From: Gemmatimonadota bacterium
Lineage (GTDB): Bacteria > Gemmatimonadota > Gemmatimonadetes > Longimicrobiales > Gaopeijiaceae
Reading direction: 5' to 3'
Assembly: GCA_040882465.1 (NCBI GenBank)
Contig: JBBEBG010000036.1
Span: 1-64,000 of the forward strand
Length of the DNA: 64,000 nucleotides
A program made the position numbers and the translations under genes. Shown in pieces: positions 1 to 64,000 of the stretch (its first letter is position 1; every line of letters starts with the position of its first letter). The notes beneath the pieces are model-generated. The model did no database searches. It was given only the letters and a program-made list of their open reading frames with translations, and was not told where the DNA came from.

Positions 1-1
1 C

Positions 2-88
2 GTGACGTTGAAGGAGTCGATGGTCGGGGACATCCGCCCGACGCTCTGGCTCCTGAATGACTTGACATGGCGGCTCTGCCAGTATTAG
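2..88 (+). pseudogene. C-terminally truncated FtsX/MacB-type permease fragment
   Basis: The first 28 codons of this frame read like the middle of a MacB-type periplasmic domain just before a membrane segment (residues resembling LKESMVGDIRPTLWLL). In duplicated orphan permeases a similar stretch is followed by a transmembrane helix containing an IACANVAN motif. Here similarity stops after about codon 17, and an unrelated tail ends at a TAG at 86-88. The break falls in the promoter region of the following operon, so this is probably a gene cut by arrival of the neighbouring DNA. The 5' part lies outside the window. The identification rests on a short motif. Confidence 0.45.
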
Positions 89-120
89 TATTCAAATGTT
101 AATATGAACATATGAATACT
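62..120 (+). promoter_or_regulatory. promoter and ArsR-type operator palindrome
   Basis: A TTGACA box at 62-67 is followed 18 bp later by a TAGTAT -10-like box at 86-91. Overlapping it, positions 87-120 form an almost perfect 34-bp inverted repeat (left arm AGTATTCAWATGTT, right arm its complement, four mismatched positions near the centre). It is strikingly AT-rich in a GC-rich region. This is the form expected for autorepression by the ArsR-family protein encoded 16 bp downstream. Confidence 0.8.
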
Positions 121-135
121 TGAATTAGCCATTCA

Positions 136-822
136 ATGACCCACGTGACCCGACAATTCAAGGACGCCATCTACGGGCAGCTCGCCCGTGTCGGCAAGTC
201 GCTCGCCAGCGGACCACGCCTGGAGATCCTCGACGTCCTTTGCCAGGGACCCCGAACCGTCGAGGCGCTCGCGCAGCAGGTCGCGCAACCCCTCGCCAAC
301 ACCTCGCACCACCTTCAGGTGCTACGGCGAGCGCGACTCGTCGAAGCCGAGAAGAACGGTCTCTACGTGACCTACCGTTTGGCCGACGAAAGCGTGTCCA
401 CCTTCCTCCGGAGCTTGCGGCAACTGGCCGAAGCGCGGTTGCTCGAGATAGAGGAAGTCACTCGGCGCTACCTGGAATCCCGCACCGGTATGGAACCCGT
501 GGACCGGGAAGCTTTGATCCAGCGGGTGCGACAGGGCGAGGTCACGGTGCTCGACGTCAGGCCGGTTGAGGAGTACGGTGCCGGACACATTCCGGGTGCA
601 GTCTCCGTCCCGCTCGGCGACCTGGAGCGTCGGCTCGCCGAGCTGCCGCGCGACCGAGAGGTTGTTGCATACTGCCGGGGTCCATACTGCGTTATGGCGG
701 TGGAGGCCGTGGAGATTTTGAGGGTCCACGGATTCAGGGCGGTGCGTCTGGATGAGGGCGTGCCCGACTGGCGAGCTCGTGGTCTCCCGATCGAGACGAC
801 CCTGAGGGAGGTAAGCGCGTGA
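136..822 (+). CDS. ArsR-family repressor fused to a rhodanese domain
   Basis: The protein has 228 residues. Residues 10-100 form an ArsR winged helix (recognition helix near NTSHHLQVLRRARLV). Residues 120-220 are a rhodanese domain with the signature AGHIPGAVSVP and an active-site loop CRGPYC (C180 and C185). Rhodanese domains carry sulfane sulfur on the first loop cysteine. The ArsR half has one cysteine, C36 (VLCQGPRT), where related persulfide sensors have a sensing residue. It heads an operon with DsrE, SQR-like and NifS-like genes, so it probably senses sulfide or persulfide and represses its own promoter (inference). The classical arsenic motif ELCVCDL is absent. Confidence 0.85.
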   Translation: MTHVTRQFKDAIYGQLARVGKSLASGPRLEILDVLCQGPRTVEALAQQVAQPLANTSHHLQVLRRARLVEAEKNGLYVTYRLADESVSTFLRSLRQLAEARLLEIEEVTRRYLESRTGMEPVDREALIQRVRQGEVTVLDVRPVEEYGAGHIPGAVSVPLGDLERRLAELPRDREVVAYCRGPYCVMAVEAVEILRVHGFRAVRLDEGVPDWRARGLPIETTLREVSA

Positions 823-1169
823 AGACCTTGTTCATCCTGAACGATGCCCCCTACGGGACGGAGCGCGGCTACAATGGACTTCGCCTCGCAGGCTCGCTCG
901 GCAAGCGCGACGGCCAGGAGATCCGCGTGTTCCTGATCGGGGACGCTGCAAGCTGTGCCAGGTCAGGCCAGAAGGTGCCCCAGGGCTATTACAACATCGA
1001 GGTAATGCTGCGTGCAGTGGCCCGGAGGGGCGGTGACGTCGGCGTGTGCGGAACCTGCATGGACGCGCGTGGCATCGGCGACGGAGATCTCATGGAGGGT
1101 ACGCGGCGGAGCACGCTGGAAGAGCTGACCGACTGGACCGAGTGGGCGGACCGGGTGCTGGTGTTCTGA
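819..1169 (+). CDS. DsrE/DsrF-like sulfur-carrier protein
   Basis: A 116-residue single-domain protein starting at GTG, overlapping the previous stop by 4 bp (GTGA). It opens with a Rossmann-like strand (MKTLFILNDAPYG), has a GDAA turn, and ends with WADRVLVF, all typical of DsrE-family proteins. The motif CGTCMDARG supplies two cysteines that could accept and pass on sulfane sulfur. Its place between an ArsR-rhodanese and an SQR-like gene supports sulfur relay in the cytoplasm. Which partner takes the sulfur is not visible from the sequence. Confidence 0.8.
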   Translation: MKTLFILNDAPYGTERGYNGLRLAGSLGKRDGQEIRVFLIGDAASCARSGQKVPQGYYNIEVMLRAVARRGGDVGVCGTCMDARGIGDGDLMEGTRRSTLEELTDWTEWADRVLVF

Positions 1170-1180
1170 GGAAACGGACC

Positions 1181-2338
1181 ATGACCGACAAGCAAACCAT
1201 CCTGGTGCTCGGCGGCGGTATCGGAGGTGTGGCCACCGCAGTCGAGGTGCGGAAGAAGCTTCCCCGGGAACACCGGGTCATTCTGGTGGAGCGCGAGGAA
1301 CGGCACGTGTTCGCTCCCTCTCTACTCTGGTTGATGACCGGCCGGCGATCGCCGGATGAGATCTCCCGACCTCTCGGCAACCTTTGGAAGAAGGGAGTCG
1401 AAGTCGTCCGTGGCGAGATCGAGCGTGTCGATCCAGTGGCCCGCGAGATCGTGGTGGACGGCGCCACCGTCGAGGGCGACTACCTGGTCATTGCGCTCGG
1501 CGCCGAGCTGGCCCCCGAGCTGATCCCGGGCCTCGCCGAGGCAGGTCATAACTTCTATGACCTGACCGGTGCCGAAAGCTTGCGAGACGCCCTCGGAGAT
1601 TTTGACTCCGGCCGGCTCGCCGTCCTGACGGCCACGCCGGCCTACAAGTGCCCGGCCGCCCCCTATGAGGCCGCCATGCTCCTCGAGTACGACTGCCGAA
1701 AGCGCAAGATACGCGGTGCGGTGCAGATGGATCTCTACGCCGCGGAGCCCGGCCCCATGGGCGTCGCGGGGCCGAAGGTATCGAAGGCCGTGCGGAGCAT
1801 GGTGGAGCAGAAGGGCATCAGCTATCACCCCGAACATCAGGTCACTATGGTGGACCCCGGAACACGCCGCATCACCTTCGCGAATGGCGCGCGCGCAGAG
1901 TACGACCTCCTCGCCTATGTACCCCCCCACCGTGCGCCCGGAGTCGTGCGTGAGGCGGGGCTCACGGGTGAAAGTGGATGGATCGGCGTCGATCGCCAGA
2001 CGCTCGAGACGAGCTTCGAGCGTGTATGGGCGATCGGCGACGTCACGGGCATTCCCCTGAAGCTTGGGAAGCCCCTGCCCAAGGCAGGCGTGTTCGCACA
2101 TGCGCAGGCGGAAGTAGTGGCCGCCAACATCGCGCGAGCGATCACCGGAAAGGGCGAGCCGCGCGTGTTCGACGGCCACGGAGAGTGCTTCATCGAAACT
2201 GGAGACGGAAAGGCCGGCCTTGGCAGGGGAAACTTCTACGCCGAGCCCGTCCCGGAGATGAAGCTCTTCCGGGTCGGGAGACACTGGCATGCCGGTAAGG
2301 TGCTGTTCGAGAAGCAGTGGCTACGGCGGTGGTTCTGA
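1181..2338 (+). CDS. sulfide:quinone oxidoreductase-like FAD enzyme
   Basis: A 385-residue flavoprotein from ATG 1181, 11 bp after dsrE. An N-terminal dinucleotide-binding motif (LVLGGGIGGVATA) is followed by the second FAD motif VWAIGDVT near residue 283. Three cysteines are present: C157 (YKCPAAPYE), C172 and C336 (GECFIE); C157 and C336 sit where SQR-family enzymes have their redox cysteines. The C-terminus has aromatic and basic residues that could give membrane contact. SQR oxidises sulfide to persulfide or polysulfide and passes electrons to quinone at the membrane face. A related flavocytochrome-c-like role is possible. The frame stays open upstream, but the codons before 1181 lie inside dsrE. 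Confidence 0.8.
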   Translation: MTDKQTILVLGGGIGGVATAVEVRKKLPREHRVILVEREERHVFAPSLLWLMTGRRSPDEISRPLGNLWKKGVEVVRGEIERVDPVAREIVVDGATVEGDYLVIALGAELAPELIPGLAEAGHNFYDLTGAESLRDALGDFDSGRLAVLTATPAYKCPAAPYEAAMLLEYDCRKRKIRGAVQMDLYAAEPGPMGVAGPKVSKAVRSMVEQKGISYHPEHQVTMVDPGTRRITFANGARAEYDLLAYVPPHRAPGVVREAGLTGESGWIGVDRQTLETSFERVWAIGDVTGIPLKLGKPLPKAGVFAHAQAEVVAANIARAITGKGEPRVFDGHGECFIETGDGKAGLGRGNFYAEPVPEMKLFRVGRHWHAGKVLFEKQWLRRWF

Positions 2339-2346
2339 GAAGCGCG

Positions 2347-3492
2347 ATGAGAGACGGCGGACGCCCCATTTATCTCGATTACAATGCCACCACTCCGCTC
2401 CTGCCGGAGGTCGTCGAGGCGATGCTCCCGTACCTGCGCGAGTACTTCGGCAACCCGTCCAGCGGGCACGTCCATGGTCGGCGGGCACGCGACGCAGTCG
2501 AGAACGCTCGCGCCCAGGTGGCCGGCCTGCTCGGTGCCGCGCCCGGTGAGATCGTCTTTACCTCCGGGGGGACCGAGTCCAATAACCTCGCCATACGCGG
2601 GATTGCGGGTTTCCTCCGCCACAAGAAGCAAATCGTTACCTCCCAGATCGAGCATCCGGCCACCGCCGAGCCGTGCCGTCTGTTGGAACGGCGCGGATGG
2701 GAGGTGACCTGGTTGCCGGTCGACGAGACCGGCCGCGTGCGCGTCCGTGACATTGTTGCGGCGCTCCGTGAGGGAACGGCCCTCGTCACTATCATGCACG
2801 CGAACAACGAGACGGGTGCGATCCAACCGCTCGCCGAGGCGGCTCGTGCAGCGCACGGGGCGGGGACCCTGATCCACACGGACGCGGCTCAGTCCGCGGG
2901 CAAGATCCCGGTTCGCGTGGATGACCTCGGCGTTGACCTGTTGTCGATCGCAGGCCACAAGCTCAACGCCCCGAAAGGCGTCGGCGCGCTCTACGTGCGC
3001 GGGAGCACGCCCCTCGAGCCGCTCCTCCGTGGCGCCGGGCACGAGGGCGGCCTGCGCCCGGGCACCGAGAATGTCGCATCCATCGTCGGGCTCGGTGTCG
3101 CCTGCGAGGTCACGCGTGCGAACCTCGCCGAGGAAGCGGCGCGTGTTCAGCGGTTGCGAGACCTCCTTTGGGACGGGCTCGTCGCGGCGATTCCGGGCCT
3201 TGTCCTGAACGGGCCCGTGCGGGACCGCCTGCCCAACACGCTCAATGTGCGCTTTCCTCGGGCTCGCGGTACCGCGATCCTCGCCCTCGCTCCCGACGTG
3301 GCCGCTTCGACGGGCTCGGCCTGCCATCAGGGGGACGAGCGCCCGTCCACGGCGATCACCGCCATGGGGATCGAACCGGGAGCCGCGCTCGGGTCCGTCC
3401 GGCTGTCGCTGGGCCGCGGGACGGCGGAGGAGGACGTCCGAGCGGCCGTAAGGGTGCTTTCCATAGCGTGGAGGAGAGCGGTCGCCGCGTAG
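2347..3492 (+). CDS. cysteine desulfurase (class V aminotransferase, NifS/IscS-like)
   Basis: A 381-residue PLP enzyme. Visible landmarks are YLDYNATTPL at the N-terminus, H103, HTDAAQSAGK with D179, the PLP lysine K205 in IAGHKLNAPKG, and active-site cysteine C326 in STGSACHQGD. The family takes sulfur from cysteine as an enzyme persulfide and releases alanine. ATG 2347 lies 8 bp after the SQR stop; an upstream in-frame start at 2317 would overlap the SQR gene. No IscU, SufE or iron-sulfur genes are nearby, so it more likely feeds the persulfide pathway of this operon than general Fe-S assembly (inference). Confidence 0.9.
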   Translation: MRDGGRPIYLDYNATTPLLPEVVEAMLPYLREYFGNPSSGHVHGRRARDAVENARAQVAGLLGAAPGEIVFTSGGTESNNLAIRGIAGFLRHKKQIVTSQIEHPATAEPCRLLERRGWEVTWLPVDETGRVRVRDIVAALREGTALVTIMHANNETGAIQPLAEAARAAHGAGTLIHTDAAQSAGKIPVRVDDLGVDLLSIAGHKLNAPKGVGALYVRGSTPLEPLLRGAGHEGGLRPGTENVASIVGLGVACEVTRANLAEEAARVQRLRDLLWDGLVAAIPGLVLNGPVRDRLPNTLNVRFPRARGTAILALAPDVAASTGSACHQGDERPSTAITAMGIEPGAALGSVRLSLGRGTAEEDVRAAVRVLSIAWRRAVAA

Positions 3493-3529
3493 GCGGGCTC
3501 CTGACCCGAACATCGCGTCCCGAAGGCCT

Positions 3530-4063
3530 TCAGCTCCTCGGCGTCGGTCCGCGGCCGAGATCCTCCAGCATGCGGAGGAAGGTGTCCCGGTCGATCTCCC
3601 CCCGCGCGTATCGCTCGCGAAGGATCTCCCCCGGACCTCCCCCGCCGACTCGACGATTGTCACCGGCATCATACCGCCCCTGGCCACGGACCGCCTGAGC
3701 AGCGAACCAGATCGGGAGGAACAGGACGATCGCCCAGAAGAGCATCATGAACCCCATCCAACCCCATCCCCAGCTGCCGGGAGGGCCCCAAAATGTGGTT
3801 CCACATTTGGTCCCACCAGGGTTGCTGCCGTAGCAACGCCGCCGATCCCATCGGTGACCTCCCGCGCTGGTTCGAGGTTCGGTTCTATCCACGTGCGATC
3901 CTTCTCGATCCGAAAAGCCTCCCGCGGCGATCCGATTGTAGGCGGCTCCCCAGCCGAGTCCCGCGAACCCGCAAGTGAGGGTGAAGGACGCCAGTCCGAC
4001 GACGAACCCAGAGGGTGTCAGGGCGAGAGAGGTCCCGAAGGCCTTCGCATGAATTCGTGCCAT
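3530..4063 (-). CDS. fused ORF: shortened DUF5676-like part plus SHOCT-domain membrane protein
   Basis: ATG 4063 is preceded by a GGGGGG-containing ribosome site. Residues 1-48 (MARIHAKAFG, later AGLGWGAAYNRIAA) match both ends of a small DUF5676-type membrane protein but lack its middle. About 55 residues of Arg/Gly-rich sequence without family character follow, then WGWGWMGFMML, one membrane helix, and a C-terminal SHOCT domain (GEILRERYARGEIDRDTFLRMLEDL). The second half could start separately at ATG 3757. The likely history is an internal deletion plus loss of a stop that joined two small genes, with the SHOCT half functional. It converges on the cysteine desulfurase gene. Confidence 0.5.
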   Translation of the reverse strand: MARIHAKAFGTSLALTPSGFVVGLASFTLTCGFAGLGWGAAYNRIAAGGFSDREGSHVDRTEPRTSAGGHRWDRRRCYGSNPGGTKCGTTFWGPPGSWGWGWMGFMMLFWAIVLFLPIWFAAQAVRGQGRYDAGDNRRVGGGGPGEILRERYARGEIDRDTFLRMLEDLGRGPTPRS

Positions 4064-4162
4064 CGTTACCCCCCGAGAGAGTGAAGATGGACCGCTTCCG
4101 GCTCGAGCCACTACCGCTCGAGGGCGGATGAAATGGTCCTGGACCCCTCACTGAAGGTTCGT

Positions 4163-4777
4163 TCAGGGCATCATCCCGCCCCGTCCCTGTCCCATCATCC
4201 CCTGCATCATCTGCATCCCACCTGCCAGACCCTCGCGCTGCTCGGCGGTCAGGACATTCCGCGCCTCCACGGCAGCCCGCGCCATGGCCACGTGCGCCTC
4301 GACCATCCGGTCGGCACTCTCCCGGAGACCCTGCTCGTAGGCGGCAAGGTCGGGCGAATCCCCTTCGAGCGCTGCCGCGGCGTTCCCATGCGCCTCCATG
4401 GCCACCGCCATGAGCGGCTGGACGGATTCAGAATACTGTGCCTGAATGGCCTCGAGACGGCTCCTCTGCTCGGCTGTGAGATTCAGCGCATCTCCCATCC
4501 GAAGGATCATGGCCGGACCCGGGCCGCCGGTGGCCATCATCCCCATTCCCTGGCCCATCATCTGCATCATCTCCGGTCCCATCATCCCGCCACCCATCAT
4601 CCCCTGCGCCATCATCTGCATCATGCCACCCATTCCCATCCCACCGCCCATCATACCAGGCATGGCGTCCTGGCCTCCTCCCGGCATCGCGCCCCGCTGG
4701 GCCGACAGGCCCGACGCCATGAAGAGCAGGCCCACCGCGAGCGCACACGTTCGCTTCACTATCCTCTGAGCTGACAT
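4163..4777 (-). CDS. Met-rich periplasmic Spy/CpxP-like (LTxxQ) protein
   Basis: The protein has 204 residues. A signal peptide (residues 1-26, ending GLSAQ) is followed by a methionine/glycine-rich stretch at about 30-85 (PGMMGGGMGMGGMMQMMAQG) and a helical domain with two LTAEQR motifs, the hallmark of Spy/CpxP/ZraP-type periplasmic proteins. ATG 4777 has an AGGAGGG site 7-8 nt upstream. Met clusters bind Cu(I) in periplasmic copper proteins, so a copper-buffering or chaperone role is likely, in line with the metal genes elsewhere in the window. It ends in another Met-rich tail. The exact ligand is inferred. Confidence 0.75.
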   Translation of the reverse strand: MSAQRIVKRTCALAVGLLFMASGLSAQRGAMPGGGQDAMPGMMGGGMGMGGMMQMMAQGMMGGGMMGPEMMQMMGQGMGMMATGGPGPAMILRMGDALNLTAEQRSRLEAIQAQYSESVQPLMAVAMEAHGNAAAALEGDSPDLAAYEQGLRESADRMVEAHVAMARAAVEARNVLTAEQREGLAGGMQMMQGMMGQGRGGMMP

Positions 4778-5007
4778 CGTTCTCCCTCCTGTGAAGAATG
4801 CAGGATCCTCAAGATTCGACTACGAAACAACAAGGGCCGTGCCGGACCAACCAAAAGACCCCAGTTGCCGCAGGCAGAGGCCCGGTAGCTCTCCCCCCGC
4901 AGCTCCCGGCGCCCTGAAAAGGGACAATCCGGCTCACTTCGTCGGCTTAACGATCCGAATTTGTCCCGGCGACGAACCAGCGCTCGGCCGCACCAATACA
5001 GCTTCCT

Positions 5008-6282
5008 CTATCGCACATCTGCGCCATCGGGCCTCATCCGCCCCGGGGGAGTCAAGAGGAGCTGCAGGACCTGGGTGCCCCTCGCCCGAAAGGCGCCAGC
5101 GCTCGAAAGGAGGTAGTAGGTCCAGAGCCGCCGGAAGCGTTCGTCGTAACGCCCCTCCAGGATGGGCCACGCATCCTCGAATCTGCGGTGCCAGGCAAGG
5201 AGCGTACGGTCATAATCGGGACCGAAGCCATGAACGTCCTCGATGACAAGGAGCCTCTCCGTCGCCTTGGCGATCTGGCCAAGGGTGGGAAGCACGGCTC
5301 CGGGAAAAATGTATCGCGCGATCCACGGGTCGATCGCACGGGCCTGTGCGTTTCCGGTGATCGTGTGGAGGAGGGAAAGTCCGTCCGGCGCGAGACTCCG
5401 GCGAACTACCTCCATGTAAGTGCGGTAGTTGCGCGGCCCTACATGCTCGAACATCCCCACGGAAACGACCGCGTCGTACTGCCCGTTGACGCCGCGGTAG
5501 TCCTGGACGCGAATCTCGACAGGAAGCCCCCGGCAGGTTGCTCGGGCCACCTCCGCCTGTTCGGGCGACACCGTGACCCCGGTTGCTCGCACCCCATATC
5601 GCTCTGCCGCATACGCCACCAGCGAGCCCCACCCGCACCCGATGTCGAGGAGGGTCGCCCCTTCTTTTAGCCGCAGCTTGCGGCAGATGAGATCGAGCTT
5701 GGCCTCCTGGGCTTCATCCAGGGTCCGCGCTTCCTTCCAGTACCCGCAGGAGTACGTCATCCGCCGATCCAGCATCGCCCGGAAGAGGCCGGAGCCCTTC
5801 TCATAATGGCTTCTTGCGTTTCGTGATGCCCGCCGGCGGCTCTGGGGATTCCTCAGGCGCCTGATCCAGGAGGCGGCTGTCCAGGCACCTCGCCTCCGGG
5901 CGCGCCGAGCGAGATCGGCGGCCACGATCCGGTGGATGAAGGCATCGATCGCGTCCGTCTCCCACCATCCCTCGACGTAAGACTCTCCAAGCCCGAGGGA
6001 TCCATCTCGCAGAACCCGGCGGTAGAACCGGGCATCCGCGACCTGCGGATCGTGCGCGGCCGTTCCGTTGACCTGGACACCTGCCTCGAGGAGCCTTTTC
6101 TGAACGATTTGTCGGGCGATCCCTCCTGGTGCCGAACGACCCGAGACCGTTGCGCCACGCTCGGTGCTCCGCCCCGGCTCATGGGGCTCGACTTTCGACC
6201 CCGCTTCGGCCCCGCGAGGCTCCGAAAAGAAGCCCGATCGCGTGGGACCTCGAGCCCGGGGGCTCGGATCCTCCGACGGCAT
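5008..6282 (-). CDS. cfa: cyclopropane-fatty-acyl-phospholipid synthase
   Basis: A 424-residue SAM-dependent methyltransferase of the Cfa/CMAS family. SAM-binding motif I is LLDIGCGWGSLV; other family signatures are MTYSCGYW and VSVGMFEHVG. It adds a methylene bridge to unsaturated acyl chains of membrane phospholipids. The reading frame continues upstream to 6504, but that extension is low-complexity and overlaps the divergent transporter; ATG 6282 gives a length near the usual 380-420 and lies about 55 bp after a predicted -10 box. The upstream three-box operator (6338-6381) suggests control by the same regulator as the copper locus. Confidence 0.88.
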   Translation of the reverse strand: MPSEDPSPRARGPTRSGFFSEPRGAEAGSKVEPHEPGRSTERGATVSGRSAPGGIARQIVQKRLLEAGVQVNGTAAHDPQVADARFYRRVLRDGSLGLGESYVEGWWETDAIDAFIHRIVAADLARRARRRGAWTAASWIRRLRNPQSRRRASRNARSHYEKGSGLFRAMLDRRMTYSCGYWKEARTLDEAQEAKLDLICRKLRLKEGATLLDIGCGWGSLVAYAAERYGVRATGVTVSPEQAEVARATCRGLPVEIRVQDYRGVNGQYDAVVSVGMFEHVGPRNYRTYMEVVRRSLAPDGLSLLHTITGNAQARAIDPWIARYIFPGAVLPTLGQIAKATERLLVIEDVHGFGPDYDRTLLAWHRRFEDAWPILEGRYDERFRRLWTYYLLSSAGAFRARGTQVLQLLLTPPGRMRPDGADVR

Positions 6283-6337
6283 GACTCGACCCCTACGCGG
6301 AGGTGTTTGGGAGGGTACAACTCGCATAAACTGAATG

Positions 6338-6381
6338 AATCTAGGGTGGGGTGGATGAATCCACGGTGAAGCGGGGATTAA
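6338..6381 (-). promoter_or_regulatory. three-box OmpR-type operator and -10 element upstream of cfa
   Basis: Read on the minus strand: TTAATC at 6381, TTCACC at 6370 and TTCATC at 6359, each exactly 11 bp apart. After the last heptamer come 9 bp and then TAGATT (6343-6338) as a -10 box. Geometry and consensus match the sites at 13242-13285 and 26069-26112. No clear -35 box is seen, as usual when an activator substitutes for it. Confidence 0.65.
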
Positions 6382-6505
6382 GGAACGTTCATGCACAGAT
6401 CTGTCGAGAGCTGAGCGATAGGGGCTCTGGCGAGTCTCTATCCCAGACTTCTCGCTGATCTTCCCCGTGGCCGGGTACCCGCGCTGGAAACAGGCCGATG
6501 CCACG

Positions 6506-7450
6506 ATGACGCACGGAACCCGTAAGATGCGTGAGGTCGAGGCGCGCCAGCGAGGGGTGAAGCCGGTGCGCCTGGTTCTCCTGGGAATACTCGTCGTCGT
6601 TTACGCCCTCTGCTACTCGGCGATCAAGGTCGGCCTCGAATTCGCTCCTCCCTTGTTCCTCGGCGGACTGACGGCGGGACTCGGCGGAATCATCATTCTC
6701 ACGATCCTCGCGGCGGTGAGCCGAGGGGTGGGCCTCCCGCGAAACCTGCTGACCGGCACCATCGTCCTGGCTCTTGTGGGCACGACCCTCCAGTACGGGG
6801 CCATGTTCATGGCCCCGGGCCGGACCGGGGCGGGGATCGCCTCGGTCCTGGGCAACACGGGTCCGCTCTTTCTCGTGTTCCTAGGTTCCCAGTTTCTCGG
6901 AGAGCGGGTCACGAAGCCGAAGGCTGAGGCGGTAGTGCTGGGTGGCTTCGGAGTCGCCCTAATCGCGTACCCGGCTCTCGTCGATCCCGGCCTATCCGGA
7001 TCCGCGGCTGTTCTTTTCCCGCTCGGGGCCGCGGCAGGCGCCGCAAGTTCGAGCGTGCTACTCAAGCGGCTGCGGGTGGGAAGCCACCTGCTCCCCGTCA
7101 CCGGGTGGCAGCTCGTCCTGGGTGCGATCCCGCTCCTCCTGCTCTCGGCGTTGGTGGAGGACGGCTCGGCAATCCAGTGGAACTCGCCGTTCCCCGCACT
7201 TCTCGTCTTCCTGGCTGCCGTGGGCACGGCGGGCGGTCTTTCGGCGTGGTACTGGCTGGTGCAACGAGAGGAAGTCGGGCGCCTCGGGATCTTCCTCTTC
7301 GCGGTCCCCGTGGTAGGCCTCGCGATCGCCTGGCTTCTGTTCGGCGAGAGGATTCAGGTGAGGGAACTGGCGGGGGTGCTTATCATACTGTTCGGAATTG
7401 TGCGGCTTGGCGCGGGGCATCCAACGGAGCCTCAGGCTTCGGGATCCTGA
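6506..7450 (+). CDS. DMT-superfamily (EamA) transporter
   Basis: About 314 residues, with ten predicted hydrophobic helices in two repeats of five, the layout of EamA drug/metabolite transporters. The first helix begins VRLVLLGILVVVYALCYSAI and the last is LAGVLIILFGIVRLG. Substrate cannot be read from sequence. The start is uncertain: GTG 6467, ATG 6506 and ATG 6527 are in frame and none has a strong ribosome site; 6506 leaves a short cytoplasmic leader. It is divergent from cfa and convergent with the next gene. Confidence 0.8.
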   Translation: MTHGTRKMREVEARQRGVKPVRLVLLGILVVVYALCYSAIKVGLEFAPPLFLGGLTAGLGGIIILTILAAVSRGVGLPRNLLTGTIVLALVGTTLQYGAMFMAPGRTGAGIASVLGNTGPLFLVFLGSQFLGERVTKPKAEAVVLGGFGVALIAYPALVDPGLSGSAAVLFPLGAAAGAASSSVLLKRLRVGSHLLPVTGWQLVLGAIPLLLLSALVEDGSAIQWNSPFPALLVFLAAVGTAGGLSAWYWLVQREEVGRLGIFLFAVPVVGLAIAWLLFGERIQVRELAGVLIILFGIVRLGAGHPTEPQASGS

Positions 7451-7520
7451 CGACCCCATGGGAGGAGCGAATGAGCCTGGGGTTCCCACGATTCGGGGAG
7501 GGGTGACGCCCGCCCGGGCC

Positions 7521-8837
7521 TCACTGCCACCGAGAGAGTCCCGCCGCGAGCCTGCCTGCAAGGCGTCGTCGTAGTGCTCGCTTGCGCCAGCCCGTGAACG
7601 TCAGCTGTACGCTCTCGCGGCAGTCCTCGCGGAAGAGCTCGGCCATCGCTCGGCCCACGGCGCTTCCGTGCACCTCCACATTGAGCTCCGCGTTCCGGAT
7701 CAGGCTCAGTGGATCGAGGTTGCTCGAGCCCACGAGGGTCCACAGGCCGTCGACCACGACAGACTTCGCATGGATCATGGCTCCCTGCCAGAGAAACACC
7801 CTGACGCCGCAGGCCAGGAGCGAGCCCAAGCCGTGCTCGCCGGACAGGGCAGCCACACGGTGATTGCTCGCCCCTGGGATCAACACGGACACCGCCACTC
7901 CCCGGGACACCGCGCGCCGTAGAGCCGTCGCGAGAGGCGGGGGCGGGATGAAATACGGGGTCGTGATCAGCACCTCGGCCTCGGCCGCGTCGATCACGCG
8001 TTCCAGCAGCGGAAGTGTGCGGCGCGAGCGGCCGAGATCCGCCACGAGACGAGCCGGGATCCCTCCTGCCTGACGCGATGGTCGCCTTTCCCCCTCGACT
8101 TCCGCGCCGTTCGGTCCTCGAAACAGCTGCCATCCGTGTTTCCATCCCTCTTCGAAGGCTGCCGCTGCGTCGCCTGCCACCCGACCCTCCACGTATAGCG
8201 CTGAATCGCGCCAGGTGCAGTGCCGGATACAGTTGCCCGCCCAAGGGTCCGCGAGGCAGATCCCTCCGATCACCATCCTGCTCCGGTCCGCCAGGACGAG
8301 CTTCCGATGATCTCGGCCCAGATGCCGCGATCCGCGGCCCGTCAGAGGAACGTTGAAGAGCCTGACCGCCACCGGCGACCCTCGGAAGAAGAGATCGACC
8401 GGCCTGCGCCGGGCCATCACAGCTCCGACCGGATCGTGGAGAACGCGGACCCGGACGCCGGCCTCCCCCCGCACACGCAGCTCTTCAGCGAAGACCCCAC
8501 CCACCGCATCTTTCCGGAAGATGAAGTTCTCGAGCCGAAGGTCGCACGCGGCGGTCCGAACCATCTCGAGCATCGCCCCGAAGCTCTCTGTGCCGTTGAC
8601 TAGGATGCGTATCGCGTTCTCGGCTCGCGCCTCCGATCCGGCGATCGAGGCCAGGTCGCGAAGCACCGCCGCGGCGAGCACCCCGCGATCCGGGAGTGCC
8701 CCGGGGTCTTCCAGGAGGCGCGAGGAGGGCGTCGATCGCCCTGGTCCGCAGCCCTTCCCGCACCCAGCAGGGGCTCCCCGCACACAGCAGTGCTCGAGAA
8801 GCGCTCGAGCCTCATCCTCGACCGGTGGGACGTGCAT
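7521..8837 (-). CDS. phospholipase-D-family protein, cardiolipin-synthase-like
   Basis: A 438-residue protein with two HKD motifs: HRKLVLAD in the first half and HAKSVVVD followed by VGSSNLD in the second. Two HxKxxxxD motifs define the bacterial cardiolipin synthase/PLD fold, which moves phosphatidyl groups between phospholipids. No N-terminal membrane helices are seen, unlike ClsA, so it resembles the soluble ClsB-like group. With cfa nearby it suggests a membrane-lipid remodelling cluster. The first 40 residues are Cys/Pro-rich and unconvincing, so the real start may lie further in. Confidence 0.82.
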   Translation of the reverse strand: MHVPPVEDEARALLEHCCVRGAPAGCGKGCGPGRSTPSSRLLEDPGALPDRGVLAAAVLRDLASIAGSEARAENAIRILVNGTESFGAMLEMVRTAACDLRLENFIFRKDAVGGVFAEELRVRGEAGVRVRVLHDPVGAVMARRRPVDLFFRGSPVAVRLFNVPLTGRGSRHLGRDHRKLVLADRSRMVIGGICLADPWAGNCIRHCTWRDSALYVEGRVAGDAAAAFEEGWKHGWQLFRGPNGAEVEGERRPSRQAGGIPARLVADLGRSRRTLPLLERVIDAAEAEVLITTPYFIPPPPLATALRRAVSRGVAVSVLIPGASNHRVAALSGEHGLGSLLACGVRVFLWQGAMIHAKSVVVDGLWTLVGSSNLDPLSLIRNAELNVEVHGSAVGRAMAELFREDCRESVQLTFTGWRKRALRRRLAGRLAAGLSRWQ

Positions 8838-9081
8838 TCCGGTAGGATCTCCGAGCCGCGAGGCCCTACCGCTGCCAGAGGCGAGCGGGGAGCGTCGTCG
8901 ACGGAGGGCGGGACCCGCCTCCCTTAGAGTTCCGACGGGAGCGGATCAGGCGCGATTGCGGGCGCGGCCTTTCGCGTCCACACTCGAAGCGTTCGTCGTG
9001 CAGGATTGCACCCAGGGCCAGAGTAGGCCCACGAGCACCGAGGCCCTGCACAGGTACTTCGCCCCGAGAGACGAGCCCCCT

Positions 9082-10236
9082 ATGGTGCCTGATTCCAGCC
9101 GCGGCAGGAACGAGCCGATCGTTGTCGCCGGGGCAGGAGTCGCGGGGCTGGCGGCCGCAATCACGCTTGCACGAACGGGCCGTCGGGTCATAGTACATGA
9201 GCGCCGAGGCGAAGTGGGGCACCGGTTCGAAGGTGACTTCCAGGGGCTGGAAAACTGGTCCACCCGGACGGATGTTCTCGCCGTTCTGAGGCGACAGGGC
9301 ATCACCACTGAGTTCGCCACCTTGCCCTGCTACCGTGGAATGGCCTTCGACCCCGTGCGGCGCGGTTACACGGTGTCCAGCGAGCTGCCCCTCTTCTACA
9401 TGGTCGAACGTGGACCCGGGCCCCAAACGCTCGATGGCGCGCTCCTGAAGCAGGCCACGGAACTGGGAGTCGAAGTCCGATTCGACAGCCGGCTGGACCG
9501 GATCGAGGGCCCCGGAATCCTTGCAACGGGGCCGAAGGCCGCCGACGCCATCGCGGTAGGCTACCATTTCTCGACCGCCCTGGAAGATGGCTTCTGGGTC
9601 ATTCTCGACGATGACCTGGCACCCGGCGGCTACGCCTACCTGCTGACCTGGAACGGGCGTGGCACCGTGAAGAGCTGCATGTTCGCAGGGTTCAAGCAGG
9701 AGAAGCAATACGTCGAGCGAACCGTGGAGGCGTTCAAGCGGCTCGTCGGCCTGGAAATGCGCGACCCGACTCCCCACGGGGGATTTGGGAATTTTCGCGT
9801 TCCGGAGAGCGCGCGGAGCGGGCCGCACCTGCTGGTGGGAGAGCAGGCGGGTTTTCAGGACACGCTGTGGGGCTTCGGCATGCGGCTGGCAATCACCTCG
9901 GGGGTTCTGGCTGCGGAGAGCCTCTCGACCAGGACGGACTACGACGCAATGTGGCAACGCGACCTGGGGCCTCGGATGAAAACGTCGGTCGTAAACCGGG
10001 CCCTTTTCAGCGTGTTGGGCAATCGGCGTTACGGGTGGTTCCTCGCCCGCATGGCTTCGAGAGACGATCCCCGAGCACTGCTCCGGAAGCAATACGGATC
10101 TTCAACCCTCAAGCGGTTGCTCGCTCCCTGGGCCGACCGTCGCTTCAAGAGCCGTCGCGCGGACGCGACCTGTGACCATGTTGACTGCCACTGCGTCTGG
10201 TGCCGTCACCGGGAGCACGGTGACCCAGATGCCTGA
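9082..10236 (+). CDS. geranylgeranyl-reductase-family flavoprotein with Cys-rich tail
   Basis: A 384-residue FAD enzyme: N-terminal VVAGAGVAGLAAAITLARTG, then GDFQGLENWS, and a second FAD region LLVGEQAGFQDTLWGFGMR. These match the geranylgeranyl reductase/halogenase group, which reduces isoprenoid chains or oxidises hydrophobic substrates. The last 25 residues are unusual: four cysteines spaced C-x4-C-x-C-x2-C with nearby histidines, which looks like a metal site or [Fe-S]-type knuckle appended to the enzyme. ATG 9082 was chosen because the fold begins ten residues later. The open frame extends far upstream only because it is antisense to the PLD gene. Confidence 0.75.
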   Translation: MVPDSSRGRNEPIVVAGAGVAGLAAAITLARTGRRVIVHERRGEVGHRFEGDFQGLENWSTRTDVLAVLRRQGITTEFATLPCYRGMAFDPVRRGYTVSSELPLFYMVERGPGPQTLDGALLKQATELGVEVRFDSRLDRIEGPGILATGPKAADAIAVGYHFSTALEDGFWVILDDDLAPGGYAYLLTWNGRGTVKSCMFAGFKQEKQYVERTVEAFKRLVGLEMRDPTPHGGFGNFRVPESARSGPHLLVGEQAGFQDTLWGFGMRLAITSGVLAAESLSTRTDYDAMWQRDLGPRMKTSVVNRALFSVLGNRRYGWFLARMASRDDPRALLRKQYGSSTLKRLLAPWADRRFKSRRADATCDHVDCHCVWCRHREHGDPDA

Positions 10237-10315
10237 TAAGTGAGCGCCATTCACGCTTCCTGCAGCGAGAGCTTGGGACGCCCTGAGGCTCTCCTGTGGC
10301 CCACCACCACGAGCC

Positions 10316-11287
10316 TCACTGCGCCATTGATTCCGCAAGCTCAAACAAGGCGGGATCGATGTTCTTGGGGACACCGACGATCTCGGTGAGCGGCGTTGTA
10401 GTGACCCGGTTGTCCCGAAGTCCGACGAGGACACCCGTCTCACCGCGCGACAGAGCTGCCACAGCTCGGTCGCCGAGCCGGGTGGCCAGAACGCGGTCGA
10501 ACGCCGTCGGGGCGCCGCCCCGCTGCACGTGGCCGAGCCTCGTCACGCGCAACTCGAACCCGATCCTTTCGTGGTGCTCCTCGAAGTGGGCGGCCAGCGC
10601 AGTAGCATCGTACCGGGCTCCTTCGGCGACAACGGCCAGGGCATGTGCCTTGCCGCGGTCGTATGCCTCCCTCAGTCCCCGGACTACCTGCTCGGGCGTC
10701 GTCTCGATCTCAGGAACGACGACAACCTCGGCACCACCCGCGATACCCGCCATCAATGCCAGGTAACCGCACCCACGACCCATCACCTCGACCAGGAAAG
10801 CTCGATGGTGCGACGAGGCCGTGGTCTTCAGGCGGTCGATCGCCTCCAGCGCAATATTGAGGGCCGTATCCACCCCGATCGTGATGTCGCTTCCCGCGAG
10901 GTCGTTGTCGATCGTGGAGGCGACGCCGACCACGGAAAACCCCATCCCAGCGAGTGCGAGCGCCCCGGCCTGGGTCCCGTTGCCTCCGATCACGATAAGA
11001 CCTCCGATGTGCCGCTGATGCAAGCCGTCGAGCGCCTTGCGGCGCACATCGTCAGCGTGAAATTCGGGACATCGCGCCGTGCCGAGAACCGTCCCCCCGC
11101 GTTGGATAATCCCGCCCACGGTGCGCGCCCCCAACGGCTCCAGAGCTCCGTCGATCAGTCCAGCGTAACCGTTGCGCACGCCGAAGACCTCCCAGCCCAG
11201 TGCGAGACCACTGCGCGTCACCGCACGCACGGCAGCGTTCATTCCCGCTGCGTCACCACCGCTGGTCAGAACCGCGATCCGCTTCAT
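10316..11287 (-). CDS. pfkA: 6-phosphofructokinase, ATP-type
   Basis: The 323-residue length and residue numbering coincide with E. coli PfkA. GG11 (TSGGDAAGMNAA), R72, G104 (the ATP-type marker, Asp in PPi enzymes), T125 and D127/D129 in STIDND are all present. It phosphorylates fructose-6-phosphate. One oddity: the position equivalent to Asp103, which binds Mg-ATP, is Asn (GGNGTQ). It lies 3 bp after pgm on the same strand, so the two are probably co-transcribed for glycolysis/glycogen flux. Confidence 0.93.
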   Translation of the reverse strand: MKRIAVLTSGGDAAGMNAAVRAVTRSGLALGWEVFGVRNGYAGLIDGALEPLGARTVGGIIQRGGTVLGTARCPEFHADDVRRKALDGLHQRHIGGLIVIGGNGTQAGALALAGMGFSVVGVASTIDNDLAGSDITIGVDTALNIALEAIDRLKTTASSHHRAFLVEVMGRGCGYLALMAGIAGGAEVVVVPEIETTPEQVVRGLREAYDRGKAHALAVVAEGARYDATALAAHFEEHHERIGFELRVTRLGHVQRGGAPTAFDRVLATRLGDRAVAALSRGETGVLVGLRDNRVTTTPLTEIVGVPKNIDPALFELAESMAQ

Positions 11288-11290
11288 GAC

Positions 11291-12985
11291 TCACCCATTG
11301 CGAGAACGAGACCGGCCCGCGAGCACCTGGCTGACGATCAACCGCGCTTCCGTCTGAATGCGCCGCAGATGCTCTTCGCCACGAAAGCTCTCGGCGTAGA
11401 TCTTGTAGAGATCCTCGGTGCCGGAGGGTCGGACGGCGAACCAGCCGTCGTCGGTGACGACCTTCAATCCGCCGATGGGCTGGCCGTTGCCCGGTGCGAC
11501 GGTCAGCCGCGCCCGAATCTTCTGGCCCGCCAGCTCCTCCGTGCGAATCTGCTCGGCAGAAAGATCCCTGAGGGCGGCCTTCTCCTCCGGTGATGCCGAG
11601 ACATCAATTCGTTCATAGACCGACTCTCCGAATTCGCGCGTCATCTCGTCGTAAAGAGCGCCGGGGTCGCGGCCGGTCCGCGCAGTCATCTCCGCGGCCA
11701 ACAAGCAGGCGGTGATCCCATCCTTGTCGGTCGTCCACGGGGTGCCGTCGCGACGAAGAAATGACGCCCCTGCGCTCTCCTCGCCGCAGAAGGCGAGCGA
11801 GCCGTCGAGCAGGCCGTCTACGAACCATTTGAACCCGACCGGCACCTCGTAGAGATCGCGGCCGGACTTCGCCGTCACGCGATCGATCATCGAGCTGCTG
11901 ACGACCGTCTTGCCGACGTGCGCCCCTGCCGGCCATCCGGACCGGTGAGCGGAGAGGTAGCCAATGGCGGCCGAGAGGAAGTGATTGGGCTGAAGCAGAC
12001 CGGAGCCGGGCGTTACGATCCCGTGCCGATCATGGTCGGTGTCGCAAGCGAAGGCGAGGTCGAACCGGTCCTTCAGGTCGATTAGGCGCTTCATGGCGTA
12101 AGGCGAGGAGGGATCCATCCGGATCCGTCCGTCCCAGTCGGCGGTCATGAAGCGAAAGGTGGGATCAACTTCATCGTTGATGACCCGTAGGTTCAGGGCG
12201 TACTCATCGGCAATTCGTTCCCAGTAACGCAGCCCGGCTCCCCCGAGAGGATCGACACCCACGTGGATCGTGGAGCTGCGGATCGCGTCGAGGTCCACGA
12301 CGCTGGTGAGATCGTCCACGTAGGCGCTGAGGTAGTCATGCGTGTGCGTGGTCTGCGCACGGCGCGCCCGATCGTAAGGAATCCGCGAAACGCCGTTGGG
12401 CGCGCTTTCCAGCAACTCGTTTGCTTTCCTCTCGATCCACTGGGTTACTGCCGCTCCGGCGGGCCCGCCGTGCGGAGGGTTGTACTTGAAGCCGCCGTCT
12501 TCCGGCGGGTTGTGCGACGGCGTGACCACGATGCCGTCGGCCAGGCCCGTTTTCCGGCCGCGGTTATGGGTCAGGATGGCGTGGGAGACGGCCGGTGTGG
12601 GTGTGTAATCGTGTTCCGCCGCCGTCATCACCTCGACTCCGTTGGCGGCCAGGACCTCCATCGCGGTGACGGCCGCGGGTACCGATAAGGCGTGGGTGTC
12701 GATCCCCAGGAACAGGGGTCCGTCGGTTCGCTCACGCTTTCGGAAGAGACAAATGGCCTGGGTGATGGCCAGGATGTGCGATTCGTTGAATGCGCGTGCG
12801 AACGAGGAGCCCCGATGCCCGGACGTGCCGAAGACGATCCGTTGTGCCGGCACTGCGCCATCCGGGAACTCGCGATAGTAGGCGGTGATGAGCCGAGGCA
12901 CGTCGACCAGCTGAGAAGGCTCCGCCGGCTTCCCTGCGCGGGGACTAACGCTCACCGCGGCCCGGCCGTCGACGCTTCCCGCCAA
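11291..12985 (-). CDS. pgm: phosphoglucomutase (alpha-D-glucose)
   Basis: A 564-residue protein of the phosphohexomutase family. The N-terminal FGTSGHRGSS loop, the phosphoserine loop VTPSHNPPEDGG, the metal loop CDTDHDRHG and the sugar loop CGEESAGASF are all visible in order, and the C-terminal phosphate loop is VRPSGTEDLYKIY. Length matches E. coli Pgm (546). It interconverts glucose-1- and glucose-6-phosphate in the cytoplasm. It is the first gene of a pair with pfkA. Confidence 0.95.
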   Translation of the reverse strand: MAGSVDGRAAVSVSPRAGKPAEPSQLVDVPRLITAYYREFPDGAVPAQRIVFGTSGHRGSSFARAFNESHILAITQAICLFRKRERTDGPLFLGIDTHALSVPAAVTAMEVLAANGVEVMTAAEHDYTPTPAVSHAILTHNRGRKTGLADGIVVTPSHNPPEDGGFKYNPPHGGPAGAAVTQWIERKANELLESAPNGVSRIPYDRARRAQTTHTHDYLSAYVDDLTSVVDLDAIRSSTIHVGVDPLGGAGLRYWERIADEYALNLRVINDEVDPTFRFMTADWDGRIRMDPSSPYAMKRLIDLKDRFDLAFACDTDHDRHGIVTPGSGLLQPNHFLSAAIGYLSAHRSGWPAGAHVGKTVVSSSMIDRVTAKSGRDLYEVPVGFKWFVDGLLDGSLAFCGEESAGASFLRRDGTPWTTDKDGITACLLAAEMTARTGRDPGALYDEMTREFGESVYERIDVSASPEEKAALRDLSAEQIRTEELAGQKIRARLTVAPGNGQPIGGLKVVTDDGWFAVRPSGTEDLYKIYAESFRGEEHLRRIQTEARLIVSQVLAGRSRSRNG

Positions 12986-13402
12986 ACCAACAGCGTCGGT
13001 GCCCTAAGCGGCGAAACGTGAGCGAGCCGCCCAGGCTGTTTCACGGTCCCTCCTCGCACTCGCGTCAGGCCAGCGCCCAAATTGCGACCCACGAGAACGG
13101 TGTTCGCGTGGATCCCGGGGATCAACTCGGCAAAAGGTAGTCTGGACGTGTCGCGCGAGGAACCGCCACGAGCCGGGCACGGACCCTTCCAATCGCGCGG
13201 GAGGGATCGACGGAGGTGTTTGTGAGGCGCGTTAACGAAGCTTCATGCCTTCTTCACGCTCTGTTCATGGTCCTCGGGGTACGTTTAGCATCGCGGAGAA
13301 GCGGATGCTCGGGTTCGGATGGCTAGCTCACCCCGGTGTCATGGACACCCCGAGGTCGAGGGAGAGGTCAGGTGTCCGTGAGACCCTGCTGCAGGAGCCA
13401 CG
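12986..13402. other. 417-bp intergenic region between pgm and the small-protein pair
   Basis: No convincing gene was found; short open frames have no family character or ribosome sites. The region holds a divergent promoter area, including the three-box operator at 13242-13285 reading toward 13403, and a small hairpin (GGTGTC-CATG-GACACC type) around 13335-13352 in the leader. Confidence 0.6.
13242..13285 (+). promoter_or_regulatory. three-box OmpR-type operator and -10 element upstream of 13403
   Basis: TTCATG (13242), TTCACG (13253) and TTCATG (13264) are spaced exactly 11 bp. The last heptamer is followed by 9 bp and TACGTT (13280-13285). Box consensus, period and the 9-bp gap are the same as at 6338-6381 and 26069-26112. 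Transcription would begin near 13292, leaving a leader of about 110 nt before ATG 13403. Confidence 0.7.
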
Positions 13403-13594
13403 ATGATGGATTGGCTGCGCGAGAATTTCTTCTGGCTGGTGGTGGGTGCGCTCTTCGTGTGGATGCATTTGAAGATGCATGGGGGTCACGGTCATGGGGG
13501 CCACACCCATCGCGAGGCCGGTGGGGGTCGGGGGGCGCCCGGAGACGACGCGGCGGCGGCGAACGGAAACGGAGGACACCATGCTGAACATTAA
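13403..13594 (+). CDS. small His-rich membrane protein, DUF2933-like
   Basis: A 63-residue protein with a CAGGAG ribosome site before a double ATG. One membrane helix (residues 8-22) is followed by MHLKMHGGHGHGGHTH and a His/Gly-rich tail ending HHAEH. DUF2933-type proteins are common near copper genes. Clustered His and Met next to the helix suggest metal binding on one side of the membrane. The stop overlaps the next gene's start by 14 nt, so the two are co-translated. Function is unproven. Confidence 0.65.
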   Translation: MMDWLRENFFWLVVGALFVWMHLKMHGGHGHGGHTHREAGGGRGAPGDDAAAANGNGGHHAEH

Positions 13595-13841
13595 GGTCGT
13601 TACCTGGTCTCTTTCGCTCTTCAGCACAGTAACGTACCTGGTGTGCGTCGTTTACGGCCTCATCGTGCCGGAGTCGCTACACATGACAACCTTGCTCGAG
13701 GGTGTCCTGCCGGGGTTCCGGTGGCTCACCCCGGGTGGATTCACGATCGGGCTTGTCGAGTCATTCCTTTACGGCGCGTATGTCGGCCTGGTCTTCGCGC
13801 CGATCTATAACACGCTATGGAGACGCTGGGCCCGGGGGTGA
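13581..13841 (+). CDS. small membrane protein, DUF5676-like
   Basis: An 86-residue protein from ATG 13581 with a GGAGG site 5-9 nt upstream. Two hydrophobic helices flank a loop with LTPGGFTIGLVESFLYGAYV, and it ends IYNTLWRRW, the LxPxGxxxG...YN pattern of DUF5676 proteins found in metal-resistance loci. It has similar architecture to the product of 20429-20734 and to the N-terminal part of 3530-4063. Role unknown; co-expression with the His-rich neighbour suggests a two-subunit membrane metal-handling unit (inference). Confidence 0.6.
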   Translation: MLNIKVVTWSLSLFSTVTYLVCVVYGLIVPESLHMTTLLEGVLPGFRWLTPGGFTIGLVESFLYGAYVGLVFAPIYNTLWRRWARG

Positions 13842-13945
13842 CGGCGCCTGGAGCGGCCTCAGCTGGCTCGGTGCCGCGACAGCTTTCTCGCCGTGAAGCG
13901 AGTGATGGCGGAGGCTGAGAAACGAGCCCGCCGGTCCCAATTGAA

Positions 13946-15274
13946 TCACAAACCAGGGTCATCCGACTCGAGCCACCCGCCGTCAAACCCGGCCCGGCGA
14001 AGTCCAAGTCGCACATGAGGGATGCGTCGCGTCAATCGCCATATGAGTCCTGTCCGGTAGTTCTCGATCATCAGCGCGACCGCCCCCTGATCGATTCCAT
14101 AGACTTGGGGGCAGACCCATCCGGGCTCCACACCATCGTGCGCGGGATAGGTCGGGTTGAAGGTAGATTGGAAGGCGTAGCGGCTCGAAGAGCCCAGCAT
14201 GTCGTTGAAGTGCCGAATGGTGGGCAGAACCACGTCCGGAGCGAAAGGCAGCGACGCCACTGCGGCCCACGGCGCGATCGTGCCGTCATCTGGGCCATAC
14301 GGCGCGCCCCGCGCGCTGTAGCCCAGGAAGCGGCGCTCGACGCCATCCACGACGAAGGTTCCGGGAGGCGGGCCGTGGCAGGCCGTGAAACCCCAGCAGC
14401 AGTCGCAATATCCCTTAAACCCGAGAGGGTTGCGGATCGCGTACTCCTGCTGAATCAGGGTGGCTCGGCGGGAATTTTCGAAGTAGTCGATCCCCTTTTC
14501 CCGCATGCAGGTGTCTCGGATGTCACGGAAGTCGATCCAGAGGTGGAAGTACTGGTGCGTGAAGAGCGGCCCGGAATAGACCAGCTCACGTCCGTAGATG
14601 GTTTTCCACGCATGCGTCCGGCTCCACTCCGCGTAGCTCTCCGGCGGTATGGGGTGCGTCGGCGAGCCCAGGGCGAGGGCGTAGAGAAAGAGCGCCTCGT
14701 CATAGCCGCGCCAGCGGAAGGGGAGGAATCCCGACTCAGGCCGCCAGCCATGCGTAGGCGTCCTCCCGCCGTTCAGCGCCCATTTCCATTCCACCCGCCG
14801 GTAGAGGAACTCAGAGATCGCGCGGATCTCCCGCTCGTCCGGCATATCCCCGTCCAAATACGCCGCCGCCACCAGCGCGCCGGCGACGAGTAACGCCGAG
14901 TCAATGGTGGAAAGCTCGCATTGCCGTACTCTCCGACCGGTGCTCATGTCGAGGAAGTGATAATAGAATCCGCGGAACCCAGTGGATGACGCCCCGTCGT
15001 CATGCGCACTGTCACGAAAAAAGCGGAGAACACGCAGGACACGAGCTGCCGCCTCGTGCCGGCGCAGAAAACCGCGCTCGACGGCAATGGGAAAGGTCCC
15101 CAGCCCCATCCCCACCGCCGCGATGCTGCACGGGGCATCCGGCCCGGTGCTGTCGGCCACGAGACCGGTGAGCGAGGCCGGCTCATCGAGGAAGTACCGG
15201 AGAGCGCGGCCCTGCAAGTCATCGAGGAGAGGCTCGTACGCATTGGAGAGCTGTGTCCGGCTGACGGCGGTCAC
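13946..15274 (-). CDS. glycoamylase-domain protein (GH144-like glucan hydrolase)
   Basis: A 442-residue protein with alpha/alpha-barrel character and many aromatic residues. The C-terminal motif MIENYRTGLIWRL and earlier NPTYPAHDG are typical of the Glycoamylase family (PF10091), which includes GH144 endo-beta-1,2-glucanases. A cytoplasmic location is suggested because no signal peptide is visible. A run of cysteines (CDCCWGFTACHG) in the middle is noteworthy. It is the last gene of the long minus-strand copper run, with 110 bp before it, so co-transcription is uncertain. Its substrate cannot be read from sequence. Confidence 0.75.
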   Translation of the reverse strand: MTAVSRTQLSNAYEPLLDDLQGRALRYFLDEPASLTGLVADSTGPDAPCSIAAVGMGLGTFPIAVERGFLRRHEAAARVLRVLRFFRDSAHDDGASSTGFRGFYYHFLDMSTGRRVRQCELSTIDSALLVAGALVAAAYLDGDMPDEREIRAISEFLYRRVEWKWALNGGRTPTHGWRPESGFLPFRWRGYDEALFLYALALGSPTHPIPPESYAEWSRTHAWKTIYGRELVYSGPLFTHQYFHLWIDFRDIRDTCMREKGIDYFENSRRATLIQQEYAIRNPLGFKGYCDCCWGFTACHGPPPGTFVVDGVERRFLGYSARGAPYGPDDGTIAPWAAVASLPFAPDVVLPTIRHFNDMLGSSSRYAFQSTFNPTYPAHDGVEPGWVCPQVYGIDQGAVALMIENYRTGLIWRLTRRIPHVRLGLRRAGFDGGWLESDDPGL

Positions 15275-15383
15275 GGTCTCGATCCGGTGTCGCCCATGCC
15301 CCTTTCCACGGTTACCTCGTTCGGGGAGCGGCCCGTCCGCTCCACATCCGTGATGTTCCGGATGGTGACCTCGGCGATCTCGG

Positions 15384-16070
15384 TCATGGCCCGACGCCCA
15401 GCCGTCGACACAGGGCGGCGTGGCACTCCATCACCTCCATCACCACTTCGGCGGGGTCGTCCGTGACCGTGATCCGGGCCACGTCTTCCTCCGTCAATGT
15501 CCCGCCGGCGACCGCCGCGTCACGAAGCCAGACCAGGAGCCCCTCCCAGAACTGGGAGCCCACGAGGATCACGGGAAACGGCTCCAGGCGATGCGTGCGG
15601 CGGAGATTCAGAGCCTCGAACAACTCGTCCAGCGTACCGAACCCGCCCGGCAGGAGAACGAATGCGCAGCTGTAGCGCACGAGGGCCAGCTTGCGCAGGA
15701 AGAAGTAGTGAAACGGAACCTTGAGCGTGAGGAATGGGTTCACGGGCTCCCCTTCGGGCAGGTGGATCGTGAGGCCGACGGACGCGCCTCCGGCGCTTCT
15801 CGCTCCCTGGTTGGCCTCGGCCATCAGGCCTGGTCCACCTCCCGTGATGACCGTGAAGCCCGCTTCCGAGAGCCCCTGGGAAACGCGACGCGCGAGCCCG
15901 CCCCATCGAGCCGCGGCCGCGTTGCCAGCGGAGCCGAAGACCGTCACTCCACGCCGCACCTGGGCCATCCGCGCGAACGCGGTGGCGGCCTCCTCCGCGA
16001 TGCGGCGAACCCTCTCCCGATCCTCGGCCTCGGTCGCCGGGATCACGCTGGCGAGCTTCAGGTCCTCCAT
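15384..16070 (-). CDS. LOG-family nucleotide phosphoribohydrolase (TIGR00730-like)
   Basis: About 228 residues from ATG 16070. The Rossmann-like fold has GSAGNAAAARWG, VITGGGPGLMAEANQGA and the family motif PGGFGTLDELFEAL (PGGxGTxxE). These proteins cleave the N-glycosidic bond of nucleoside monophosphates; plant-type ones release cytokinins, while bacterial roles are often unclear. An upstream start at 16142 would overlap copB and adds poorly conserved residues, so 16070 is preferred. It lies 28 bp after copB. Confidence 0.82.
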   Translation of the reverse strand: MEDLKLASVIPATEAEDRERVRRIAEEAATAFARMAQVRRGVTVFGSAGNAAAARWGGLARRVSQGLSEAGFTVITGGGPGLMAEANQGARSAGGASVGLTIHLPEGEPVNPFLTLKVPFHYFFLRKLALVRYSCAFVLLPGGFGTLDELFEALNLRRTHRLEPFPVILVGSQFWEGLLVWLRDAAVAGGTLTEEDVARITVTDDPAEVVMEVMECHAALCRRLGVGP

Positions 16071-16098
16071 GGCCGGAAGGGGTCTCTCTCCACTCACG

Positions 16099-18255
16099 TC
16101 AGATCTTCGCACGCTTGAGAAGTTGGGCGTTGATGGCGACAACCACGGTGCTACCCGACATCAGCACGGCTCCAATCGCCGGCGTCAGCAAGATCCCCCA
16201 GGGCGCGAGAACGCCGGCGGCCAGCGGGATCGCGAAGATGTTGTAGCCGGCCGCCCACCACAGGTTCTGCACCATCTTTCTGTAGGTTGCGCGGGAGAGA
16301 GAGACGATCCTCGGAATGTCTCGCGGATCGGAGCGGACCAGGATGATGTGTCCCGCCTCGACCGCCACATCCGTCCCGGCGCCGATCGCGATTCCGATAT
16401 CCGCGGTGGCGAGGGCCGGCGCGTCGTTCACCCCGTCTCCCACCATGGCCACCTTCTTCCCCTTGGCCTGGAGTTCGCGGACCCTGGAGGCCTTGTCTTC
16501 CGGTAGCACTCGCGCGAAAACGGTGTCGATCCCAAGCTCCTCGGCTACCGCGTTCGCGACCGCTTCCGCGTCGCCGGTCAGCATGGCTACTTCGATTCCC
16601 CGGTCGTGGAGGGCGCGGATCGCGTCGCGGCTCTCCTCCCGGATGGCGTCGGCCACGGCGAAGACGGCTACCGCCTTGCGCTCTTCGAGAAGGTAGATGG
16701 CCGCCTGCCCACGCCCGGCCGCGCGCTCCGCGACCTCCGTCAGCGTCACGGGCACCTCGGCGCGCTCCGCCTCGAGGAGGGCCGGACCACCCACATGGTA
16801 CTCGACGCCGGAGACGGTCGCGGCGACCCCCTTTCCGGTGATCGCGCGGAACCCATCCGCGGGCAGAATTTCCACGCCACGGTCCGCGGCGGTCTTCACA
16901 ATCCCGCGCGCAATGGGATGCTCGGACTCGGATTCGATCGCCGCGGCGAGCCGGAGGGCTTCATCCTCGGTCCGTCCCTCTGCCACACCCATGTCCACCA
17001 CGCGAAACTCCCCGAGCGTCAGAGTGCCGGTCTTGTCGAAGATCACAGTGTCCAGCAGTCGAGCCTCCTCGAGGCCGCGACGATCCCGCACGAGAAGCCC
17101 TCCATGCACGCCCAAAGTCGTGGAGATGGCCACCACGAGGGGCACGGCCAGTCCGAGCGCGTGGGGGCAAGCAATCACCAGGACGGTCACGACCCTCGTG
17201 ACGGAGAAATCGATGGGGGCCCCGACGGCCTGCCACGCGATCAGCGTGACGAGTCCCGCCGCGATGGCCACGCCCGTCAGGAGTTGCGCGGCGCGGTCCG
17301 CGAGGTGCTGCACCCGCGACTTCGACTTTTGTGCGTCCGCCACGAGTCGCATGATCCCGCGGAGCTTCGTGTCCTCGCCAGTCCCGGTCACCTCGACGTG
17401 CAGAGACCCGGTTCCGTTGATCGTTCCGGCGATCACCTCCTGCCCCTCCTCCTTTCTCACGAGCTGAGACTCGCCAGTGATCATCGCCTCGTTCACCTCG
17501 CTCCGCCCCTTGCGGACGAGACCGTCGGTGGGGATGCTTTCCCCCGGACGGACCAGCACGAGATCACCCGTCTTGAGCTGATCGATCGTCACGTCTTCTT
17601 CCACCCCGTTCGCCAGCCGCCGCGCCGTGTCGGGAATGAGCTTCGCCAACTCCTGGAGGGCGCCGCTGGCCTCCGAGATCGAACGCATCTCGATCCAGTG
17701 GCCGAGGAGCATGACCGTGATGAGGGTCGCCGCTTCCCACCAGAGCGCCTCGGCGGCAATCAGGTTCAGCTCGACGACCCACGAGAAGACGAAGGCGACG
17801 GTGATGGCCAAGGAGATGAGCGTCATCATCCCGGGCAGGCGATTCTTCAGCTCCCCCCAGGCACTCCGGAGAAAGACGAGCCCCCCGTAGAGGAACACGA
17901 CGGTACCGAGCACCGCCGGAATCCGGGCCGAGCCCGGAAAGGACGGGGCCTGGTAGCCGAGAAGCTCCTGGATGTGCTCCGCCCAGACGACCACCGGTAT
18001 GGTCAACAGGAGCGAAAGCCAGAACTTCTGGCGGAACATCTCCGGGCTGTGACCCGCGTGCTTGTCGTGTCCCGCGCCCGCATGATCGCCGTGTGACGCG
18101 CCTGCGTGATCGCCGTGTTCCACCCCCGCATGGCCGTCGTGTGGCGCGCCCGCATGATCGCCGTCTTCCGGAACCGGGTGCCCGTCATGGGCCGGCTCAT
18201 GACGGTGCTCTTGATCGTGCCCCTCGTGATGATCCTGGTCCTTGTGCGTAGTCAT
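16099..18255 (-). CDS. copB: P1B-type copper-exporting ATPase with His-rich N-terminus (CopB type)
   Basis: A 718-residue protein. In order: a His/Gly/Asp repeat (residues 4-70), membrane helices, TGES actuator loop (260), ion-channel motif CPH (363-365), phosphorylation site DKTGTLT (D407), SEHPIARG, hinge GDGVNDAPAL and the last-helix motif MSGSTVVVAINA. CPH instead of CPC places it in the P1B-3 CopB group that exports copper (and sometimes silver) across the inner membrane. No CxxC metal-binding domain; the His repeat replaces it. ATG 18255 overlaps the preceding stop (ATGA), so translation is coupled. Confidence 0.93.
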   Translation of the reverse strand: MTTHKDQDHHEGHDQEHRHEPAHDGHPVPEDGDHAGAPHDGHAGVEHGDHAGASHGDHAGAGHDKHAGHSPEMFRQKFWLSLLLTIPVVVWAEHIQELLGYQAPSFPGSARIPAVLGTVVFLYGGLVFLRSAWGELKNRLPGMMTLISLAITVAFVFSWVVELNLIAAEALWWEAATLITVMLLGHWIEMRSISEASGALQELAKLIPDTARRLANGVEEDVTIDQLKTGDLVLVRPGESIPTDGLVRKGRSEVNEAMITGESQLVRKEEGQEVIAGTINGTGSLHVEVTGTGEDTKLRGIMRLVADAQKSKSRVQHLADRAAQLLTGVAIAAGLVTLIAWQAVGAPIDFSVTRVVTVLVIACPHALGLAVPLVVAISTTLGVHGGLLVRDRRGLEEARLLDTVIFDKTGTLTLGEFRVVDMGVAEGRTEDEALRLAAAIESESEHPIARGIVKTAADRGVEILPADGFRAITGKGVAATVSGVEYHVGGPALLEAERAEVPVTLTEVAERAAGRGQAAIYLLEERKAVAVFAVADAIREESRDAIRALHDRGIEVAMLTGDAEAVANAVAEELGIDTVFARVLPEDKASRVRELQAKGKKVAMVGDGVNDAPALATADIGIAIGAGTDVAVEAGHIILVRSDPRDIPRIVSLSRATYRKMVQNLWWAAGYNIFAIPLAAGVLAPWGILLTPAIGAVLMSGSTVVVAINAQLLKRAKI
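18049..18156 (-). repeat. 24-bp imperfect tandem repeat encoding His-rich octamers
   Basis: About 4.5 copies of a 24-bp unit inside copB encode HAGAxHGD-like octapeptides. It is the metal-binding N-terminus of the ATPase. Copy number is likely to vary between strains because tandem in-frame units recombine easily. Confidence 0.7.
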
Positions 18256-18983
18256 GTTGTTCCCGAAACGGGTTGATGCGTTCGGATGCTCTCCGGACGC
18301 CGCCACGTGAAGTGCTCATAGACGCCGGCCCAGTAGCTGCCGAAGCCGGCGGCGAAGAGGAGCTCCTCCAGCGGCATGAAGCCGAGCGTGACCCCCGAGA
18401 GCGCATCCAGATTCCAGACGGCCTCGATGTAACCCGACGGCGCCGTGAGCTCCAGCCCCGCGAGGAAAATCATGTAAAAGAGGACGAAGACGACTCCGCC
18501 CAAAGCGGTGGACCGGGCCAGGTCCGGCCGGCACCACGCGCTGAGGGTCCCTCCCGCCAGCATAGCGACGATTCCCGGATAGATCGGGTTCCAACCGAGC
18601 GGAAGGAGGAGCACGAAAATGACGAAGGGCGCGAACAACACGAGCCGGTGGAGCCTGTGCCGCGGGTGGTGTCTCTCTCCCGGCTCTACGGGCTGAGCCG
18701 CACGGCGGGTCAGGGCGTTCACGAGGACCGCCCCCACACCACCGATCCCGAAGCAGAAGATCAGGCTCTCGATGTCGAAACCGGTCCGCTGCGCCAGATC
18801 GAAGACGCTCGGCGGATTCCAGTAAGTCGGAACGAAGAGCGGCTCCGTCAGTCCGAACGGTGCCGTGAACAGGCTGGCCCAGACCATCGCGCGTCGGTGA
18901 GCGGGAAAGCGCCAGTAGAGGAGTCCCCATGGTAGGAGAAAGGCGCTCGACCAGGCGAACCACACGTACGGCGCGGGGATCAT
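18252..18983 (-). CDS. lycopene-cyclase-domain membrane protein
   Basis: A 243-residue protein with about seven hydrophobic helices in two similar halves. The motif MPLEELLFAAGFGSYWAGVYEH near the C-terminus, and GWNPIYPGI, are typical of the CrtYcd/CarR-type lycopene cyclase domain. In carotenoid pathways such domains form beta-rings, but no phytoene synthase or desaturase gene is present here. It ends in a 4-bp overlap with copB, which argues for joint expression with copper export. Function in this setting is open. Confidence 0.7.
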   Translation of the reverse strand: MIPAPYVWFAWSSAFLLPWGLLYWRFPAHRRAMVWASLFTAPFGLTEPLFVPTYWNPPSVFDLAQRTGFDIESLIFCFGIGGVGAVLVNALTRRAAQPVEPGERHHPRHRLHRLVLFAPFVIFVLLLPLGWNPIYPGIVAMLAGGTLSAWCRPDLARSTALGGVVFVLFYMIFLAGLELTAPSGYIEAVWNLDALSGVTLGFMPLEELLFAAGFGSYWAGVYEHFTWRRPESIRTHQPVSGTT

Positions 18984-19026
18984 GATGGACGATCTGCGCG
19001 TTCGACAGCCACGCGGTACGGTGAGG

Positions 19027-19710
19027 TCATGTGCCCCACCTCTCGGAAGAAGCTGCCACTCCCGGCGTGGCGGGAAAGCCCCCGAGCCCTCGGTATCTCA
19101 GATGGATGTAGATGAGCACGCTCAAAATCGCGTAGAAGAAGCACCAGATCGAGACCAGGGCGCTGGCATGCACCCAAGATGCTGCGGCAAAGGACCCAAA
19201 CCCCAGGATCCCGAAGAGATTGACAAACCTGTGACTCGAGAAGAAGCAGCTGACGCACGTTGCCGCGAGGTAGAGCACCATCACCGGTACCAAGTAGAAG
19301 TGGGGCGACACGTATACGATGTGCTTGCCAATGACCTGTGCGACCACCGGGCGGGCCACGAGCGAATAGAGCAGGTAGAGACCCACCACGATGCCGGCGG
19401 CCTGAAAGGCGAAAAGCGTCTTCCTTCGCCATGGTGTCGAGTCCAGGAACCCGATGGCGAAGGGGACGTAGATGGGCCACAGAACATGTGAGAAGACCGC
19501 GTAGACATCGGTCATCACATGCTGGAGTATCGGCGCGTCGTAGCGGAACGTCAGCCAAACGACTCCCTCGACGGTCTGCTGAATGCCGAAGAGAAGTGGA
19601 ATCGTCGCGAACGGTAGCTCGGATCGCCGCTCCACCTTCTTGATGGTCGCCGCGCCGATAGCCGCCAGAGACCCGCCGGCCGCAAAACTCGCGGTAGCCG
19701 AGAAGCACAT
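19027..19710 (-). CDS. DUF6629-like membrane protein
   Basis: A 227-residue protein starting MCFSATASF, the opening typical of DUF6629 proteins, followed by six or seven hydrophobic helices and a conserved HVLWPIYVPFAIGFL segment. GGAGGA lies about 12 nt before ATG 19710. No catalytic motif can be assigned. The gene is part of the contiguous minus-strand run leading to copB. Confidence 0.65.
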   Translation of the reverse strand: MCFSATASFAAGGSLAAIGAATIKKVERRSELPFATIPLLFGIQQTVEGVVWLTFRYDAPILQHVMTDVYAVFSHVLWPIYVPFAIGFLDSTPWRRKTLFAFQAAGIVVGLYLLYSLVARPVVAQVIGKHIVYVSPHFYLVPVMVLYLAATCVSCFFSSHRFVNLFGILGFGSFAAASWVHASALVSIWCFFYAILSVLIYIHLRYRGLGGFPATPGVAASSERWGT

Positions 19711-19782
19711 GGCGCGGGATTCCTCCTCAGTTCAGATGTGACCCGCCTTGCCTACGGCGAGCCTTCTACGCTTCGAGGGGAT

Positions 19783-20421
19783 CTAAACATCTCGGCGTAC
19801 CTCTTCTTCGTGGCCCGCTCCGCGGAGGGCCTTTTCCAACATGACCAGAAACCCGAACGCGGGATCCTTGTGATCCGAGTGGCGAACCACCTCCCAATGA
19901 TCGCGCAGGTAATCCTGCAGGAACCGGACGGCGTGACCCAGTGTGATCGTGTGGTATCCCCTGCCGCCGCCTGCGGTGGCGCCGAAAGCCACCATCCGGA
20001 TCTGGTGGCCGACGGGAAGGTCCGCGCGCCCTTCCCGGAGCAGGCTCTCCACGAGTGAAGCCGCGTTGTCAGGAGGGCAGCAACCAAACCGCACGAGCGC
20101 CGCACGGAGGACTCCCGGGTCGCTCGCGGCTTCGTTAAGCACCGCACGGCCCTCCTTCACCTCACCGACGATCATGTCGGCATGCTGCGCTGGCGCGCCG
20201 AGCGCGGGGTCCGGGGCGGCCTCGACCTGCTCGCGGGACCTGCCGCGGCCACTCCGCAGCATGAGCCGTCCGGCACGGGGGAACCGGAATGCCAGGATGT
20301 CCAGGTCGGTCGCGGTACGGTACTCGCCGCCGCCCATCACCTCCAGTACGGGGTATTCGGCCACGGTGAAGTACCCGTTCACGCGCAGATACGCCTGCAC
20401 CAGCGCGACGGCGTTATCCAC
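19783..20421 (-). CDS. hypothetical protein with PD-(D/E)xK-like motif
   Basis: A 212-residue soluble protein from GTG 20421. A segment TATDLDILAFRFP is followed some 40 residues later by DMIVGEVKEGRAVLN. The D-x-D ... E-x-K arrangement on adjacent strands resembles the PD-(D/E)xK nuclease core, but no named family is recognised. Not membrane-associated. It sits 8 bp after a small membrane-protein gene within the copper run. The nuclease reading is a hypothesis from motif spacing only. Confidence 0.5.
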   Translation of the reverse strand: MDNAVALVQAYLRVNGYFTVAEYPVLEVMGGGEYRTATDLDILAFRFPRAGRLMLRSGRGRSREQVEAAPDPALGAPAQHADMIVGEVKEGRAVLNEAASDPGVLRAALVRFGCCPPDNAASLVESLLREGRADLPVGHQIRMVAFGATAGGGRGYHTITLGHAVRFLQDYLRDHWEVVRHSDHKDPAFGFLVMLEKALRGAGHEEEVRRDV

Positions 20422-20428
20422 CGTCGGG

Positions 20429-20734
20429 TCAGCCTCCCCGGACGCGGGCTTCGGCGCCGCCCGGGCCGAGGAACCGGTTGTAGAACGCGGCGGTGGTGGT
20501 GAACACGAGGCCGGTGCCCAGGCTCCAGCAGATCAGCCCCACAAAGAAGCTGCCCCAGGTGACCGATGGTGCCAGCCCGGCCAGGTCCAGATGGACCATG
20601 TAACTGGCAGAGGCGACGGAAGCTTCCGGCGCGAGAGCCACCGCCAGGGCGCAAAGAGTTGTGAAGAGCGCGGCGATGGAGGCGCCCGCAAGGCCGAATG
20701 CGAACGTGTCGAGCGGGGTGGGAGCGGATCTCAT
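20429..20734 (-). CDS. small membrane protein, DUF5676-like
   Basis: A 101-residue protein with two hydrophobic helices; the loop LAPSVTWGSFFVGLICWSLG and the ending TTAAFYNRFLG follow the LxPxxxxxG...YN pattern also seen in the product of 13581-13841. Its start overlaps the stop of the next upstream gene by 4 bp. No catalytic residues visible. Confidence 0.55.
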   Translation of the reverse strand: MRSAPTPLDTFAFGLAGASIAALFTTLCALAVALAPEASVASASYMVHLDLAGLAPSVTWGSFFVGLICWSLGTGLVFTTTAAFYNRFLGPGGAEARVRGG

Positions 20735-21411
20735 GGCACAACTCCTCGAGAGGGTGAAGTGGGCGTGCCGGAAGCCCGGCCTCTGAGGCGCGGGAAGAAC
20801 TGCGGCGTGCGCGCGGCGTAGCGGTCATACTCGGCGCCGAACTGGGCGCGCACTTCCTGCTCCTCACGCCGCGCCAGCCGCAGGTACATCGCCGTCAGGG
20901 CGGGGAACATCAAGAGGGTGAGCAGCGTCGGCCACTGCAGCAGGAACCCGAACATGATTAGGATGAACCCGACGTACTGTGGGTGGCGCATGCTGGCGTA
21001 CGGCCCCGTGGTGGCGAGCGCGCCGCGACGCATGGCGTCGTGGAGCACGCTCCAGGCTGCGGCCAGGAGCCAGAATCCTCCTCCGATGAAAGCGAAGCTC
21101 AAGAGATGAAAGGGGCCGAAGTGAGGGTTGGCCTCCCAGCCAAGGAGCATTTCGAGGAGGTGCCCCGCATCGTGGGACATCCATTCCACGCCGGGGACCC
21201 GGGTCTGGAGCCAGCCCGAGAGGAGGAAGATCGTCAGGGGGAACCCGTACATCTCGGCGAAGAGCGCGACCAGGAAGGCGCTGAAGGCGCCAAAGGATCG
21301 CCAGTCGCGCCGGGTCCGCGGCCGGACGAAGCTGAACGCGAAGAGGATGAAGACGGCCGAGTTCACGAAGGCCAGGAACCAGAGGCCGTAGGCGGGCGCG
21401 TCAGTGGCCAC
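20731..21411 (-). CDS. isoprenylcysteine-methyltransferase-family membrane protein
   Basis: A 226-residue protein with about six helices. The C-terminal half has GPYASMRHPQYVGFILIM and a later RREEQEVRAQFGAEYDRYA, the SAM-contacting signature of the ICMT/phospholipid-methyltransferase family (also annotated NnrU-like or DUF1295-like). Bacterial members often lie beside metal-efflux genes. The substrate is unknown; a membrane lipid is most likely. It overlaps the preceding DUF2933-like gene by 11 bp. Confidence 0.75.
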   Translation of the reverse strand: MATDAPAYGLWFLAFVNSAVFILFAFSFVRPRTRRDWRSFGAFSAFLVALFAEMYGFPLTIFLLSGWLQTRVPGVEWMSHDAGHLLEMLLGWEANPHFGPFHLLSFAFIGGGFWLLAAAWSVLHDAMRRGALATTGPYASMRHPQYVGFILIMFGFLLQWPTLLTLLMFPALTAMYLRLARREEQEVRAQFGAEYDRYAARTPQFFPRLRGRASGTPTSPSRGVVP

Positions 21412-21595
21412 CGTGCCCTCCCCGGGCGTGGCCGCGGTGCATGAAGAGATGGGCGCCCACGCACGCAGCGAGCCACAGGAGCGGCCACGCGCCCAAGAGA
21501 TGGGCCCGATGCTCGAGGATCAGCAGGACTCCCGCGACACCGAGGAAGAAGAGGAGGGTCACTCGCGCGGCGGAGTGGGGACGGGCCTCGCTCAA
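21401..21595 (-). CDS. small His-rich membrane protein, DUF2933-like
   Basis: A 64-residue protein. It has hydrophobic segments (VTLLFFLGVAGVLLI; LLWLAACVGAHLFM) and a C-terminal tail HRGHARGGHGGH. Architecture matches the DUF2933-like product of 13403-13594. It starts in an ATGA overlap with the GAPDH stop. Confidence 0.6.
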   Translation of the reverse strand: MSEARPHSAARVTLLFFLGVAGVLLILEHRAHLLGAWPLLWLAACVGAHLFMHRGHARGGHGGH

Positions 21596-22620
21596 AGGAA
21601 CTCCTGCCGGATCCCCAGTGCCGCGTCGGTCCGCTCGATGGACCGAGTGGGGTCCCGCTCGGTCCCGCTGAGGGCGCGGATCGCGTCAATGGTCTCGGGT
21701 ACGACGATCGCCTGGTTATCCACCTGGTAAGCGTAGAAGAGCTCACGCCCTTGGACGGTCAGGATGTCCTCCCAGAGCGCGACCTCCCACATGTCCCCTC
21801 TCGGGCGCCCGATCTCTTTCATGACTTCTGCCGTGACGTTCAGGGCTTCGATCCCCTCGCCAGCCCTCACGAAAGCGATCCGCGGTACGGCGCGGAACGC
21901 GTCCAGGACTTCCTCCCGGGCGGCCGGGCGGGTCAGCTCCACGACCCAGTGGTGAAGGTGACCGACATTCTGTGGTGCCTTCGACGCCATCGTGATCACG
22001 TCCAGCTCCGGGATCACGGTTCGTGCGTCGGGACCCTGATGGCTAGGGATGTGCGGTTCCGGAACCATGGTGTTCATGATCCCATCCCGGTGGCTCTCCC
22101 ACGGATCGGTCGCCCTTCGGATGAGAACGCCTCGGGCTCGGAGAAGGAGATCGGCTTTCCGCAACGCCAGGAGGGTGCGCACGGTGGCCGTGGTGTTGCA
22201 CGAAACGACCCTGGTCATCCGGCGGTCGAGGGCGGACTCGTAGTTCGCGCTGGCCACGAAGCTATGGCCGGCCAGCTCGTGCTTCGCGCCTCCCTGGAAG
22301 ACGGCGCGAATCTCCGCTTCCTCATAGATGGAGCGGTTCCGGGCGTCCACCCCCTTCGGCGTGCAGTCCACGACGACATCGGCCTCCGCGAGGAGAGACC
22401 GCAGCTCCCCCTTCGGCTCGAGCCCTGCCACCTTCATCTCCCTCAGCGCATCGTCGGTCGCCCCGTAGAGAGGGATACCTCGGCGCGCCGCGATCCGCGC
22501 ACGCCAGTCGGTCGCGACATCCGCAACGCCGGCGAGGGTCATGTCGTCCTGGACCGTGACCGCATCGGCCACCCTTCGGCCGATGACCCCGTAGCCGTTC
22601 ACCGCCACTCGGAGCGTCAT
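21592..22620 (-). CDS. archaeal-type (type II) glyceraldehyde-3-phosphate dehydrogenase
   Basis: A 342-residue protein. NAD(P)-binding motif VAVNGYGVIGRRVADAV at the N-terminus, catalytic cysteine in VVSCNTTATVR, then PSHQGPDARTVIP, all characteristic of the archaeal GAPDH family rather than the ordinary bacterial GapA. It catalyses the phosphorylating oxidation of glyceraldehyde-3-phosphate. ATG 22620 has GGAGA 8 nt upstream; ATG 22638 has no ribosome site. It sits between copD and small membrane proteins inside the copper run, an unusual place for a glycolytic enzyme and possibly a copper-tolerant substitute. Confidence 0.9.
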   Translation of the reverse strand: MTLRVAVNGYGVIGRRVADAVTVQDDMTLAGVADVATDWRARIAARRGIPLYGATDDALREMKVAGLEPKGELRSLLAEADVVVDCTPKGVDARNRSIYEEAEIRAVFQGGAKHELAGHSFVASANYESALDRRMTRVVSCNTTATVRTLLALRKADLLLRARGVLIRRATDPWESHRDGIMNTMVPEPHIPSHQGPDARTVIPELDVITMASKAPQNVGHLHHWVVELTRPAAREEVLDAFRAVPRIAFVRAGEGIEALNVTAEVMKEIGRPRGDMWEVALWEDILTVQGRELFYAYQVDNQAIVVPETIDAIRALSGTERDPTRSIERTDAALGIRQEFL

Positions 22621-22652
22621 GCCGTTCTCCAGGTTCATGCCAGAATCAACGC

Positions 22653-23615
22653 TCAGCTCAGATCGCGCGGCGTCGGAGTGGCCACCAGCACCGCCGTGAC
22701 GAGGAGCACCGCGACTGCGACCAGCAGTTCGAGGGTCGCGGAGCGCCGGAGCCGCCCTGTTGCGGCGCCGTCCCCGAGAACCGGGCGAACCCGTAGAAAG
22801 TTGTAAGCTCCCACCGCGAAGAGCACCGAGAGGACCGCGACCTTGACGAGGAGTGTCCTCCCGTAGGTCGTCGCCCACAGCGCCTCGACGGACCCGATCT
22901 GCAGCCAGGCGGAGAAGATCCCCGTTCCGACCAGGACTCCGGCGAACGCCAGCGCGGTGGGCGAGAATGCCCGGACCAGCGCGACGACCGCCGGCGTGCG
23001 TCTTCCCTCCTCGAGCCGCAGCGCGGCCGGAATGCCCACGACCGCCAATGTCATCAGGCTCCCCAGCCATCCGCCCGCGGCGAGTACATGCACGCCGTCG
23101 GCGAGCACACTCAACGAAGTGGGCCCCGGTGCCGTCAGCGCATGACCCGACAGGGCGGGAGTGAACCCCAGCGCGAGAGTACCGGCCGCTGCGAGTGTCC
23201 ACCCGGCGGCGGTGTCCCCGCGCGCGGCGACGAAGCCCACGAGGGCCGTCCCCGCCGCCGTCACCTGAATCCACCACCCCCGCCCCCAGCGCGTGCCGAG
23301 GACGGCGCTCCACGACTCCGGCGCCATCGCGTCATCCGGCCCGAACAGGGAGTACGACTGCGCGTAGAGCCGCGCCACCGCGGCAACGAGCACCAGCGCG
23401 GCCATAGCAAGCCCCAAGGCCGACGCGGAGCGCGCGGCAGGCCCGGCGAGGGCGGCACCCGCGCCGCTCGAATTGTCCCGGGTCCGCGGAAGGACCAACA
23501 AACGGAACCAGACGGCCCCTGAGACTCCGAGCAGACCTACAAACAGCGCCCACCGCACGCCGACGTACGCAGGCGAGCCGGCGTGAAAGGTCCAGTCCAC
23601 CACCCACCCACTCAA
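22653..23615 (-). CDS. copD: CopD-family inner-membrane copper protein
   Basis: A 320-residue protein with eight hydrophobic helices. Conserved features are LADGVHVLAAGGWLGSLMTL in the middle (His near a Trp-Gly) and YGRTLLVKVAVLSVLFAVGAYN near the C-terminus, typical of CopD/PcoD (PF05425). CopD works with CopC to bring copper across the inner membrane or deliver it to cuproproteins. It starts in a 4-bp overlap with copC. Confidence 0.87.
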   Translation of the reverse strand: MSGWVVDWTFHAGSPAYVGVRWALFVGLLGVSGAVWFRLLVLPRTRDNSSGAGAALAGPAARSASALGLAMAALVLVAAVARLYAQSYSLFGPDDAMAPESWSAVLGTRWGRGWWIQVTAAGTALVGFVAARGDTAAGWTLAAAGTLALGFTPALSGHALTAPGPTSLSVLADGVHVLAAGGWLGSLMTLAVVGIPAALRLEEGRRTPAVVALVRAFSPTALAFAGVLVGTGIFSAWLQIGSVEALWATTYGRTLLVKVAVLSVLFAVGAYNFLRVRPVLGDGAATGRLRRSATLELLVAVAVLLVTAVLVATPTPRDLS

Positions 23616-24079
23616 GGGTCGTGATGATCCAGATGCGACAGGCCCTGCTCACTCGCCACGGTGAACATGATGCTATCGTTCACCGCGTGGCCGTCCGCAC
23701 CCGCCGTCCGCCAGCGTATGATGTAAGAGCCGGGACTGAGCGACTGCTCGATGCCGGCGAGCAGGACGTTGGCCGAGTCGCGTTCGACCGAGGGGGCCGA
23801 AAGCGGTACGGTCGCACCGTCCCCTCCCATGAGCTGGATTCGGGAGACCGCCAACTCGACCGGCTCAGCGAACACAAGCCGGAGCCTCTCCGGCGACAAG
23901 GCAATGTTCTCCCCCTGAGCTGGCTCAGAGCGGAGCAGCTGCTGGTGGAAAAGGGCGGTCAGCGGAAGCGCCAAGAGCGAGAGCGCGCCCAGCACCAGTA
24001 CACTACCGGCGACACGTCCGAGAGCGCCTCGGTGGTGCTTATTCCCGCGGTTCGCGGTCCCGGCTCGATCCTCTTTCAT
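23612..24079 (-). CDS. copC: CopC-family periplasmic copper-binding protein
   Basis: A 155-residue protein from ATG 24079 (site AGGGA upstream). A membrane/signal segment at residues 22-43 is followed by H45 in FHQQLLRSEPA, the position of the Cu(II)-binding N-terminal His of mature CopC, and a second conserved His in GADGHAVND near residue 132. The domain is an Ig-like beta sandwich in known members. Upstream in-frame codons back to 24250 lie inside the preceding gene and look non-coding. Translationally coupled to copD. Confidence 0.88.
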   Translation of the reverse strand: MKEDRAGTANRGNKHHRGALGRVAGSVLVLGALSLLALPLTALFHQQLLRSEPAQGENIALSPERLRLVFAEPVELAVSRIQLMGGDGATVPLSAPSVERDSANVLLAGIEQSLSPGSYIIRWRTAGADGHAVNDSIMFTVASEQGLSHLDHHDP

Positions 24080-24120
24080 CGCAGTCTTCCCTCTACCTTC
24101 TGAAGTTCGCAACCCTCTCA

Positions 24121-25182
24121 CTACGGGTTCACGGTCGAATGGTCGTGATCCATCACCGGCATCGCACCCGGCTGCGGCGGAGCGCCAAGGAGGCCCGTGG
24201 CCGGGCCTCCTTGTGCAGCGACGCCGTGCGCCTGGGCCATGGCAATCCACGCCTCGTCGGTCACTGCCATGGCTTCCGGATCCCTGAAGAGGTCGGCTTG
24301 CCGGTAGATCTCGTCGCGCTTTCCGCCCTCCGCCACGGCCTGGGACGCGAGGATGTCCGAGATCACGTCGTGCATCATGTGAAGATTGTCGAACACCGCG
24401 GCGAAGCGCGGATAACGCGCCGTAAAGGTCGGAGCGATCGCCGGCGTCATGGGCATCATGGACGGCAGATTGCCGGGAGGCGACTCGAGCATCTGCCAGA
24501 ATCGGGAGACGGTCGCCTGGACCGCCGCCTGTCGGGCAGCCGGGTCGTCGTAGAGCAGCAGGGGCTCGTAGATGCCGACCTGGAGCCAGTGGTACGCCCA
24601 GATCAGCCCATTAAAGCGCGGATACTCCTGGCGGAACGCCATCGAAAAGTACTGGCCGTCCATGATTTCCATTCCCTTCGGGACGGCTGAGAACGCGAGG
24701 TCGTTCGCCAGGTAGTGTTCGAGGAGCTCGTCCATCGCGCGATCCCGCTCGGCCTCGCTCAGGCTCCGGTCCGCCAGGATATCGTAGGTCTGCCTATGTA
24801 GAGTATGCGACCAGTCGAACATCTCCTTCGCACGAGTCGCCAGCCGTGCGTACCGGGGCATGAATGCAGCCTCCGGCATGGGGAGCCGGGGCGGGTTCGG
24901 AAGAATCTCGAGAGCGAGGCGATCGAAGATCTCAGACTCCAGAAGCTCCACGGGCGCCTCGGGTCGCGTCAGGAGCGTCTCGTATAGGATGCCGTGTCCG
25001 AAGTCGAACCCGTTGAAGAGCCGGTCCACGGCCGGAAACTCGGACCGGAACGTCCAGTTGTGGTCGGCCGGAAGATGCAGCGGATGGTACACACGTTCCT
25101 GCGCGAGGAGACCGGACAGCGGCGCCGTGCTCAGGGTGAGCGCCAACACTGCGGCATGGGGCCAAAGCGGGCGAACCTTCAT
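24121..25182 (-). CDS. unknown periplasmic His/Met-rich protein of the copper locus
   Basis: A 353-residue protein with a signal peptide (1-27, ending GLLAQ). It is mainly helical, with paired histidines and methionines placed for metal binding: FGHGILYE, FDWSHTLHRQTYDIL, LHMMHDVISDIL, and a C-terminal MPVMDHDHSTVNP. No family could be named. It ends just before copC and begins 1 bp after the outer-membrane protein gene, so the two are one unit. A periplasmic copper-binding or reductase-like role is a guess from context. Confidence 0.6.
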   Translation of the reverse strand: MKVRPLWPHAAVLALTLSTAPLSGLLAQERVYHPLHLPADHNWTFRSEFPAVDRLFNGFDFGHGILYETLLTRPEAPVELLESEIFDRLALEILPNPPRLPMPEAAFMPRYARLATRAKEMFDWSHTLHRQTYDILADRSLSEAERDRAMDELLEHYLANDLAFSAVPKGMEIMDGQYFSMAFRQEYPRFNGLIWAYHWLQVGIYEPLLLYDDPAARQAAVQATVSRFWQMLESPPGNLPSMMPMTPAIAPTFTARYPRFAAVFDNLHMMHDVISDILASQAVAEGGKRDEIYRQADLFRDPEAMAVTDEAWIAMAQAHGVAAQGGPATGLLGAPPQPGAMPVMDHDHSTVNP

Positions 25183-25183
25183 C

Positions 25184-25999
25184 TCAGGAGCCTCCGGGCA
25201 TGAGAGCGCGCACTCCGAACTCGTAAGTCAGGCCCAGCGTCGTGATCCAATCCCGTCGTCCATGTCCGGACCAGTCCCGTCCCAGTCCGCCGTCCATGGC
25301 GAGCGTGGGCGTCAGCTGCAGCCGAAATCCGGCGGCGGAATGCACTCGCTGCTCGTCGCTTCCATCCGAAGCCGTCCAGGTCTCGGCCAGAAGGATCGTG
25401 TGCTGGAACGGAAGGACATAGTCGAGCGCGATTCCGGCCCACCAGTCTTCTTCTCGGTCCTGGCCGACGATCGCGGCGCCGTTCAGGTGCATCCGCACCG
25501 GACCGACGAGGCTACGCGTGAGGATCCCGCCGACTTCCAGGGAGGCGGATTCCTCCGACTCGCCGGGCATCCGGCCCGTCAGACGTATGGCGGCCGCCGG
25601 AAGCCTCGGACCCTCGACCCAGAGATTCAGGAGCGCCGCAGCGGTCGCCTCAAGAAGCCCGGTGCTCGAGTGCGCGCCGTCCCGCACGCTCTCCATGGCG
25701 ACCCCCGCGGACACCTCGAGTCCCGAAAGAAGCCCATGCTTCAGCTCGATCGAAGGCGTGTAGCGGATCGCGCCGGATTCGTCCTGAGCGAGGGAGATGG
25801 GCGAGGCCTGGAGCTCGAAGGCCCAGCGCTTCGTGGTATAGGCATCCTCGACTCGAAGGGGCCGCCCGTGGTCGAGATTGTAAAAGTCTGTCTGGGCTAG
25901 AAGGGCCGTGGGAGCGACCAACGCCCCCATGGCGAACAGCCCCGCCCAGAGGATCGTTCGGCGAAGCTGAAGACCCAGCAACCGAAAAGCGCGTTGCAT
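25184..25999 (-). CDS. outer-membrane beta-barrel-like protein, first gene of the copper run
   Basis: A 271-residue protein. A long signal peptide (about 1-36) is followed by alternating amphipathic strands (VEDAYTTKRWAFELQASPIS; FRLQLTPTLAMDGGLG) and a C-terminus LGLTYEFGVRA that suits a small outer-membrane barrel. Similar DFYNLDHGRPLRVEDAY-type openings occur in 'transporter' porins next to metal genes (family knowledge, not checked). It directly follows the predicted operator/promoter at 26069-26112, with about 70 bp between -10 box and start codon. Confidence 0.6.
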   Translation of the reverse strand: MQRAFRLLGLQLRRTILWAGLFAMGALVAPTALLAQTDFYNLDHGRPLRVEDAYTTKRWAFELQASPISLAQDESGAIRYTPSIELKHGLLSGLEVSAGVAMESVRDGAHSSTGLLEATAAALLNLWVEGPRLPAAAIRLTGRMPGESEESASLEVGGILTRSLVGPVRMHLNGAAIVGQDREEDWWAGIALDYVLPFQHTILLAETWTASDGSDEQRVHSAAGFRLQLTPTLAMDGGLGRDWSGHGRRDWITTLGLTYEFGVRALMPGGS

Positions 26000-26068
26000 C
26001 GCGGATTCCGCAAGAAGTCAGAGGGAGACCGGGCGGAGCCGGGAGATCGCTCCGGACCGGCACCCACC

Positions 26069-26112
26069 AAGTTACGGGGCCGGCGATGAAGAAAAGATGA
26101 AGGCCGCGTGAA
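26069..26112 (-). promoter_or_regulatory. three-box OmpR-type operator and -10 element of the copper run
   Basis: On the minus strand: TTCACG (26112), TTCATC (26101), TTCATC (26090), each 11 bp apart; the last heptamer is followed by 9 bp and TAACTT (26074-26069). It lies between the histidine-kinase stop and the first gene of the copper run. The nearest regulator is the OmpR-type protein at 27614-28294, so that protein is the prime candidate to bind here. Confidence 0.72.
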
Positions 26113-26144
26113 GAAGGCTTCATCCGCGACTGATGGGGATCGGA

Positions 26145-27617
26145 TCAGCTCGAGGCGGCTGTCGGGGCGGACCCACGAGCGGGAGCCATCGCCTCCGAAT
26201 GGGGAAAGAGCGTTGGAATTCGAACCTCGATTCGGGCTCCGCCGAGGCGCGAATCGTTGGATGCGGTCACGGATCCCCCATGCTGTTCGGCGATGACCTT
26301 CGCGATCGCGAGACCAAGCCCCGTCCCCTCGTTCCGCATCGTTTGCGAGCGGCTCGGATCCGCGCGCCAGAAGCGTTCAAAGATCGCCAGCTCGCTCCCC
26401 GCCGGGATCCCCGGGCCCGAATCCTCGACCGAAATCCTCGCCTCACCCTCCTCGGAAGTCACTGTGACGGTCACCCGCCCCCCAGTTCCAGCGAACCTCA
26501 CCGCGTTCTGCACGAGATTTCCGGCCATCTGGGTGACGAGGTCCGGATCGAAGACGCCGGGAACCGGATCGGGTGCGACGAGCTCAATTTGTACCGAATG
26601 CGCTTCGGAATCTCCGGAGGTCCGTGCGATCGCCTGTCCCACCAGTTTCGTCAGATCGGCGCGTTCCAGCCGCGGCTCCACGGCGCCGGAATCGGATCGT
26701 GCCAAAATGAGGAGCCCCTCCACGATGCGGCTCAGGCGCATGACTTCTTCGCAGGCACTGACCAGAACTTCCTTGTACTCCTCCGTACCGCGGTCTCGTC
26801 GGAGCGCGAGCTCCAGCTCGCCCCGCATCGCGGTCAGCGGTGAGCGAAGCTCGTGGCTCGCGTCGGCGGTAAAGCGGCGCTGAACCTCGAAGGCCGCCTG
26901 GATTCGATCTAGCATGTCGTTCAGCACATGCACCAGCCGCTCGTACTCGTGAGTATCGGCATGCGCACCGATTCGCCGGCGGAGAGACCCCGCGCCGACC
27001 GCCTCCGCCTCGTCGATGATCTCGGTCACCGGCCGGATCGCGCGAATTGCCAGCCAGCGACCACCCAAAACGCTTCCGATCCCCACGAGCACGATCAGAA
27101 GGAAACCGGACAGCGCCGCCCGGCCGAGCAGGGTATTCCTTCCTTCGAGGGGCGCGGCGACTTGGAGCACATGCTCCGCATGCATGTCTCCCAATCGCAC
27201 GAGGGGATAAAACACGGATCGCACCGGAATTCCCTCGAAGGAGGCGTCTTCCCATACGAGTTGTCCCGCCGCCGAGAGCCGAAGTGCTTCCGGCTCCAGG
27301 GGGAGGTCCCCGGTCATGTATTGGCTTCGCAGTAAGCTCTCCCCGTTCCCGCTCCATACCTGGGCGTAGCGCACGAGCTCCCGGACCGACGCCGCCTCCG
27401 CGGGAGTCAGGTCCCACTCGTGGAAGTGCATCTCTCCGGTTTCGCGGTCGGTGAGCGCGGCCGCCTGAATCGCGGCGACGTTCAGGATGTTCGCGCGGAG
27501 CTCACTGTCGAGCGTTCGCCGGAGGATGAAGTACGATCCGACGACACAGACCGTGATTCCGGCGGTCGTGATCAGGGCGAACCGGATCGCGAGGAGGTCG
27601 CGGAAGGACCGCTTCAT
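26145..27617 (-). CDS. sensor histidine kinase, CusS-like
   Basis: A 490-residue protein. Helix 1 at about 11-33, a periplasmic sensor (34-163) with scattered histidines (H64, H66, H146, H149), helix 2 at about 168-190, HAMP, then HisKA with H255 in ADASHELRSPLTAMR, and an ATPase domain (N box NLVQNAVRF, G1 DSGPGIP, G2 GTGLGLAIA). Domain order matches metal-sensing kinases such as CusS. It starts in an ATGA overlap with the response regulator. The inducer is inferred as copper from context. Confidence 0.9.
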   Translation of the reverse strand: MKRSFRDLLAIRFALITTAGITVCVVGSYFILRRTLDSELRANILNVAAIQAAALTDRETGEMHFHEWDLTPAEAASVRELVRYAQVWSGNGESLLRSQYMTGDLPLEPEALRLSAAGQLVWEDASFEGIPVRSVFYPLVRLGDMHAEHVLQVAAPLEGRNTLLGRAALSGFLLIVLVGIGSVLGGRWLAIRAIRPVTEIIDEAEAVGAGSLRRRIGAHADTHEYERLVHVLNDMLDRIQAAFEVQRRFTADASHELRSPLTAMRGELELALRRDRGTEEYKEVLVSACEEVMRLSRIVEGLLILARSDSGAVEPRLERADLTKLVGQAIARTSGDSEAHSVQIELVAPDPVPGVFDPDLVTQMAGNLVQNAVRFAGTGGRVTVTVTSEEGEARISVEDSGPGIPAGSELAIFERFWRADPSRSQTMRNEGTGLGLAIAKVIAEQHGGSVTASNDSRLGGARIEVRIPTLFPHSEAMAPARGSAPTAASS

Positions 27618-28294
27618 TCTTCCTCCTTGCGTTCCAGGATGTACCCGACGCCTCGAACCGTGTGGATGAGGGGATCGAGATTCGAGCCCCTCAGCTTTTT
27701 TCTGAGGTTGGCCACGTGAACGTCCACGACGTTGCTCATCGGGTCGAAGCTCAGATCCCAGACGTTCTCGAGAAGCTCGGTTCGACGCACGACCTGTCCC
27801 GGGCGGAGGAGAAAGTATTCGAGAAGGGCGAATTCCCGCGGCGTGAGGTCGAGGAGCGCTCCCCGCCGACGGGCTTCGTGGCGGATCCGGTCCAACTCGA
27901 CGTCATCGTAGGTCAGGCGATCGGTTCGCTGCGAACCGCCACGGCGCAGAAGGGCACGAATACGCGCCAGCGCCTCGCTCAGGCTGAACGGCTTCGTGAG
28001 GTAGTCATCCGCGCCCGCATCGAGGCCCGCGACGATGTCTTGCTTCGAGTCGCGAGCGGTGAGGAGAAGAATGGGCGCGGGACTCTCTTCGCGCCGCAGA
28101 TCTCGGGTGATTTCGAGGCCGGAGCGGCCCGGGAGCATGACGTCCAGCACGAGGAGGTCATACTTCTCGACGCGGGCCTTCATGGCACCTTCGATGCCGT
28201 CGGCCGCCACGTCCACCGTGTACCCCTCCTCCTGGAGCGCACGCTCCAGAAAGCGAGCGACCTTGCGGTCATCTTCGACGACCAGGATTCGCAT
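27614..28294 (-). CDS. OmpR/CusR-like response regulator
   Basis: A 226-residue protein from ATG 28294 with GGAG upstream. Receiver domain with acidic pair EDD (7-9), phosphoacceptor D51 (LVLDVMLPG), T and K switch residues (LLLTARD, LTKPFS), then a winged helix with VVDVHVANLRKKL as recognition helix and HTVRGVGYIL at the end. This family binds direct repeats about 11 bp apart; three such sites exist in this window. In-frame codons up to 28453 look non-coding. Confidence 0.92.
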   Translation of the reverse strand: MRILVVEDDRKVARFLERALQEEGYTVDVAADGIEGAMKARVEKYDLLVLDVMLPGRSGLEITRDLRREESPAPILLLTARDSKQDIVAGLDAGADDYLTKPFSLSEALARIRALLRRGGSQRTDRLTYDDVELDRIRHEARRRGALLDLTPREFALLEYFLLRPGQVVRRTELLENVWDLSFDPMSNVVDVHVANLRKKLRGSNLDPLIHTVRGVGYILERKEEE

Positions 28295-28497
28295 GGAACT
28301 CCGTGAGCAGGGGACCTTACGGACCGAAGGTCCAGCCCCGACGCAGGCCACGCGGGTGCCGGTCCCGATCAGGTGAACTGATACACGGTAGCAAGGAATC
28401 GGGCGAGGGACGCGGCCGAGATTCCTAGGAATCCGGAGCCCCACGCTGCACATTCATGCGATAAGAGGTGGTAAGTTCCCCCTGCCCGGAGGGTCAA

Positions 28498-28788
28498 ATG
28501 CTCACACCCACGAGATCGCTGGTTACCCTCCAGATCCCCTGGCAATGGCACGCCGATGGGCACATGTCCATGCACTGGGGATGGTGGACACTCTGGGCCT
28601 TCCTCTTCGTCGCTCTCGCATGGTGGGCCCTGACCCCTCGCGGGCGAGGCGGAGCGCGGTCCGCCGGCGACGTGCAACGGGAATCCCCTGAGGAGATACT
28701 TCGCCGCCGCTTCGCCGCTGGAGAGATCGACGAGGGAGAGTTCGAGCGCCGGTTGCGGAAGCTGCGCTCGCCCGACGAGACCTCATGA
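28498..28788 (+). CDS. SHOCT-domain small membrane protein
   Basis: A 96-residue protein with a GGAGGG ribosome site 7 nt before ATG 28498. One membrane helix (WWTLWAFLFVALAWWAL) follows a His/Met-containing N-terminus (WHADGHMSMHWGW), and the C-terminus is a SHOCT domain (SPEEILRRRFAAGEIDEGEFERRL). The same layout occurs in the second half of 3530-4063. SHOCT helices are usually attached to membrane or oligomeric proteins. It is divergent from the two-component genes. Role unknown. Confidence 0.75.
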   Translation: MLTPTRSLVTLQIPWQWHADGHMSMHWGWWTLWAFLFVALAWWALTPRGRGGARSAGDVQRESPEEILRRRFAAGEIDEGEFERRLRKLRSPDETS

Positions 28789-28798
28789 GGGGTATCCC

Positions 28799-29014
28799 TT
28801 GGGGGTCAGCTCCAGGCGATTGTCCATCGAGCCGCCGTCCGACGGGTGGACGGAACGTGCGCGGCCAATCCATGCGGTCCAAGTCGCATCGAGGATCGGC
28901 CTCGGGATGGCCTTGTTCATCGGTGCGCTCTTCGTGACCGTGGCGTTGACCTATTCGGGTGGCCTCCAAGGAACGGGAGACCCGAAGAGCCCGCTAGGCG
29001 GGGGATCGAGGTGA
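28799..29014 (+). CDS. possible small membrane protein
   Basis: A 71-codon frame from TTG 28799 with AGGGG 6-7 nt upstream and 10 bp after the SHOCT gene. It has one hydrophobic helix (IGLGMALFIGALFVTVALTY). No family recognised. The TTG start and short length make it uncertain, but spacing and helix argue for a real gene. Confidence 0.4.
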   Translation: MGVSSRRLSIEPPSDGWTERARPIHAVQVASRIGLGMALFIGALFVTVALTYSGGLQGTGDPKSPLGGGSR

Positions 29015-29127
29015 GCATCGAGCCGTCGCCGGGGTAAAGGGGGCGAACCCGAGCAGCCCGTCCGGTCGGAATGTGGGCTTGGCCGAACGGCGCACTCGTG
29101 GCCATTTTCGGGGTAGAACATTTTTCG

Positions 29128-29211
29128 GGCGGGATGGCGGAATCGGTAGACGCGGAGGTCTCAAGAACCTCTGGGGGAAACCCCTTACGAGTTCGAATCT
29201 CGTTCCCGGAA
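29128..29211 (+). tRNA. tRNA-Leu(CAA)
   Basis: A class II tRNA: D arm from 29137, anticodon stem GAGGT/ACCTC with loop CTCAAGA (anticodon CAA), long variable arm GGGG-AAA-CCCC, T arm ACGAG-TTCGAAT-CTCGT. The acceptor strands are GGCGGGA and TCCCGGA; five inner pairs form, but the two outermost positions (G-A, G-G) do not pair. CCA is not encoded. Confidence 0.9.
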
Positions 29212-29242
29212 CTTAAGTAATGAGAACGGTTTGCGCGGGTCA

Positions 29243-29269
29243 GGCCGCTCCTTAGGGGGCGGCCTTTTT
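29243..29269 (+). terminator. rho-independent terminator after tRNA-Leu
   Basis: Stem GGCCGC/GCGGCC with a 10-nt loop followed by TTTTT, about 30 bp after the tRNA. Confidence 0.85.
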
Positions 29270-29381
29270 CGTGGTCGGTGCGCCAACGCTCCGCGCTCGA
29301 TCGTCCGGCCCAATTCTTGCCTTACTCCAGATCACTCGAAAACCCCAGACACGCCAGTCATCACACCTCCAAGGGGGAAGC

Positions 29382-30152
29382 ATGAACTGCAGCCGTTTTG
29401 CGCGCGTTGCGGCCGTCACGGTTCTCGCATTGCTCGCCGCATGCAGTGAGGCCGGAATCGTCGAGCCTCACTCCTTCCAGGCCACTGATCCTTCGATCTC
29501 TGCAACCCAGTCTTCCGATGGCGCAGGCAACACGGGCAAGATCCAGATCTGCCACCGCACCAACTCGGTCACCAACCCCTACGTCCTCATCGCGGTTGCC
29601 AACTCCGCTGCCGACGGGATTGCCGGAAAAGGCGAGGGCCAAGGTGACCACTACGCCAATCCGTCTCATCAGGGCCCGATCTTCGACCCCGAAATCCACA
29701 CGCACAGTTCGGACGATTGGGGAGACATCATCCCGCCCATGGAAGGCATCCACCAAGGGAGGAACTGGACCGAGGAGGGACAAGCGATCTACGACAACGG
29801 CTGCAAACTGGGCTCGGAAGACCCCGAACCCGAAGCGGGCGAGATCCAGGTGGCGATCGAATTGTTTCCGCCAGCGAACGACCTCGAGTTCGTCTTCACG
29901 GGTGCCGTGAACACGACCCTCGTCAGCCAGGACCCCACGACTCCTCCCTTTGGACAATCCGTCCCCCCCGGCACGCACTTGGTAACCGGGCCGGGGTCCG
30001 CTCCCAACGGATATACCTTGGTCGGCATCACTTGCTTCGAGAGTATTGCACCTCCGCCCAGCTCGGGTGACGTCGGTACCGCTACGGCGACCTTCAGCGT
30101 CGAGCCGGGTGAGGTTGTGCAGTGCGTATTTGAATACTTCCAAATTGGGTAA
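29382..30152 (+). CDS. secreted lipoprotein of unknown function
   Basis: A 256-residue protein with AGGGGG before ATG 29382 and a lipobox LLAAC (Cys21). The first domain contains CHRTNSVTNPYVLI, GDHYANPSHQGPIFDPEIHTHSSDDWGD and a late C, resembling a small conserved extracellular module seen in many bacterial surface proteins. The second half (from about residue 150) is a beta-rich domain with two cysteines. It is a single-gene unit bounded by terminators on both sides. Confidence 0.75.
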   Translation: MNCSRFARVAAVTVLALLAACSEAGIVEPHSFQATDPSISATQSSDGAGNTGKIQICHRTNSVTNPYVLIAVANSAADGIAGKGEGQGDHYANPSHQGPIFDPEIHTHSSDDWGDIIPPMEGIHQGRNWTEEGQAIYDNGCKLGSEDPEPEAGEIQVAIELFPPANDLEFVFTGAVNTTLVSQDPTTPPFGQSVPPGTHLVTGPGSAPNGYTLVGITCFESIAPPPSSGDVGTATATFSVEPGEVVQCVFEYFQIG

Positions 30153-30163
30153 ATCTGAAAGGG

Positions 30164-30197
30164 AAAGGGACCCCGGCCTTCGGGTGGGGGTCCCTTT
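30164..30197 (+). terminator. strong terminator hairpin after the lipoprotein gene
   Basis: Perfect 11-bp stem AAAGGGACCCC/GGGGTCCCTTT with a 12-nt loop, starting 12 bp after the stop codon. The A/T ends make it potentially bidirectional. Confidence 0.85.
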
Positions 30198-30406
30198 GTC
30201 GACGATGCGGGATCAACGACGGATAGGCATCATAGGGGCAGCGCGTCCGTAACCGTAGGAGGTTCGATGGGACGGCTGGCCCCGGAACAGAGTTGGCGTT
30301 CTCCCGAGGGGCAGGACACTCTGAGATTTACGAGAGCCCAGGAGTCCCCACTCAGCTTCCCCGTCGGCTCTCGGAAGTTCACACCGCCTCGTTGTAAGTA
30401 GGGCTA

Positions 30407-30720
30407 TTGACAACCCGCCACACTCTCTTCGTGAACATCCAGGATGCGCCCGTCGTCCATGTCAGCCTGGCTTCCGTCTGGGAGGTCGCTCTCAAGATCT
30501 CGTTGGGGAAGCTGAAGATTCCCGGGCCGGCTGGAGGCGGCTGTCGATGCGAGCGGCTTCAGCAAACTCTCAGTCATGTTCGCCCGCGCCGCGGCTCTGG
30601 CGGATCTTCCTTTTCACCACCGCGATCCCCTCGATCGCATGCTGATCGTGCAGGCTCGATTGGAAGGGCTCACCATCGTGACGGCCGACCGGAAGCTCAA
30701 ACCTTCGGGGGGATGGGCGC
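30407..30720 (+). pseudogene. decayed PIN-domain (VapC-like) toxin
   Basis: Two frames are needed to read one PIN domain. The first carries HVSLASVWEVALKISLGKLK, the typical second strand/helix of a VapC. The second, from about 30576, carries LPFHHRDPLDRMLIVQARL and LTIVTADRKL, the catalytic core and last strand. The N-terminal LIDTH strand is missing, and the frame changes around 30530-30580. No antitoxin gene is seen upstream. Confidence 0.75.
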
Positions 30721-30792
30721 GATGCACGACGCACTGCTCTCGACCCTCCTGGACCTCACCTGGACGATCCGATCAGGCTGGACGTCCACCCG

Positions 30793-30990
30793 ATGAAATA
30801 CATCCGCGGCGTTCGCGGACGCACCCAGACCGAGGTCGCGGCCGAGCACGGGGTGAGCAACCAGGCCGTGAGCCAGGCGCTCGACGCGGCGCGATTCTCG
30901 AGCGTGGTTGAGGGCGAGGACGCGGCGCCGCTGTATCTGGAGTGGATCGCCGGCGGGAAGGAATCCGGGCACCAGGAGGAGGAGGTATAG
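30793..30990 (+). pseudogene. probable SatD-like C-terminal remnant (HTH)
   Basis: A 65-codon frame encodes RTQTEVAAEHGVSNQAVSQA, a helix-turn-helix like that at the end of SatD-family proteins, and ends in an acidic tail with an AGGAGGAGG stretch just before the next start. The rest of a SatD protein is not found upstream, where the PIN remnant lies. It could instead be a small free-standing HTH protein. Confidence 0.4.
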
Positions 30991-31160
30991 TGTCGATCGG
31001 GTCTCCGGACTTCGTCCTGCCTGCTATCGAGGTACCGGCGCTCCTGCTTCTGTTGATCGCCGGGTACCTGGTCGGTGACTTCGCCCTCCCGACGCGTCGC
31101 ATGGCCATGGGCAAAGAGCTTGCCAGGGTCCGGGCCCGCTCGGGCTTCCCCGGGGGCCCC
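30990..31160 (+). pseudogene. truncated DUF3307-like membrane protein
   Basis: From GTG 30990, overlapping the previous stop and with a strong AGGAGGAGG site, the frame reads PALLLLLIAGYLVGDFALPTRRM, the opening of DUF3307 proteins that often follow satD. Similarity ends after about 55 residues, where the frame runs antisense into the PIN toxin gene. SatD and DUF3307 remnants in the right order suggest a deleted two-gene unit. Confidence 0.45.
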
Positions 31161-31181
31161 AAGCGGGCCACGCCCCCGCGG

Positions 31182-31595
31182 TTACTCTTCTTTCGGCAGA
31201 AGAGCCAACAGCTCTCGGGGAGTGAGGACTTTGACATCGTGCCGACCGTTCACCGGACGATAGTGGCGGGTATTTCCTGTCACGAGGGCATCGGCCCTGG
31301 CAGTGGCCGCCACCTCGAGGAACGGCAGGTCGTCGGGGTCGGGCAACTCCACGGAAAGAGGACGGGCGAATACGGTCTCGCCTATCCATTCGATCCCTGC
31401 GAGCATCGCACGAACGTCCTCGGCATCGAAGCCGCACTTCGGTCGCGAGAGCACCTCTCGATACTCCGCCAAGACTCGGCCATCGTGAAGCAGGCCGAGA
31501 TCACCCTGTAGTGCCAGCCGGATCACTTGGGCCGGCGGGGCATGCGGCGAGAGCATCGCAGACACCACGACGTTCGAGTCGATCACGACCCTCAT
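31182..31595 (-). CDS. PIN-domain toxin (TIGR00305-like)
   Basis: A 137-residue PIN-fold nuclease. Acidic core residues are D6 (VVIDSNVVVSA), E44/E47 (VLAEYREVLSRP) and D86/D88/D89 (LPDPDDLPFLE), with the ADALVTGNTRHY strand near the C-terminus. PIN toxins cleave RNA when freed from the antitoxin. ATG 31595 overlaps the antitoxin stop by 4 bp, the usual coupling of such pairs. Confidence 0.88.
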   Translation of the reverse strand: MRVVIDSNVVVSAMLSPHAPPAQVIRLALQGDLGLLHDGRVLAEYREVLSRPKCGFDAEDVRAMLAGIEWIGETVFARPLSVELPDPDDLPFLEVAATARADALVTGNTRHYRPVNGRHDVKVLTPRELLALLPKEE

Positions 31596-31879
31596 GCGGG
31601 TCGGCGTTTCTTTCGTGCTTCGCGGATCTCCTGATCGATCTCCTCGGGCGACATGCCGCTGACACCACGCTCTTCAGCCTTCCTCTGCATCCGACTCATC
31701 GCCCTGAGGGCGCGCAGCCGACGAAGCATGTCGAGAGTCTCCTCGATCTCGTCCTCACCGATCCCGACCGCGACGGCGAAGGGCCTTCCGTCCACTGTCA
31801 GGACGACGTCATCGCGCTCCACGGCCTTCCGGAACTGTGAGGGATTGTTCCGAACCTCTCGAGAAGTAATGAATTTCAT
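31592..31879 (-). CDS. Phd/YefM-type antitoxin
   Basis: A 95-residue protein with AGGAG 8 nt before ATG 31879. The N-terminus MKFITSREVRNNPSQF and DDVVLTVDGRPFAVAV are typical of Phd/YefM antitoxins, and the C-terminal half is a charged helix likely to wrap the PIN toxin. Upstream boxes (31893-31920) fit autorepression. Confidence 0.85.
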   Translation of the reverse strand: MKFITSREVRNNPSQFRKAVERDDVVLTVDGRPFAVAVGIGEDEIEETLDMLRRLRALRAMSRMQRKAEERGVSGMSPEEIDQEIREARKKRRPA

Positions 31880-31892
31880 GGACGGAGCTCCT

Positions 31893-31920
31893 GTAGCTAA
31901 TGGCGCTACAATATAGCTAC
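31893..31920 (-). promoter_or_regulatory. antitoxin operator boxes
   Basis: GTAGC (31893-31897) and GCTAC (31905-31909) form an inverted repeat; a second GCTAC (31916-31920) lies 11 bp further on. Between them the minus strand has TATATT, a good -10 box, 30 bp before the antitoxin start. The 3' end of the next gene overlaps this site. Confidence 0.6.
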
Positions 31921-32774
31921 GATTCTCGTCGGCGGCAATCCGGTTCGTCGCGCTCCGCACCCCTGAGCACGCCTTCCGCAATGATCAGATTCCAGCGAGG
32001 CACCAGACGTCCCCCCCAGACCTCGGTGCGACACCGTCTCGGGAGGTACTGCGGCGAGCGGGGTCGTTGTCGCTCGAGGTCGAGCAGGAAGTCGTCCGGC
32101 ACGAAGAAGTGGTCCCGATACGTATCGAGGAACCAACCAACGGCAGCGAAGAGGATCCGGAGGTCGTAGGCATCGAGCACCGCTGCGAGCAGGTCGAAGT
32201 CCAGGGAAGCGAAGCCCCCTGCCGAGGAGACCAGCTCCTCGAGCCCTCCGACCAGGCGAAGTTGCCGGAAGCCATCGACCAGCGTGCGCTCCCTCCCGGT
32301 CACGCGGACCGTGGTGTGAAGGTAACCCACGGATCGGACGCCGAGGTCGGTCGCCTCCTTGCGGACGAGCGCGACAGGATGGGGGAGGATCTCGACGCGA
32401 GCGTTCCGCAGCTCGAGCGGTCGGCGCCGACGGCTCGATAGGAGACATACGACGTTCCAATCCGAGTGTCCGGCACCGAGGAGGTTGAGGGCCGAGTGAT
32501 AGGCGAAGACCCCGTCCGGGCGCAGGGCCGCCCCCACCAGGTAAGTATCAGGGGCAACCGCTTCGGGATCCTCTCCCGGACGTAGCGTGGCATAGAGGCC
32601 GCGCTCCAGGCTCACAACGCGGCCCGTCAATTTGAGGTACTTGAGCCGTTCCGCGAGGAGGGGCGACGGTCGGCGTTCGCCATGAGCTTCGGCGAACATG
32701 GAGCCCGTGAAGACCGGATTCCGGTCGAGAAAGATCTCGGACTCAGAGGCGAGAACTTGACGTTGCGCGTTCAT
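31917..32774 (-). CDS. AbiEi-family antitoxin/transcriptional regulator, orphan
   Basis: A 285-residue protein. Residues 30-90 form a winged helix ending in the wing RVVSLERGLYATLRPGED, the layout of AbiEi antitoxins, followed by VGAALRPDGVFAYHSALNLLG and a C-terminal AbiEi-type domain (RERTLVDGFRQLRLVGGLEEL). No AbiEii nucleotidyltransferase toxin gene is adjacent. It may be a solitary regulator or the survivor of a broken type IV toxin-antitoxin pair. A palindrome directly before its start codon supports self-regulation. Confidence 0.7.
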   Translation of the reverse strand: MNAQRQVLASESEIFLDRNPVFTGSMFAEAHGERRPSPLLAERLKYLKLTGRVVSLERGLYATLRPGEDPEAVAPDTYLVGAALRPDGVFAYHSALNLLGAGHSDWNVVCLLSSRRRRPLELRNARVEILPHPVALVRKEATDLGVRSVGYLHTTVRVTGRERTLVDGFRQLRLVGGLEELVSSAGGFASLDFDLLAAVLDAYDLRILFAAVGWFLDTYRDHFFVPDDFLLDLERQRPRSPQYLPRRCRTEVWGGRLVPRWNLIIAEGVLRGAERDEPDCRRRES

Positions 32775-32775
32775 G

Positions 32776-32795
32776 ACGGGTAAAAATTACCCCGT
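32776..32795 (-). promoter_or_regulatory. palindromic operator at the AbiEi-like start
   Basis: ACGGGTAA and TTACCCCGT flank three A residues; GGGTAA-N3-TTACCC is perfect. It begins 1 bp before the start codon region, where a bound protein would block transcription or translation. Confidence 0.55.
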
Positions 32796-32974
32796 ATGTG
32801 CACGTAACGTCAAGTCCAAGCTCCCAACACCCAACAACATACCCACTTCCCTTCGGCCTTCCTCCGCACCGCCGAAAGCCCTTCTCTCACTTCACTTGAT
32901 AGCGGGCGCTGAGGGATTAGCTTCGCGACGCTCCGCTGATCCTCAGCGGTACGAGGCCGGTCTTCGACACGGCA

Positions 32975-33049
32975 TGGGCGCTGAGGGATTCGAACCCCCG
33001 ACCTCCTGCTTGTAAGGCAGGCGCTCTGAACCAGCTGAGCTAAGCGCCC
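32975..33049 (-). tRNA. tRNA-Val(TAC)
   Basis: Acceptor GGGCGCT pairs fully with AGCGCCC; anticodon stem CCTGC/GCAGG with loop CTTACAA gives anticodon TAC; T loop TTCGAAT. CCA is not encoded. Confidence 0.93.
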
Positions 33050-33179
33050 CAAACTTCGGTTTGACAGTCACTTGCAACAAGTACGATGCACGCTCCCCGC
33101 TGCGTAAGCTGTGGCGAAAGCAGGAAGGAGACAACAGGGATGAGATGGCTTAGGGTTGACCTGGCCGCGGCCGGATGTA

Positions 33180-33602
33180 TCAGCCGCTTCGATCTGCCCC
33201 GCGGTGCATCCAGCCGTAGAGCACGGGGAGTACGATGAGCGTCAGCACCGTGGAGGTGATTAGTCCTCCCACCACCACCAGAGCCAGGGGTCGCTGGACT
33301 TCGGATCCAGGACCCGTTGCGAGCAGCAAGGGGACGAGCCCGAGGCTCGCCGACGCCGCCGTCAAGAGGACCGGCCGCAGTCTCACCATTGCCCCCCGTT
33401 CGATCGCCTCTCGCAGCACGAGGCCCTCCGTCGCATACAGCTGATTGAAGTAGGTGATGAGCACGAGACCGTTCGCAACGGCGACGCCGAACAGGGCGAT
33501 GAAACCCACGCTTGCGGGTACGGAGAGTGGAGCACCCGCGATGAGCAGAGCGAGTAGGCCGCCGACCAGCGCCAGCGGAATGTTCAGGGTGATCAGGAGC
33601 GC
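33180..33602 (-). pseudogene. C-terminal remnant of a CzcA/CusA-type RND pump
   Basis: About 140 codons encode the last helices of a heavy-metal RND transporter: PLALVGGLLALL, VGFIALFGVAVANGLVLITY, RLRPVLLTAASASLG, EVQRPLALVVVGGLI. The remaining 900 residues are absent, and the sequence upstream of about 33602 has no pump character. It is clearly different from the complete pump at 36307, so it is the trace of a second, lost system. Confidence 0.85.
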
Positions 33603-33732
33603 CTCCAAAGTTGCCCGGCGGGCGATAGTTTCCCGAGGATGATACCCAGCCAGCCATGGGCCGGCGGTGGCCGCCGAATCGTAGGCGGGCCGCGACTGTG
33701 CGTACGTCTTTGAACGAAACGAGGACCGGCAA

Positions 33733-33948
33733 TTGGACGGACTGACGGCATTTGGCCTGTTCGCCGTGACGGGCATGTTGGTCACTTACGCATTGGAGCA
33801 CCGGAGCGCCTGGTTCGTCCTCGGATTCGCGGGGGCGTGCGCGGCGGGATCGCTCTACGGCTTCCTCCAAGGAGCGTGGCCGTTCGGCGTGATCGAGGCG
33901 GTGTGGTCTGTGGTCGCGTGGCGCCGTTGGAGACGATCTCGCCGGTAG
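33733..33948 (+). CDS. small conserved membrane protein
   Basis: A 71-residue protein from TTG 33733, with GAGGA 7 nt upstream. Two helices (FGLFAVTGMLVTYALE; WFVLGFAGACAAGSLYGF) and LQGAWPFGVIEAVWSVVAWRRW. This pattern is common in small uncharacterised proteins of many bacteria. Its 3' end nearly touches the convergent ATPase gene. Confidence 0.7.
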   Translation: MDGLTAFGLFAVTGMLVTYALEHRSAWFVLGFAGACAAGSLYGFLQGAWPFGVIEAVWSVVAWRRWRRSRR

Positions 33949-33952
33949 CCGA

Positions 33953-35932
33953 CTACACTCGGAGGCGCGCGATTCGCATGGCGTTGATCGTGACGGCCGC
34001 CGAAGCGCCGACGTCGCCGAGCAATACCGCGCTGAGCAGGCTCACCATCCCCAGGACCGCGCCGACCGCGAGGCTCAGCTTGAGGGCCAGGGCCAGACCG
34101 ACATTGAAGCGAAGAAGGCGTCGCGCGCGCTGTCCCACGCGGACCGCGTAGGGGAGAAGCCGCAGGTCGTCGCCCATGAGGGCCACGTCGGCGGTTTCGA
34201 TGCTCGCGGGAGATCCCGCGGCGCCCATGACGATCCCCACGTCCGCGACCGCGAGTGCCGGCGCGTCATTCACCCCGTCACCGAGCATGGCGACGCCCTC
34301 GTGCTCGCGCCGATACTCGACGATCGCATTCACTTTGTCCTCCGGCAGGAGCCCGGCCCGGACCTCAACGATTCCCAGCTGGTCGGCGATGTGCCGGGCG
34401 ACGCGCTCGTGGTCTCCCGTGAGCATGACCATGTCGTGGATGCCCAACCTCCGGAGTTCGGCGATCGCATTGTGCGCCTCAGGCCTCAGTCGATCCGCCA
34501 GTGCGATCAAGCCGATCACGCGGTCTTCCACGGCGACGATGGCCGTTGTCTTTCCCTCGCCCTGAAGGTCTGCCAAGCGCGGGGGCAGGCTGACACCCTC
34601 GAACATGTTGGGTTTGCCGATTCGCACGAGCTGCCCTTCGACGCGAGCGACGACACCGTATCCGGGACGAGCCTCAAAGTCAGCGACCCGCACCGAGTCA
34701 AAGTCGATTCTCAGTCCGGACGCGTACGCCACGATGGCTTTGGCAAGAGGGTGCTCGGAGCGCTTTTCGACCGCCGCCACGGTGCGAAGAACATCCCTCG
34801 CGTTGGCTCCGCCCCCCACGATCACGTCCGTCACGGCCAGGCGCCCCTCGGTGAGAGAGCCCGTCTTGTCAAAGGCGAAGGCGCAGATCGCGCCAAGCTT
34901 CTCCACATGCTTCCCGCCCTTGATCAAAACCCCGTGTCTCGCTGCGCTCGTGATCGCCGTCATGATCGTGACCGGAGTGGCGATGACCAGGGCGCACGGA
35001 CACGCCACCACGAGAAGCGTGAGGCCACGGGTGAACCAATCGAGGCTCGTGCCCATGTCCATGAGAGGGGGGACCAGCATCGTGAGGACGGCGATGCCCG
35101 TGACCACGGGCGTGTAGGCCTTCGCGAATCGCTCGATGAAGCGCTCGCTCGGGGCTCGTTGGGATTGTGCCTGCCGCACCAGCCGAACGATGCGGTCGAG
35201 CGTCGTATTGCCTGAATCCGTGGACGCCTCGACTTCCAGGAACCCCTCCGAAAGGAGAGTCCCCGCGAACACCTGGTCTCCTCGACCTTTCGACACCGGA
35301 ACGGATTCTCCGGTCACAGTGGATTGGTCCACGGCCGAGGTACCGTCGAGGACGGTTCCATCGATGGGCACCTTTTCGCCCGGCCGGATGCGAACGCGAT
35401 CGCCGGCGCGCAGGGTGGACGCGACCACCTCCTCCTCCCCACCGTCCGGGAGTACCCGCCGGGCCTTTTCGGGGGCAAGCGCCACGAGTTCCTCGATCGA
35501 CCTGCGCGCCCTTGAGACGGCCGCCGCCTCGAGGAGCTCGGCGAAAGAGAAGAGGGCCGCGATCGCCGCAGCTTCCACCGGCTCTCCGATGAGTAGCGCC
35601 CCGATGATCGCGACCGTCATCAGAAAATTCATGTCCAGGCGGAGGTACCGGACCCCGCGCAGAGCCTTCGGAAAGAAATTGTGTCCGCCTATCAATGCTG
35701 ACGCGACCAGCACGAGCCCGGCGGGATCCGCTCGAATCTGTAGCCATCCCCCTTCTACGGGGACGTCCGAGAGCCATTCGAAGAGGGCGCCGATCACCCA
35801 CAGGACGCCCGAGATGTAGGTGCGTATGGCCGTGGCGGTGCGCCATGGCGAATGGGCAGGACGGGTCGGTTTCGACAAGTTGGGTCGGTCAGCCGAGTAG
35901 CGCGCGTCAGTAGGCCCCGCACGAGGCCGCAC
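33953..35932 (-). CDS. Zn/Cd/Pb-type P1B ATPase without N-terminal metal domain
   Basis: A 659-residue protein. TGES at 207, channel motif CPC (311-313, VVACPCALVIATPV), phosphorylation site DKTGS (D355), then SEHPLAKA, GDGVNDAPAL, and a last region lacking the CopA-type MSxSS motif. This fits the P1B-2 ZntA/CadA group exporting Zn, Cd or Pb. The usual N-terminal CxxC domain is missing. It is 9 bp after the PII-like gene, hence probably one transcript with czcCBA. Confidence 0.88.
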   Translation of the reverse strand: MRPRAGPTDARYSADRPNLSKPTRPAHSPWRTATAIRTYISGVLWVIGALFEWLSDVPVEGGWLQIRADPAGLVLVASALIGGHNFFPKALRGVRYLRLDMNFLMTVAIIGALLIGEPVEAAAIAALFSFAELLEAAAVSRARRSIEELVALAPEKARRVLPDGGEEEVVASTLRAGDRVRIRPGEKVPIDGTVLDGTSAVDQSTVTGESVPVSKGRGDQVFAGTLLSEGFLEVEASTDSGNTTLDRIVRLVRQAQSQRAPSERFIERFAKAYTPVVTGIAVLTMLVPPLMDMGTSLDWFTRGLTLLVVACPCALVIATPVTIMTAITSAARHGVLIKGGKHVEKLGAICAFAFDKTGSLTEGRLAVTDVIVGGGANARDVLRTVAAVEKRSEHPLAKAIVAYASGLRIDFDSVRVADFEARPGYGVVARVEGQLVRIGKPNMFEGVSLPPRLADLQGEGKTTAIVAVEDRVIGLIALADRLRPEAHNAIAELRRLGIHDMVMLTGDHERVARHIADQLGIVEVRAGLLPEDKVNAIVEYRREHEGVAMLGDGVNDAPALAVADVGIVMGAAGSPASIETADVALMGDDLRLLPYAVRVGQRARRLLRFNVGLALALKLSLAVGAVLGMVSLLSAVLLGDVGASAAVTINAMRIARLRV

Positions 35933-35941
35933 GTCCCCGGA

Positions 35942-36283
35942 TCACGCGGACTCCATCCCTGTCTCGAAAGTCGCGATCCTAAGGGTTCGCTCAACGGGGA
36001 GGACTGCGATAAGCCCGTCCCCGTCTCGCCCGGTGTGCGCGGCGCTCGCGATCGCGTGGACCACGGCGTCCACCTGCGCGTCTGAGACGATCGTCTCGAT
36101 CTGAATTTTCTCCGTGAATTCCTCGATCTCTTCTTCGCGCTGCCGCTGGGTGGCGGCCAAATGCTCGCGCCCGAAACCTCGAACTTCGCTCACGGTAATG
36201 CCCGTAAGACCGGGCACCGTCTCGAGCCGTTGGGTCACATCCTCGAGCTTGAACGGCTGTATCAACGCGAACACCATTTTCAT
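35942..36283 (-). CDS. PII-like protein linked to heavy-metal efflux (PII-NG type)
   Basis: A 113-residue protein. The PII fold is evident from MKMVFALIQPFKLEDVTQRLE and GITVSEVRGFG; the T-loop (HLAATQRQREEEIEEF) lacks the uridylylated Tyr, and the C-terminus reads GLIAVLPVERTLRIATFE. Published analysis of the PII superfamily describes a group (PII-NG) encoded next to RND metal pumps; sequence and position fit. It may sense nucleotide or metal and modulate the pump. Confidence 0.82.
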   Translation of the reverse strand: MKMVFALIQPFKLEDVTQRLETVPGLTGITVSEVRGFGREHLAATQRQREEEIEEFTEKIQIETIVSDAQVDAVVHAIASAAHTGRDGDGLIAVLPVERTLRIATFETGMESA

Positions 36284-36306
36284 GTTGCCTCCAAGGCTGT
36301 TCGTTC

Positions 36307-39429
<3,123 letters not shown>

Positions 39430-39437
39430 GACGCCTC

Positions 39438-40592
39438 CTAATGCCCGTCTTCGGCGATCTCGCCCGCCGCCAGCTCCGACCGCAGCGCGAAGGCGCCCGT
39501 CAGCACGATCAGCGCACCTGGCTCGAGGCCTGCTCGAATCTCGACCAGTCCGTTAGCGACCGTCTGTCCCACATCGACCGGAGTTGGCCGGAACTCGCCC
39601 GGAACTTCCGTCGGCACGAAGACCGACGGCTGCCCTTCGATGTCCTGAATCGCTTCGGCTGGAACCACGACGGTAGGCCCCCCTCCACCCGGAATCTGGA
39701 TGACCGCGTGGGCGAACATGCCAGGCCGGAGAGCCGCGTCGGGATTGGGCAACTCGACGCGGGCATCGATCGTACGCGTCACCGGATCCAGAATTGCGCC
39801 GAGATATCCGATACGGCCCGGGAACACGCGGTCCGGGAAGGCGGCCGTGGTGACTTCGACCGACTGACCAACCGCGACCCGTGAGAGGTCGCGTTCAAAG
39901 ACGTCCAGCTCGATCCAGAGCCGAGCCAGGTCTGCCACCGTGAAGAGCTCGTTTTCAGGAGCGGCCATCTCGCCCAGGCTGGCGTCCCGCGCTACTACCG
40001 TACCGACAAAGGGCGCGGTGATCGCGAATTCCCCTCCGACGCCGTCGCTTGCTCCGAGAACGCGGAGACGTTCTTCGACGCTCCGGACTGCGGCCTCCGC
40101 GCGGCGCAGCTCGGCTTCGGACTCGAGAACCTCTCTGCGGCTGGATATCCCCTGCTCGGCGAGGCGCTGCTTGCGCGCATAGTTTTCGCTCGCGATCGCC
40201 GCAAGCTCCTCTGCTTCGCGATCCTCGGCCCGAAGCTGTCCGATCTCGGGGCTCTCGAGTACCGCCAGGACGTCCCCCGCCGACACGTGCTGTCCGATGT
40301 TCGCGTCGAGCCGCACGATGCGACCTTCCGTGCGCGACCCAACGTGGCTGACGAGGTTGGCATCGAATGTGATGGTCCCCGTCACCGGGAGCCCGCTGGT
40401 CTCCCTTGCTTCCGCGGGGCCAACCTGGATGCCAGCGAGTGCGATCGCGGTCGAATCGAGGAGGACCCCCTCGGCGTGTTCCTCTACCGCCTCAACGGCG
40501 AGTTCCTCGACTTCTTGGCTGTCGCCGCATCCTATGACCAGCAAGGCGATCCACACGGCCGCAGCTCGGTGGAGGTCGTTCCGATTTTTCAT
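39438..40592 (-). CDS. czcB: RND efflux periplasmic adaptor
   Basis: A 384-residue protein from ATG 40592 with lipobox LVIGC. A barrel-sandwich motif (GRIVRLDANIGQHVSAGDVL), an alpha-hairpin rich in Glu/Arg, a second lipoyl half (FAITAPFVGTVVARDASLGE) and beta-barrel regions follow in the usual order. It bridges the pump and outer-membrane channel. No His-rich N-terminal extension as in some CzcB proteins. Confidence 0.9.
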   Translation of the reverse strand: MKNRNDLHRAAAVWIALLVIGCGDSQEVEELAVEAVEEHAEGVLLDSTAIALAGIQVGPAEARETSGLPVTGTITFDANLVSHVGSRTEGRIVRLDANIGQHVSAGDVLAVLESPEIGQLRAEDREAEELAAIASENYARKQRLAEQGISSRREVLESEAELRRAEAAVRSVEERLRVLGASDGVGGEFAITAPFVGTVVARDASLGEMAAPENELFTVADLARLWIELDVFERDLSRVAVGQSVEVTTAAFPDRVFPGRIGYLGAILDPVTRTIDARVELPNPDAALRPGMFAHAVIQIPGGGGPTVVVPAEAIQDIEGQPSVFVPTEVPGEFRPTPVDVGQTVANGLVEIRAGLEPGALIVLTGAFALRSELAAGEIAEDGH

Positions 40593-40627
40593 TGCAGGAT
40601 TCACTTTGATTCCCTCCCAGAGTCGGC

Positions 40628-41929
40628 TCAATCGATCCCAATGCCCCCAACCGCCGCGTCCAGTTGTGTGAAGTTCAGCCTCCTCGCGAGCCATGCGTCC
40701 CAGAAACCGACTTCCGCGTCTAGCAGCTGATTGCGAAGGAGGATGAGCGAGGGGAGGTCGATCTCCCCTTCCCTGTAGGCGGCTTCAAGCAAGATTTGGT
40801 TCTGTCGGGCGGGAGTGAGCACCCGCTCTGCGAAGAGGGCTTCCTCCTCGCTGGCCGTCACATACCCGTTGTAGGCGTCGAACACCTCCGTCCGGATCGT
40901 GAGCGCGATCGCATCCCGTTCGAGCGCGGCACGCCTCGTTTCGAATTCGTGCTGTGCGACCGCTCCCTGATTCCGATTCCAGACGGGCAGCGGGACACTG
41001 AGCTGCAGACCGACGCGAGTAGACGCTCCTTCCTCGCCCCCTTGGATGAGGGCGCCGACACCCAAATCCGGGATCGCGCTCCGCCGCGTTAGCCGGGTCA
41101 GCGTCTCCGCCTGGCTTACGGCATGGTCGGCGGCGGCCAGGTCCGGTCGCTGGGTGACGGCCGCCGCGAGCAAGGCCTCCCTGTGGAGAGTCGCGGGGGC
41201 CGGTAGGGGAAGCTCCGGTTCTTCCCGGGCGAGCACGACGGTTTGTGGAGGGATGCCGAGCAATCGACCCAGGGTAAGCCGCGCCGAGGTCGCTGCGCGC
41301 TGGGCGGCGAGGACGCGGGCACGAGACCGGGCGACCTCGATTTCCGCGAAATTCGACTCCATGACGCTGATTTCGCCCTCGAGGAGCTGCGTGCGTGCCG
41401 CGGTGCCGAGTCGTTCGTTCAGGGCCTGGATCTCGGTCACGACCTCGAGCCGCCGATCGGCGGCCCAACTCTCGTAGAACGCCTCACTGACCGCGGAGAC
41501 CAACCGACGGCGGGCATCTCCGAGGGTCGCGTTCGCACCCGCGAGACCGGATTCCGCTGCGTCGATCCGAAGACCCCTTTGGCCCGCCCACTCGACGCCT
41601 TGGACCAGGAGAACCTCGTAGCCTTGGAAGCCCCCTCCTCCGGGTGCCCCCGGCAGCTCAGCCTCGGCCTCCGGATTCAGGGGGTAGGTGCGTGCCCCTC
41701 GCACGCCGCCCGCGGCCACGCCAACAAGCTGCCCTTCACCCAGGAAGCCGGGATTTCGCTCGAGCGCGATGCGTCGCGCCTCAGAAAGGTCCACGGCCAG
41801 GGTATCGGCGGGCACGGCCGAGTCCTGGGCATTCAGGGATCCGGCGGACCAGACCGTCGTTACTGCGACCAACGCAGCGGCTGAGATATGTCGTGGACAG
41901 AGTCTCAAGGCATTCCTCCCGTGGGACAT
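40628..41929 (-). CDS. czcC: TolC-family outer-membrane channel
   Basis: A 433-residue protein from ATG 41929, with a signal peptide ending SLNAQ. Repeated TolC-like segments LSEARRIALERNPGF, ALLAAAVTQRPDLAAADHAVSQ and LQLSVPLPVWNRNQGAVAQ are visible, along with long helical stretches. It completes the CzcCBA complex. In-frame residues further upstream lack family character. Confidence 0.9.
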   Translation of the reverse strand: MSHGRNALRLCPRHISAAALVAVTTVWSAGSLNAQDSAVPADTLAVDLSEARRIALERNPGFLGEGQLVGVAAGGVRGARTYPLNPEAEAELPGAPGGGGFQGYEVLLVQGVEWAGQRGLRIDAAESGLAGANATLGDARRRLVSAVSEAFYESWAADRRLEVVTEIQALNERLGTAARTQLLEGEISVMESNFAEIEVARSRARVLAAQRAATSARLTLGRLLGIPPQTVVLAREEPELPLPAPATLHREALLAAAVTQRPDLAAADHAVSQAETLTRLTRRSAIPDLGVGALIQGGEEGASTRVGLQLSVPLPVWNRNQGAVAQHEFETRRAALERDAIALTIRTEVFDAYNGYVTASEEEALFAERVLTPARQNQILLEAAYREGEIDLPSLILLRNQLLDAEVGFWDAWLARRLNFTQLDAAVGGIGID

Positions 41930-42082
41930 GCCATGCCTTCGTGTCCGTCGCGCCAAAAAAGTAGGCGCTCCGGAGGACCGGCGACGGAGGCAAGGCGTAA
42001 CTCTGCGTAGCGTGGCTCTTGCTACGAGTGAGTCAGAGGGCCGTGAGCGCAGCGGAGCGCCCACGAACGATTTGCGGGGGGC

Positions 42083-42469
42083 TTACTGCCGGGGAGGGGG
42101 GGAGAGCGACTCGGAGGGAATGTCGAAGTTGGACACGTTGCATCGGAAGTCGAACGATACCTCGTTCGGCGGTACGGGGGCGTCGGTCGAGCCGATCGCC
42201 GCCGCACCATGCACATGTGTGCAGTGATCCGACGAGGACCCATGTTCGTGATCTTGCCCCCCGTCGGCGGACCCATCCGACACGGGCCCGCCTTCGTCAC
42301 CGGCATTCACGGCATCGTGTGCGTGAGCCCCATGCGGATCCTGCTGGTGCGCGAGCGCCTTGGCGGTGGTCTCATGGTGCACATCCCCATCGCGCAGCTC
42401 GCCGACCACTGCCTCGGCCTTGGAGCCGAGCAGCGCGGCGAGAACGACAAGTGCGAGGGCACGACGCAT
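42083..42469 (-). CDS. small His-rich periplasmic protein upstream of czcC
   Basis: A 128-residue protein: signal peptide 1-20 (ALVVLAALLGSKAEA), a His/Asp-rich region (DPHGAHAHDAV; HEHGSSSDHCTHVHGAA) and a C-terminal segment with one more cysteine. It looks like a periplasmic metal buffer feeding the Czc pump. First gene of the czc group. A similar His-rich ORF often precedes czcCBA in related genomes (general recollection, unverified). Confidence 0.65.
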   Translation of the reverse strand: MRRALALVVLAALLGSKAEAVVGELRDGDVHHETTAKALAHQQDPHGAHAHDAVNAGDEGGPVSDGSADGGQDHEHGSSSDHCTHVHGAAAIGSTDAPVPPNEVSFDFRCNVSNFDIPSESLSPPPRQ

Positions 42470-42730
42470 TTACTTGAATCCCGATCCTGAAGTGGGGTAC
42501 AACTTGAGGAAAGTGTGGGAAGCGATGCGCCCGGTCAACTCTCGCGAGGCGAACCGACACCGCGAAAGTTGGCGATCCCTTACTCTGCGAGAACACGCGA
42601 GCCCAATGGGCCAGGCCGGGCATTCGAAACGATTCCCATGAGCTTCTCGTAGGGACTAGATCACCCTCGGCCGTCTCAGGCAAGGCGACCCGTCGGCAAC
42701 TTCATCCCACCGGATCGGGAGGAAATCGGC

Positions 42731-45166
42731 ATGGGCACCCTTCTCGCCAGAATTCGTTATGGCGCTCGAATGCTCGTCCGGAGGCCCGGACTGAGCGCCA
42801 CCGCGATCATCGCGCTGGCCCTCGGGATCGGTCTCACGACGACGATGTTCAGCATCGTTTACGTGACGGTGATCCGGGGCCTCCCTTACGAAGACTCGGA
42901 AGAGCTCGTCCGGATTGCCCGGAACCGCCCGGCTCAAGGCGTCCAGTTCATGGGCGTCACGATCCACGACTTCGAGGACTGGCGCGCGGTCCAAACCAGC
43001 TTCGAGGACATCGCGGCCTATTTCGCCGAAACTGTGAACGTCGGCGGTACGGAGGGACAGCCGGTTCGATACCTGGGTGCCTATGTCAGCGCCCATCTCT
43101 TCGACGTTCTCGGGGTCCAACCGATCCTCGGGCGAACCTTCCGCCCCGAGGAGGACCACCCGTCCACGCCGCCGGTCATGATCCTCAGCTACCGCGCCTG
43201 GCAGGACCGCTTCAACGGCGATCCGAACATCGTCGGGCAGACGGTACGCGCGAACGCCGAGGTGACGACGATCGTGGGCGTCATGCCGGAGAAGTTTGGC
43301 TATCCCACGCAAATGGACGCCTGGCTGCCGCTCCGCATTGATGCGCTGGCTTACCCTCGAGGAAGCGGCCCGGCGCTGGAGGCCACGCAGGTGAACGCCG
43401 TCGCCCGGATGCGGGACGGTGTCACGCTAGAGGAAGCGCAGGCCGAGATGTCCGCGATCGCCGGACGCCTCGCGAGCGAATATCCCGAGTCGAACGAGGG
43501 AATCGGCGCGACCGTGATCCTGGAGATGGACAATCTCATCGGGCCGCAGGCCGCCACCATGCTCTACGTGATGCTCGGGGCCGTGTTCGGCGTCCTTCTC
43601 ATTGCCTGCGCCAATGTGGCGAACCTGCTCCTGGCTCGTACCCTCGTGCGCAGCAAGGAGGTTGCGATCCGCACCGCGCTCGGGGCCAGCCGGATCCGGA
43701 CGGTCTCCCAGCTCCTGGGGGAGACTCTGGTGCTCGCGATCGCCGGGGCCGCAGTCGGCCTCGTGATCGCCAAGGTCAGCATGGATTTCTTCAACGCGGG
43801 GCTCGCGACCCAGGAGCTTCCGCTCTGGCTCGTGGCTTCCCTGGATCCGGCCGTGATTGCCTTCGTGATCGGTCTGACCTTCCTCTCGACGCTCCTGGCC
43901 GGCACGATCCCGGCGCTACGCGCCTCGCGGCCGAATGTCGGCGAAATTCTGAGCGACGAGTCACGGGGATCTTCCGGCATGCGCGTAGGGCGCGTCAGCA
44001 AGGGTCTGGTCGTCGCGCAGATCGCGGTCTCGTGCGGCTTGCTCGTCGGCGCCGGCCTGATGATTCGCACGGTGGTCAACGTCGCCCGCTTCGATTACGG
44101 CTTCAACACCGAAAACGTCTTCACCGCCCGGCTCGGGCTCTTCCAGAACGATTATCCGACCCCGCAGAGCCAGCTTCAGTTTTACGAGGAGCTCCAGCGG
44201 CGCCTGGAGGTGCGGCCGGGAGTCCGCGCCGTCGCATTCACCTCCGACCTTCCGGCGCGCGGGGGCCAGATGAGGCCGATCACGGTGGACGGCGTCACCT
44301 ATCCCACCGATTCGGATCATCCCCTCGCTCGCCGCATCGTGATCACCCCGGAGTACTTCGACATCGTGGATGCCGCGCCCGTGCGCGGCCGCGGATTCAA
44401 CAGCCTGGATGGGGCGGACTCACAGCCGGTCGCGATCGTCACCGAGCACTTCCTCGAGATGCTCCCGGAGAACCAGGACCCGCTCGGGACCCAGATCAGG
44501 ATGGGCGATGACGAACCGTGGCGAACGATCGTCGGCGTCGTTCCGAATCTGCACCTCGGGGGAGCCATCGGAGCGATCAATCCGCGGCACGACGGCGTGT
44601 ACATCCCCCTCGCCCAGAACGTCATCAATTTCATGAGCCTCGTCGTGCGCACCGAACAGGCGCCGATGACGAACACGGCCATGATCCAGGATGTGGTCGG
44701 AACGCTCGACCCCGCCCTCCCCCTCTACTGGGTGCGGTCTCTCCAGGAACAGTACGACCTCGACACCTGGTTCTTCCGGGCCTTCGGGACGCTTTTCATG
44801 GCGTTCGGATTCGCCGCCCTGGCCATGGCGACGATCGGGCTCTACGGCGTCATGTCCTTCACGGCCGGGAACCGCACGCGGGAGATCGGCCTGCGCATGG
44901 CGCTCGGTGCCGACGCGCGAAGCGTGTTGACGCTGATCCTGCGCCAGGGCGCGCTCCAGGTGGGCCTCGGACTGCTGATCGGAGTCGGACTGGCGCTCCT
45001 GCTCGCCCAGGGGCTGGGGATCCTGCTCTTCGGCGTCGAACCCTGGGATCCCGGGATCTTCGGCGGTGTCGTCGTCGCCCTCGCCCTGACGGCCTTGGTC
45101 GCCTGCTTCATCCCGGCTCAGCGCGCAACGCGCGTGGATCCGGTCGAAGCGATGCGTTACGAGTAG
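42731..45166 (+). CDS. FtsX/MacB-type orphan permease (duplicated permease family)
   Basis: An 811-residue protein with GGAGG before ATG 42731. N-terminal helix (TAIIALALGIGLTTTMFSIV), a MacB-type periplasmic domain (GVQPILGRTFRPEEDHP), FtsX helices 1-3 with LIACANVANLLLARTLVRSKE, a second periplasmic domain and a second FtsX set (GNRTREIGLRMALGADARSV). No ATPase gene is adjacent. This doubled permease architecture is abundant in Acidobacteria/Gemmatimonadota; substrates are largely unknown. Confidence 0.88.
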   Translation: MGTLLARIRYGARMLVRRPGLSATAIIALALGIGLTTTMFSIVYVTVIRGLPYEDSEELVRIARNRPAQGVQFMGVTIHDFEDWRAVQTSFEDIAAYFAETVNVGGTEGQPVRYLGAYVSAHLFDVLGVQPILGRTFRPEEDHPSTPPVMILSYRAWQDRFNGDPNIVGQTVRANAEVTTIVGVMPEKFGYPTQMDAWLPLRIDALAYPRGSGPALEATQVNAVARMRDGVTLEEAQAEMSAIAGRLASEYPESNEGIGATVILEMDNLIGPQAATMLYVMLGAVFGVLLIACANVANLLLARTLVRSKEVAIRTALGASRIRTVSQLLGETLVLAIAGAAVGLVIAKVSMDFFNAGLATQELPLWLVASLDPAVIAFVIGLTFLSTLLAGTIPALRASRPNVGEILSDESRGSSGMRVGRVSKGLVVAQIAVSCGLLVGAGLMIRTVVNVARFDYGFNTENVFTARLGLFQNDYPTPQSQLQFYEELQRRLEVRPGVRAVAFTSDLPARGGQMRPITVDGVTYPTDSDHPLARRIVITPEYFDIVDAAPVRGRGFNSLDGADSQPVAIVTEHFLEMLPENQDPLGTQIRMGDDEPWRTIVGVVPNLHLGGAIGAINPRHDGVYIPLAQNVINFMSLVVRTEQAPMTNTAMIQDVVGTLDPALPLYWVRSLQEQYDLDTWFFRAFGTLFMAFGFAALAMATIGLYGVMSFTAGNRTREIGLRMALGADARSVLTLILRQGALQVGLGLLIGVGLALLLAQGLGILLFGVEPWDPGIFGGVVVALALTALVACFIPAQRATRVDPVEAMRYE

Positions 45167-45366
45167 GTGGGGGGAGAAAGCGGCGACTCATCGCTCTGGC
45201 CGGACGGACCAGGAGTCCCCGAAGCTCTCGATGTTGTTGAAGTCGTAGGGCCCGTCGGACTCCATTTCAACCCAGGTTGGTAACCCGGCCCTCGAGGCGG
45301 GAACCGCCGCTCCGCGCGCAGGTATTGCGGCAGGTCGCGCGCGCGCCATACACCGCCAGGGAAGCG

Positions 45367-46290
45367 ATGAAGATCCAATCGGGTGTCGTTCTCCTCCCTC
45401 TCTTGTGGCTCGGTCCGGCATCGGAGCGCCCAGGGGACGTTTCAGCTGAAACGTCTCAAGCCCCGGCCCTCTGGGGCAACGACGGTCACCGCATCATTGC
45501 CGAGGTCGCGGCGGCGCACCTCCCTGCGGAGATGCCCGACTTCTTCCGTGCCGCGGCGGAACAACTCGCCTATCTGAACCCGGAACCGGACCGCTGGCGC
45601 GAGGGGCGGCGGCGCGAGATGAACGAGGCGTTCCGCTACGATCACTACATAGACCTCGAAAACGTGCCTGCCGCCGCACTCGCCGCGCGCGACCGCTGGG
45701 AGTACTTGGATGCGCTATACGCCGCCGGTGTCGAGGACCCGCACGAAGCCGCTGGATTCCTCCCCTTTCACATCATCGAGCTTTACCAGCGGGTGACGAG
45801 CGGCTTCGTCCGGTGGCGGGCCGCCGGCGATCCTGAGATTCGCTCCTGGATTGAAGAACGGATCGTGAACGACGCGGGAATCCTCGGTCACTTCGCGGCG
45901 GATGCGGCCAATCCCCACCACACGACGATCCATTACAACGGCTGGGACGAGGCGCGCGCTCCCAATCCCGGCGGATTTACGACCGACAATGATTTCCATG
46001 CGCGCTTCGAGTCGGACTTCGTGGACGCGCACGCCACACGAGGGGCGGTGGACGCGCGAATCACCGCCGCCTCCCTGGTGATTCCGAATGTGCGCGCGGC
46101 GATCTGGTCGCTGGTCCGGGACTCCCACTCCCGGGTTGTGCGCCTCTACGAGCTCGAACGCGACCTGGGCTTCGATCCGAGCGGTGAGCCGGACACCGCG
46201 GCCCTCGAATTCGCCCTGGCACGGCTCGCCGTAGGCGGTACTTTTCTCCGCGACCTCTGGTGGTCCGCCTGGATTCAGAGCGCGCCCTGA
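45367..46290 (+). CDS. S1/P1-type nuclease or zinc phospholipase-C-like protein
   Basis: A 307-residue protein with an N-terminal signal sequence. The mature part begins near ALWGNDGHRIIAEVA: W36 and H41 match the N-terminal Trp and zinc His of the S1/P1 nuclease and phospholipase C superfamily. Further ligands are in YDHYID, ILGHFAADAANPHH and TTIHYNGWD. These trinuclear zinc enzymes act on nucleic acids or lipids outside the cytoplasm. The substrate cannot be told from sequence. Confidence 0.8.
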   Translation: MKIQSGVVLLPLLWLGPASERPGDVSAETSQAPALWGNDGHRIIAEVAAAHLPAEMPDFFRAAAEQLAYLNPEPDRWREGRRREMNEAFRYDHYIDLENVPAAALAARDRWEYLDALYAAGVEDPHEAAGFLPFHIIELYQRVTSGFVRWRAAGDPEIRSWIEERIVNDAGILGHFAADAANPHHTTIHYNGWDEARAPNPGGFTTDNDFHARFESDFVDAHATRGAVDARITAASLVIPNVRAAIWSLVRDSHSRVVRLYELERDLGFDPSGEPDTAALEFALARLAVGGTFLRDLWWSAWIQSAP

Positions 46291-46342
46291 GGATCCTCGA
46301 ACCGCTCCTCCCATTCCCAACACCTCCCAGGAGAACACAGAG

Positions 46343-47128
46343 ATGGCGCTCGAGAACGGAAGAGGCCTCTTCCTCTGGCATGAGCTCATGACTCCCGACC
46401 CCGCCGCGGCTCGCGGATTTTACGAGCCCGTGGGAGGTTGGAGGATCCAGTCCGGTCCCGTCGGGAAGGTTGACTACTGGCTTCTCATGGTCGGAGAGCA
46501 GCCCATGGGTGGGCTCATGGAGCTCCCGGCGGACGCCGTGAACATGGGTGCGCCCCCGCACTGGATGGGCTACGTGGGAACCGCGGACGTGGACGCGGAC
46601 GTGAAGCGCGCGGCGGATCTCGGTGCCACGATCGTCGTGCCCGCGAAAGACATCCCCGACGTTGGCCGGATCGCCGTGCTTCAGGACCCCCAGGGCGCGG
46701 GCATCTCCCTCTTCGCTCCGGCGTCCGAGCCGCCGCCGATCCCCGCGAGGCCGCCGGTGGGTGGCTTTTCGTGGCACGAGCTCATGACGACCGAACTCGA
46801 CGGGGCCTGGGACTTCTACACGAAGCTGTTCGGGTGGAGGGAGAAGAGTGTGTTCGACATGGGCGAGATGGGGCCTTACAGGATCTTTGGAACGGACGAG
46901 ATGGACCTGGGGGGGATGTTCACGAAGCCGGCGGGGCAGCCGGGTCCCTCGTTCTGGCTCTACTACGCGCGAGTCCCCTCCGTGAGCGCCGCCGCCGCGA
47001 AGGTGAAGGAGCGCGGGGGAACCGTCCTGAACGGGCCGATGGAGGTGCCGGGCGGCGACCTGATCGCGCAATGCATGGATCCGCAGGGCGCGATGTTCGC
47101 GATCCACCAGGTGATCGCCGGCGAATAA
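46343..47128 (+). CDS. two-domain VOC (glyoxalase-fold) protein
   Basis: A 261-residue protein with AGGAGA before ATG 46343. Two similar halves each begin with WHELMT (FLWHELMTPDPAAARGFY and FSWHELMTTELDGAWDFY) and end DPQGAGISLF or DPQGAMFAIH. Such tandem VOC proteins are often annotated as hydroxylase/glyoxalase-like, without known substrates. A 14-bp palindrome (GAGCCCCGGGGCTC) follows the stop and may act as a terminator. Confidence 0.85.
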   Translation: MALENGRGLFLWHELMTPDPAAARGFYEPVGGWRIQSGPVGKVDYWLLMVGEQPMGGLMELPADAVNMGAPPHWMGYVGTADVDADVKRAADLGATIVVPAKDIPDVGRIAVLQDPQGAGISLFAPASEPPPIPARPPVGGFSWHELMTTELDGAWDFYTKLFGWREKSVFDMGEMGPYRIFGTDEMDLGGMFTKPAGQPGPSFWLYYARVPSVSAAAAKVKERGGTVLNGPMEVPGGDLIAQCMDPQGAMFAIHQVIAGE

Positions 47129-47172
47129 GGCGAGCCCCGGGGCTCCGGAACCGGCCGCGGCCGCCCCGGCCG

Positions 47173-47418
47173 CTACTTCGTCAGGGCGATCGGGAAAAAG
47201 ACGAGGAAGCCGGTGACCAAGAGGATGGGAGCGAGGGTCATCGAGCCCTGGGCGAGGAGAAAGAAGCCGGCCAGCGCGGCGACGAGCCCCGCCCCTCCGA
47301 ACCCCCAGGTCCACGCCGTAAAGGTGACGCCCCCGCCCGCAGAGGAGGTCTCGCGCCCCTTTGGCGCGGCGACCGTGGTCGGCTGGGGGCGTCCCCGATC
47401 TTTTCGCTTACGGCCCAT
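47173..47418 (-). CDS. small membrane protein
   Basis: An 81-residue protein: basic N-terminus MGRKRKDRGRP, then two hydrophobic helices (GGAGLVAALAGFFLLAQG; LAPILLVTGFLVFFPIAL). No family named. It lies 11 bp beyond the stop of the peptidase-MA-like gene on the same strand. Confidence 0.65.
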   Translation of the reverse strand: MGRKRKDRGRPQPTTVAAPKGRETSSAGGGVTFTAWTWGFGGAGLVAALAGFFLLAQGSMTLAPILLVTGFLVFFPIALTK

Positions 47419-47429
47419 GGAGGCGAAGG

Positions 47430-48443
47430 CTACCCGCCCTCCCCCGACCGGTCAACCTCGCTTGTCCAATACGCGGGCTGATCGGGAGGATCGTTGGCCC
47501 GCAATCCCGCGAGCCGCTCCCGGTCCCGCCTGCGCCGGACCCCGAAGAGGAAGAGGAGCGCGACCCCTCCCAGAAGCCAGAACGGAGCCGTTTGGTAAAG
47601 GACGAGCATCCACCCATAGCGGCGCTTCACATGCTCCACCCATCGGAGCTCGAAGCCGCTCGTCGTGAAGCCGAACGTCTGCCGGAAGGCCTCCTCGAAG
47701 TCCCCGAGCGCCCGCCAGCGGGTGAGAAAGATCTCCATTCCCCTCTCTCCGCTCTCCCCGACGAGGTATTCGACGGCCGAGGCCGAGAGGAGATAGGCCA
47801 GATCCGCGCCAACTCGGTCCACCGGCCAGGCCAGGGCAAGCGAGTCGAGGGGCGGCGTTCCACCGCGCGCGAGCGCGACCCGGAGCCGCCACGCCTCTTC
47901 GACGTCCCATCCGGCGGAAGCCCACTGCGCGTACCCTTCGTCGAACCAGCGAGGAATCCGCATCCCACCGAGGTAATCGTGCAGGCCGAGGTGGGCCCAC
48001 TCGTGGAGCGCGGTCCGGTCTCGCGCGGCGAGCCCGGAAAGGGGTCCACCGTCGAGTGGGATCACGGCGATGCGCTCGGCTGGAATCGCGACACCCGCGC
48101 CCCAGCTCGGCACGGCCCCGCCGGTGAGGGCGTTCCAGATTTCCATGTCCGGCGCGAGGTAGAAGGCCGAGCGCCCGGGCATGTCGGGGGGAAGGCCGGG
48201 GAGGTAGGGCGCCCGCTCCAGCGCCGCCAGAAGGCGGGCCGCACGCTCCTCGTCGCCCGGCCAATAAACGAAACGCACACGCGGTTCGAGGGCGGGATCG
48301 AGGGGGAGGAGGACGCTCGCCTGGTCTCGGCGGGGGAGCCCCGCCGGGAGCGCGGGCCAGAGGGATTCCTGGGTGGGCGCGGTGGACTGCGGGATCGGCT
48401 CCTGTGAAAGGAGGAGCCCCAGAAGGAGAAGAAACGCGGCCAT
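47430..48443 (-). CDS. peptidase-MA-like zinc metalloprotease, membrane-anchored
   Basis: A 337-residue protein. Signal/anchor helix at 1-13, gluzincin motif HEWAH (147-151) in TALHEWAHLGLHDYL, third ligand candidate E169 in RWFDEGYAQW, and a C-terminal membrane helix (APFWLLGGVALLFLFGV). This is the Peptidase_MA layout: a protease domain outside the cytoplasm held by a C-terminal helix. It follows the DUF4388 gene by 16 bp, so the two are probably co-expressed. Confidence 0.82.
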   Translation of the reverse strand: MAAFLLLLGLLLSQEPIPQSTAPTQESLWPALPAGLPRRDQASVLLPLDPALEPRVRFVYWPGDEERAARLLAALERAPYLPGLPPDMPGRSAFYLAPDMEIWNALTGGAVPSWGAGVAIPAERIAVIPLDGGPLSGLAARDRTALHEWAHLGLHDYLGGMRIPRWFDEGYAQWASAGWDVEEAWRLRVALARGGTPPLDSLALAWPVDRVGADLAYLLSASAVEYLVGESGERGMEIFLTRWRALGDFEEAFRQTFGFTTSGFELRWVEHVKRRYGWMLVLYQTAPFWLLGGVALLFLFGVRRRRDRERLAGLRANDPPDQPAYWTSEVDRSGEGG

Positions 48444-48459
48444 TCGCTTCTCCCGAACC

Positions 48460-50094
48460 TCAGGCGCCTGGAGCCGTTGAAATGAGCTGCAGGTTCGAGC
48501 GGATCGTTTCGTTCTCGGGGTTCAGCTCCAGCGCCTTCTCCCAGTGTTGGCGGGCCCAGGTCCGGTCCCCCTCTTCGTACGCAAGGTTTCCGAGCTTGAG
48601 GTAGAGATCGTCGCCCAGCAGTGGGTCGAGCCGCACGGCGCGTTCGAAGTGGGCACGGGCCCCCGCCTGATCGCCGCGGGCATGCGCGAGATCGCCGAGA
48701 TTCCGGTGGGCATGGGGAGAGGGTGGATTCAGGGCGACGGCCCGCAGGTAGAGCGCCTCGGCTGCGCCGCCATCCCCCTTCTGCTCGAGAACGGCCCCCA
48801 GATTGACGAGGAGGGGCGCGCTCGACGGATGGAGGGAGAGGCCTTCCCGTCCGAGTTGAATGGCCTCCTCCAGCTGACCGGCCGCGGCAGAGGCGAGGAC
48901 TGCGTGCGCGAAATACACCGCCCCCGGCTTTTGGCCTTTCCCGAGCGCGGCGCGGGACCGCCCGAAAGCCTCGCGGGCGCGGGCGGCCTCGTTCTTCTTG
49001 AGGAGGACGATCCCGATGGCGAGCGGACCGCGAGCGTCTCCGGGAGCGAGCGCCGCGGCTCGCGTCAGGACCGCGAGCGCTTCGTCGAAGTTTTCCAGGA
49101 GCTCCAGAGCATACCCCCAGTTGAGCAAGACGGCGAGCGGGTCCGATCCGAGCCCGGCCTTCTCCATGGCCTCGTAGTGAGCAACGGCTTCCCTGGGCCT
49201 CCCGGAACGGAGCGCGATGATCCCCAAGCGCGCCCGCGCGACCCGCTCGACGGGATCCGCATCGAGAACGGCGAGGTATTCCCGCTCCGCATCCTCCAAC
49301 ATCCCCGCCCGATAAAACGCATGCCCCAGATTCAGGCGTTGGCCGAGGCCGACGTCCGCGCCCGGAGCTTCCCCACTCTCCCGCCGCCCCGCCGAACGGA
49401 CAAAGCCGGCGTGGAGAAGCCCGTAGATCCCCTTGAGGGCGTCGAACTCCCCGAGACCCGATTCTTCGATGAGCTCCGCCACCGTCCGCTTCCCGTCGAG
49501 CAGGGGAAGGAGACGGTCCTGGTCCGGTGTGAGGACGATCTCGTCGCCTTCCTTGGGAAGGTGATCGGGCGCGAAGATGAGGTCGCGGGACGCAATTTTC
49601 TTTTCGATCTGCGAGAGCTCGTCCACGCGGCGAGCTCCTTCGAGGAGAAGGCTCTCGGTGTTGATCGAGACCAGGAACCCGCCGTGCGCCTCCGGTGCCC
49701 GGTCGGGCTCGAAGTGGAAGGTCCCCTCCTCCCATCCGAAGAGGTGATAGACGGCCTCTTCGATCTGCATCGTGATGAATCGCTGGAGCTCCTCTTCCTC
49801 GAGGCTGCCCGCCTCCACCAGGAGCTGGCCGATCTTCTTCCCCGGCTGGCGGGACTGGGTCTCCATGGCGGCCGCGAGGTCCTTCCGCTCGATGACATCG
49901 TTTCGGACGAGAAGCTCGCCCAGGCGGTCCGGACGGTTGAGGACGGTCGCGTAAATGACCCGCCCGCCCTTGAAATAGACGTAGCCGAAGTTGGATCGGT
50001 GGGTGAGGGTGAGACACCCCGTCTTCCTTCCCATCGCGAGCAGCTGGCAGATGTCGGCCAGAGTCACCGAGCTTAGCTCGCCCTCAATCGCCAT
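48460..50094 (-). CDS. DUF4388 (PATAN)-TPR protein
   Basis: A 544-residue cytoplasmic protein. Residues 1-95 are a DUF4388 domain (LSSVTLADICQLLAMGRKTG, GRVIYATVLNRPDRLGELL), then a second helical segment, and from about residue 255 six to seven TPR repeats (LNLGHAFYRAGMLEDAEREY; HRNLGDLAHARGDQAGARAH). DUF4388 proteins in delta-proteobacteria and others link to polarity, gliding or two-component signalling. It may act as a scaffold with the neighbouring DnaA-like protein. Confidence 0.83.
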   Translation of the reverse strand: MAIEGELSSVTLADICQLLAMGRKTGCLTLTHRSNFGYVYFKGGRVIYATVLNRPDRLGELLVRNDVIERKDLAAAMETQSRQPGKKIGQLLVEAGSLEEEELQRFITMQIEEAVYHLFGWEEGTFHFEPDRAPEAHGGFLVSINTESLLLEGARRVDELSQIEKKIASRDLIFAPDHLPKEGDEIVLTPDQDRLLPLLDGKRTVAELIEESGLGEFDALKGIYGLLHAGFVRSAGRRESGEAPGADVGLGQRLNLGHAFYRAGMLEDAEREYLAVLDADPVERVARARLGIIALRSGRPREAVAHYEAMEKAGLGSDPLAVLLNWGYALELLENFDEALAVLTRAAALAPGDARGPLAIGIVLLKKNEAARAREAFGRSRAALGKGQKPGAVYFAHAVLASAAAGQLEEAIQLGREGLSLHPSSAPLLVNLGAVLEQKGDGGAAEALYLRAVALNPPSPHAHRNLGDLAHARGDQAGARAHFERAVRLDPLLGDDLYLKLGNLAYEEGDRTWARQHWEKALELNPENETIRSNLQLISTAPGA

Positions 50095-50132
50095 CGTTCC
50101 CCTCCACGGGGAGAGTCGGGAGCCGCGTCATC

Positions 50133-51986
50133 TCAGTCGGCCCCTTCCACGATCCGGTCCTCCCGGACCGGCCAGGTCCAAACGACCTTGTCCGGCGGCG
50201 GAAACCAGGGATCGGAACCTCCATCCCCGCCCGCCCCGGCTCCGGCGGGCGCCACGGCGGCCGCGGCTTCCGGTTCCTTCCCGGATGGCGGAGCGCTCTG
50301 CGGCGAAGCCGTCTTCGCTTTTTCCTCGCTCCCCTTCCCCTTCACCTCAGTCGTAGGTTTCGGCGCGGCCGCCACCGTCGGCGCAGCTGCGCCCCCCTTG
50401 CCGAGCTCCACCACCAGTCCCCCTTCGAAGCGGGACCGGAGCCGCTCCTCGACCTTCGCGATCTTGGTCGGCGGCCGGTCTGACGCGAGGAAGATCCAGG
50501 CGGAACGGCGAGTCAACGCCTCGAAGAGATGGAAGAACTCCTCCTGCGCGCGCTCCGTGGCGGAAAGATCTTCCACCCCGTGCAAAAGGAGGACGTCCAC
50601 CGACCACCACCGCTCGCGCCACGCCCCCGCCACCCCCTCGGAGATCGCGCGGATGAAGTCCTGGGAGAACTCTTTGACCGAGGTCAGTCCAACCCGCCCC
50701 GATGGATTCCGCTCGACGTGCGTGCGCCCGACCGCTTCCACGAAACGGCGGGCCCGCTCCGCTTCGCGCGAGTGGAGATAGAGGGGGCTGTAGTCCGGCC
50801 GTTCTCCCTTGAGAATCCGGTCCGCGGCGCCGACCGCGAGTGCGGGATACGAGGGCCCGAGCTCGTTCAGGCGAGGACCGTCCGGGAGAGGTGCGAATGG
50901 GCGGGCCCGCTCCCGCGCGGAGAAGAGAAGATGTTCGGCCTCCTCGAGCCGGTCGGGATCGCGCAGCAGGGTCGTGGCCGCCTCGGGCCAGGGGTTTCCC
51001 AGCGTCTGGAGCTCCGAGGAGATTTCGCCCGCCCGCCGGAGGGCCGCCCGGAAGCGCTCCAGCGCGTCCCCCCAGTCGGCCGGCTCGTCCGCCCGTTCCA
51101 GGAGCTTCGCGATGCGGTTCGCCTCGAACCCCTCGGCCTCGGCCGCCCGGACGGTGGCGCGGATCTCCGTTCTCCATCGGGGCTCGCCCACTTCGGGTGG
51201 GAGGGTAGCCGCGGCCGCAGGCGACTCTTCGGGGAGCGCCCCCTGGTCCGAGTCGTCCGCCTCGGTGAGGATGACGGGGATCTCCTCGCTCGAGACAGGT
51301 CGTCCCTCCATGTCTTGGATCGCGAGCACCCGGTTCAGCGCCCCCTGGAGCTCCCGGACGTTTCGGAAGGGGAAACGCGCCATCGCCTCGGCTGTCCCCT
51401 CGGCGAGCCGGGACCCACGCTCCCCGGCCTTCCGCTGGAGGATCGCGACCCGGGTCTCGTAGTCCGGCGAGCCCATGTCCACGATGAGGCCCCCCGAAAA
51501 GCGCGAGAGGAGACGAGCGTCGAGCCCGTTGATCTCGGCGGGGGGACGGTCCGAGGCGAGGACGACCTGCGCTCCCCTCCCTGTCAGGCCGTCGAGGGTG
51601 CGGAGAAGAATCTCCTGGGCCTGCCTCTGCCCCGTCAGAAACTGCACGTCGTCGAGAAGGAGGACGATGAGATCCGCATAGCGGTCCCGCATCGCCGCCT
51701 GACCGCCTTTCTCGAGCGCCAGGGTGAGCTCGTCGAGATACCCCTCGAGTGTCTGATACGCGACCGCGTTCTCGGGGTGAACGCGGGCCGAATGATGGGC
51801 GATCGCGGACAGGATGTGCGACTTCCCGAGCCCGGACGCCGCATAGAGGAAAAGCGGATTGAAGCTCGTCCCGGGCGACTCCGCCGCGCGCCGCGCCGCC
51901 GCGGAGGCCAGCCGGTTCGCGGGGCCGACGACGAAGGTGTCGAAGGTCATGCGTGGGTCGGCGTTCAGAATTTTTTCATTCGTCAT
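50133..51986 (-). CDS. DnaA-like protein with two AAA+ modules
   Basis: A 617-residue protein. Module 1 is a full DnaA/Hda-type AAA+: NPLFLYAASGLGKSHIL (Walker A, residues 44-60), LIVLLLDDVQFLTG (Walker B, 107-119), ASDRPPAEINGLDARLLSRF. Module 2 (about 370-530) has the same order (YLHSREAERARRF, VDVLLLHGVEDL, ASDRPPTKIAKVEERLRSRF) but a destroyed Walker A and no acidic pair. Between and after come charged/Ala-rich linkers; DnaA domain IV is absent. ATG 51986 overlaps the rluD stop (ATGA). Function unknown; not the replication initiator. Confidence 0.8.
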   Translation of the reverse strand: MTNEKILNADPRMTFDTFVVGPANRLASAAARRAAESPGTSFNPLFLYAASGLGKSHILSAIAHHSARVHPENAVAYQTLEGYLDELTLALEKGGQAAMRDRYADLIVLLLDDVQFLTGQRQAQEILLRTLDGLTGRGAQVVLASDRPPAEINGLDARLLSRFSGGLIVDMGSPDYETRVAILQRKAGERGSRLAEGTAEAMARFPFRNVRELQGALNRVLAIQDMEGRPVSSEEIPVILTEADDSDQGALPEESPAAAATLPPEVGEPRWRTEIRATVRAAEAEGFEANRIAKLLERADEPADWGDALERFRAALRRAGEISSELQTLGNPWPEAATTLLRDPDRLEEAEHLLFSARERARPFAPLPDGPRLNELGPSYPALAVGAADRILKGERPDYSPLYLHSREAERARRFVEAVGRTHVERNPSGRVGLTSVKEFSQDFIRAISEGVAGAWRERWWSVDVLLLHGVEDLSATERAQEEFFHLFEALTRRSAWIFLASDRPPTKIAKVEERLRSRFEGGLVVELGKGGAAAPTVAAAPKPTTEVKGKGSEEKAKTASPQSAPPSGKEPEAAAAVAPAGAGAGGDGGSDPWFPPPDKVVWTWPVREDRIVEGAD

Positions 51987-52936
51987 GCGACCTCCCGGGC
52001 CCATTGGGCCACCGCCTCCAGGTCGGAGGGGAGGGGCGCCTGAAACTTGAGGCTTTCCCCCGTCATCGGGTGCACGAACGCCAGCCGGGCCGCATGGAGG
52101 AACTGGCGGGGCACCTTCCGCGCCAGCTCCCGAGCCCAGAGGGTGTCCGGGCCGCCCATCCCCTTCTCCCAGCCGGCGCCGTACGTGGTGTCGCCCACCA
52201 CCGGATGGCCCAGGTACGCCAGGTGGACACGAATCTGGTGGGTCCGCCCGGTCTCCAGCCCCACGTCCAGGAGCTCCGCCGCGCGCCACCGCTCGCGCAC
52301 CCTGACCCGGGTCACCGCCCGCCGCCCTTCCGGAACCACCGCCATCCGGCGCCGTTCCCGCGGGTCCCGTCCGATGGCGGCATCTACCCGCACATGTGTT
52401 TCTGAAAGATGTCCCCACGCCGCCGCGAGGTACAGTCGGCGGACCTTCCGCTCCTTCAGGGCCAGGGACAGCGCCTGGTGCGTAGCCTCGTCTTTCGCCA
52501 CCACGAGGAGCCCGGAAGTGTCCCGATCCAGGCGATGCACGAGCCCGGGACGGAGCGTCCCCCCGATGCCGCCGAGGTCCTTCACGTGGTGGAGGAGGGC
52601 ATTCACGAGCGTCCCGGTCGGGTGTCCGGGCGCCGGGTGCACCACCATCCCCGCCGCCTTGTTCACGACGAGGAGATGGGGATCTTCGAAGACGACGTCG
52701 AGGGGGAGGTCCTCGGGAAGGACTTCCGAGGGACGCGGCGGGGGAACCTCGACCTCGATCCGATCCCCACCGGCGAGGGTCTCCGACTTCCGCGGAACCT
52801 CGCCATTGAGGAGAACACTCCCCTCGTCCACGAGCTGGGCGACACGAGTGCGGGAGAGCTCCAGCCGGGGAGCCAGCCAAGCGTCGAGCCGGTTCCCGTC
52901 GCCTTCCTCTTCCACGACGAGGACCCGCCGGGCCAC
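51983..52936 (-). CDS. rluD: RluD-family 23S rRNA pseudouridine synthase
   Basis: A 317-residue protein. An S4 RNA-binding domain (LDAWLAPRLELSRTRVAQLV) precedes the catalytic domain with the active-site motif GLVHRLDRDTSGLLVVAK. Length matches RluD (326). It modifies uridines in helix 69 of 23S rRNA. It is 2 bp after ileS and overlaps the DnaA-like gene. Confidence 0.92.
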   Translation of the reverse strand: MARRVLVVEEEGDGNRLDAWLAPRLELSRTRVAQLVDEGSVLLNGEVPRKSETLAGGDRIEVEVPPPRPSEVLPEDLPLDVVFEDPHLLVVNKAAGMVVHPAPGHPTGTLVNALLHHVKDLGGIGGTLRPGLVHRLDRDTSGLLVVAKDEATHQALSLALKERKVRRLYLAAAWGHLSETHVRVDAAIGRDPRERRRMAVVPEGRRAVTRVRVRERWRAAELLDVGLETGRTHQIRVHLAYLGHPVVGDTTYGAGWEKGMGGPDTLWARELARKVPRQFLHAARLAFVHPMTGESLKFQAPLPSDLEAVAQWAREVA

Positions 52937-52938
52937 CG

Positions 52939-55900
52939 CTACCCCGCCCGACTCAGCGCCAGCCGAACGGGGGCTCCATCTATTTCATCCTCCCGAACGG
53001 TCTCGTAGTCTCCACCACCTTCGTCGCTCCCGCCGCTGACTTCCAGCGCGAGCGTTTCGCGGGCGATGAAGTCGCGAAAGCTTCGCACGGCATCGCGGAC
53101 CTCGTCGGAACCCTGCACCCCGATCCTGATTCGGTCGGTGATCTCGAGCCCCGCGTCCTTCCGGAGCCGCTGGATCCGGTTCACCAGCTCGCGGGCCATT
53201 CCCTCCGTCCGGAGCTCCGCGTCGAGAGAGGGGTCGAGCGCCGCGGTGAATCCCTCCTCGGACTTCACGACCAGGTCGCCGGCGGCCTCCTCGACGATCT
53301 CGAGCCAGGCGGGATCCACGGGAACGGACTCACCGCCGAAGGCGATCGCAGCGCCTTCCCCCGAGCGGATCCGCAGCAGCTCGTCCTGCCCGAGGGCGCG
53401 GAGCGCGGAGGCCGCGGCTTCGCTTCCCTTCTGGAAGCGGGGCCCCAGGGCGCGGAAGTTGGGGCGCGCGACGAGCCGGACGAGATCCTCCGCCGAGTCG
53501 AGGAATCGGACTTCTTTCACGTTCAGCTCGTCCTTGAGGAGCGCCAGGAGCTCGGCGCGGGGACGGCGGGGACCGGGATGGACCGCATGAACGGTCCGGA
53601 GCGGCTGGCGGACGCGAATGCGCACTTCTTCGCGAGCCGCCCGCCCCAGGGAAACGAGTCGCCGCACGGCATCCATCTCCTCCTCGAGAGCCGTATCGCG
53701 CCGGCCGGATTCGGGGCGCGGAAAAGGGGCGAGGTGCGCGGAGCTTCCCCCGTCGAGGGCCCGGTGCAGCCAATCGGAAAAGAACGGAATGACCGGCCCC
53801 GTGAGGCGCGCCACCGTGAGAAGCGCCTCCCAAAGGGTGCGGAAAGCGGCGCGCGAGTCCCGCGAATCGGTGTTCCCCCAGAAGCGGGGGCGGGACCGCC
53901 GCACGAACCAGTTCGAGAGGTCCTCGTCCACGAAGTCGGCCACGAGCCGGTACGCCCGGGTAAGCTGGTAACCGTCGAGCTCCGCTCCGACCCCCGCGAC
54001 CGTGGCCTCGAGCCGGGAAAGGAGCCACCGATCGAGGACGCTCCGCTCGGCCGCCGCCGGGTCTTCGTCGCCGGGCGCCCAACCGTCCGCATTTCCGTAG
54101 AGCGCGAAAAACCGATAGCTGTTCAGCACGGTGTCGAAGAAGCGCCGCGCCGCCTCCCGCACCCCTTCCGGATCGTACCGTTTCGGCACCCAGGGATTCG
54201 AAGCGGTGATGAAGTACCAGCGAAGCGGATCCGCACCGAACTGCGCGACCGCGTCCCACGGGTCCACCGTGTTCCCCCGCGACTTGGACATCTTCTGCCC
54301 TTCGGCGTCGAGGATGAGCCCGTTCACGATCACGTTCCGGTAGGCCGGGCCCATGTCGAGCATCGTCCCGATCGCGAGAAGCGAATAAAACCACCCGCGC
54401 GTCTGATCGAGCGCCTCGCAAATGAAGTCGGCCGGGAAGTGGGCCCGGAACTCCGCGTCGTTTTCGTGCGGCCAGTGCCACTGCGCGTAAGGCATCGCAC
54501 CGGAATCGAACCAGACGTCGAGGACGGAGGGATCGCGGCGCATCGTGCCACCGCAGGCCGCGCACCCCCAGGTGACTTCGTCTATGTACGGGCGGTGCGG
54601 ATCGAACCCTTCCGGGAGCGGGCCGGCGCGGGCTTCGATTTCCGCCAGCGACCCGATCCATTCGGCGTGGGTGGGGTCCTGGTCACACCCCCACACCGGA
54701 AGTGGCGTCCCCCAGAAGCGGTCGCGGGACAGGGCCCAGTCCACATTATTCGCGAGCCATTCTCCGAAGCGCCCTTCCCCGACCTCGGGCGGATGCCACC
54801 CGATCTGGCCGTTGTTCTGGAGCATCTTCCCCTTGAGGCTCGAGGTCGCGGCAAACCAGGAGTCGCGCGCCATGTAGATGAGAGGCGACTCGCACCGCCA
54901 GCAATGCGGATAGGAGTGCGTCACCTTTCCAACGCGGAAGAGGACGCCGCGTCTTTCGAGCTCCTCCAGGAGCGCCGGATCCGCATCCTTCACGAAGACC
55001 CCGCCAACGAGGGGGATCTCCTCGCGGAAGCGTCCACGGTCGTCCACGGGGCGAAGGAGCGGAAATCCATGGCGCTGGCCGGACGCGTAATCGTCCGCGC
55101 CGAAAGCGGGGGCCATATGGACGACCCCCGATCCGTCGTCGGCGGAGACGAAGTCCTCCTCCACGACCCGCCAGCCGAGGGCGGCTTCTTCGGCCGTGAG
55201 AGGCACGAGGTCGAGGGGCCGGCGATAGCGGCGCCCCACGAGCTCCGTTCCGGAATACCGCCGGACGATCTCGGCGCCTTCCCCGAAAAGCGCCGGGACG
55301 CGCGCCTCCGCGAGGACGAGACGGCGTCCCTTCCAGGCGACCTCCGCGTACGTCAGCTCTCCCCGGACAGCGAGTGCCGTGTTCGAAGGGACGGTCCAGG
55401 GAGTCGTCGTCCAGACGAGGAAGGCCCGCCGCTCCGCGTCCGGGGCGCCGCCGTCGTCCAGCCAATCGCAGAGAAAATAAAGCGACGGATCCTCGATATC
55501 CTTGTACCCCTGCGCGACTTCGTGGGAGGAAAGCGCCGTGCCGCAGCGCGGGCAATAGGGGACGGACTTTTGCCCGCGGTAGAGGAGCCCCTTCCCCGCG
55601 AGCTCCTTCAGGATCCACCAGACCGACTCGATGTATTCGGTGTGGCAGGTCACATAGGGGCGCGAGTAGTCGAGCCAGTACCCGATCCGCTCCGAGAGCC
55701 TCTCCCACTCCTCCTTGTAGGTGAAGACGGACTCGAGGCAGACCTCGTTGAAACGCGCGATCCCCAGCTTTTCGATGTCGGGTTTTCCGGAGATCCCCAG
55801 CTTTCGTTCGGCCTCGATCTCGACGGGGAGCCCATGCGTATCCCACCCGGCGATCCGGGTGACGCTCCGACCGCGCATCGCCTGATAGCGGCAAACGAGA

Positions 55901-56106
55901 TCCTTGATCGTGCGCGAGATGATGTGGTGAAGACCCGGGCGGCCGTTCGCGGTGGGCGGGCCCTCGTAGAAGACGAAAGGCTCGCCCGCGGCGGTCGCGT
56001 CGAGGGTGCGGCGGAAGAGGTCTTCCTCCCGCCACCGTCCGAGAACCTCCTCCTCGAGTGCGAGGACGGAGGCGGGGGCTTCCGGATAACTCGAATTGCG
56101 CTTCAG
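52939..56106 (-). CDS. ileS: isoleucyl-tRNA synthetase, type 2, apparently starting at CTG
   Basis: About 1055 residues. The first signature reads PPTANGRPGLHH, that is GxHH instead of HIGH, which marks type-2 IleS; KMSKSRGNT is intact; the editing domain has GWDTHGLPVE and a CP1 region; the C-terminus carries zinc/anticodon parts (VPYCPRCG, CAACGG). The first ATG (55878) would remove the essential GxHH motif. In frame upstream the only near-start codon is CTG 56106-56104, preceded by GAGG 5 nt away and overlapping the pnp stop (CTGA). No ATG, GTG or TTG is available. Confidence 0.93.
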   Translation of the reverse strand: MKRNSSYPEAPASVLALEEEVLGRWREEDLFRRTLDATAAGEPFVFYEGPPTANGRPGLHHIISRTIKDLVCRYQAMRGRSVTRIAGWDTHGLPVEIEAERKLGISGKPDIEKLGIARFNEVCLESVFTYKEEWERLSERIGYWLDYSRPYVTCHTEYIESVWWILKELAGKGLLYRGQKSVPYCPRCGTALSSHEVAQGYKDIEDPSLYFLCDWLDDGGAPDAERRAFLVWTTTPWTVPSNTALAVRGELTYAEVAWKGRRLVLAEARVPALFGEGAEIVRRYSGTELVGRRYRRPLDLVPLTAEEAALGWRVVEEDFVSADDGSGVVHMAPAFGADDYASGQRHGFPLLRPVDDRGRFREEIPLVGGVFVKDADPALLEELERRGVLFRVGKVTHSYPHCWRCESPLIYMARDSWFAATSSLKGKMLQNNGQIGWHPPEVGEGRFGEWLANNVDWALSRDRFWGTPLPVWGCDQDPTHAEWIGSLAEIEARAGPLPEGFDPHRPYIDEVTWGCAACGGTMRRDPSVLDVWFDSGAMPYAQWHWPHENDAEFRAHFPADFICEALDQTRGWFYSLLAIGTMLDMGPAYRNVIVNGLILDAEGQKMSKSRGNTVDPWDAVAQFGADPLRWYFITASNPWVPKRYDPEGVREAARRFFDTVLNSYRFFALYGNADGWAPGDEDPAAAERSVLDRWLLSRLEATVAGVGAELDGYQLTRAYRLVADFVDEDLSNWFVRRSRPRFWGNTDSRDSRAAFRTLWEALLTVARLTGPVIPFFSDWLHRALDGGSSAHLAPFPRPESGRRDTALEEEMDAVRRLVSLGRAAREEVRIRVRQPLRTVHAVHPGPRRPRAELLALLKDELNVKEVRFLDSAEDLVRLVARPNFRALGPRFQKGSEAAASALRALGQDELLRIRSGEGAAIAFGGESVPVDPAWLEIVEEAAGDLVVKSEEGFTAALDPSLDAELRTEGMARELVNRIQRLRKDAGLEITDRIRIGVQGSDEVRDAVRSFRDFIARETLALEVSGGSDEGGGDYETVREDEIDGAPVRLALSRAG

Positions 56107-56942
56107 AGGTGCCTCACGACGTCGCGAATGAGGGCGGAAAGTTTGGGTTCGGCCTCGCCGGCCACCCGAATGATCGTGGGAATGTCCACGGGCTCGAGGG
56201 CGTCGGGGTGGCAGAGGTCGGTTACGATCATGATCCCGAGGACGCGCATTCCCATGTGGCGGGCGACGATGACTTCGGGGACCGTGGACATCCCGACGAC
56301 GTCCGCCCCGACGGTCCGTAGCATCCTGTATTCGGCGCGGGTCTCCAGGTTCGGCCCCACGACGGCCGCGTAGATCCCCCGCCCGAGCCGGAACCCGCGC
56401 GCTCCCGCGGCGTCGAGGGCGACCGCCTGGAGCGCCCGATCGAAGGGCTCCGACATGTCGGGGAATCGGGGTCCCAGATCGTCGAGGTTCGGCCCCACGA
56501 GGGGAGTGTCCCCCATCAGATTGATCTGATCGTCCAGGAGGACCAGGTCCCCGAGAGACATTCGGGGATCGAGCCCCCCACAGAGCCCCGAGATCACGAG
56601 AACTTCCGCGCCGAGAAGCCGGAGCACCCGGAGGGGGAAGGTCACCTCCTGAAGGGTGTACCCCTCGTAGCGGTGCAGCCGCCCCTGCATGGCCGCGATC
56701 GGGACTCCGTCCAACCGGCCCAGGACGAGCTGACCGGCATGAGTTTCAACCGTCGACTCGGGGAAGTGCGGGATCTCGCTGTATGGGATCACCGCTTCGG
56801 CCTCGATCGCGTGCGCCATCTCGCCGAGCCCGGTGCCGAGGATCACCAGCGCCTTCGGCGTGAGGGAGGTGCGCTTCCGAATTTCGTCGTGCGCCTCCCG
56901 GAAGGGGGCCAAAAGCTCCGTTCCGGACGGCCCCGCGCTCAC
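56103..56942 (-). CDS. purine-nucleoside phosphorylase
   Basis: A 279-residue trimeric-type PNP: VILGTGLGEMAHAIEAE, the phosphate/His motif AMQGRLHRYEGYTLQEVTFPLR (shortened here), VGPNLETRAEYRMLR, and VGMSTVPEVIVARH. It splits purine nucleosides with phosphate. Start GTG 56942 lies in a GTGA overlap with divIVA and has a strong GGAGGA site; the ATG at 56957 lies inside divIVA. GLCGGLD replaces the usual NAAGG loop. Confidence 0.9.
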   Translation of the reverse strand: MSAGPSGTELLAPFREAHDEIRKRTSLTPKALVILGTGLGEMAHAIEAEAVIPYSEIPHFPESTVETHAGQLVLGRLDGVPIAAMQGRLHRYEGYTLQEVTFPLRVLRLLGAEVLVISGLCGGLDPRMSLGDLVLLDDQINLMGDTPLVGPNLDDLGPRFPDMSEPFDRALQAVALDAAGARGFRLGRGIYAAVVGPNLETRAEYRMLRTVGADVVGMSTVPEVIVARHMGMRVLGIMIVTDLCHPDALEPVDIPTIIRVAGEAEPKLSALIRDVVRHL

Positions 56943-57529
56943 CAATCCTCCTTCCACTCCCCGTCTCCGATGCCTTCGGGCCTCTCACCCCCGGCGGGCG
57001 CGGGAGGTTCGGACTGGACCCCGAGATCCCCGCCCGGAGGATTCGACTCCTCGATCTCCACGACGTCCAGCTCACGTTCGAGGAGGGTGCGGTAGGCCCT
57101 GAGGAAGCGGTTCCGAGTCCGATTCAGCTCCTGCAACTCTCTGCGCCCCTCCTCGAGAGTCCGTTCCACTTCCTCCTTCGCCTCTTTCAGCTCGTCCTCC
57201 GCGCGCTTCCGGATTTCCTGGGCGGCGTTCTCCGCTTCACGCCGGGCCAGCTCCGCCTCGCGCCTGGCCTGATCGTGGATCTCGCCGCGAAGCTCCTGTG
57301 CCGTGACGAGGGCCTCCTGGACGGCCTTTTCGCGTCCTTCCTGCCCATGCACCTGCGCGGCGAGCCGTTCGCTCCGCTCCCGCAGGGTGAGGTTGTCGCG
57401 CACGAGCTCCTCGAGCCGGTCCGCGACCATCTCCAGGAAGGTGTCCACCTCCTGGGGATCGTAACCCCTCAGCCCGCGACCGAAGTCCCCTTTTTTTTTC
57501 CTGATGTCCAACGGAGTCAGGTCAATCAT
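56939..57529 (-). CDS. DivIVA-domain protein
   Basis: A 196-residue protein. The N-terminus MIDLTPLDIRKKKGDFGRGL and GYDPQEVDTFLEMVADRLEELV is the DivIVA lipid-binding domain; residues 55-150 form a coiled coil rich in E, R and A; the tail is Pro/Gly-rich. DivIVA-like proteins mark curved membrane and division sites. A run of nine A residues encodes the KKK. ATG 57529 overlaps the YggS stop. Confidence 0.88.
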   Translation of the reverse strand: MIDLTPLDIRKKKGDFGRGLRGYDPQEVDTFLEMVADRLEELVRDNLTLRERSERLAAQVHGQEGREKAVQEALVTAQELRGEIHDQARREAELARREAENAAQEIRKRAEDELKEAKEEVERTLEEGRRELQELNRTRNRFLRAYRTLLERELDVVEIEESNPPGGDLGVQSEPPAPAGGERPEGIGDGEWKEDW

Positions 57530-58224
57530 CCGCGGTACCCCCCCAGAAGAACCGTGCCCAGGCGCACCATCGTGCTTCCCTCTTCGACCGCCACCTCGAA
57601 GTCGTTCGACATCCCCATCGAAAGCTCCTTCCCTTCGTACGCGGGAAAACGCGCCCGCGCTTGTCCGTGCAACTCCCGAAGCGTACCGAAGGTTTTCCGG
57701 AGGAGGGCCTCGTCGGCGTAATACGGGGCCATCGTCATGAGCCCTTCGACCCGCAGAGTCCCGAGCGCCAGGATCCGCTCGAGGCCGTCGAGGGCGTCCG
57801 CCGGACCGAATCCCCCCTTCGTCTCCTCGCCGGAGGTGTTCACTTGCACCAGGACGGAGAGCGAGCCGCCGTCCCTTGGCGCGACCTCCTCGAGGCGCTC
57901 CGCGAGCCGGACCGAATCCACCGAGTGAAGGAGGTCCACGACAGCTCTGGCCTGGGGCGCCTTTCGCCTCTGGAGGTGCCCGATCATGTGCCACCGGGCC
58001 GCCTTGCGGCCGAAGCGGACCACCCACTCTTCGATCTGCTCGATCCGGTTCTCGGCGACGTCGCGGACCCCCGCGGCCAGAAGCGCCTCTATCGCCTCCC
58101 CAGGATGCTCCTTCGTCACCGCGATGATCCGGACCTCCGAGGGGTCGCGTCCCGCCCGCCGGGCCGCCTCGGCGATCCGATCCCGGACCTCGGGCAGAGT
58201 CTCCTCGAGTCGGGTTCCGTACAT
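57526..58224 (-). CDS. YggS/PLPBP pyridoxal-phosphate-binding protein
   Basis: A 232-residue alanine-racemase-fold protein with the PLP lysine in RIIAVTKEHPGEAI, the HMIGHLQRRKAP motif and SMGMSNDFEVAVEEGSTMVRLG. It binds PLP without catalysing a known reaction and keeps vitamin B6 and amino-acid pools balanced. It begins the coupled run yggS-divIVA-pnp-ileS-rluD. Confidence 0.92.
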   Translation of the reverse strand: MYGTRLEETLPEVRDRIAEAARRAGRDPSEVRIIAVTKEHPGEAIEALLAAGVRDVAENRIEQIEEWVVRFGRKAARWHMIGHLQRRKAPQARAVVDLLHSVDSVRLAERLEEVAPRDGGSLSVLVQVNTSGEETKGGFGPADALDGLERILALGTLRVEGLMTMAPYYADEALLRKTFGTLRELHGQARARFPAYEGKELSMGMSNDFEVAVEEGSTMVRLGTVLLGGYRG

Positions 58225-58307
58225 GGCAACGATCTTACCGCGTTCGGGCGGGAGAAGGAACGGTCGGAGGGGATTGTGCCGCGCGCCGGGACGATCCCCT
58301 GAACGCA

Positions 58308-58348
58308 GGAAGCCCCGCCGACCGACGAGCGGCCGGCGGGGCGCTTCC
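58308..58348 (-). terminator. GC-rich hairpin after tonB
   Basis: GGAAGCCCCGCCG and CGGCGGGGCGCTTCC form a stem of about 13 bp with one bulge, roughly 20 bp after the tonB stop. No T-run follows on either strand, so it may end transcription only weakly or protect the mRNA end. Confidence 0.4.
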
Positions 58349-58368
58349 GAACGACGTCCGGGCCTTGG

Positions 58369-59055
58369 TCAGTTCGACTGGAAGGTGACCGGAATGGACA
58401 CCCACACCGGCACCGGAGTCTCCCGGTTGAGCGCCGGCGTAAACCTGAACTGTAGTGCGGCGCGCATGGCCGCGTCGTCGAGCTGTGATTGCCCCGAGCT
58501 CTCATGGATCAGCGAGTTCTGCACGATCCCTTCCTCATTGATGAAGAAGTGCACGACGACGGTTCCGCCGACCCCGGCGTCGCGCAACATCGCCGGGTAC
58601 TCCCGCTCGAGAATCCGCTGGACCTCGGCCGCGTTCCGGAGCTCGGGCGCCACCTCGAAGGGGGTGAAGACCGGCTGGCTGGAGATGTCCACCGTTCCCT
58701 GCGTCGGGGGCGGAGGGAGGTCCGAGATCGGATTGTCCTCGAAGGTCGTCGGGGCAATCGTGATATCGTCGTCAATCTGAGCGTCCGTCACGACCGGGCT
58801 CGCCGGACGCGAAATTTGCTCGGGCGGCGGTGGGATCTCGATCTCCGGCGGGAGCTCGATCGCCGTCAGCTCCTCCATCGTGAAGCTCAGGTTGGAGGCT
58901 TGGAGATCCGGAAAAAAAGCGAGAAACGCGAAGTGCACGAAGGTCGCGACCACCATCGAGCTCCAGAACCAGGAGCTAAACGACTTCTTGAAGCGGTCGT
59001 TCGCGGTCTCGTAGAGGTCCACGTCCTCCGCCGAGTTGCTGGTTTCCTTGCTCAT
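58369..59055 (-). CDS. tonB: TonB-family energy transducer
   Basis: A 228-residue protein. One N-terminal membrane helix (MVVATFVHFAFLAFFP), a Pro-rich linker (ELPPEIEIPPPPEQ) and a C-terminal TonB domain (EYPAMLRDAGVGGTVVVHFF, AALQFRFTPALNRETPVPVW). It carries proton-motive energy to outer-membrane receptors. Overlaps the preceding exbD by 4 bp. Confidence 0.92.
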   Translation of the reverse strand: MSKETSNSAEDVDLYETANDRFKKSFSSWFWSSMVVATFVHFAFLAFFPDLQASNLSFTMEELTAIELPPEIEIPPPPEQISRPASPVVTDAQIDDDITIAPTTFEDNPISDLPPPPTQGTVDISSQPVFTPFEVAPELRNAAEVQRILEREYPAMLRDAGVGGTVVVHFFINEEGIVQNSLIHESSGQSQLDDAAMRAALQFRFTPALNRETPVPVWVSIPVTFQSN

Positions 59056-59501
59056 CGTCTCTCCCTCGTCATGCTGCGTTCGAGATCGGTACCGAACACT
59101 ACGTACACTGCACCGGCCTGCTTGAGTTGCTCCTGCACCTGGTCAACGAAGCGATACGGCACCGAGGCGTCGGCCCGGAGCGAAATTCGGAGCCTCTGCC
59201 CCGAATCCAGCCAGAGCGGCTGGACCATGTTCGCCACATCCTGCATCGGGATGAGGCGGTCGTTGATCCAGACGTCGCCGTTTCGCTCGACCCAGAGGTA
59301 CAAGATGTTGTCGCGCTTCTCGTCAATCTGCTCCGTGGCGACGGCGGCGGGCCATTCGATCTGGCGGTCTCCCTGGGTCCGGAATACGGTCGTCACCATG
59401 AAGAAGATGAGGAGAAGGAAGGCGATGTCCGCCAGCGAGGACGAAGGAATCTCGTCCGACGCCTTCGACTTCCTCTGAAAGCCTGCACCTTTGACCGGCA
59501 T
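59052..59501 (-). CDS. exbD: ExbD/TolR-family protein (second copy)
   Basis: A 149-residue protein: short basic N-terminus, single helix SSSLADIAFLLLIFFMVTTVF with the functional Asp (LAD), and a periplasmic domain. Partner of the ExbB-like protein at 59983 in the proton channel. It is the second of two adjacent ExbD genes. Confidence 0.9.
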   Translation of the reverse strand: MPVKGAGFQRKSKASDEIPSSSLADIAFLLLIFFMVTTVFRTQGDRQIEWPAAVATEQIDEKRDNILYLWVERNGDVWINDRLIPMQDVANMVQPLWLDSGQRLRISLRADASVPYRFVDQVQEQLKQAGAVYVVFGTDLERSMTRERR

Positions 59502-59505
59502 CGGA

Positions 59506-59931
59506 TCAGCCCTCCTCTAGAATCTGGAGGGAGACACGTTCGGCGCCCGCCAGTTGGAGCGCGTCGAGCACCGCGATCATATACCGGTGAGCGGCATCCG
59601 GATGTGTCTTCACGGCGGCGATGAGGTTCGGGTTCTGGGCGACCTCGGTCCGCCAGATCTGCTCCACCTCGCGGGCGGTGATCGTCGAGATGTTTTCGCT
59701 TTCGCCGCGCCGCAGAAGCACCGTCCCATCCGGCTGGACCGTGATGTGGAGCACGTTGCGCTGCGAGACCTCGACCTCCACCTCCGACTCCGGAAGCACC
59801 ACGGCCAGCCCCTTGTCCTTGGGGAAAGTCGTGGTCACCAGGAAAAAGACGAGAAGCAGGAACGCGATGTCCGCCATGGACGCGCTCGGGATCTCGTCGC
59901 TCACCTTCGACTTCTTGTTCAGAATCGCCAC
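59506..59931 (-). CDS. exbD: ExbD/TolR-family protein (first copy)
   Basis: A 141-residue protein with ASMADIAFLLLVFFLVTTTF, the ExbD membrane helix with its conserved Asp, and a small periplasmic domain. It shares the SDEIPS-xxAD opening with the other copy, pointing to duplication. Four bp separate the two genes. Confidence 0.9.
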   Translation of the reverse strand: MAILNKKSKVSDEIPSASMADIAFLLLVFFLVTTTFPKDKGLAVVLPESEVEVEVSQRNVLHITVQPDGTVLLRRGESENISTITAREVEQIWRTEVAQNPNLIAAVKTHPDAAHRYMIAVLDALQLAGAERVSLQILEEG

Positions 59932-59982
59932 GAAAATGCTCCTTGGGGAACCGTACCTTAGTGGTACCGGCGAGCGCCCGAG

Positions 59983-60651
59983 CTAGTTCCGGCCCGTCGT
60001 CTGCACCTTACCGCGCTTCTCCATATCCCAAACGAGATTCAACACCTGCTGGGTGCCCCTCTCCATGTCCGTGATGAGCTTGTCGATCCGCGTCACGAAC
60101 AAGTTGTAGCCGATGTTCACGGGAATCGCGATGACGAGCCCGGCGGCCGTCGTGAGAAGGGCCACCTTGATCCCTCCCGCAACGTTCGTGGGATCCACGG
60201 AGCCGGCCGATTCGATCGCGGCGAAGGCCATGATCATTCCGACGACAGTCCCGAGGAAACCCATGAGGGGCGCCACGTTCGCGACAGTCGCAAGAATCAC
60301 GAGCCCGCGCTCGAGAAAGCCGAGCTCGATCGTTCCCGTGGTGTCAATCGCCTGTTCCAACTCGTCCTCGCGGACCTTGCCGTCACGGATACGCCGGAGC
60401 CCGACCAGGAGGATCGCCGCCGTCGGCCCCGGGGTTTCCGTGCAACGGACGATCGCTTCGTCGATCCGGCCGGCCTCGGTCAGCTCACGGGTTTCGGCGA
60501 GGATCTTGTCGGTGTCGCGGTGGGCGACCCAGAGAGTCCACGCCTTCGCAAAAATGACCCCGAGCGCGATCAGGGAACAAAGGACGAGCGGGTACATCAT
60601 CAGCCCGCCATCCGCGAAGAGCGAAAGAAGGGTATAAGACGAGCCTTCCAA
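59983..60651 (-). CDS. exbB: ExbB/TolQ/MotA-family proton channel
   Basis: A 222-residue protein with three helices; the conserved block LATVANVAPLMGFLGTVVGMIMAF and GGIKVALLTTAAGLVIAIPVNI is typical of ExbB/TolQ. First gene of the tonB operon. About 160 bp separate it from cdaA. Confidence 0.93.
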   Translation of the reverse strand: MEGSSYTLLSLFADGGLMMYPLVLCSLIALGVIFAKAWTLWVAHRDTDKILAETRELTEAGRIDEAIVRCTETPGPTAAILLVGLRRIRDGKVREDELEQAIDTTGTIELGFLERGLVILATVANVAPLMGFLGTVVGMIMAFAAIESAGSVDPTNVAGGIKVALLTTAAGLVIAIPVNIGYNLFVTRIDKLITDMERGTQQVLNLVWDMEKRGKVQTTGRN

Positions 60652-60811
60652 ACGACGCTCCTTTCATGGTTTCGCGGCACAAGCCCGCCACCGGCCGGAA
60701 ACGGCCACGTTGCGGACCCCACGATGAACACGCGGCAATGTACGGAACCGCCGCCGGGCCTGTCAACGCGCCCGACGGCGCACGGGAACGGCCCGGCAGG
60801 CGGGGCTTTCC

Positions 60812-61615
60812 TCAGCGGGCCGCGGGAGCCAGCCCGAGGCCACCGCCCGGGGCCGGCATCGTCCCGTGCAGCATCTCGCGAAGCTTCGGAATGTCCACCC
60901 CGACGACGAGCCGCCCGGCCTGGGCCACCGAGATCTTGGCGCTCTCCTCACTCACCACGATCACGATCGCGTCCGTTTCTTCCGCGAGGCCGAGGGCCGC
61001 CCGATGCCGGGTCCCGAGGGAGCGGTCGTGGAGGGGGTGCTGGGCGAGAGGGAGGATCGCGCCAGCCGCCTTGATCGTGTCCCCCCGGATGATCACCGCC
61101 CCATCGTGCAGGGGCGAAAACGGAGTGAAGATCGTCGTCAGGATCTCCCGCGACACCCGGGCCTCGATGGCGTTCCCCGTCCGCGCGTATTCGTCGAGCC
61201 CCACCTCGTTTTCCAGAACGATGAGCGCCCCAGTGCTGGTGCGGGAGAGCTGCTCCACCGCCTCGACGATCTCGTCCACCACTTTTCGGCTCTCGAGCTT
61301 CACGAAGATCCGGAACATCCGGCTCTGTCCGAGGCGGGCGAGGGCGGCACGGAGCTCGGGCTGGAAGACCACGAGCGCCGCGATGGCGCCGTACTGGAAA
61401 AAGGTTTCCAGGATCGAACGGATCAGCGAGAACTCGAGGATGCGGGCGAAGAAGTAAACGCCCGCCAGGAGTCCCATCCCGAGGATCATCTGCATCGCCC
61501 GGGTTCGCTGAACGAGGAGGAGGACGCGGTAGACGAGCGCGGCGACGACCACGATCTCGAGGAGATCGGTCCATCCCGGCGTCAGAAGACGCACCTGCTC
61601 CCAGACGAAATTCAC
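60812..61615 (-). CDS. cdaA: membrane diadenylate cyclase
   Basis: A 267-residue protein: three N-terminal helices (LLEIVVVAALVYRVLLLVQR), then a DAC domain with SPLHDGAVIIRG (DGA) and LGTRHRAALGLAEE (RHR), the two catalytic motifs for c-di-AMP synthesis. It makes the second messenger that controls potassium and osmotic balance. It starts in an ATGA overlap with folP. Confidence 0.93.
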   Translation of the reverse strand: MNFVWEQVRLLTPGWTDLLEIVVVAALVYRVLLLVQRTRAMQMILGMGLLAGVYFFARILEFSLIRSILETFFQYGAIAALVVFQPELRAALARLGQSRMFRIFVKLESRKVVDEIVEAVEQLSRTSTGALIVLENEVGLDEYARTGNAIEARVSREILTTIFTPFSPLHDGAVIIRGDTIKAAGAILPLAQHPLHDRSLGTRHRAALGLAEETDAIVIVVSEESAKISVAQAGRLVVGVDIPKLREMLHGTMPAPGGGLGLAPAAR

Positions 61616-62505
61616 GTCGTCGCCCTCAGTTCCCCCGTGGACGCCCCGGTCCAGTCTTCACCGTCACCCGCCCCCGCGATCGCCTCTGCCACACGGAGCG
61701 CCTGGAAGGTGGGGGCCACGTCGTGAACGCGGAAGATGCGCGCCCCCCGGAGGAAGGCCATCACACAGGCGGCCGCCGACCCGACGGCCCGTTCCCGTGG
61801 CGGAAGGCCCAGGAGCTCTCCGAGAAAGCTCTTCCGGCTCGGACCCACGAGGACGGGGAAGCCGAGTCCGGCGATCCGCGAAAGTCGGGAGAGGACGCGA
61901 AGGCTCTGTGGGGTCGTCTTGGCGAAGCCGATCCCGGGATCGAGCACGATCGCTTCGGGCGTGACCCCTCCGCGGAGGGCCTTCTTCGCGGCCACTTCCA
62001 GCTCCCGGGCCACCTCCCCTTCGACGTCCTCGTAGTGGGCACGCTCCTTCATATCCTCGGGAGTCCCGCGCATGTGCATGAGGACGACCCCGGCTCCGGA
62101 CTCCGAGACGACCCGGGTCATCGCCGGATCGAAGGAGAGGGCGGAGACGTCGTTCACGATCGCGGCCCCGGCCGAAAGCGCCTCGTCCGCGACGCGGGCT
62201 TTCCGAGTGTCCACCGAGATCGGGACCGCGAAGCGGGCCGCGAGGGCCGCCACCATCGGAACCACGCGCCGGAGCTCCTCCTCCTCGGAAACCACTCGCG
62301 CCCCGGGGCGGGTGGACTCTCCGCCGAGATCGAGAATCGAGGCGCCCTCCTCCACCATGGCGTCGGCGCGGAAGAGGAGCCGGTCGAGCTCGTCGAGCTC
62401 CCCGCCATCCGAGAAAGAGTCGGGCGTGACGTTCAGGATCCCCATGACGACGGGGTGCTCCAGGGGGATCACACCGCCCCGGACACGCCACGCCGGACCG
62501 GTCAT
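61612..62505 (-). CDS. folP: dihydropteroate synthase
   Basis: A 297-residue TIM-barrel enzyme with [28 protein letters not shown] and [10 protein letters not shown], the three best-known DHPS motifs. It joins p-aminobenzoate to the pterin in folate synthesis. Coupled by ATGA overlaps both to ftsH upstream and cdaA downstream. Confidence 0.95.
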
Positions 62506-64000
62506 CCCCGCCCGGTGTCGGGATCCGGTTCCCTGCGGGTGATCCGCGCGACGGGCGAGGACACGGGTGTTTCCTCTCCGGGAACCGGCTCTCCAGCCTC
62601 CTCTTCCCCTTCCTCTCCCGCGTCCGCGAGCGGGGGCTCGGGGATGGCGGGCCGAGCGCCTCTCGGGCTGAGCGGTGCCGTCGCCTCCGCGCCGGTTGCC
62701 GCCACGGCGATGGGTATGGTGCTGGCCGGAAGGGGAGGGAGCGTCTTCCCCCGCGCCAGGAGTTCCACGTCTTCGCGATTCAGCGTCTCGCGCTCGAGAA
62801 GGGCCTGCGCAATCGCCTCGAGGAGGTCGCGCTCCCCTTCGAGGACGCGCCGCGCGCGGTCGTGCGCCTCGTCGAGAGTCCGCTTGACCTCCTGGTCCAC
62901 GAGCTGGGCGGTGTGCTCGGAGACCTCGCGGCGCTGGGTCATGTCGCGGCCGAGGAAGACCTCGTGATCGGACTCGCCGACGGCCATGAGACCCACGAGC
63001 TCGGACATCCCGAAGCGGGTGACCATCCGCCGCGCCATCTGGGTCGCGCGCTCGATGTCGTTCCCGGCGCCCGTCGTGATCTTCTCCGCACCGAAGATCA
63101 TCTCCTCGGCGACCCGCCCGCCGAAGAGCATGGCGAGTTGTCCTTCGAGCCAGTCCTTCGTGTAGGAGTGCCGGTCCTCCTGGGGAAGCGAGGCCGTGAT
63201 GCCGAGGGCCCGTCCGCGCGGGACGATCGTCACCTTGTGGATCGGATCGAGCCCAGGGACTCGAAGACCCAAAACGGCGTGACCCGCCTCGTGATAGGCG
63301 GTCAGCTTTCGTTCGTTCTCCGTGAGCACCAGGCTCCGCCGCTCCGTCCCGAGCATCACCTTGTCCTTCGCCGTCTCGAAGTCCTCCATGGTGACGCGCT
63401 CACCATCCCGCCGCGCGGCGAGGAGGGCGGCCTCGTTGCAGATGTTCGCGAGGTCGGCCCCGGAGAGACCGGGGGTCCCCCGCGCGATCACGGAGAGCTC
63501 GACGTCGTCTTCCAGGGGAAGCTTGCGGGCATGCACGACCAGAATCTGCTCGCGCCCCAGCACGTCGGGGGAGTCCACCACGACCTGCCGGTCGAACCGT
63601 CCCGGTCGAAGGAGGGCGGGGTCGAGGACGTCCGGGCGGTTCGTCGCCGCGAGGAGGATCACCCCTTCGTTCGACTCGAAGCCGTCCATCTCGACGAGGA
63701 GCTGGTTGAGCGTCTGCTCCCGTTCGTCGTGCCCTCCACCGAGCCCGGCGCCCCGGTGCCGGCCGACCGCATCGATTTCGTCAATGAAGATGATGCAGGG
63801 CGCGTGCGCCTTTCCCTGCTCGAAGAGGTCGCGCACACGCGAAGCGCCGACCCCGACGAACATCTCCACGAAGTCGGAGCCCGACATCTGGAAGAAGGGG
63901 CGCCCCGCTTCGCCCGCGACCGCCTTCGCGAGGAGGGTTTTTCCCGTCCCCGGCGGCCCGACGAGAAGGACCCCCTTGGGGAGGCGCCCACCCAGGCGCG
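62502..64000 (-). CDS. ftsH: ATP-dependent zinc metalloprotease FtsH, 5' part outside the window
   Basis: About 499 codons of the C-terminal part. Walker A ([11 protein letters not shown]) lies at the window edge, followed by [16 protein letters not shown] (Walker B), the second region of homology [11 protein letters not shown] and the zinc motif [13 protein letters not shown]. The C-terminus is an unusual Pro/Glu-rich tail. It degrades membrane and regulatory proteins. The N-terminal helices are beyond position 64000. Confidence 0.95.

Follow-up and report, generated by a model that had tools for sequence, protein, structure and literature searches.

Which protein recognizes the element shared by three promoters around a copper locus of a Gemmatimonadota bacterium, and how does it act on them? 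In the window (the whole stretch of 64,000 nucleotides that was analyzed), the initial annotation had identified three promoters with a common spacing of repeated boxes, and direct reading of the three sites, designated A, B, and C, recovered the claimed spacing in each of them. Site A, including its -10 element, occupies positions 26069 to 26122 of the minus strand. Its boxes start at 26112, 26101, and 26090, the -10 element TAACTT lies at 26074 to 26069, and the letters from 26112 to 26069 are TTCACG-N5-TTCATC-N5-TTCATCG-N9-TAACTT. Site B (13232 to 13285, plus strand) has boxes at 13242, 13253, and 13264 and the -10 element TACGTT at 13280 to 13285, reading TTCATG-N5-TTCACG-N5-TTCATGG-N9-TACGTT from 13242 to 13285. 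Site C (6338 to 6391, minus strand) is composed of TTAATC at 6381, TTCACC at 6370, TTCATC at 6359, and the -10 element TAGATT at 6343 to 6338 (TTAATC-N5-TTCACC-N5-TTCATCC-N9-TAGATT from 6381 to 6338).

Alignment of 30 sites from relatives revealed a fourth element, TGAAG (the reverse complement of CTTCA), which starts exactly 10 bp upstream of box 1. The proposal of a shared operator was supported by co-occurrence, proximity, and regulon content in relatives (see below), but its count of boxes was incomplete, the inverted box having been overlooked. The full operator reads TGAAG-N4-CTTCAY-N6-TTCAY-N6-TTCAY-N11-TANNTT, i.e., a palindrome, two direct half-sites, and a -10 element. In the window, the inverted box is TGAAG in site A (26122 to 26118), TTAAC in site B (13232 to 13236; one mismatch), and TGAAC in site C (6391 to 6387). 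One-base deviations affect this box in site B and the first box in site C. Scanning with a position weight matrix assigned 53.6, 47.8, and 50.9 bits to sites A, B, and C, respectively.

Patterns were searched in the window's own genome, a 3.53-Mb draft in 41 contigs for which the named relatives, as judged from the kinase described below, are Gemmatimonadota, with the same patterns read backwards as controls. TTCAY-N6-TTCAY-N6-TTCAY had two matches in the whole genome (sites A and B) and TTCAY-N6-TTCAY-N11-TANNNT had three (sites A, B, and C), the control having none in either search. With the four-box pattern, site A was recovered at zero mismatches and sites B and C at one; this genome contained no further match at two mismatches and four scattered places at three. 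There are exactly three sites in this genome, all on one contig. Within the window, TTCAY pairs at a period of 11 bp were observed 5 times, versus 0.3 expected per spacing. The claim that identical spacing does not arise by chance therefore stands, since genome-wide counts limited to sites A to C, with empty controls, exclude chance as its source.

In 880 kb of related loci, 52 TTCAY triples were present at period 11 and none at periods 6 to 10 and 12 to 21. Of these triples, 48 had TGAA starting exactly 10 bp upstream. The position weight matrix scan of the same fetched loci returned 122 sites scoring 20 bits or more, and reversed and column-permuted matrices returned none. The matrix was trained in part on sites including the -10 element, though the boxes alone had sufficed to find 28 of the first 30. 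All 122 matrix sites were intergenic, though approximately 89% of the scanned sequence was predicted to be coding by a simple codon-usage script. The refutation test proposed in the initial annotation, an equal frequency of the motif inside and between genes, thus turned out in favor of its author. An origin by chance, or from repeats devoid of any regulatory role, would find some ground in a control that was not silent, as TTCAY triples at period 12 had 48 matches in 121 genomes of other lineages. Because 12 is a multiple of three, coding and repeat DNA produce a low background of such triples. A bare TTCAY triple is therefore weak evidence, and we relied on the reversed and permuted matrices and on the per-period counts. 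These controls refute an origin by chance, as do the restriction of the operator to period 11 and to intergenic positions, its coupling to TGAA and to the -10 element, and its concentration in genomes bearing the regulator. The spacer sequences between the boxes are not conserved, indicating that the operator is not a copied repeat, and we find this explanation hardly credible. The single triple-box match of genome G052, which has neither TGAA nor a -10 element, was discarded as probably fortuitous.

The -10 pattern of the relatives, NANNNT, lies at a fixed distance from the boxes. In a scan based on the boxes only, 102 of 137 sites had NANNNT at offset 38, versus 0 to 12 sites at any other offset; after removal of self-overlaps, the proportion was 100 of 126. 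No TTGACA-like -35 element was present at the expected position in these 126 sites. The lack of a -35 element, combined with an operator at a fixed distance from the -10 element, is the arrangement of class II activator promoters, to which these promoters appear to belong. The median distance between the predicted transcription start and the start codon of the next gene on the same strand was 55 nt. If transcription is taken to start about 12 nt downstream of the first -10 base, the palindrome would be centered near -53, box 2 would extend from about -39 to -35, and box 3 from about -28 to -24. Since box 3 is located between the -35 and -10 positions, the operator could be thought to mediate repression, with the regulator covering the spacer and blocking RNA polymerase until relieved by copper. 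This mode of action is very unlikely, because no -35 hexamer is present at the expected position, as is usual for promoters that depend on an activator, the -10 element follows at a constant distance in many sites, and the regulators known to bind similar operators, AgrR and Corynebacterium glutamicum CopR, are activators (PMC7380067, PMC3140484).

We are instead highly confident that the two-component system encoded at 26145 to 28294 uses sites A to C as operators of the activator type. In the proposed mechanism, the kinase would sense excess periplasmic copper (or silver) and phosphorylate the response regulator, which would bind to the palindrome and the tandem boxes. The last two boxes would lie on either side of the -35 position and substitute for it, and the fixed 11-bp gap to the TANNTT-type -10 element would enable the bound regulator to recruit RNA polymerase by class II activation, in a pho-box-like manner. 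Three units would be controlled in this genome: the copper run starting from 25999, the DUF2933/DUF5676 unit, and the cfa/LTXXQ unit. In the pho box recognized by PhoB, tandem boxes phased at 11 bp replace the -35 element about 10 bp before the -10 element. The operator described here similarly has 11-bp-phased tandem boxes at the place of the -35 element but differs in sequence, in signal, and by its additional upstream inverted box.

The proposed binder (27614 to 28294, minus strand) contains the Pfam domains Response_reg and Trans_reg_C, with scores above the cut-offs (102.5 and 93.5 bits), and belongs to the OmpR/PhoB family. The initial annotation had designated this regulator as CusR-like. 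Its resemblance to heavy-metal regulators was retained, cztR_silR_copR (TIGR01387) being the best model of the library (232 bits; cut-off, 279.2), whereas the model for E. coli-type CusR (NF007346) gave 191.9 bits, well below the threshold of 420. The sensor histidine kinase gene (26145 to 27617, minus strand), which overlaps the regulator gene, had cztS_silS_copS (TIGR01386) as its best model, with 233 bits for a cut-off of 292.55. As these scores are below the cut-offs, the two proteins are relatives rather than members of the CzcR/SilR/CopR and CzcS/SilS/CopS families. The SNVVDVHV segment of the regulator (recognition helix) was near-invariant in an alignment of 34 orthologs, paralleling the conservation of the operator. 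In the kinase, periplasmic MxFHEW and HxxH motifs are conserved, with M63, H146, and H149 invariant and H66 present in about 90% of 31 orthologs. The ligands of CusS include His and Met (PMC10100754), and the conserved Met and His positions of the kinase would be consistent with a CusS-like detection of Cu(I)/Ag(I). The fold predicted for the sensor domain is a generic PAS/PDC-like fold with weak PDB matches, from which a relationship with CusS was not identified.

The shared site is very probably the operator of this regulator, since it recurs before copper-resistance genes in relatives carrying the same regulator. Among 58 relatives, 28 triple-box matches were detected in 14 genomes, versus one for the control read backwards. 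Sixteen of the 58 had a full-length kinase ortholog, including 13 of the 14 triple-box genomes (Fisher P = 2e-9, shared ancestry being ignored). Among 295 genomes of the class, 47 four-box matches were detected in 24 genomes, with none for the control, and the kinase was present at E <= 1e-90 in 34; the overlap comprised 18 genomes (Fisher P = 8e-15, again ignoring shared ancestry). All kinase-ortholog genomes with fetched loci had at least one matrix site, including genomes G004, G046, and G048, which are devoid of the exact motif. The site directly precedes about ten regulator orthologs, indicating that autoregulation is common. Strong sites were present in two of 80 loci gathered by kinase similarity, both with close orthologs and both apparently records of genomes already sampled; loci with distant kinases only were mostly free of sites. 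Six genomes (G227, G268, G066, G072, G153, and G238) had sites although the scan detected no strict ortholog of the kinase in them, an exception that has to be explained by gaps in the drafts or by a paralogous regulator. The previously proposed assignment of the binder is supported by its co-occurrence with the sites, by proximity, and by the content of the regulon in relatives.

Direct repeats of TTCAY at 11 bp resemble the sites of other OmpR-family regulators, such as CreB (TTCAC-N6-TTCAC) and PhoP, and the genome encodes about two dozen kinase-like sequences. The sites may accordingly be attributed to another regulator of the OmpR/PhoB family, for example a PhoB- or CreB-like protein, next to which the CusRS-like pair would be found by chance. 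The operator indeed precedes non-copper stress genes in G066 and G153. We nevertheless consider this attribution unlikely, since the sites track the kinase/regulator pair over both the 58 and the 295 genomes and often lie no more than 180 bp from the start of the regulator gene or, otherwise, before copper genes. Furthermore, if the regulator responded to phosphate or carbon, sites would be expected ahead of its own regulon in most relatives, whereas most genomes lacking the pair have none.

Site A was reported to lie directly before the first gene of the copper run, and proximity, co-occurrence, and regulon content in relatives agree with this location. The run is a co-directional series of genes (16099 to 25999, minus strand), a putative operon as judged from strand and spacing. 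It comprises, on the minus strand, genes for an exported protein of no known family (25184 to 25999), a second product (24121 to 25182), CopC (23612 to 24079), CopD (22653 to 23603), and a type II glyceraldehyde-3-phosphate dehydrogenase (GAPDH; 21592 to 22638), then further small genes, and a copper P-type ATPase (16099 to 18306; TIGR01511, 596 bits for a cut-off of 397). A type II (archaeal-type) GAPDH gene is also found directly behind an operator site in one relative (G005, L161:9977-11047), and its location suggests a copper-tolerant replacement glycolytic enzyme. Site B is followed on the plus strand (13403 to 13841) by genes for a His-rich DUF2933-like protein (13403 to 13594) and a DUF5676 protein with two transmembrane segments (13581 to 13841); DUF2933-like and DUF5676-like genes also follow a site in one relative. 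Behind site C (4163 to 6282, minus strand), the cyclopropane fatty acyl phospholipid synthase gene cfa (5008 to 6282) comes first, and a gene for an LTXXQ/CpxP-Spy-like exported protein (4163 to 4777) would be reached by read-through. LTXXQ genes are directly behind sites in relatives. The location of cfa had no parallel among the relatives examined, and this gene is not a usual copper target, which counts against the assignment of the unit to a copper regulon. Its position connects the modification of membrane lipids with the putative copper regulon.

In relatives, the gene most commonly found behind the sites encodes a CusC-type outer membrane protein. The others encode the multicopper oxidase (CopA-type) with CopB, CopC/CopD, copper ATPases, the regulator itself, and PCYCGC, LTXXQ, SnoaL-like, DUF2933-like, and YHS-like proteins, several of these names resting on inspection of the sequences rather than on a family search. 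The operator thereby ties poorly known families to copper, namely DUF2933, DUF5676, PCYCGC, LTXXQ, and Big_5-containing exported proteins. The RND genes of the window (36307 to 42064) were rejected as members of the regulon, having no site, a CzcB/NccB-type adaptor, and an adjoining Cd/Zn-type ATPase gene. The region from 33953 to 42064, in which this P-type ATPase gene stands beside that of a CusA/CzcA-type RND exporter with its adaptor, is probably a separate divalent-metal system lacking the operator.

The operator combines features of several characterized systems. CopR of C. glutamicum binds TGAAGATTT-nn-TGAAGATTT and activates copper genes, including those for a multicopper oxidase and a P-type ATPase (PMC3140484). 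It is likewise a copper response regulator with a very small regulon, and its TGAAG half-site (CTTCA on the other strand) is present in two copies with an 11-bp period (PMC3140484). These half-sites, their direct repetition, and the 11-bp period, the only one at which the boxes occur, are all found in the Gemmatimonadota operator, which does not require the extended 9-mer TGAAGATTT. Unlike the plain direct repeat bound by CopR, which is far from one of the controlled promoters, the operator consists of an inverted pair plus two direct boxes at a fixed distance from the -10 element and abuts the promoters. The target of Cupriavidus metallidurans AgrR is an inverted repeat, spaced by 4 bp and accompanied by in-phase direct repeats, from which AgrR activates, in the class II mode, promoters that have a good -10 but a poor -35 element (PMC7380067). 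The same composite plan, TGAAG-N4-CTTCA followed by TTCAY at +11 and +22, is found here with other half-site letters (CTTCAY versus ATTACA/TGTAAT), a palindrome centered at about -53 rather than near -43.5, and two regular direct repeats in place of imperfect repeats present only at some operators. E. coli CusR, with the palindromic core TGACAAnnTTGTCA, and Pseudomonas CopR-CusR also belong to copper two-component systems whose regulons are very restricted and whose sites have a palindromic core, but they differ in half-site letters and have no direct-repeat arm in the described consensus (PMC11195947). The Gemmatimonadota operator combines the CopR half-site with an AgrR-like plan, in a more regular form than either. 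In a limited literature search, AgrR was the sole useful precedent for the exact TTCAT direct/inverted architecture, and no characterized copper operator was found for Gemmatimonadota. The present analysis provides a precise operator, a -10 spacing, and a candidate regulator for copper defense in these bacteria, so that the copper regulon can be read from the sequence of draft genomes.

The operator is also a clean case of an OmpR-family regulator combining inverted and tandem half-sites. Eight divergent operators were seen in which a single palindrome is flanked on either side by a direct-repeat arm (L216:8860, L220:3610, L162:11809, L217:13562, L150:4356, L158:12353, L147:319, and L160:15187), suggesting that the arm gives the direction of transcription. 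Several of them separate the gene for the regulator or the oxidase from another gene, such as a SnoaL-like one, and several have divergent copper or regulator genes on both sides. Tentatively, a symmetric regulator dimer might nucleate on the palindrome, further copies being added head-to-tail along the side of the direct boxes, although we would sooner expect this modular, directional assembly code to prove wrong than right. If it were true, the arm would set the direction of transcription, a two-armed palindrome would drive two divergent promoters, and a single winged-helix protein would, at essentially all of its targets, combine inverted with tandem contacts within one complex.

In G066 (L229, 5700 to 12100) and G153 (L231, near 8486), the same four-box operator lies near CBS-domain, HSP20-like, universal-stress-like, and similar genes (family f6), and L231 also carries a regulator 63% identical to that of the window. 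A paralogous system may use the operator for a non-copper stress regulon in these two genomes. In a Rhodospirillaceae metagenome-assembled genome, an operator-like site of 31.5 bits (L093:8974) lies upstream of a gene for an OmpR-type regulator, at a distance of about 100 bp, and faces away from it, towards a gene for a small exported protein; this type of operator may reach beyond Gemmatimonadota. Finally, five Gemmatimonadota loci with distant kinases (L092, L101, L102, L106, and L108) share another conserved element, roughly TTCAT-N6-CTTAATCTT and then TATT, which is probably the operator of another two-component system.
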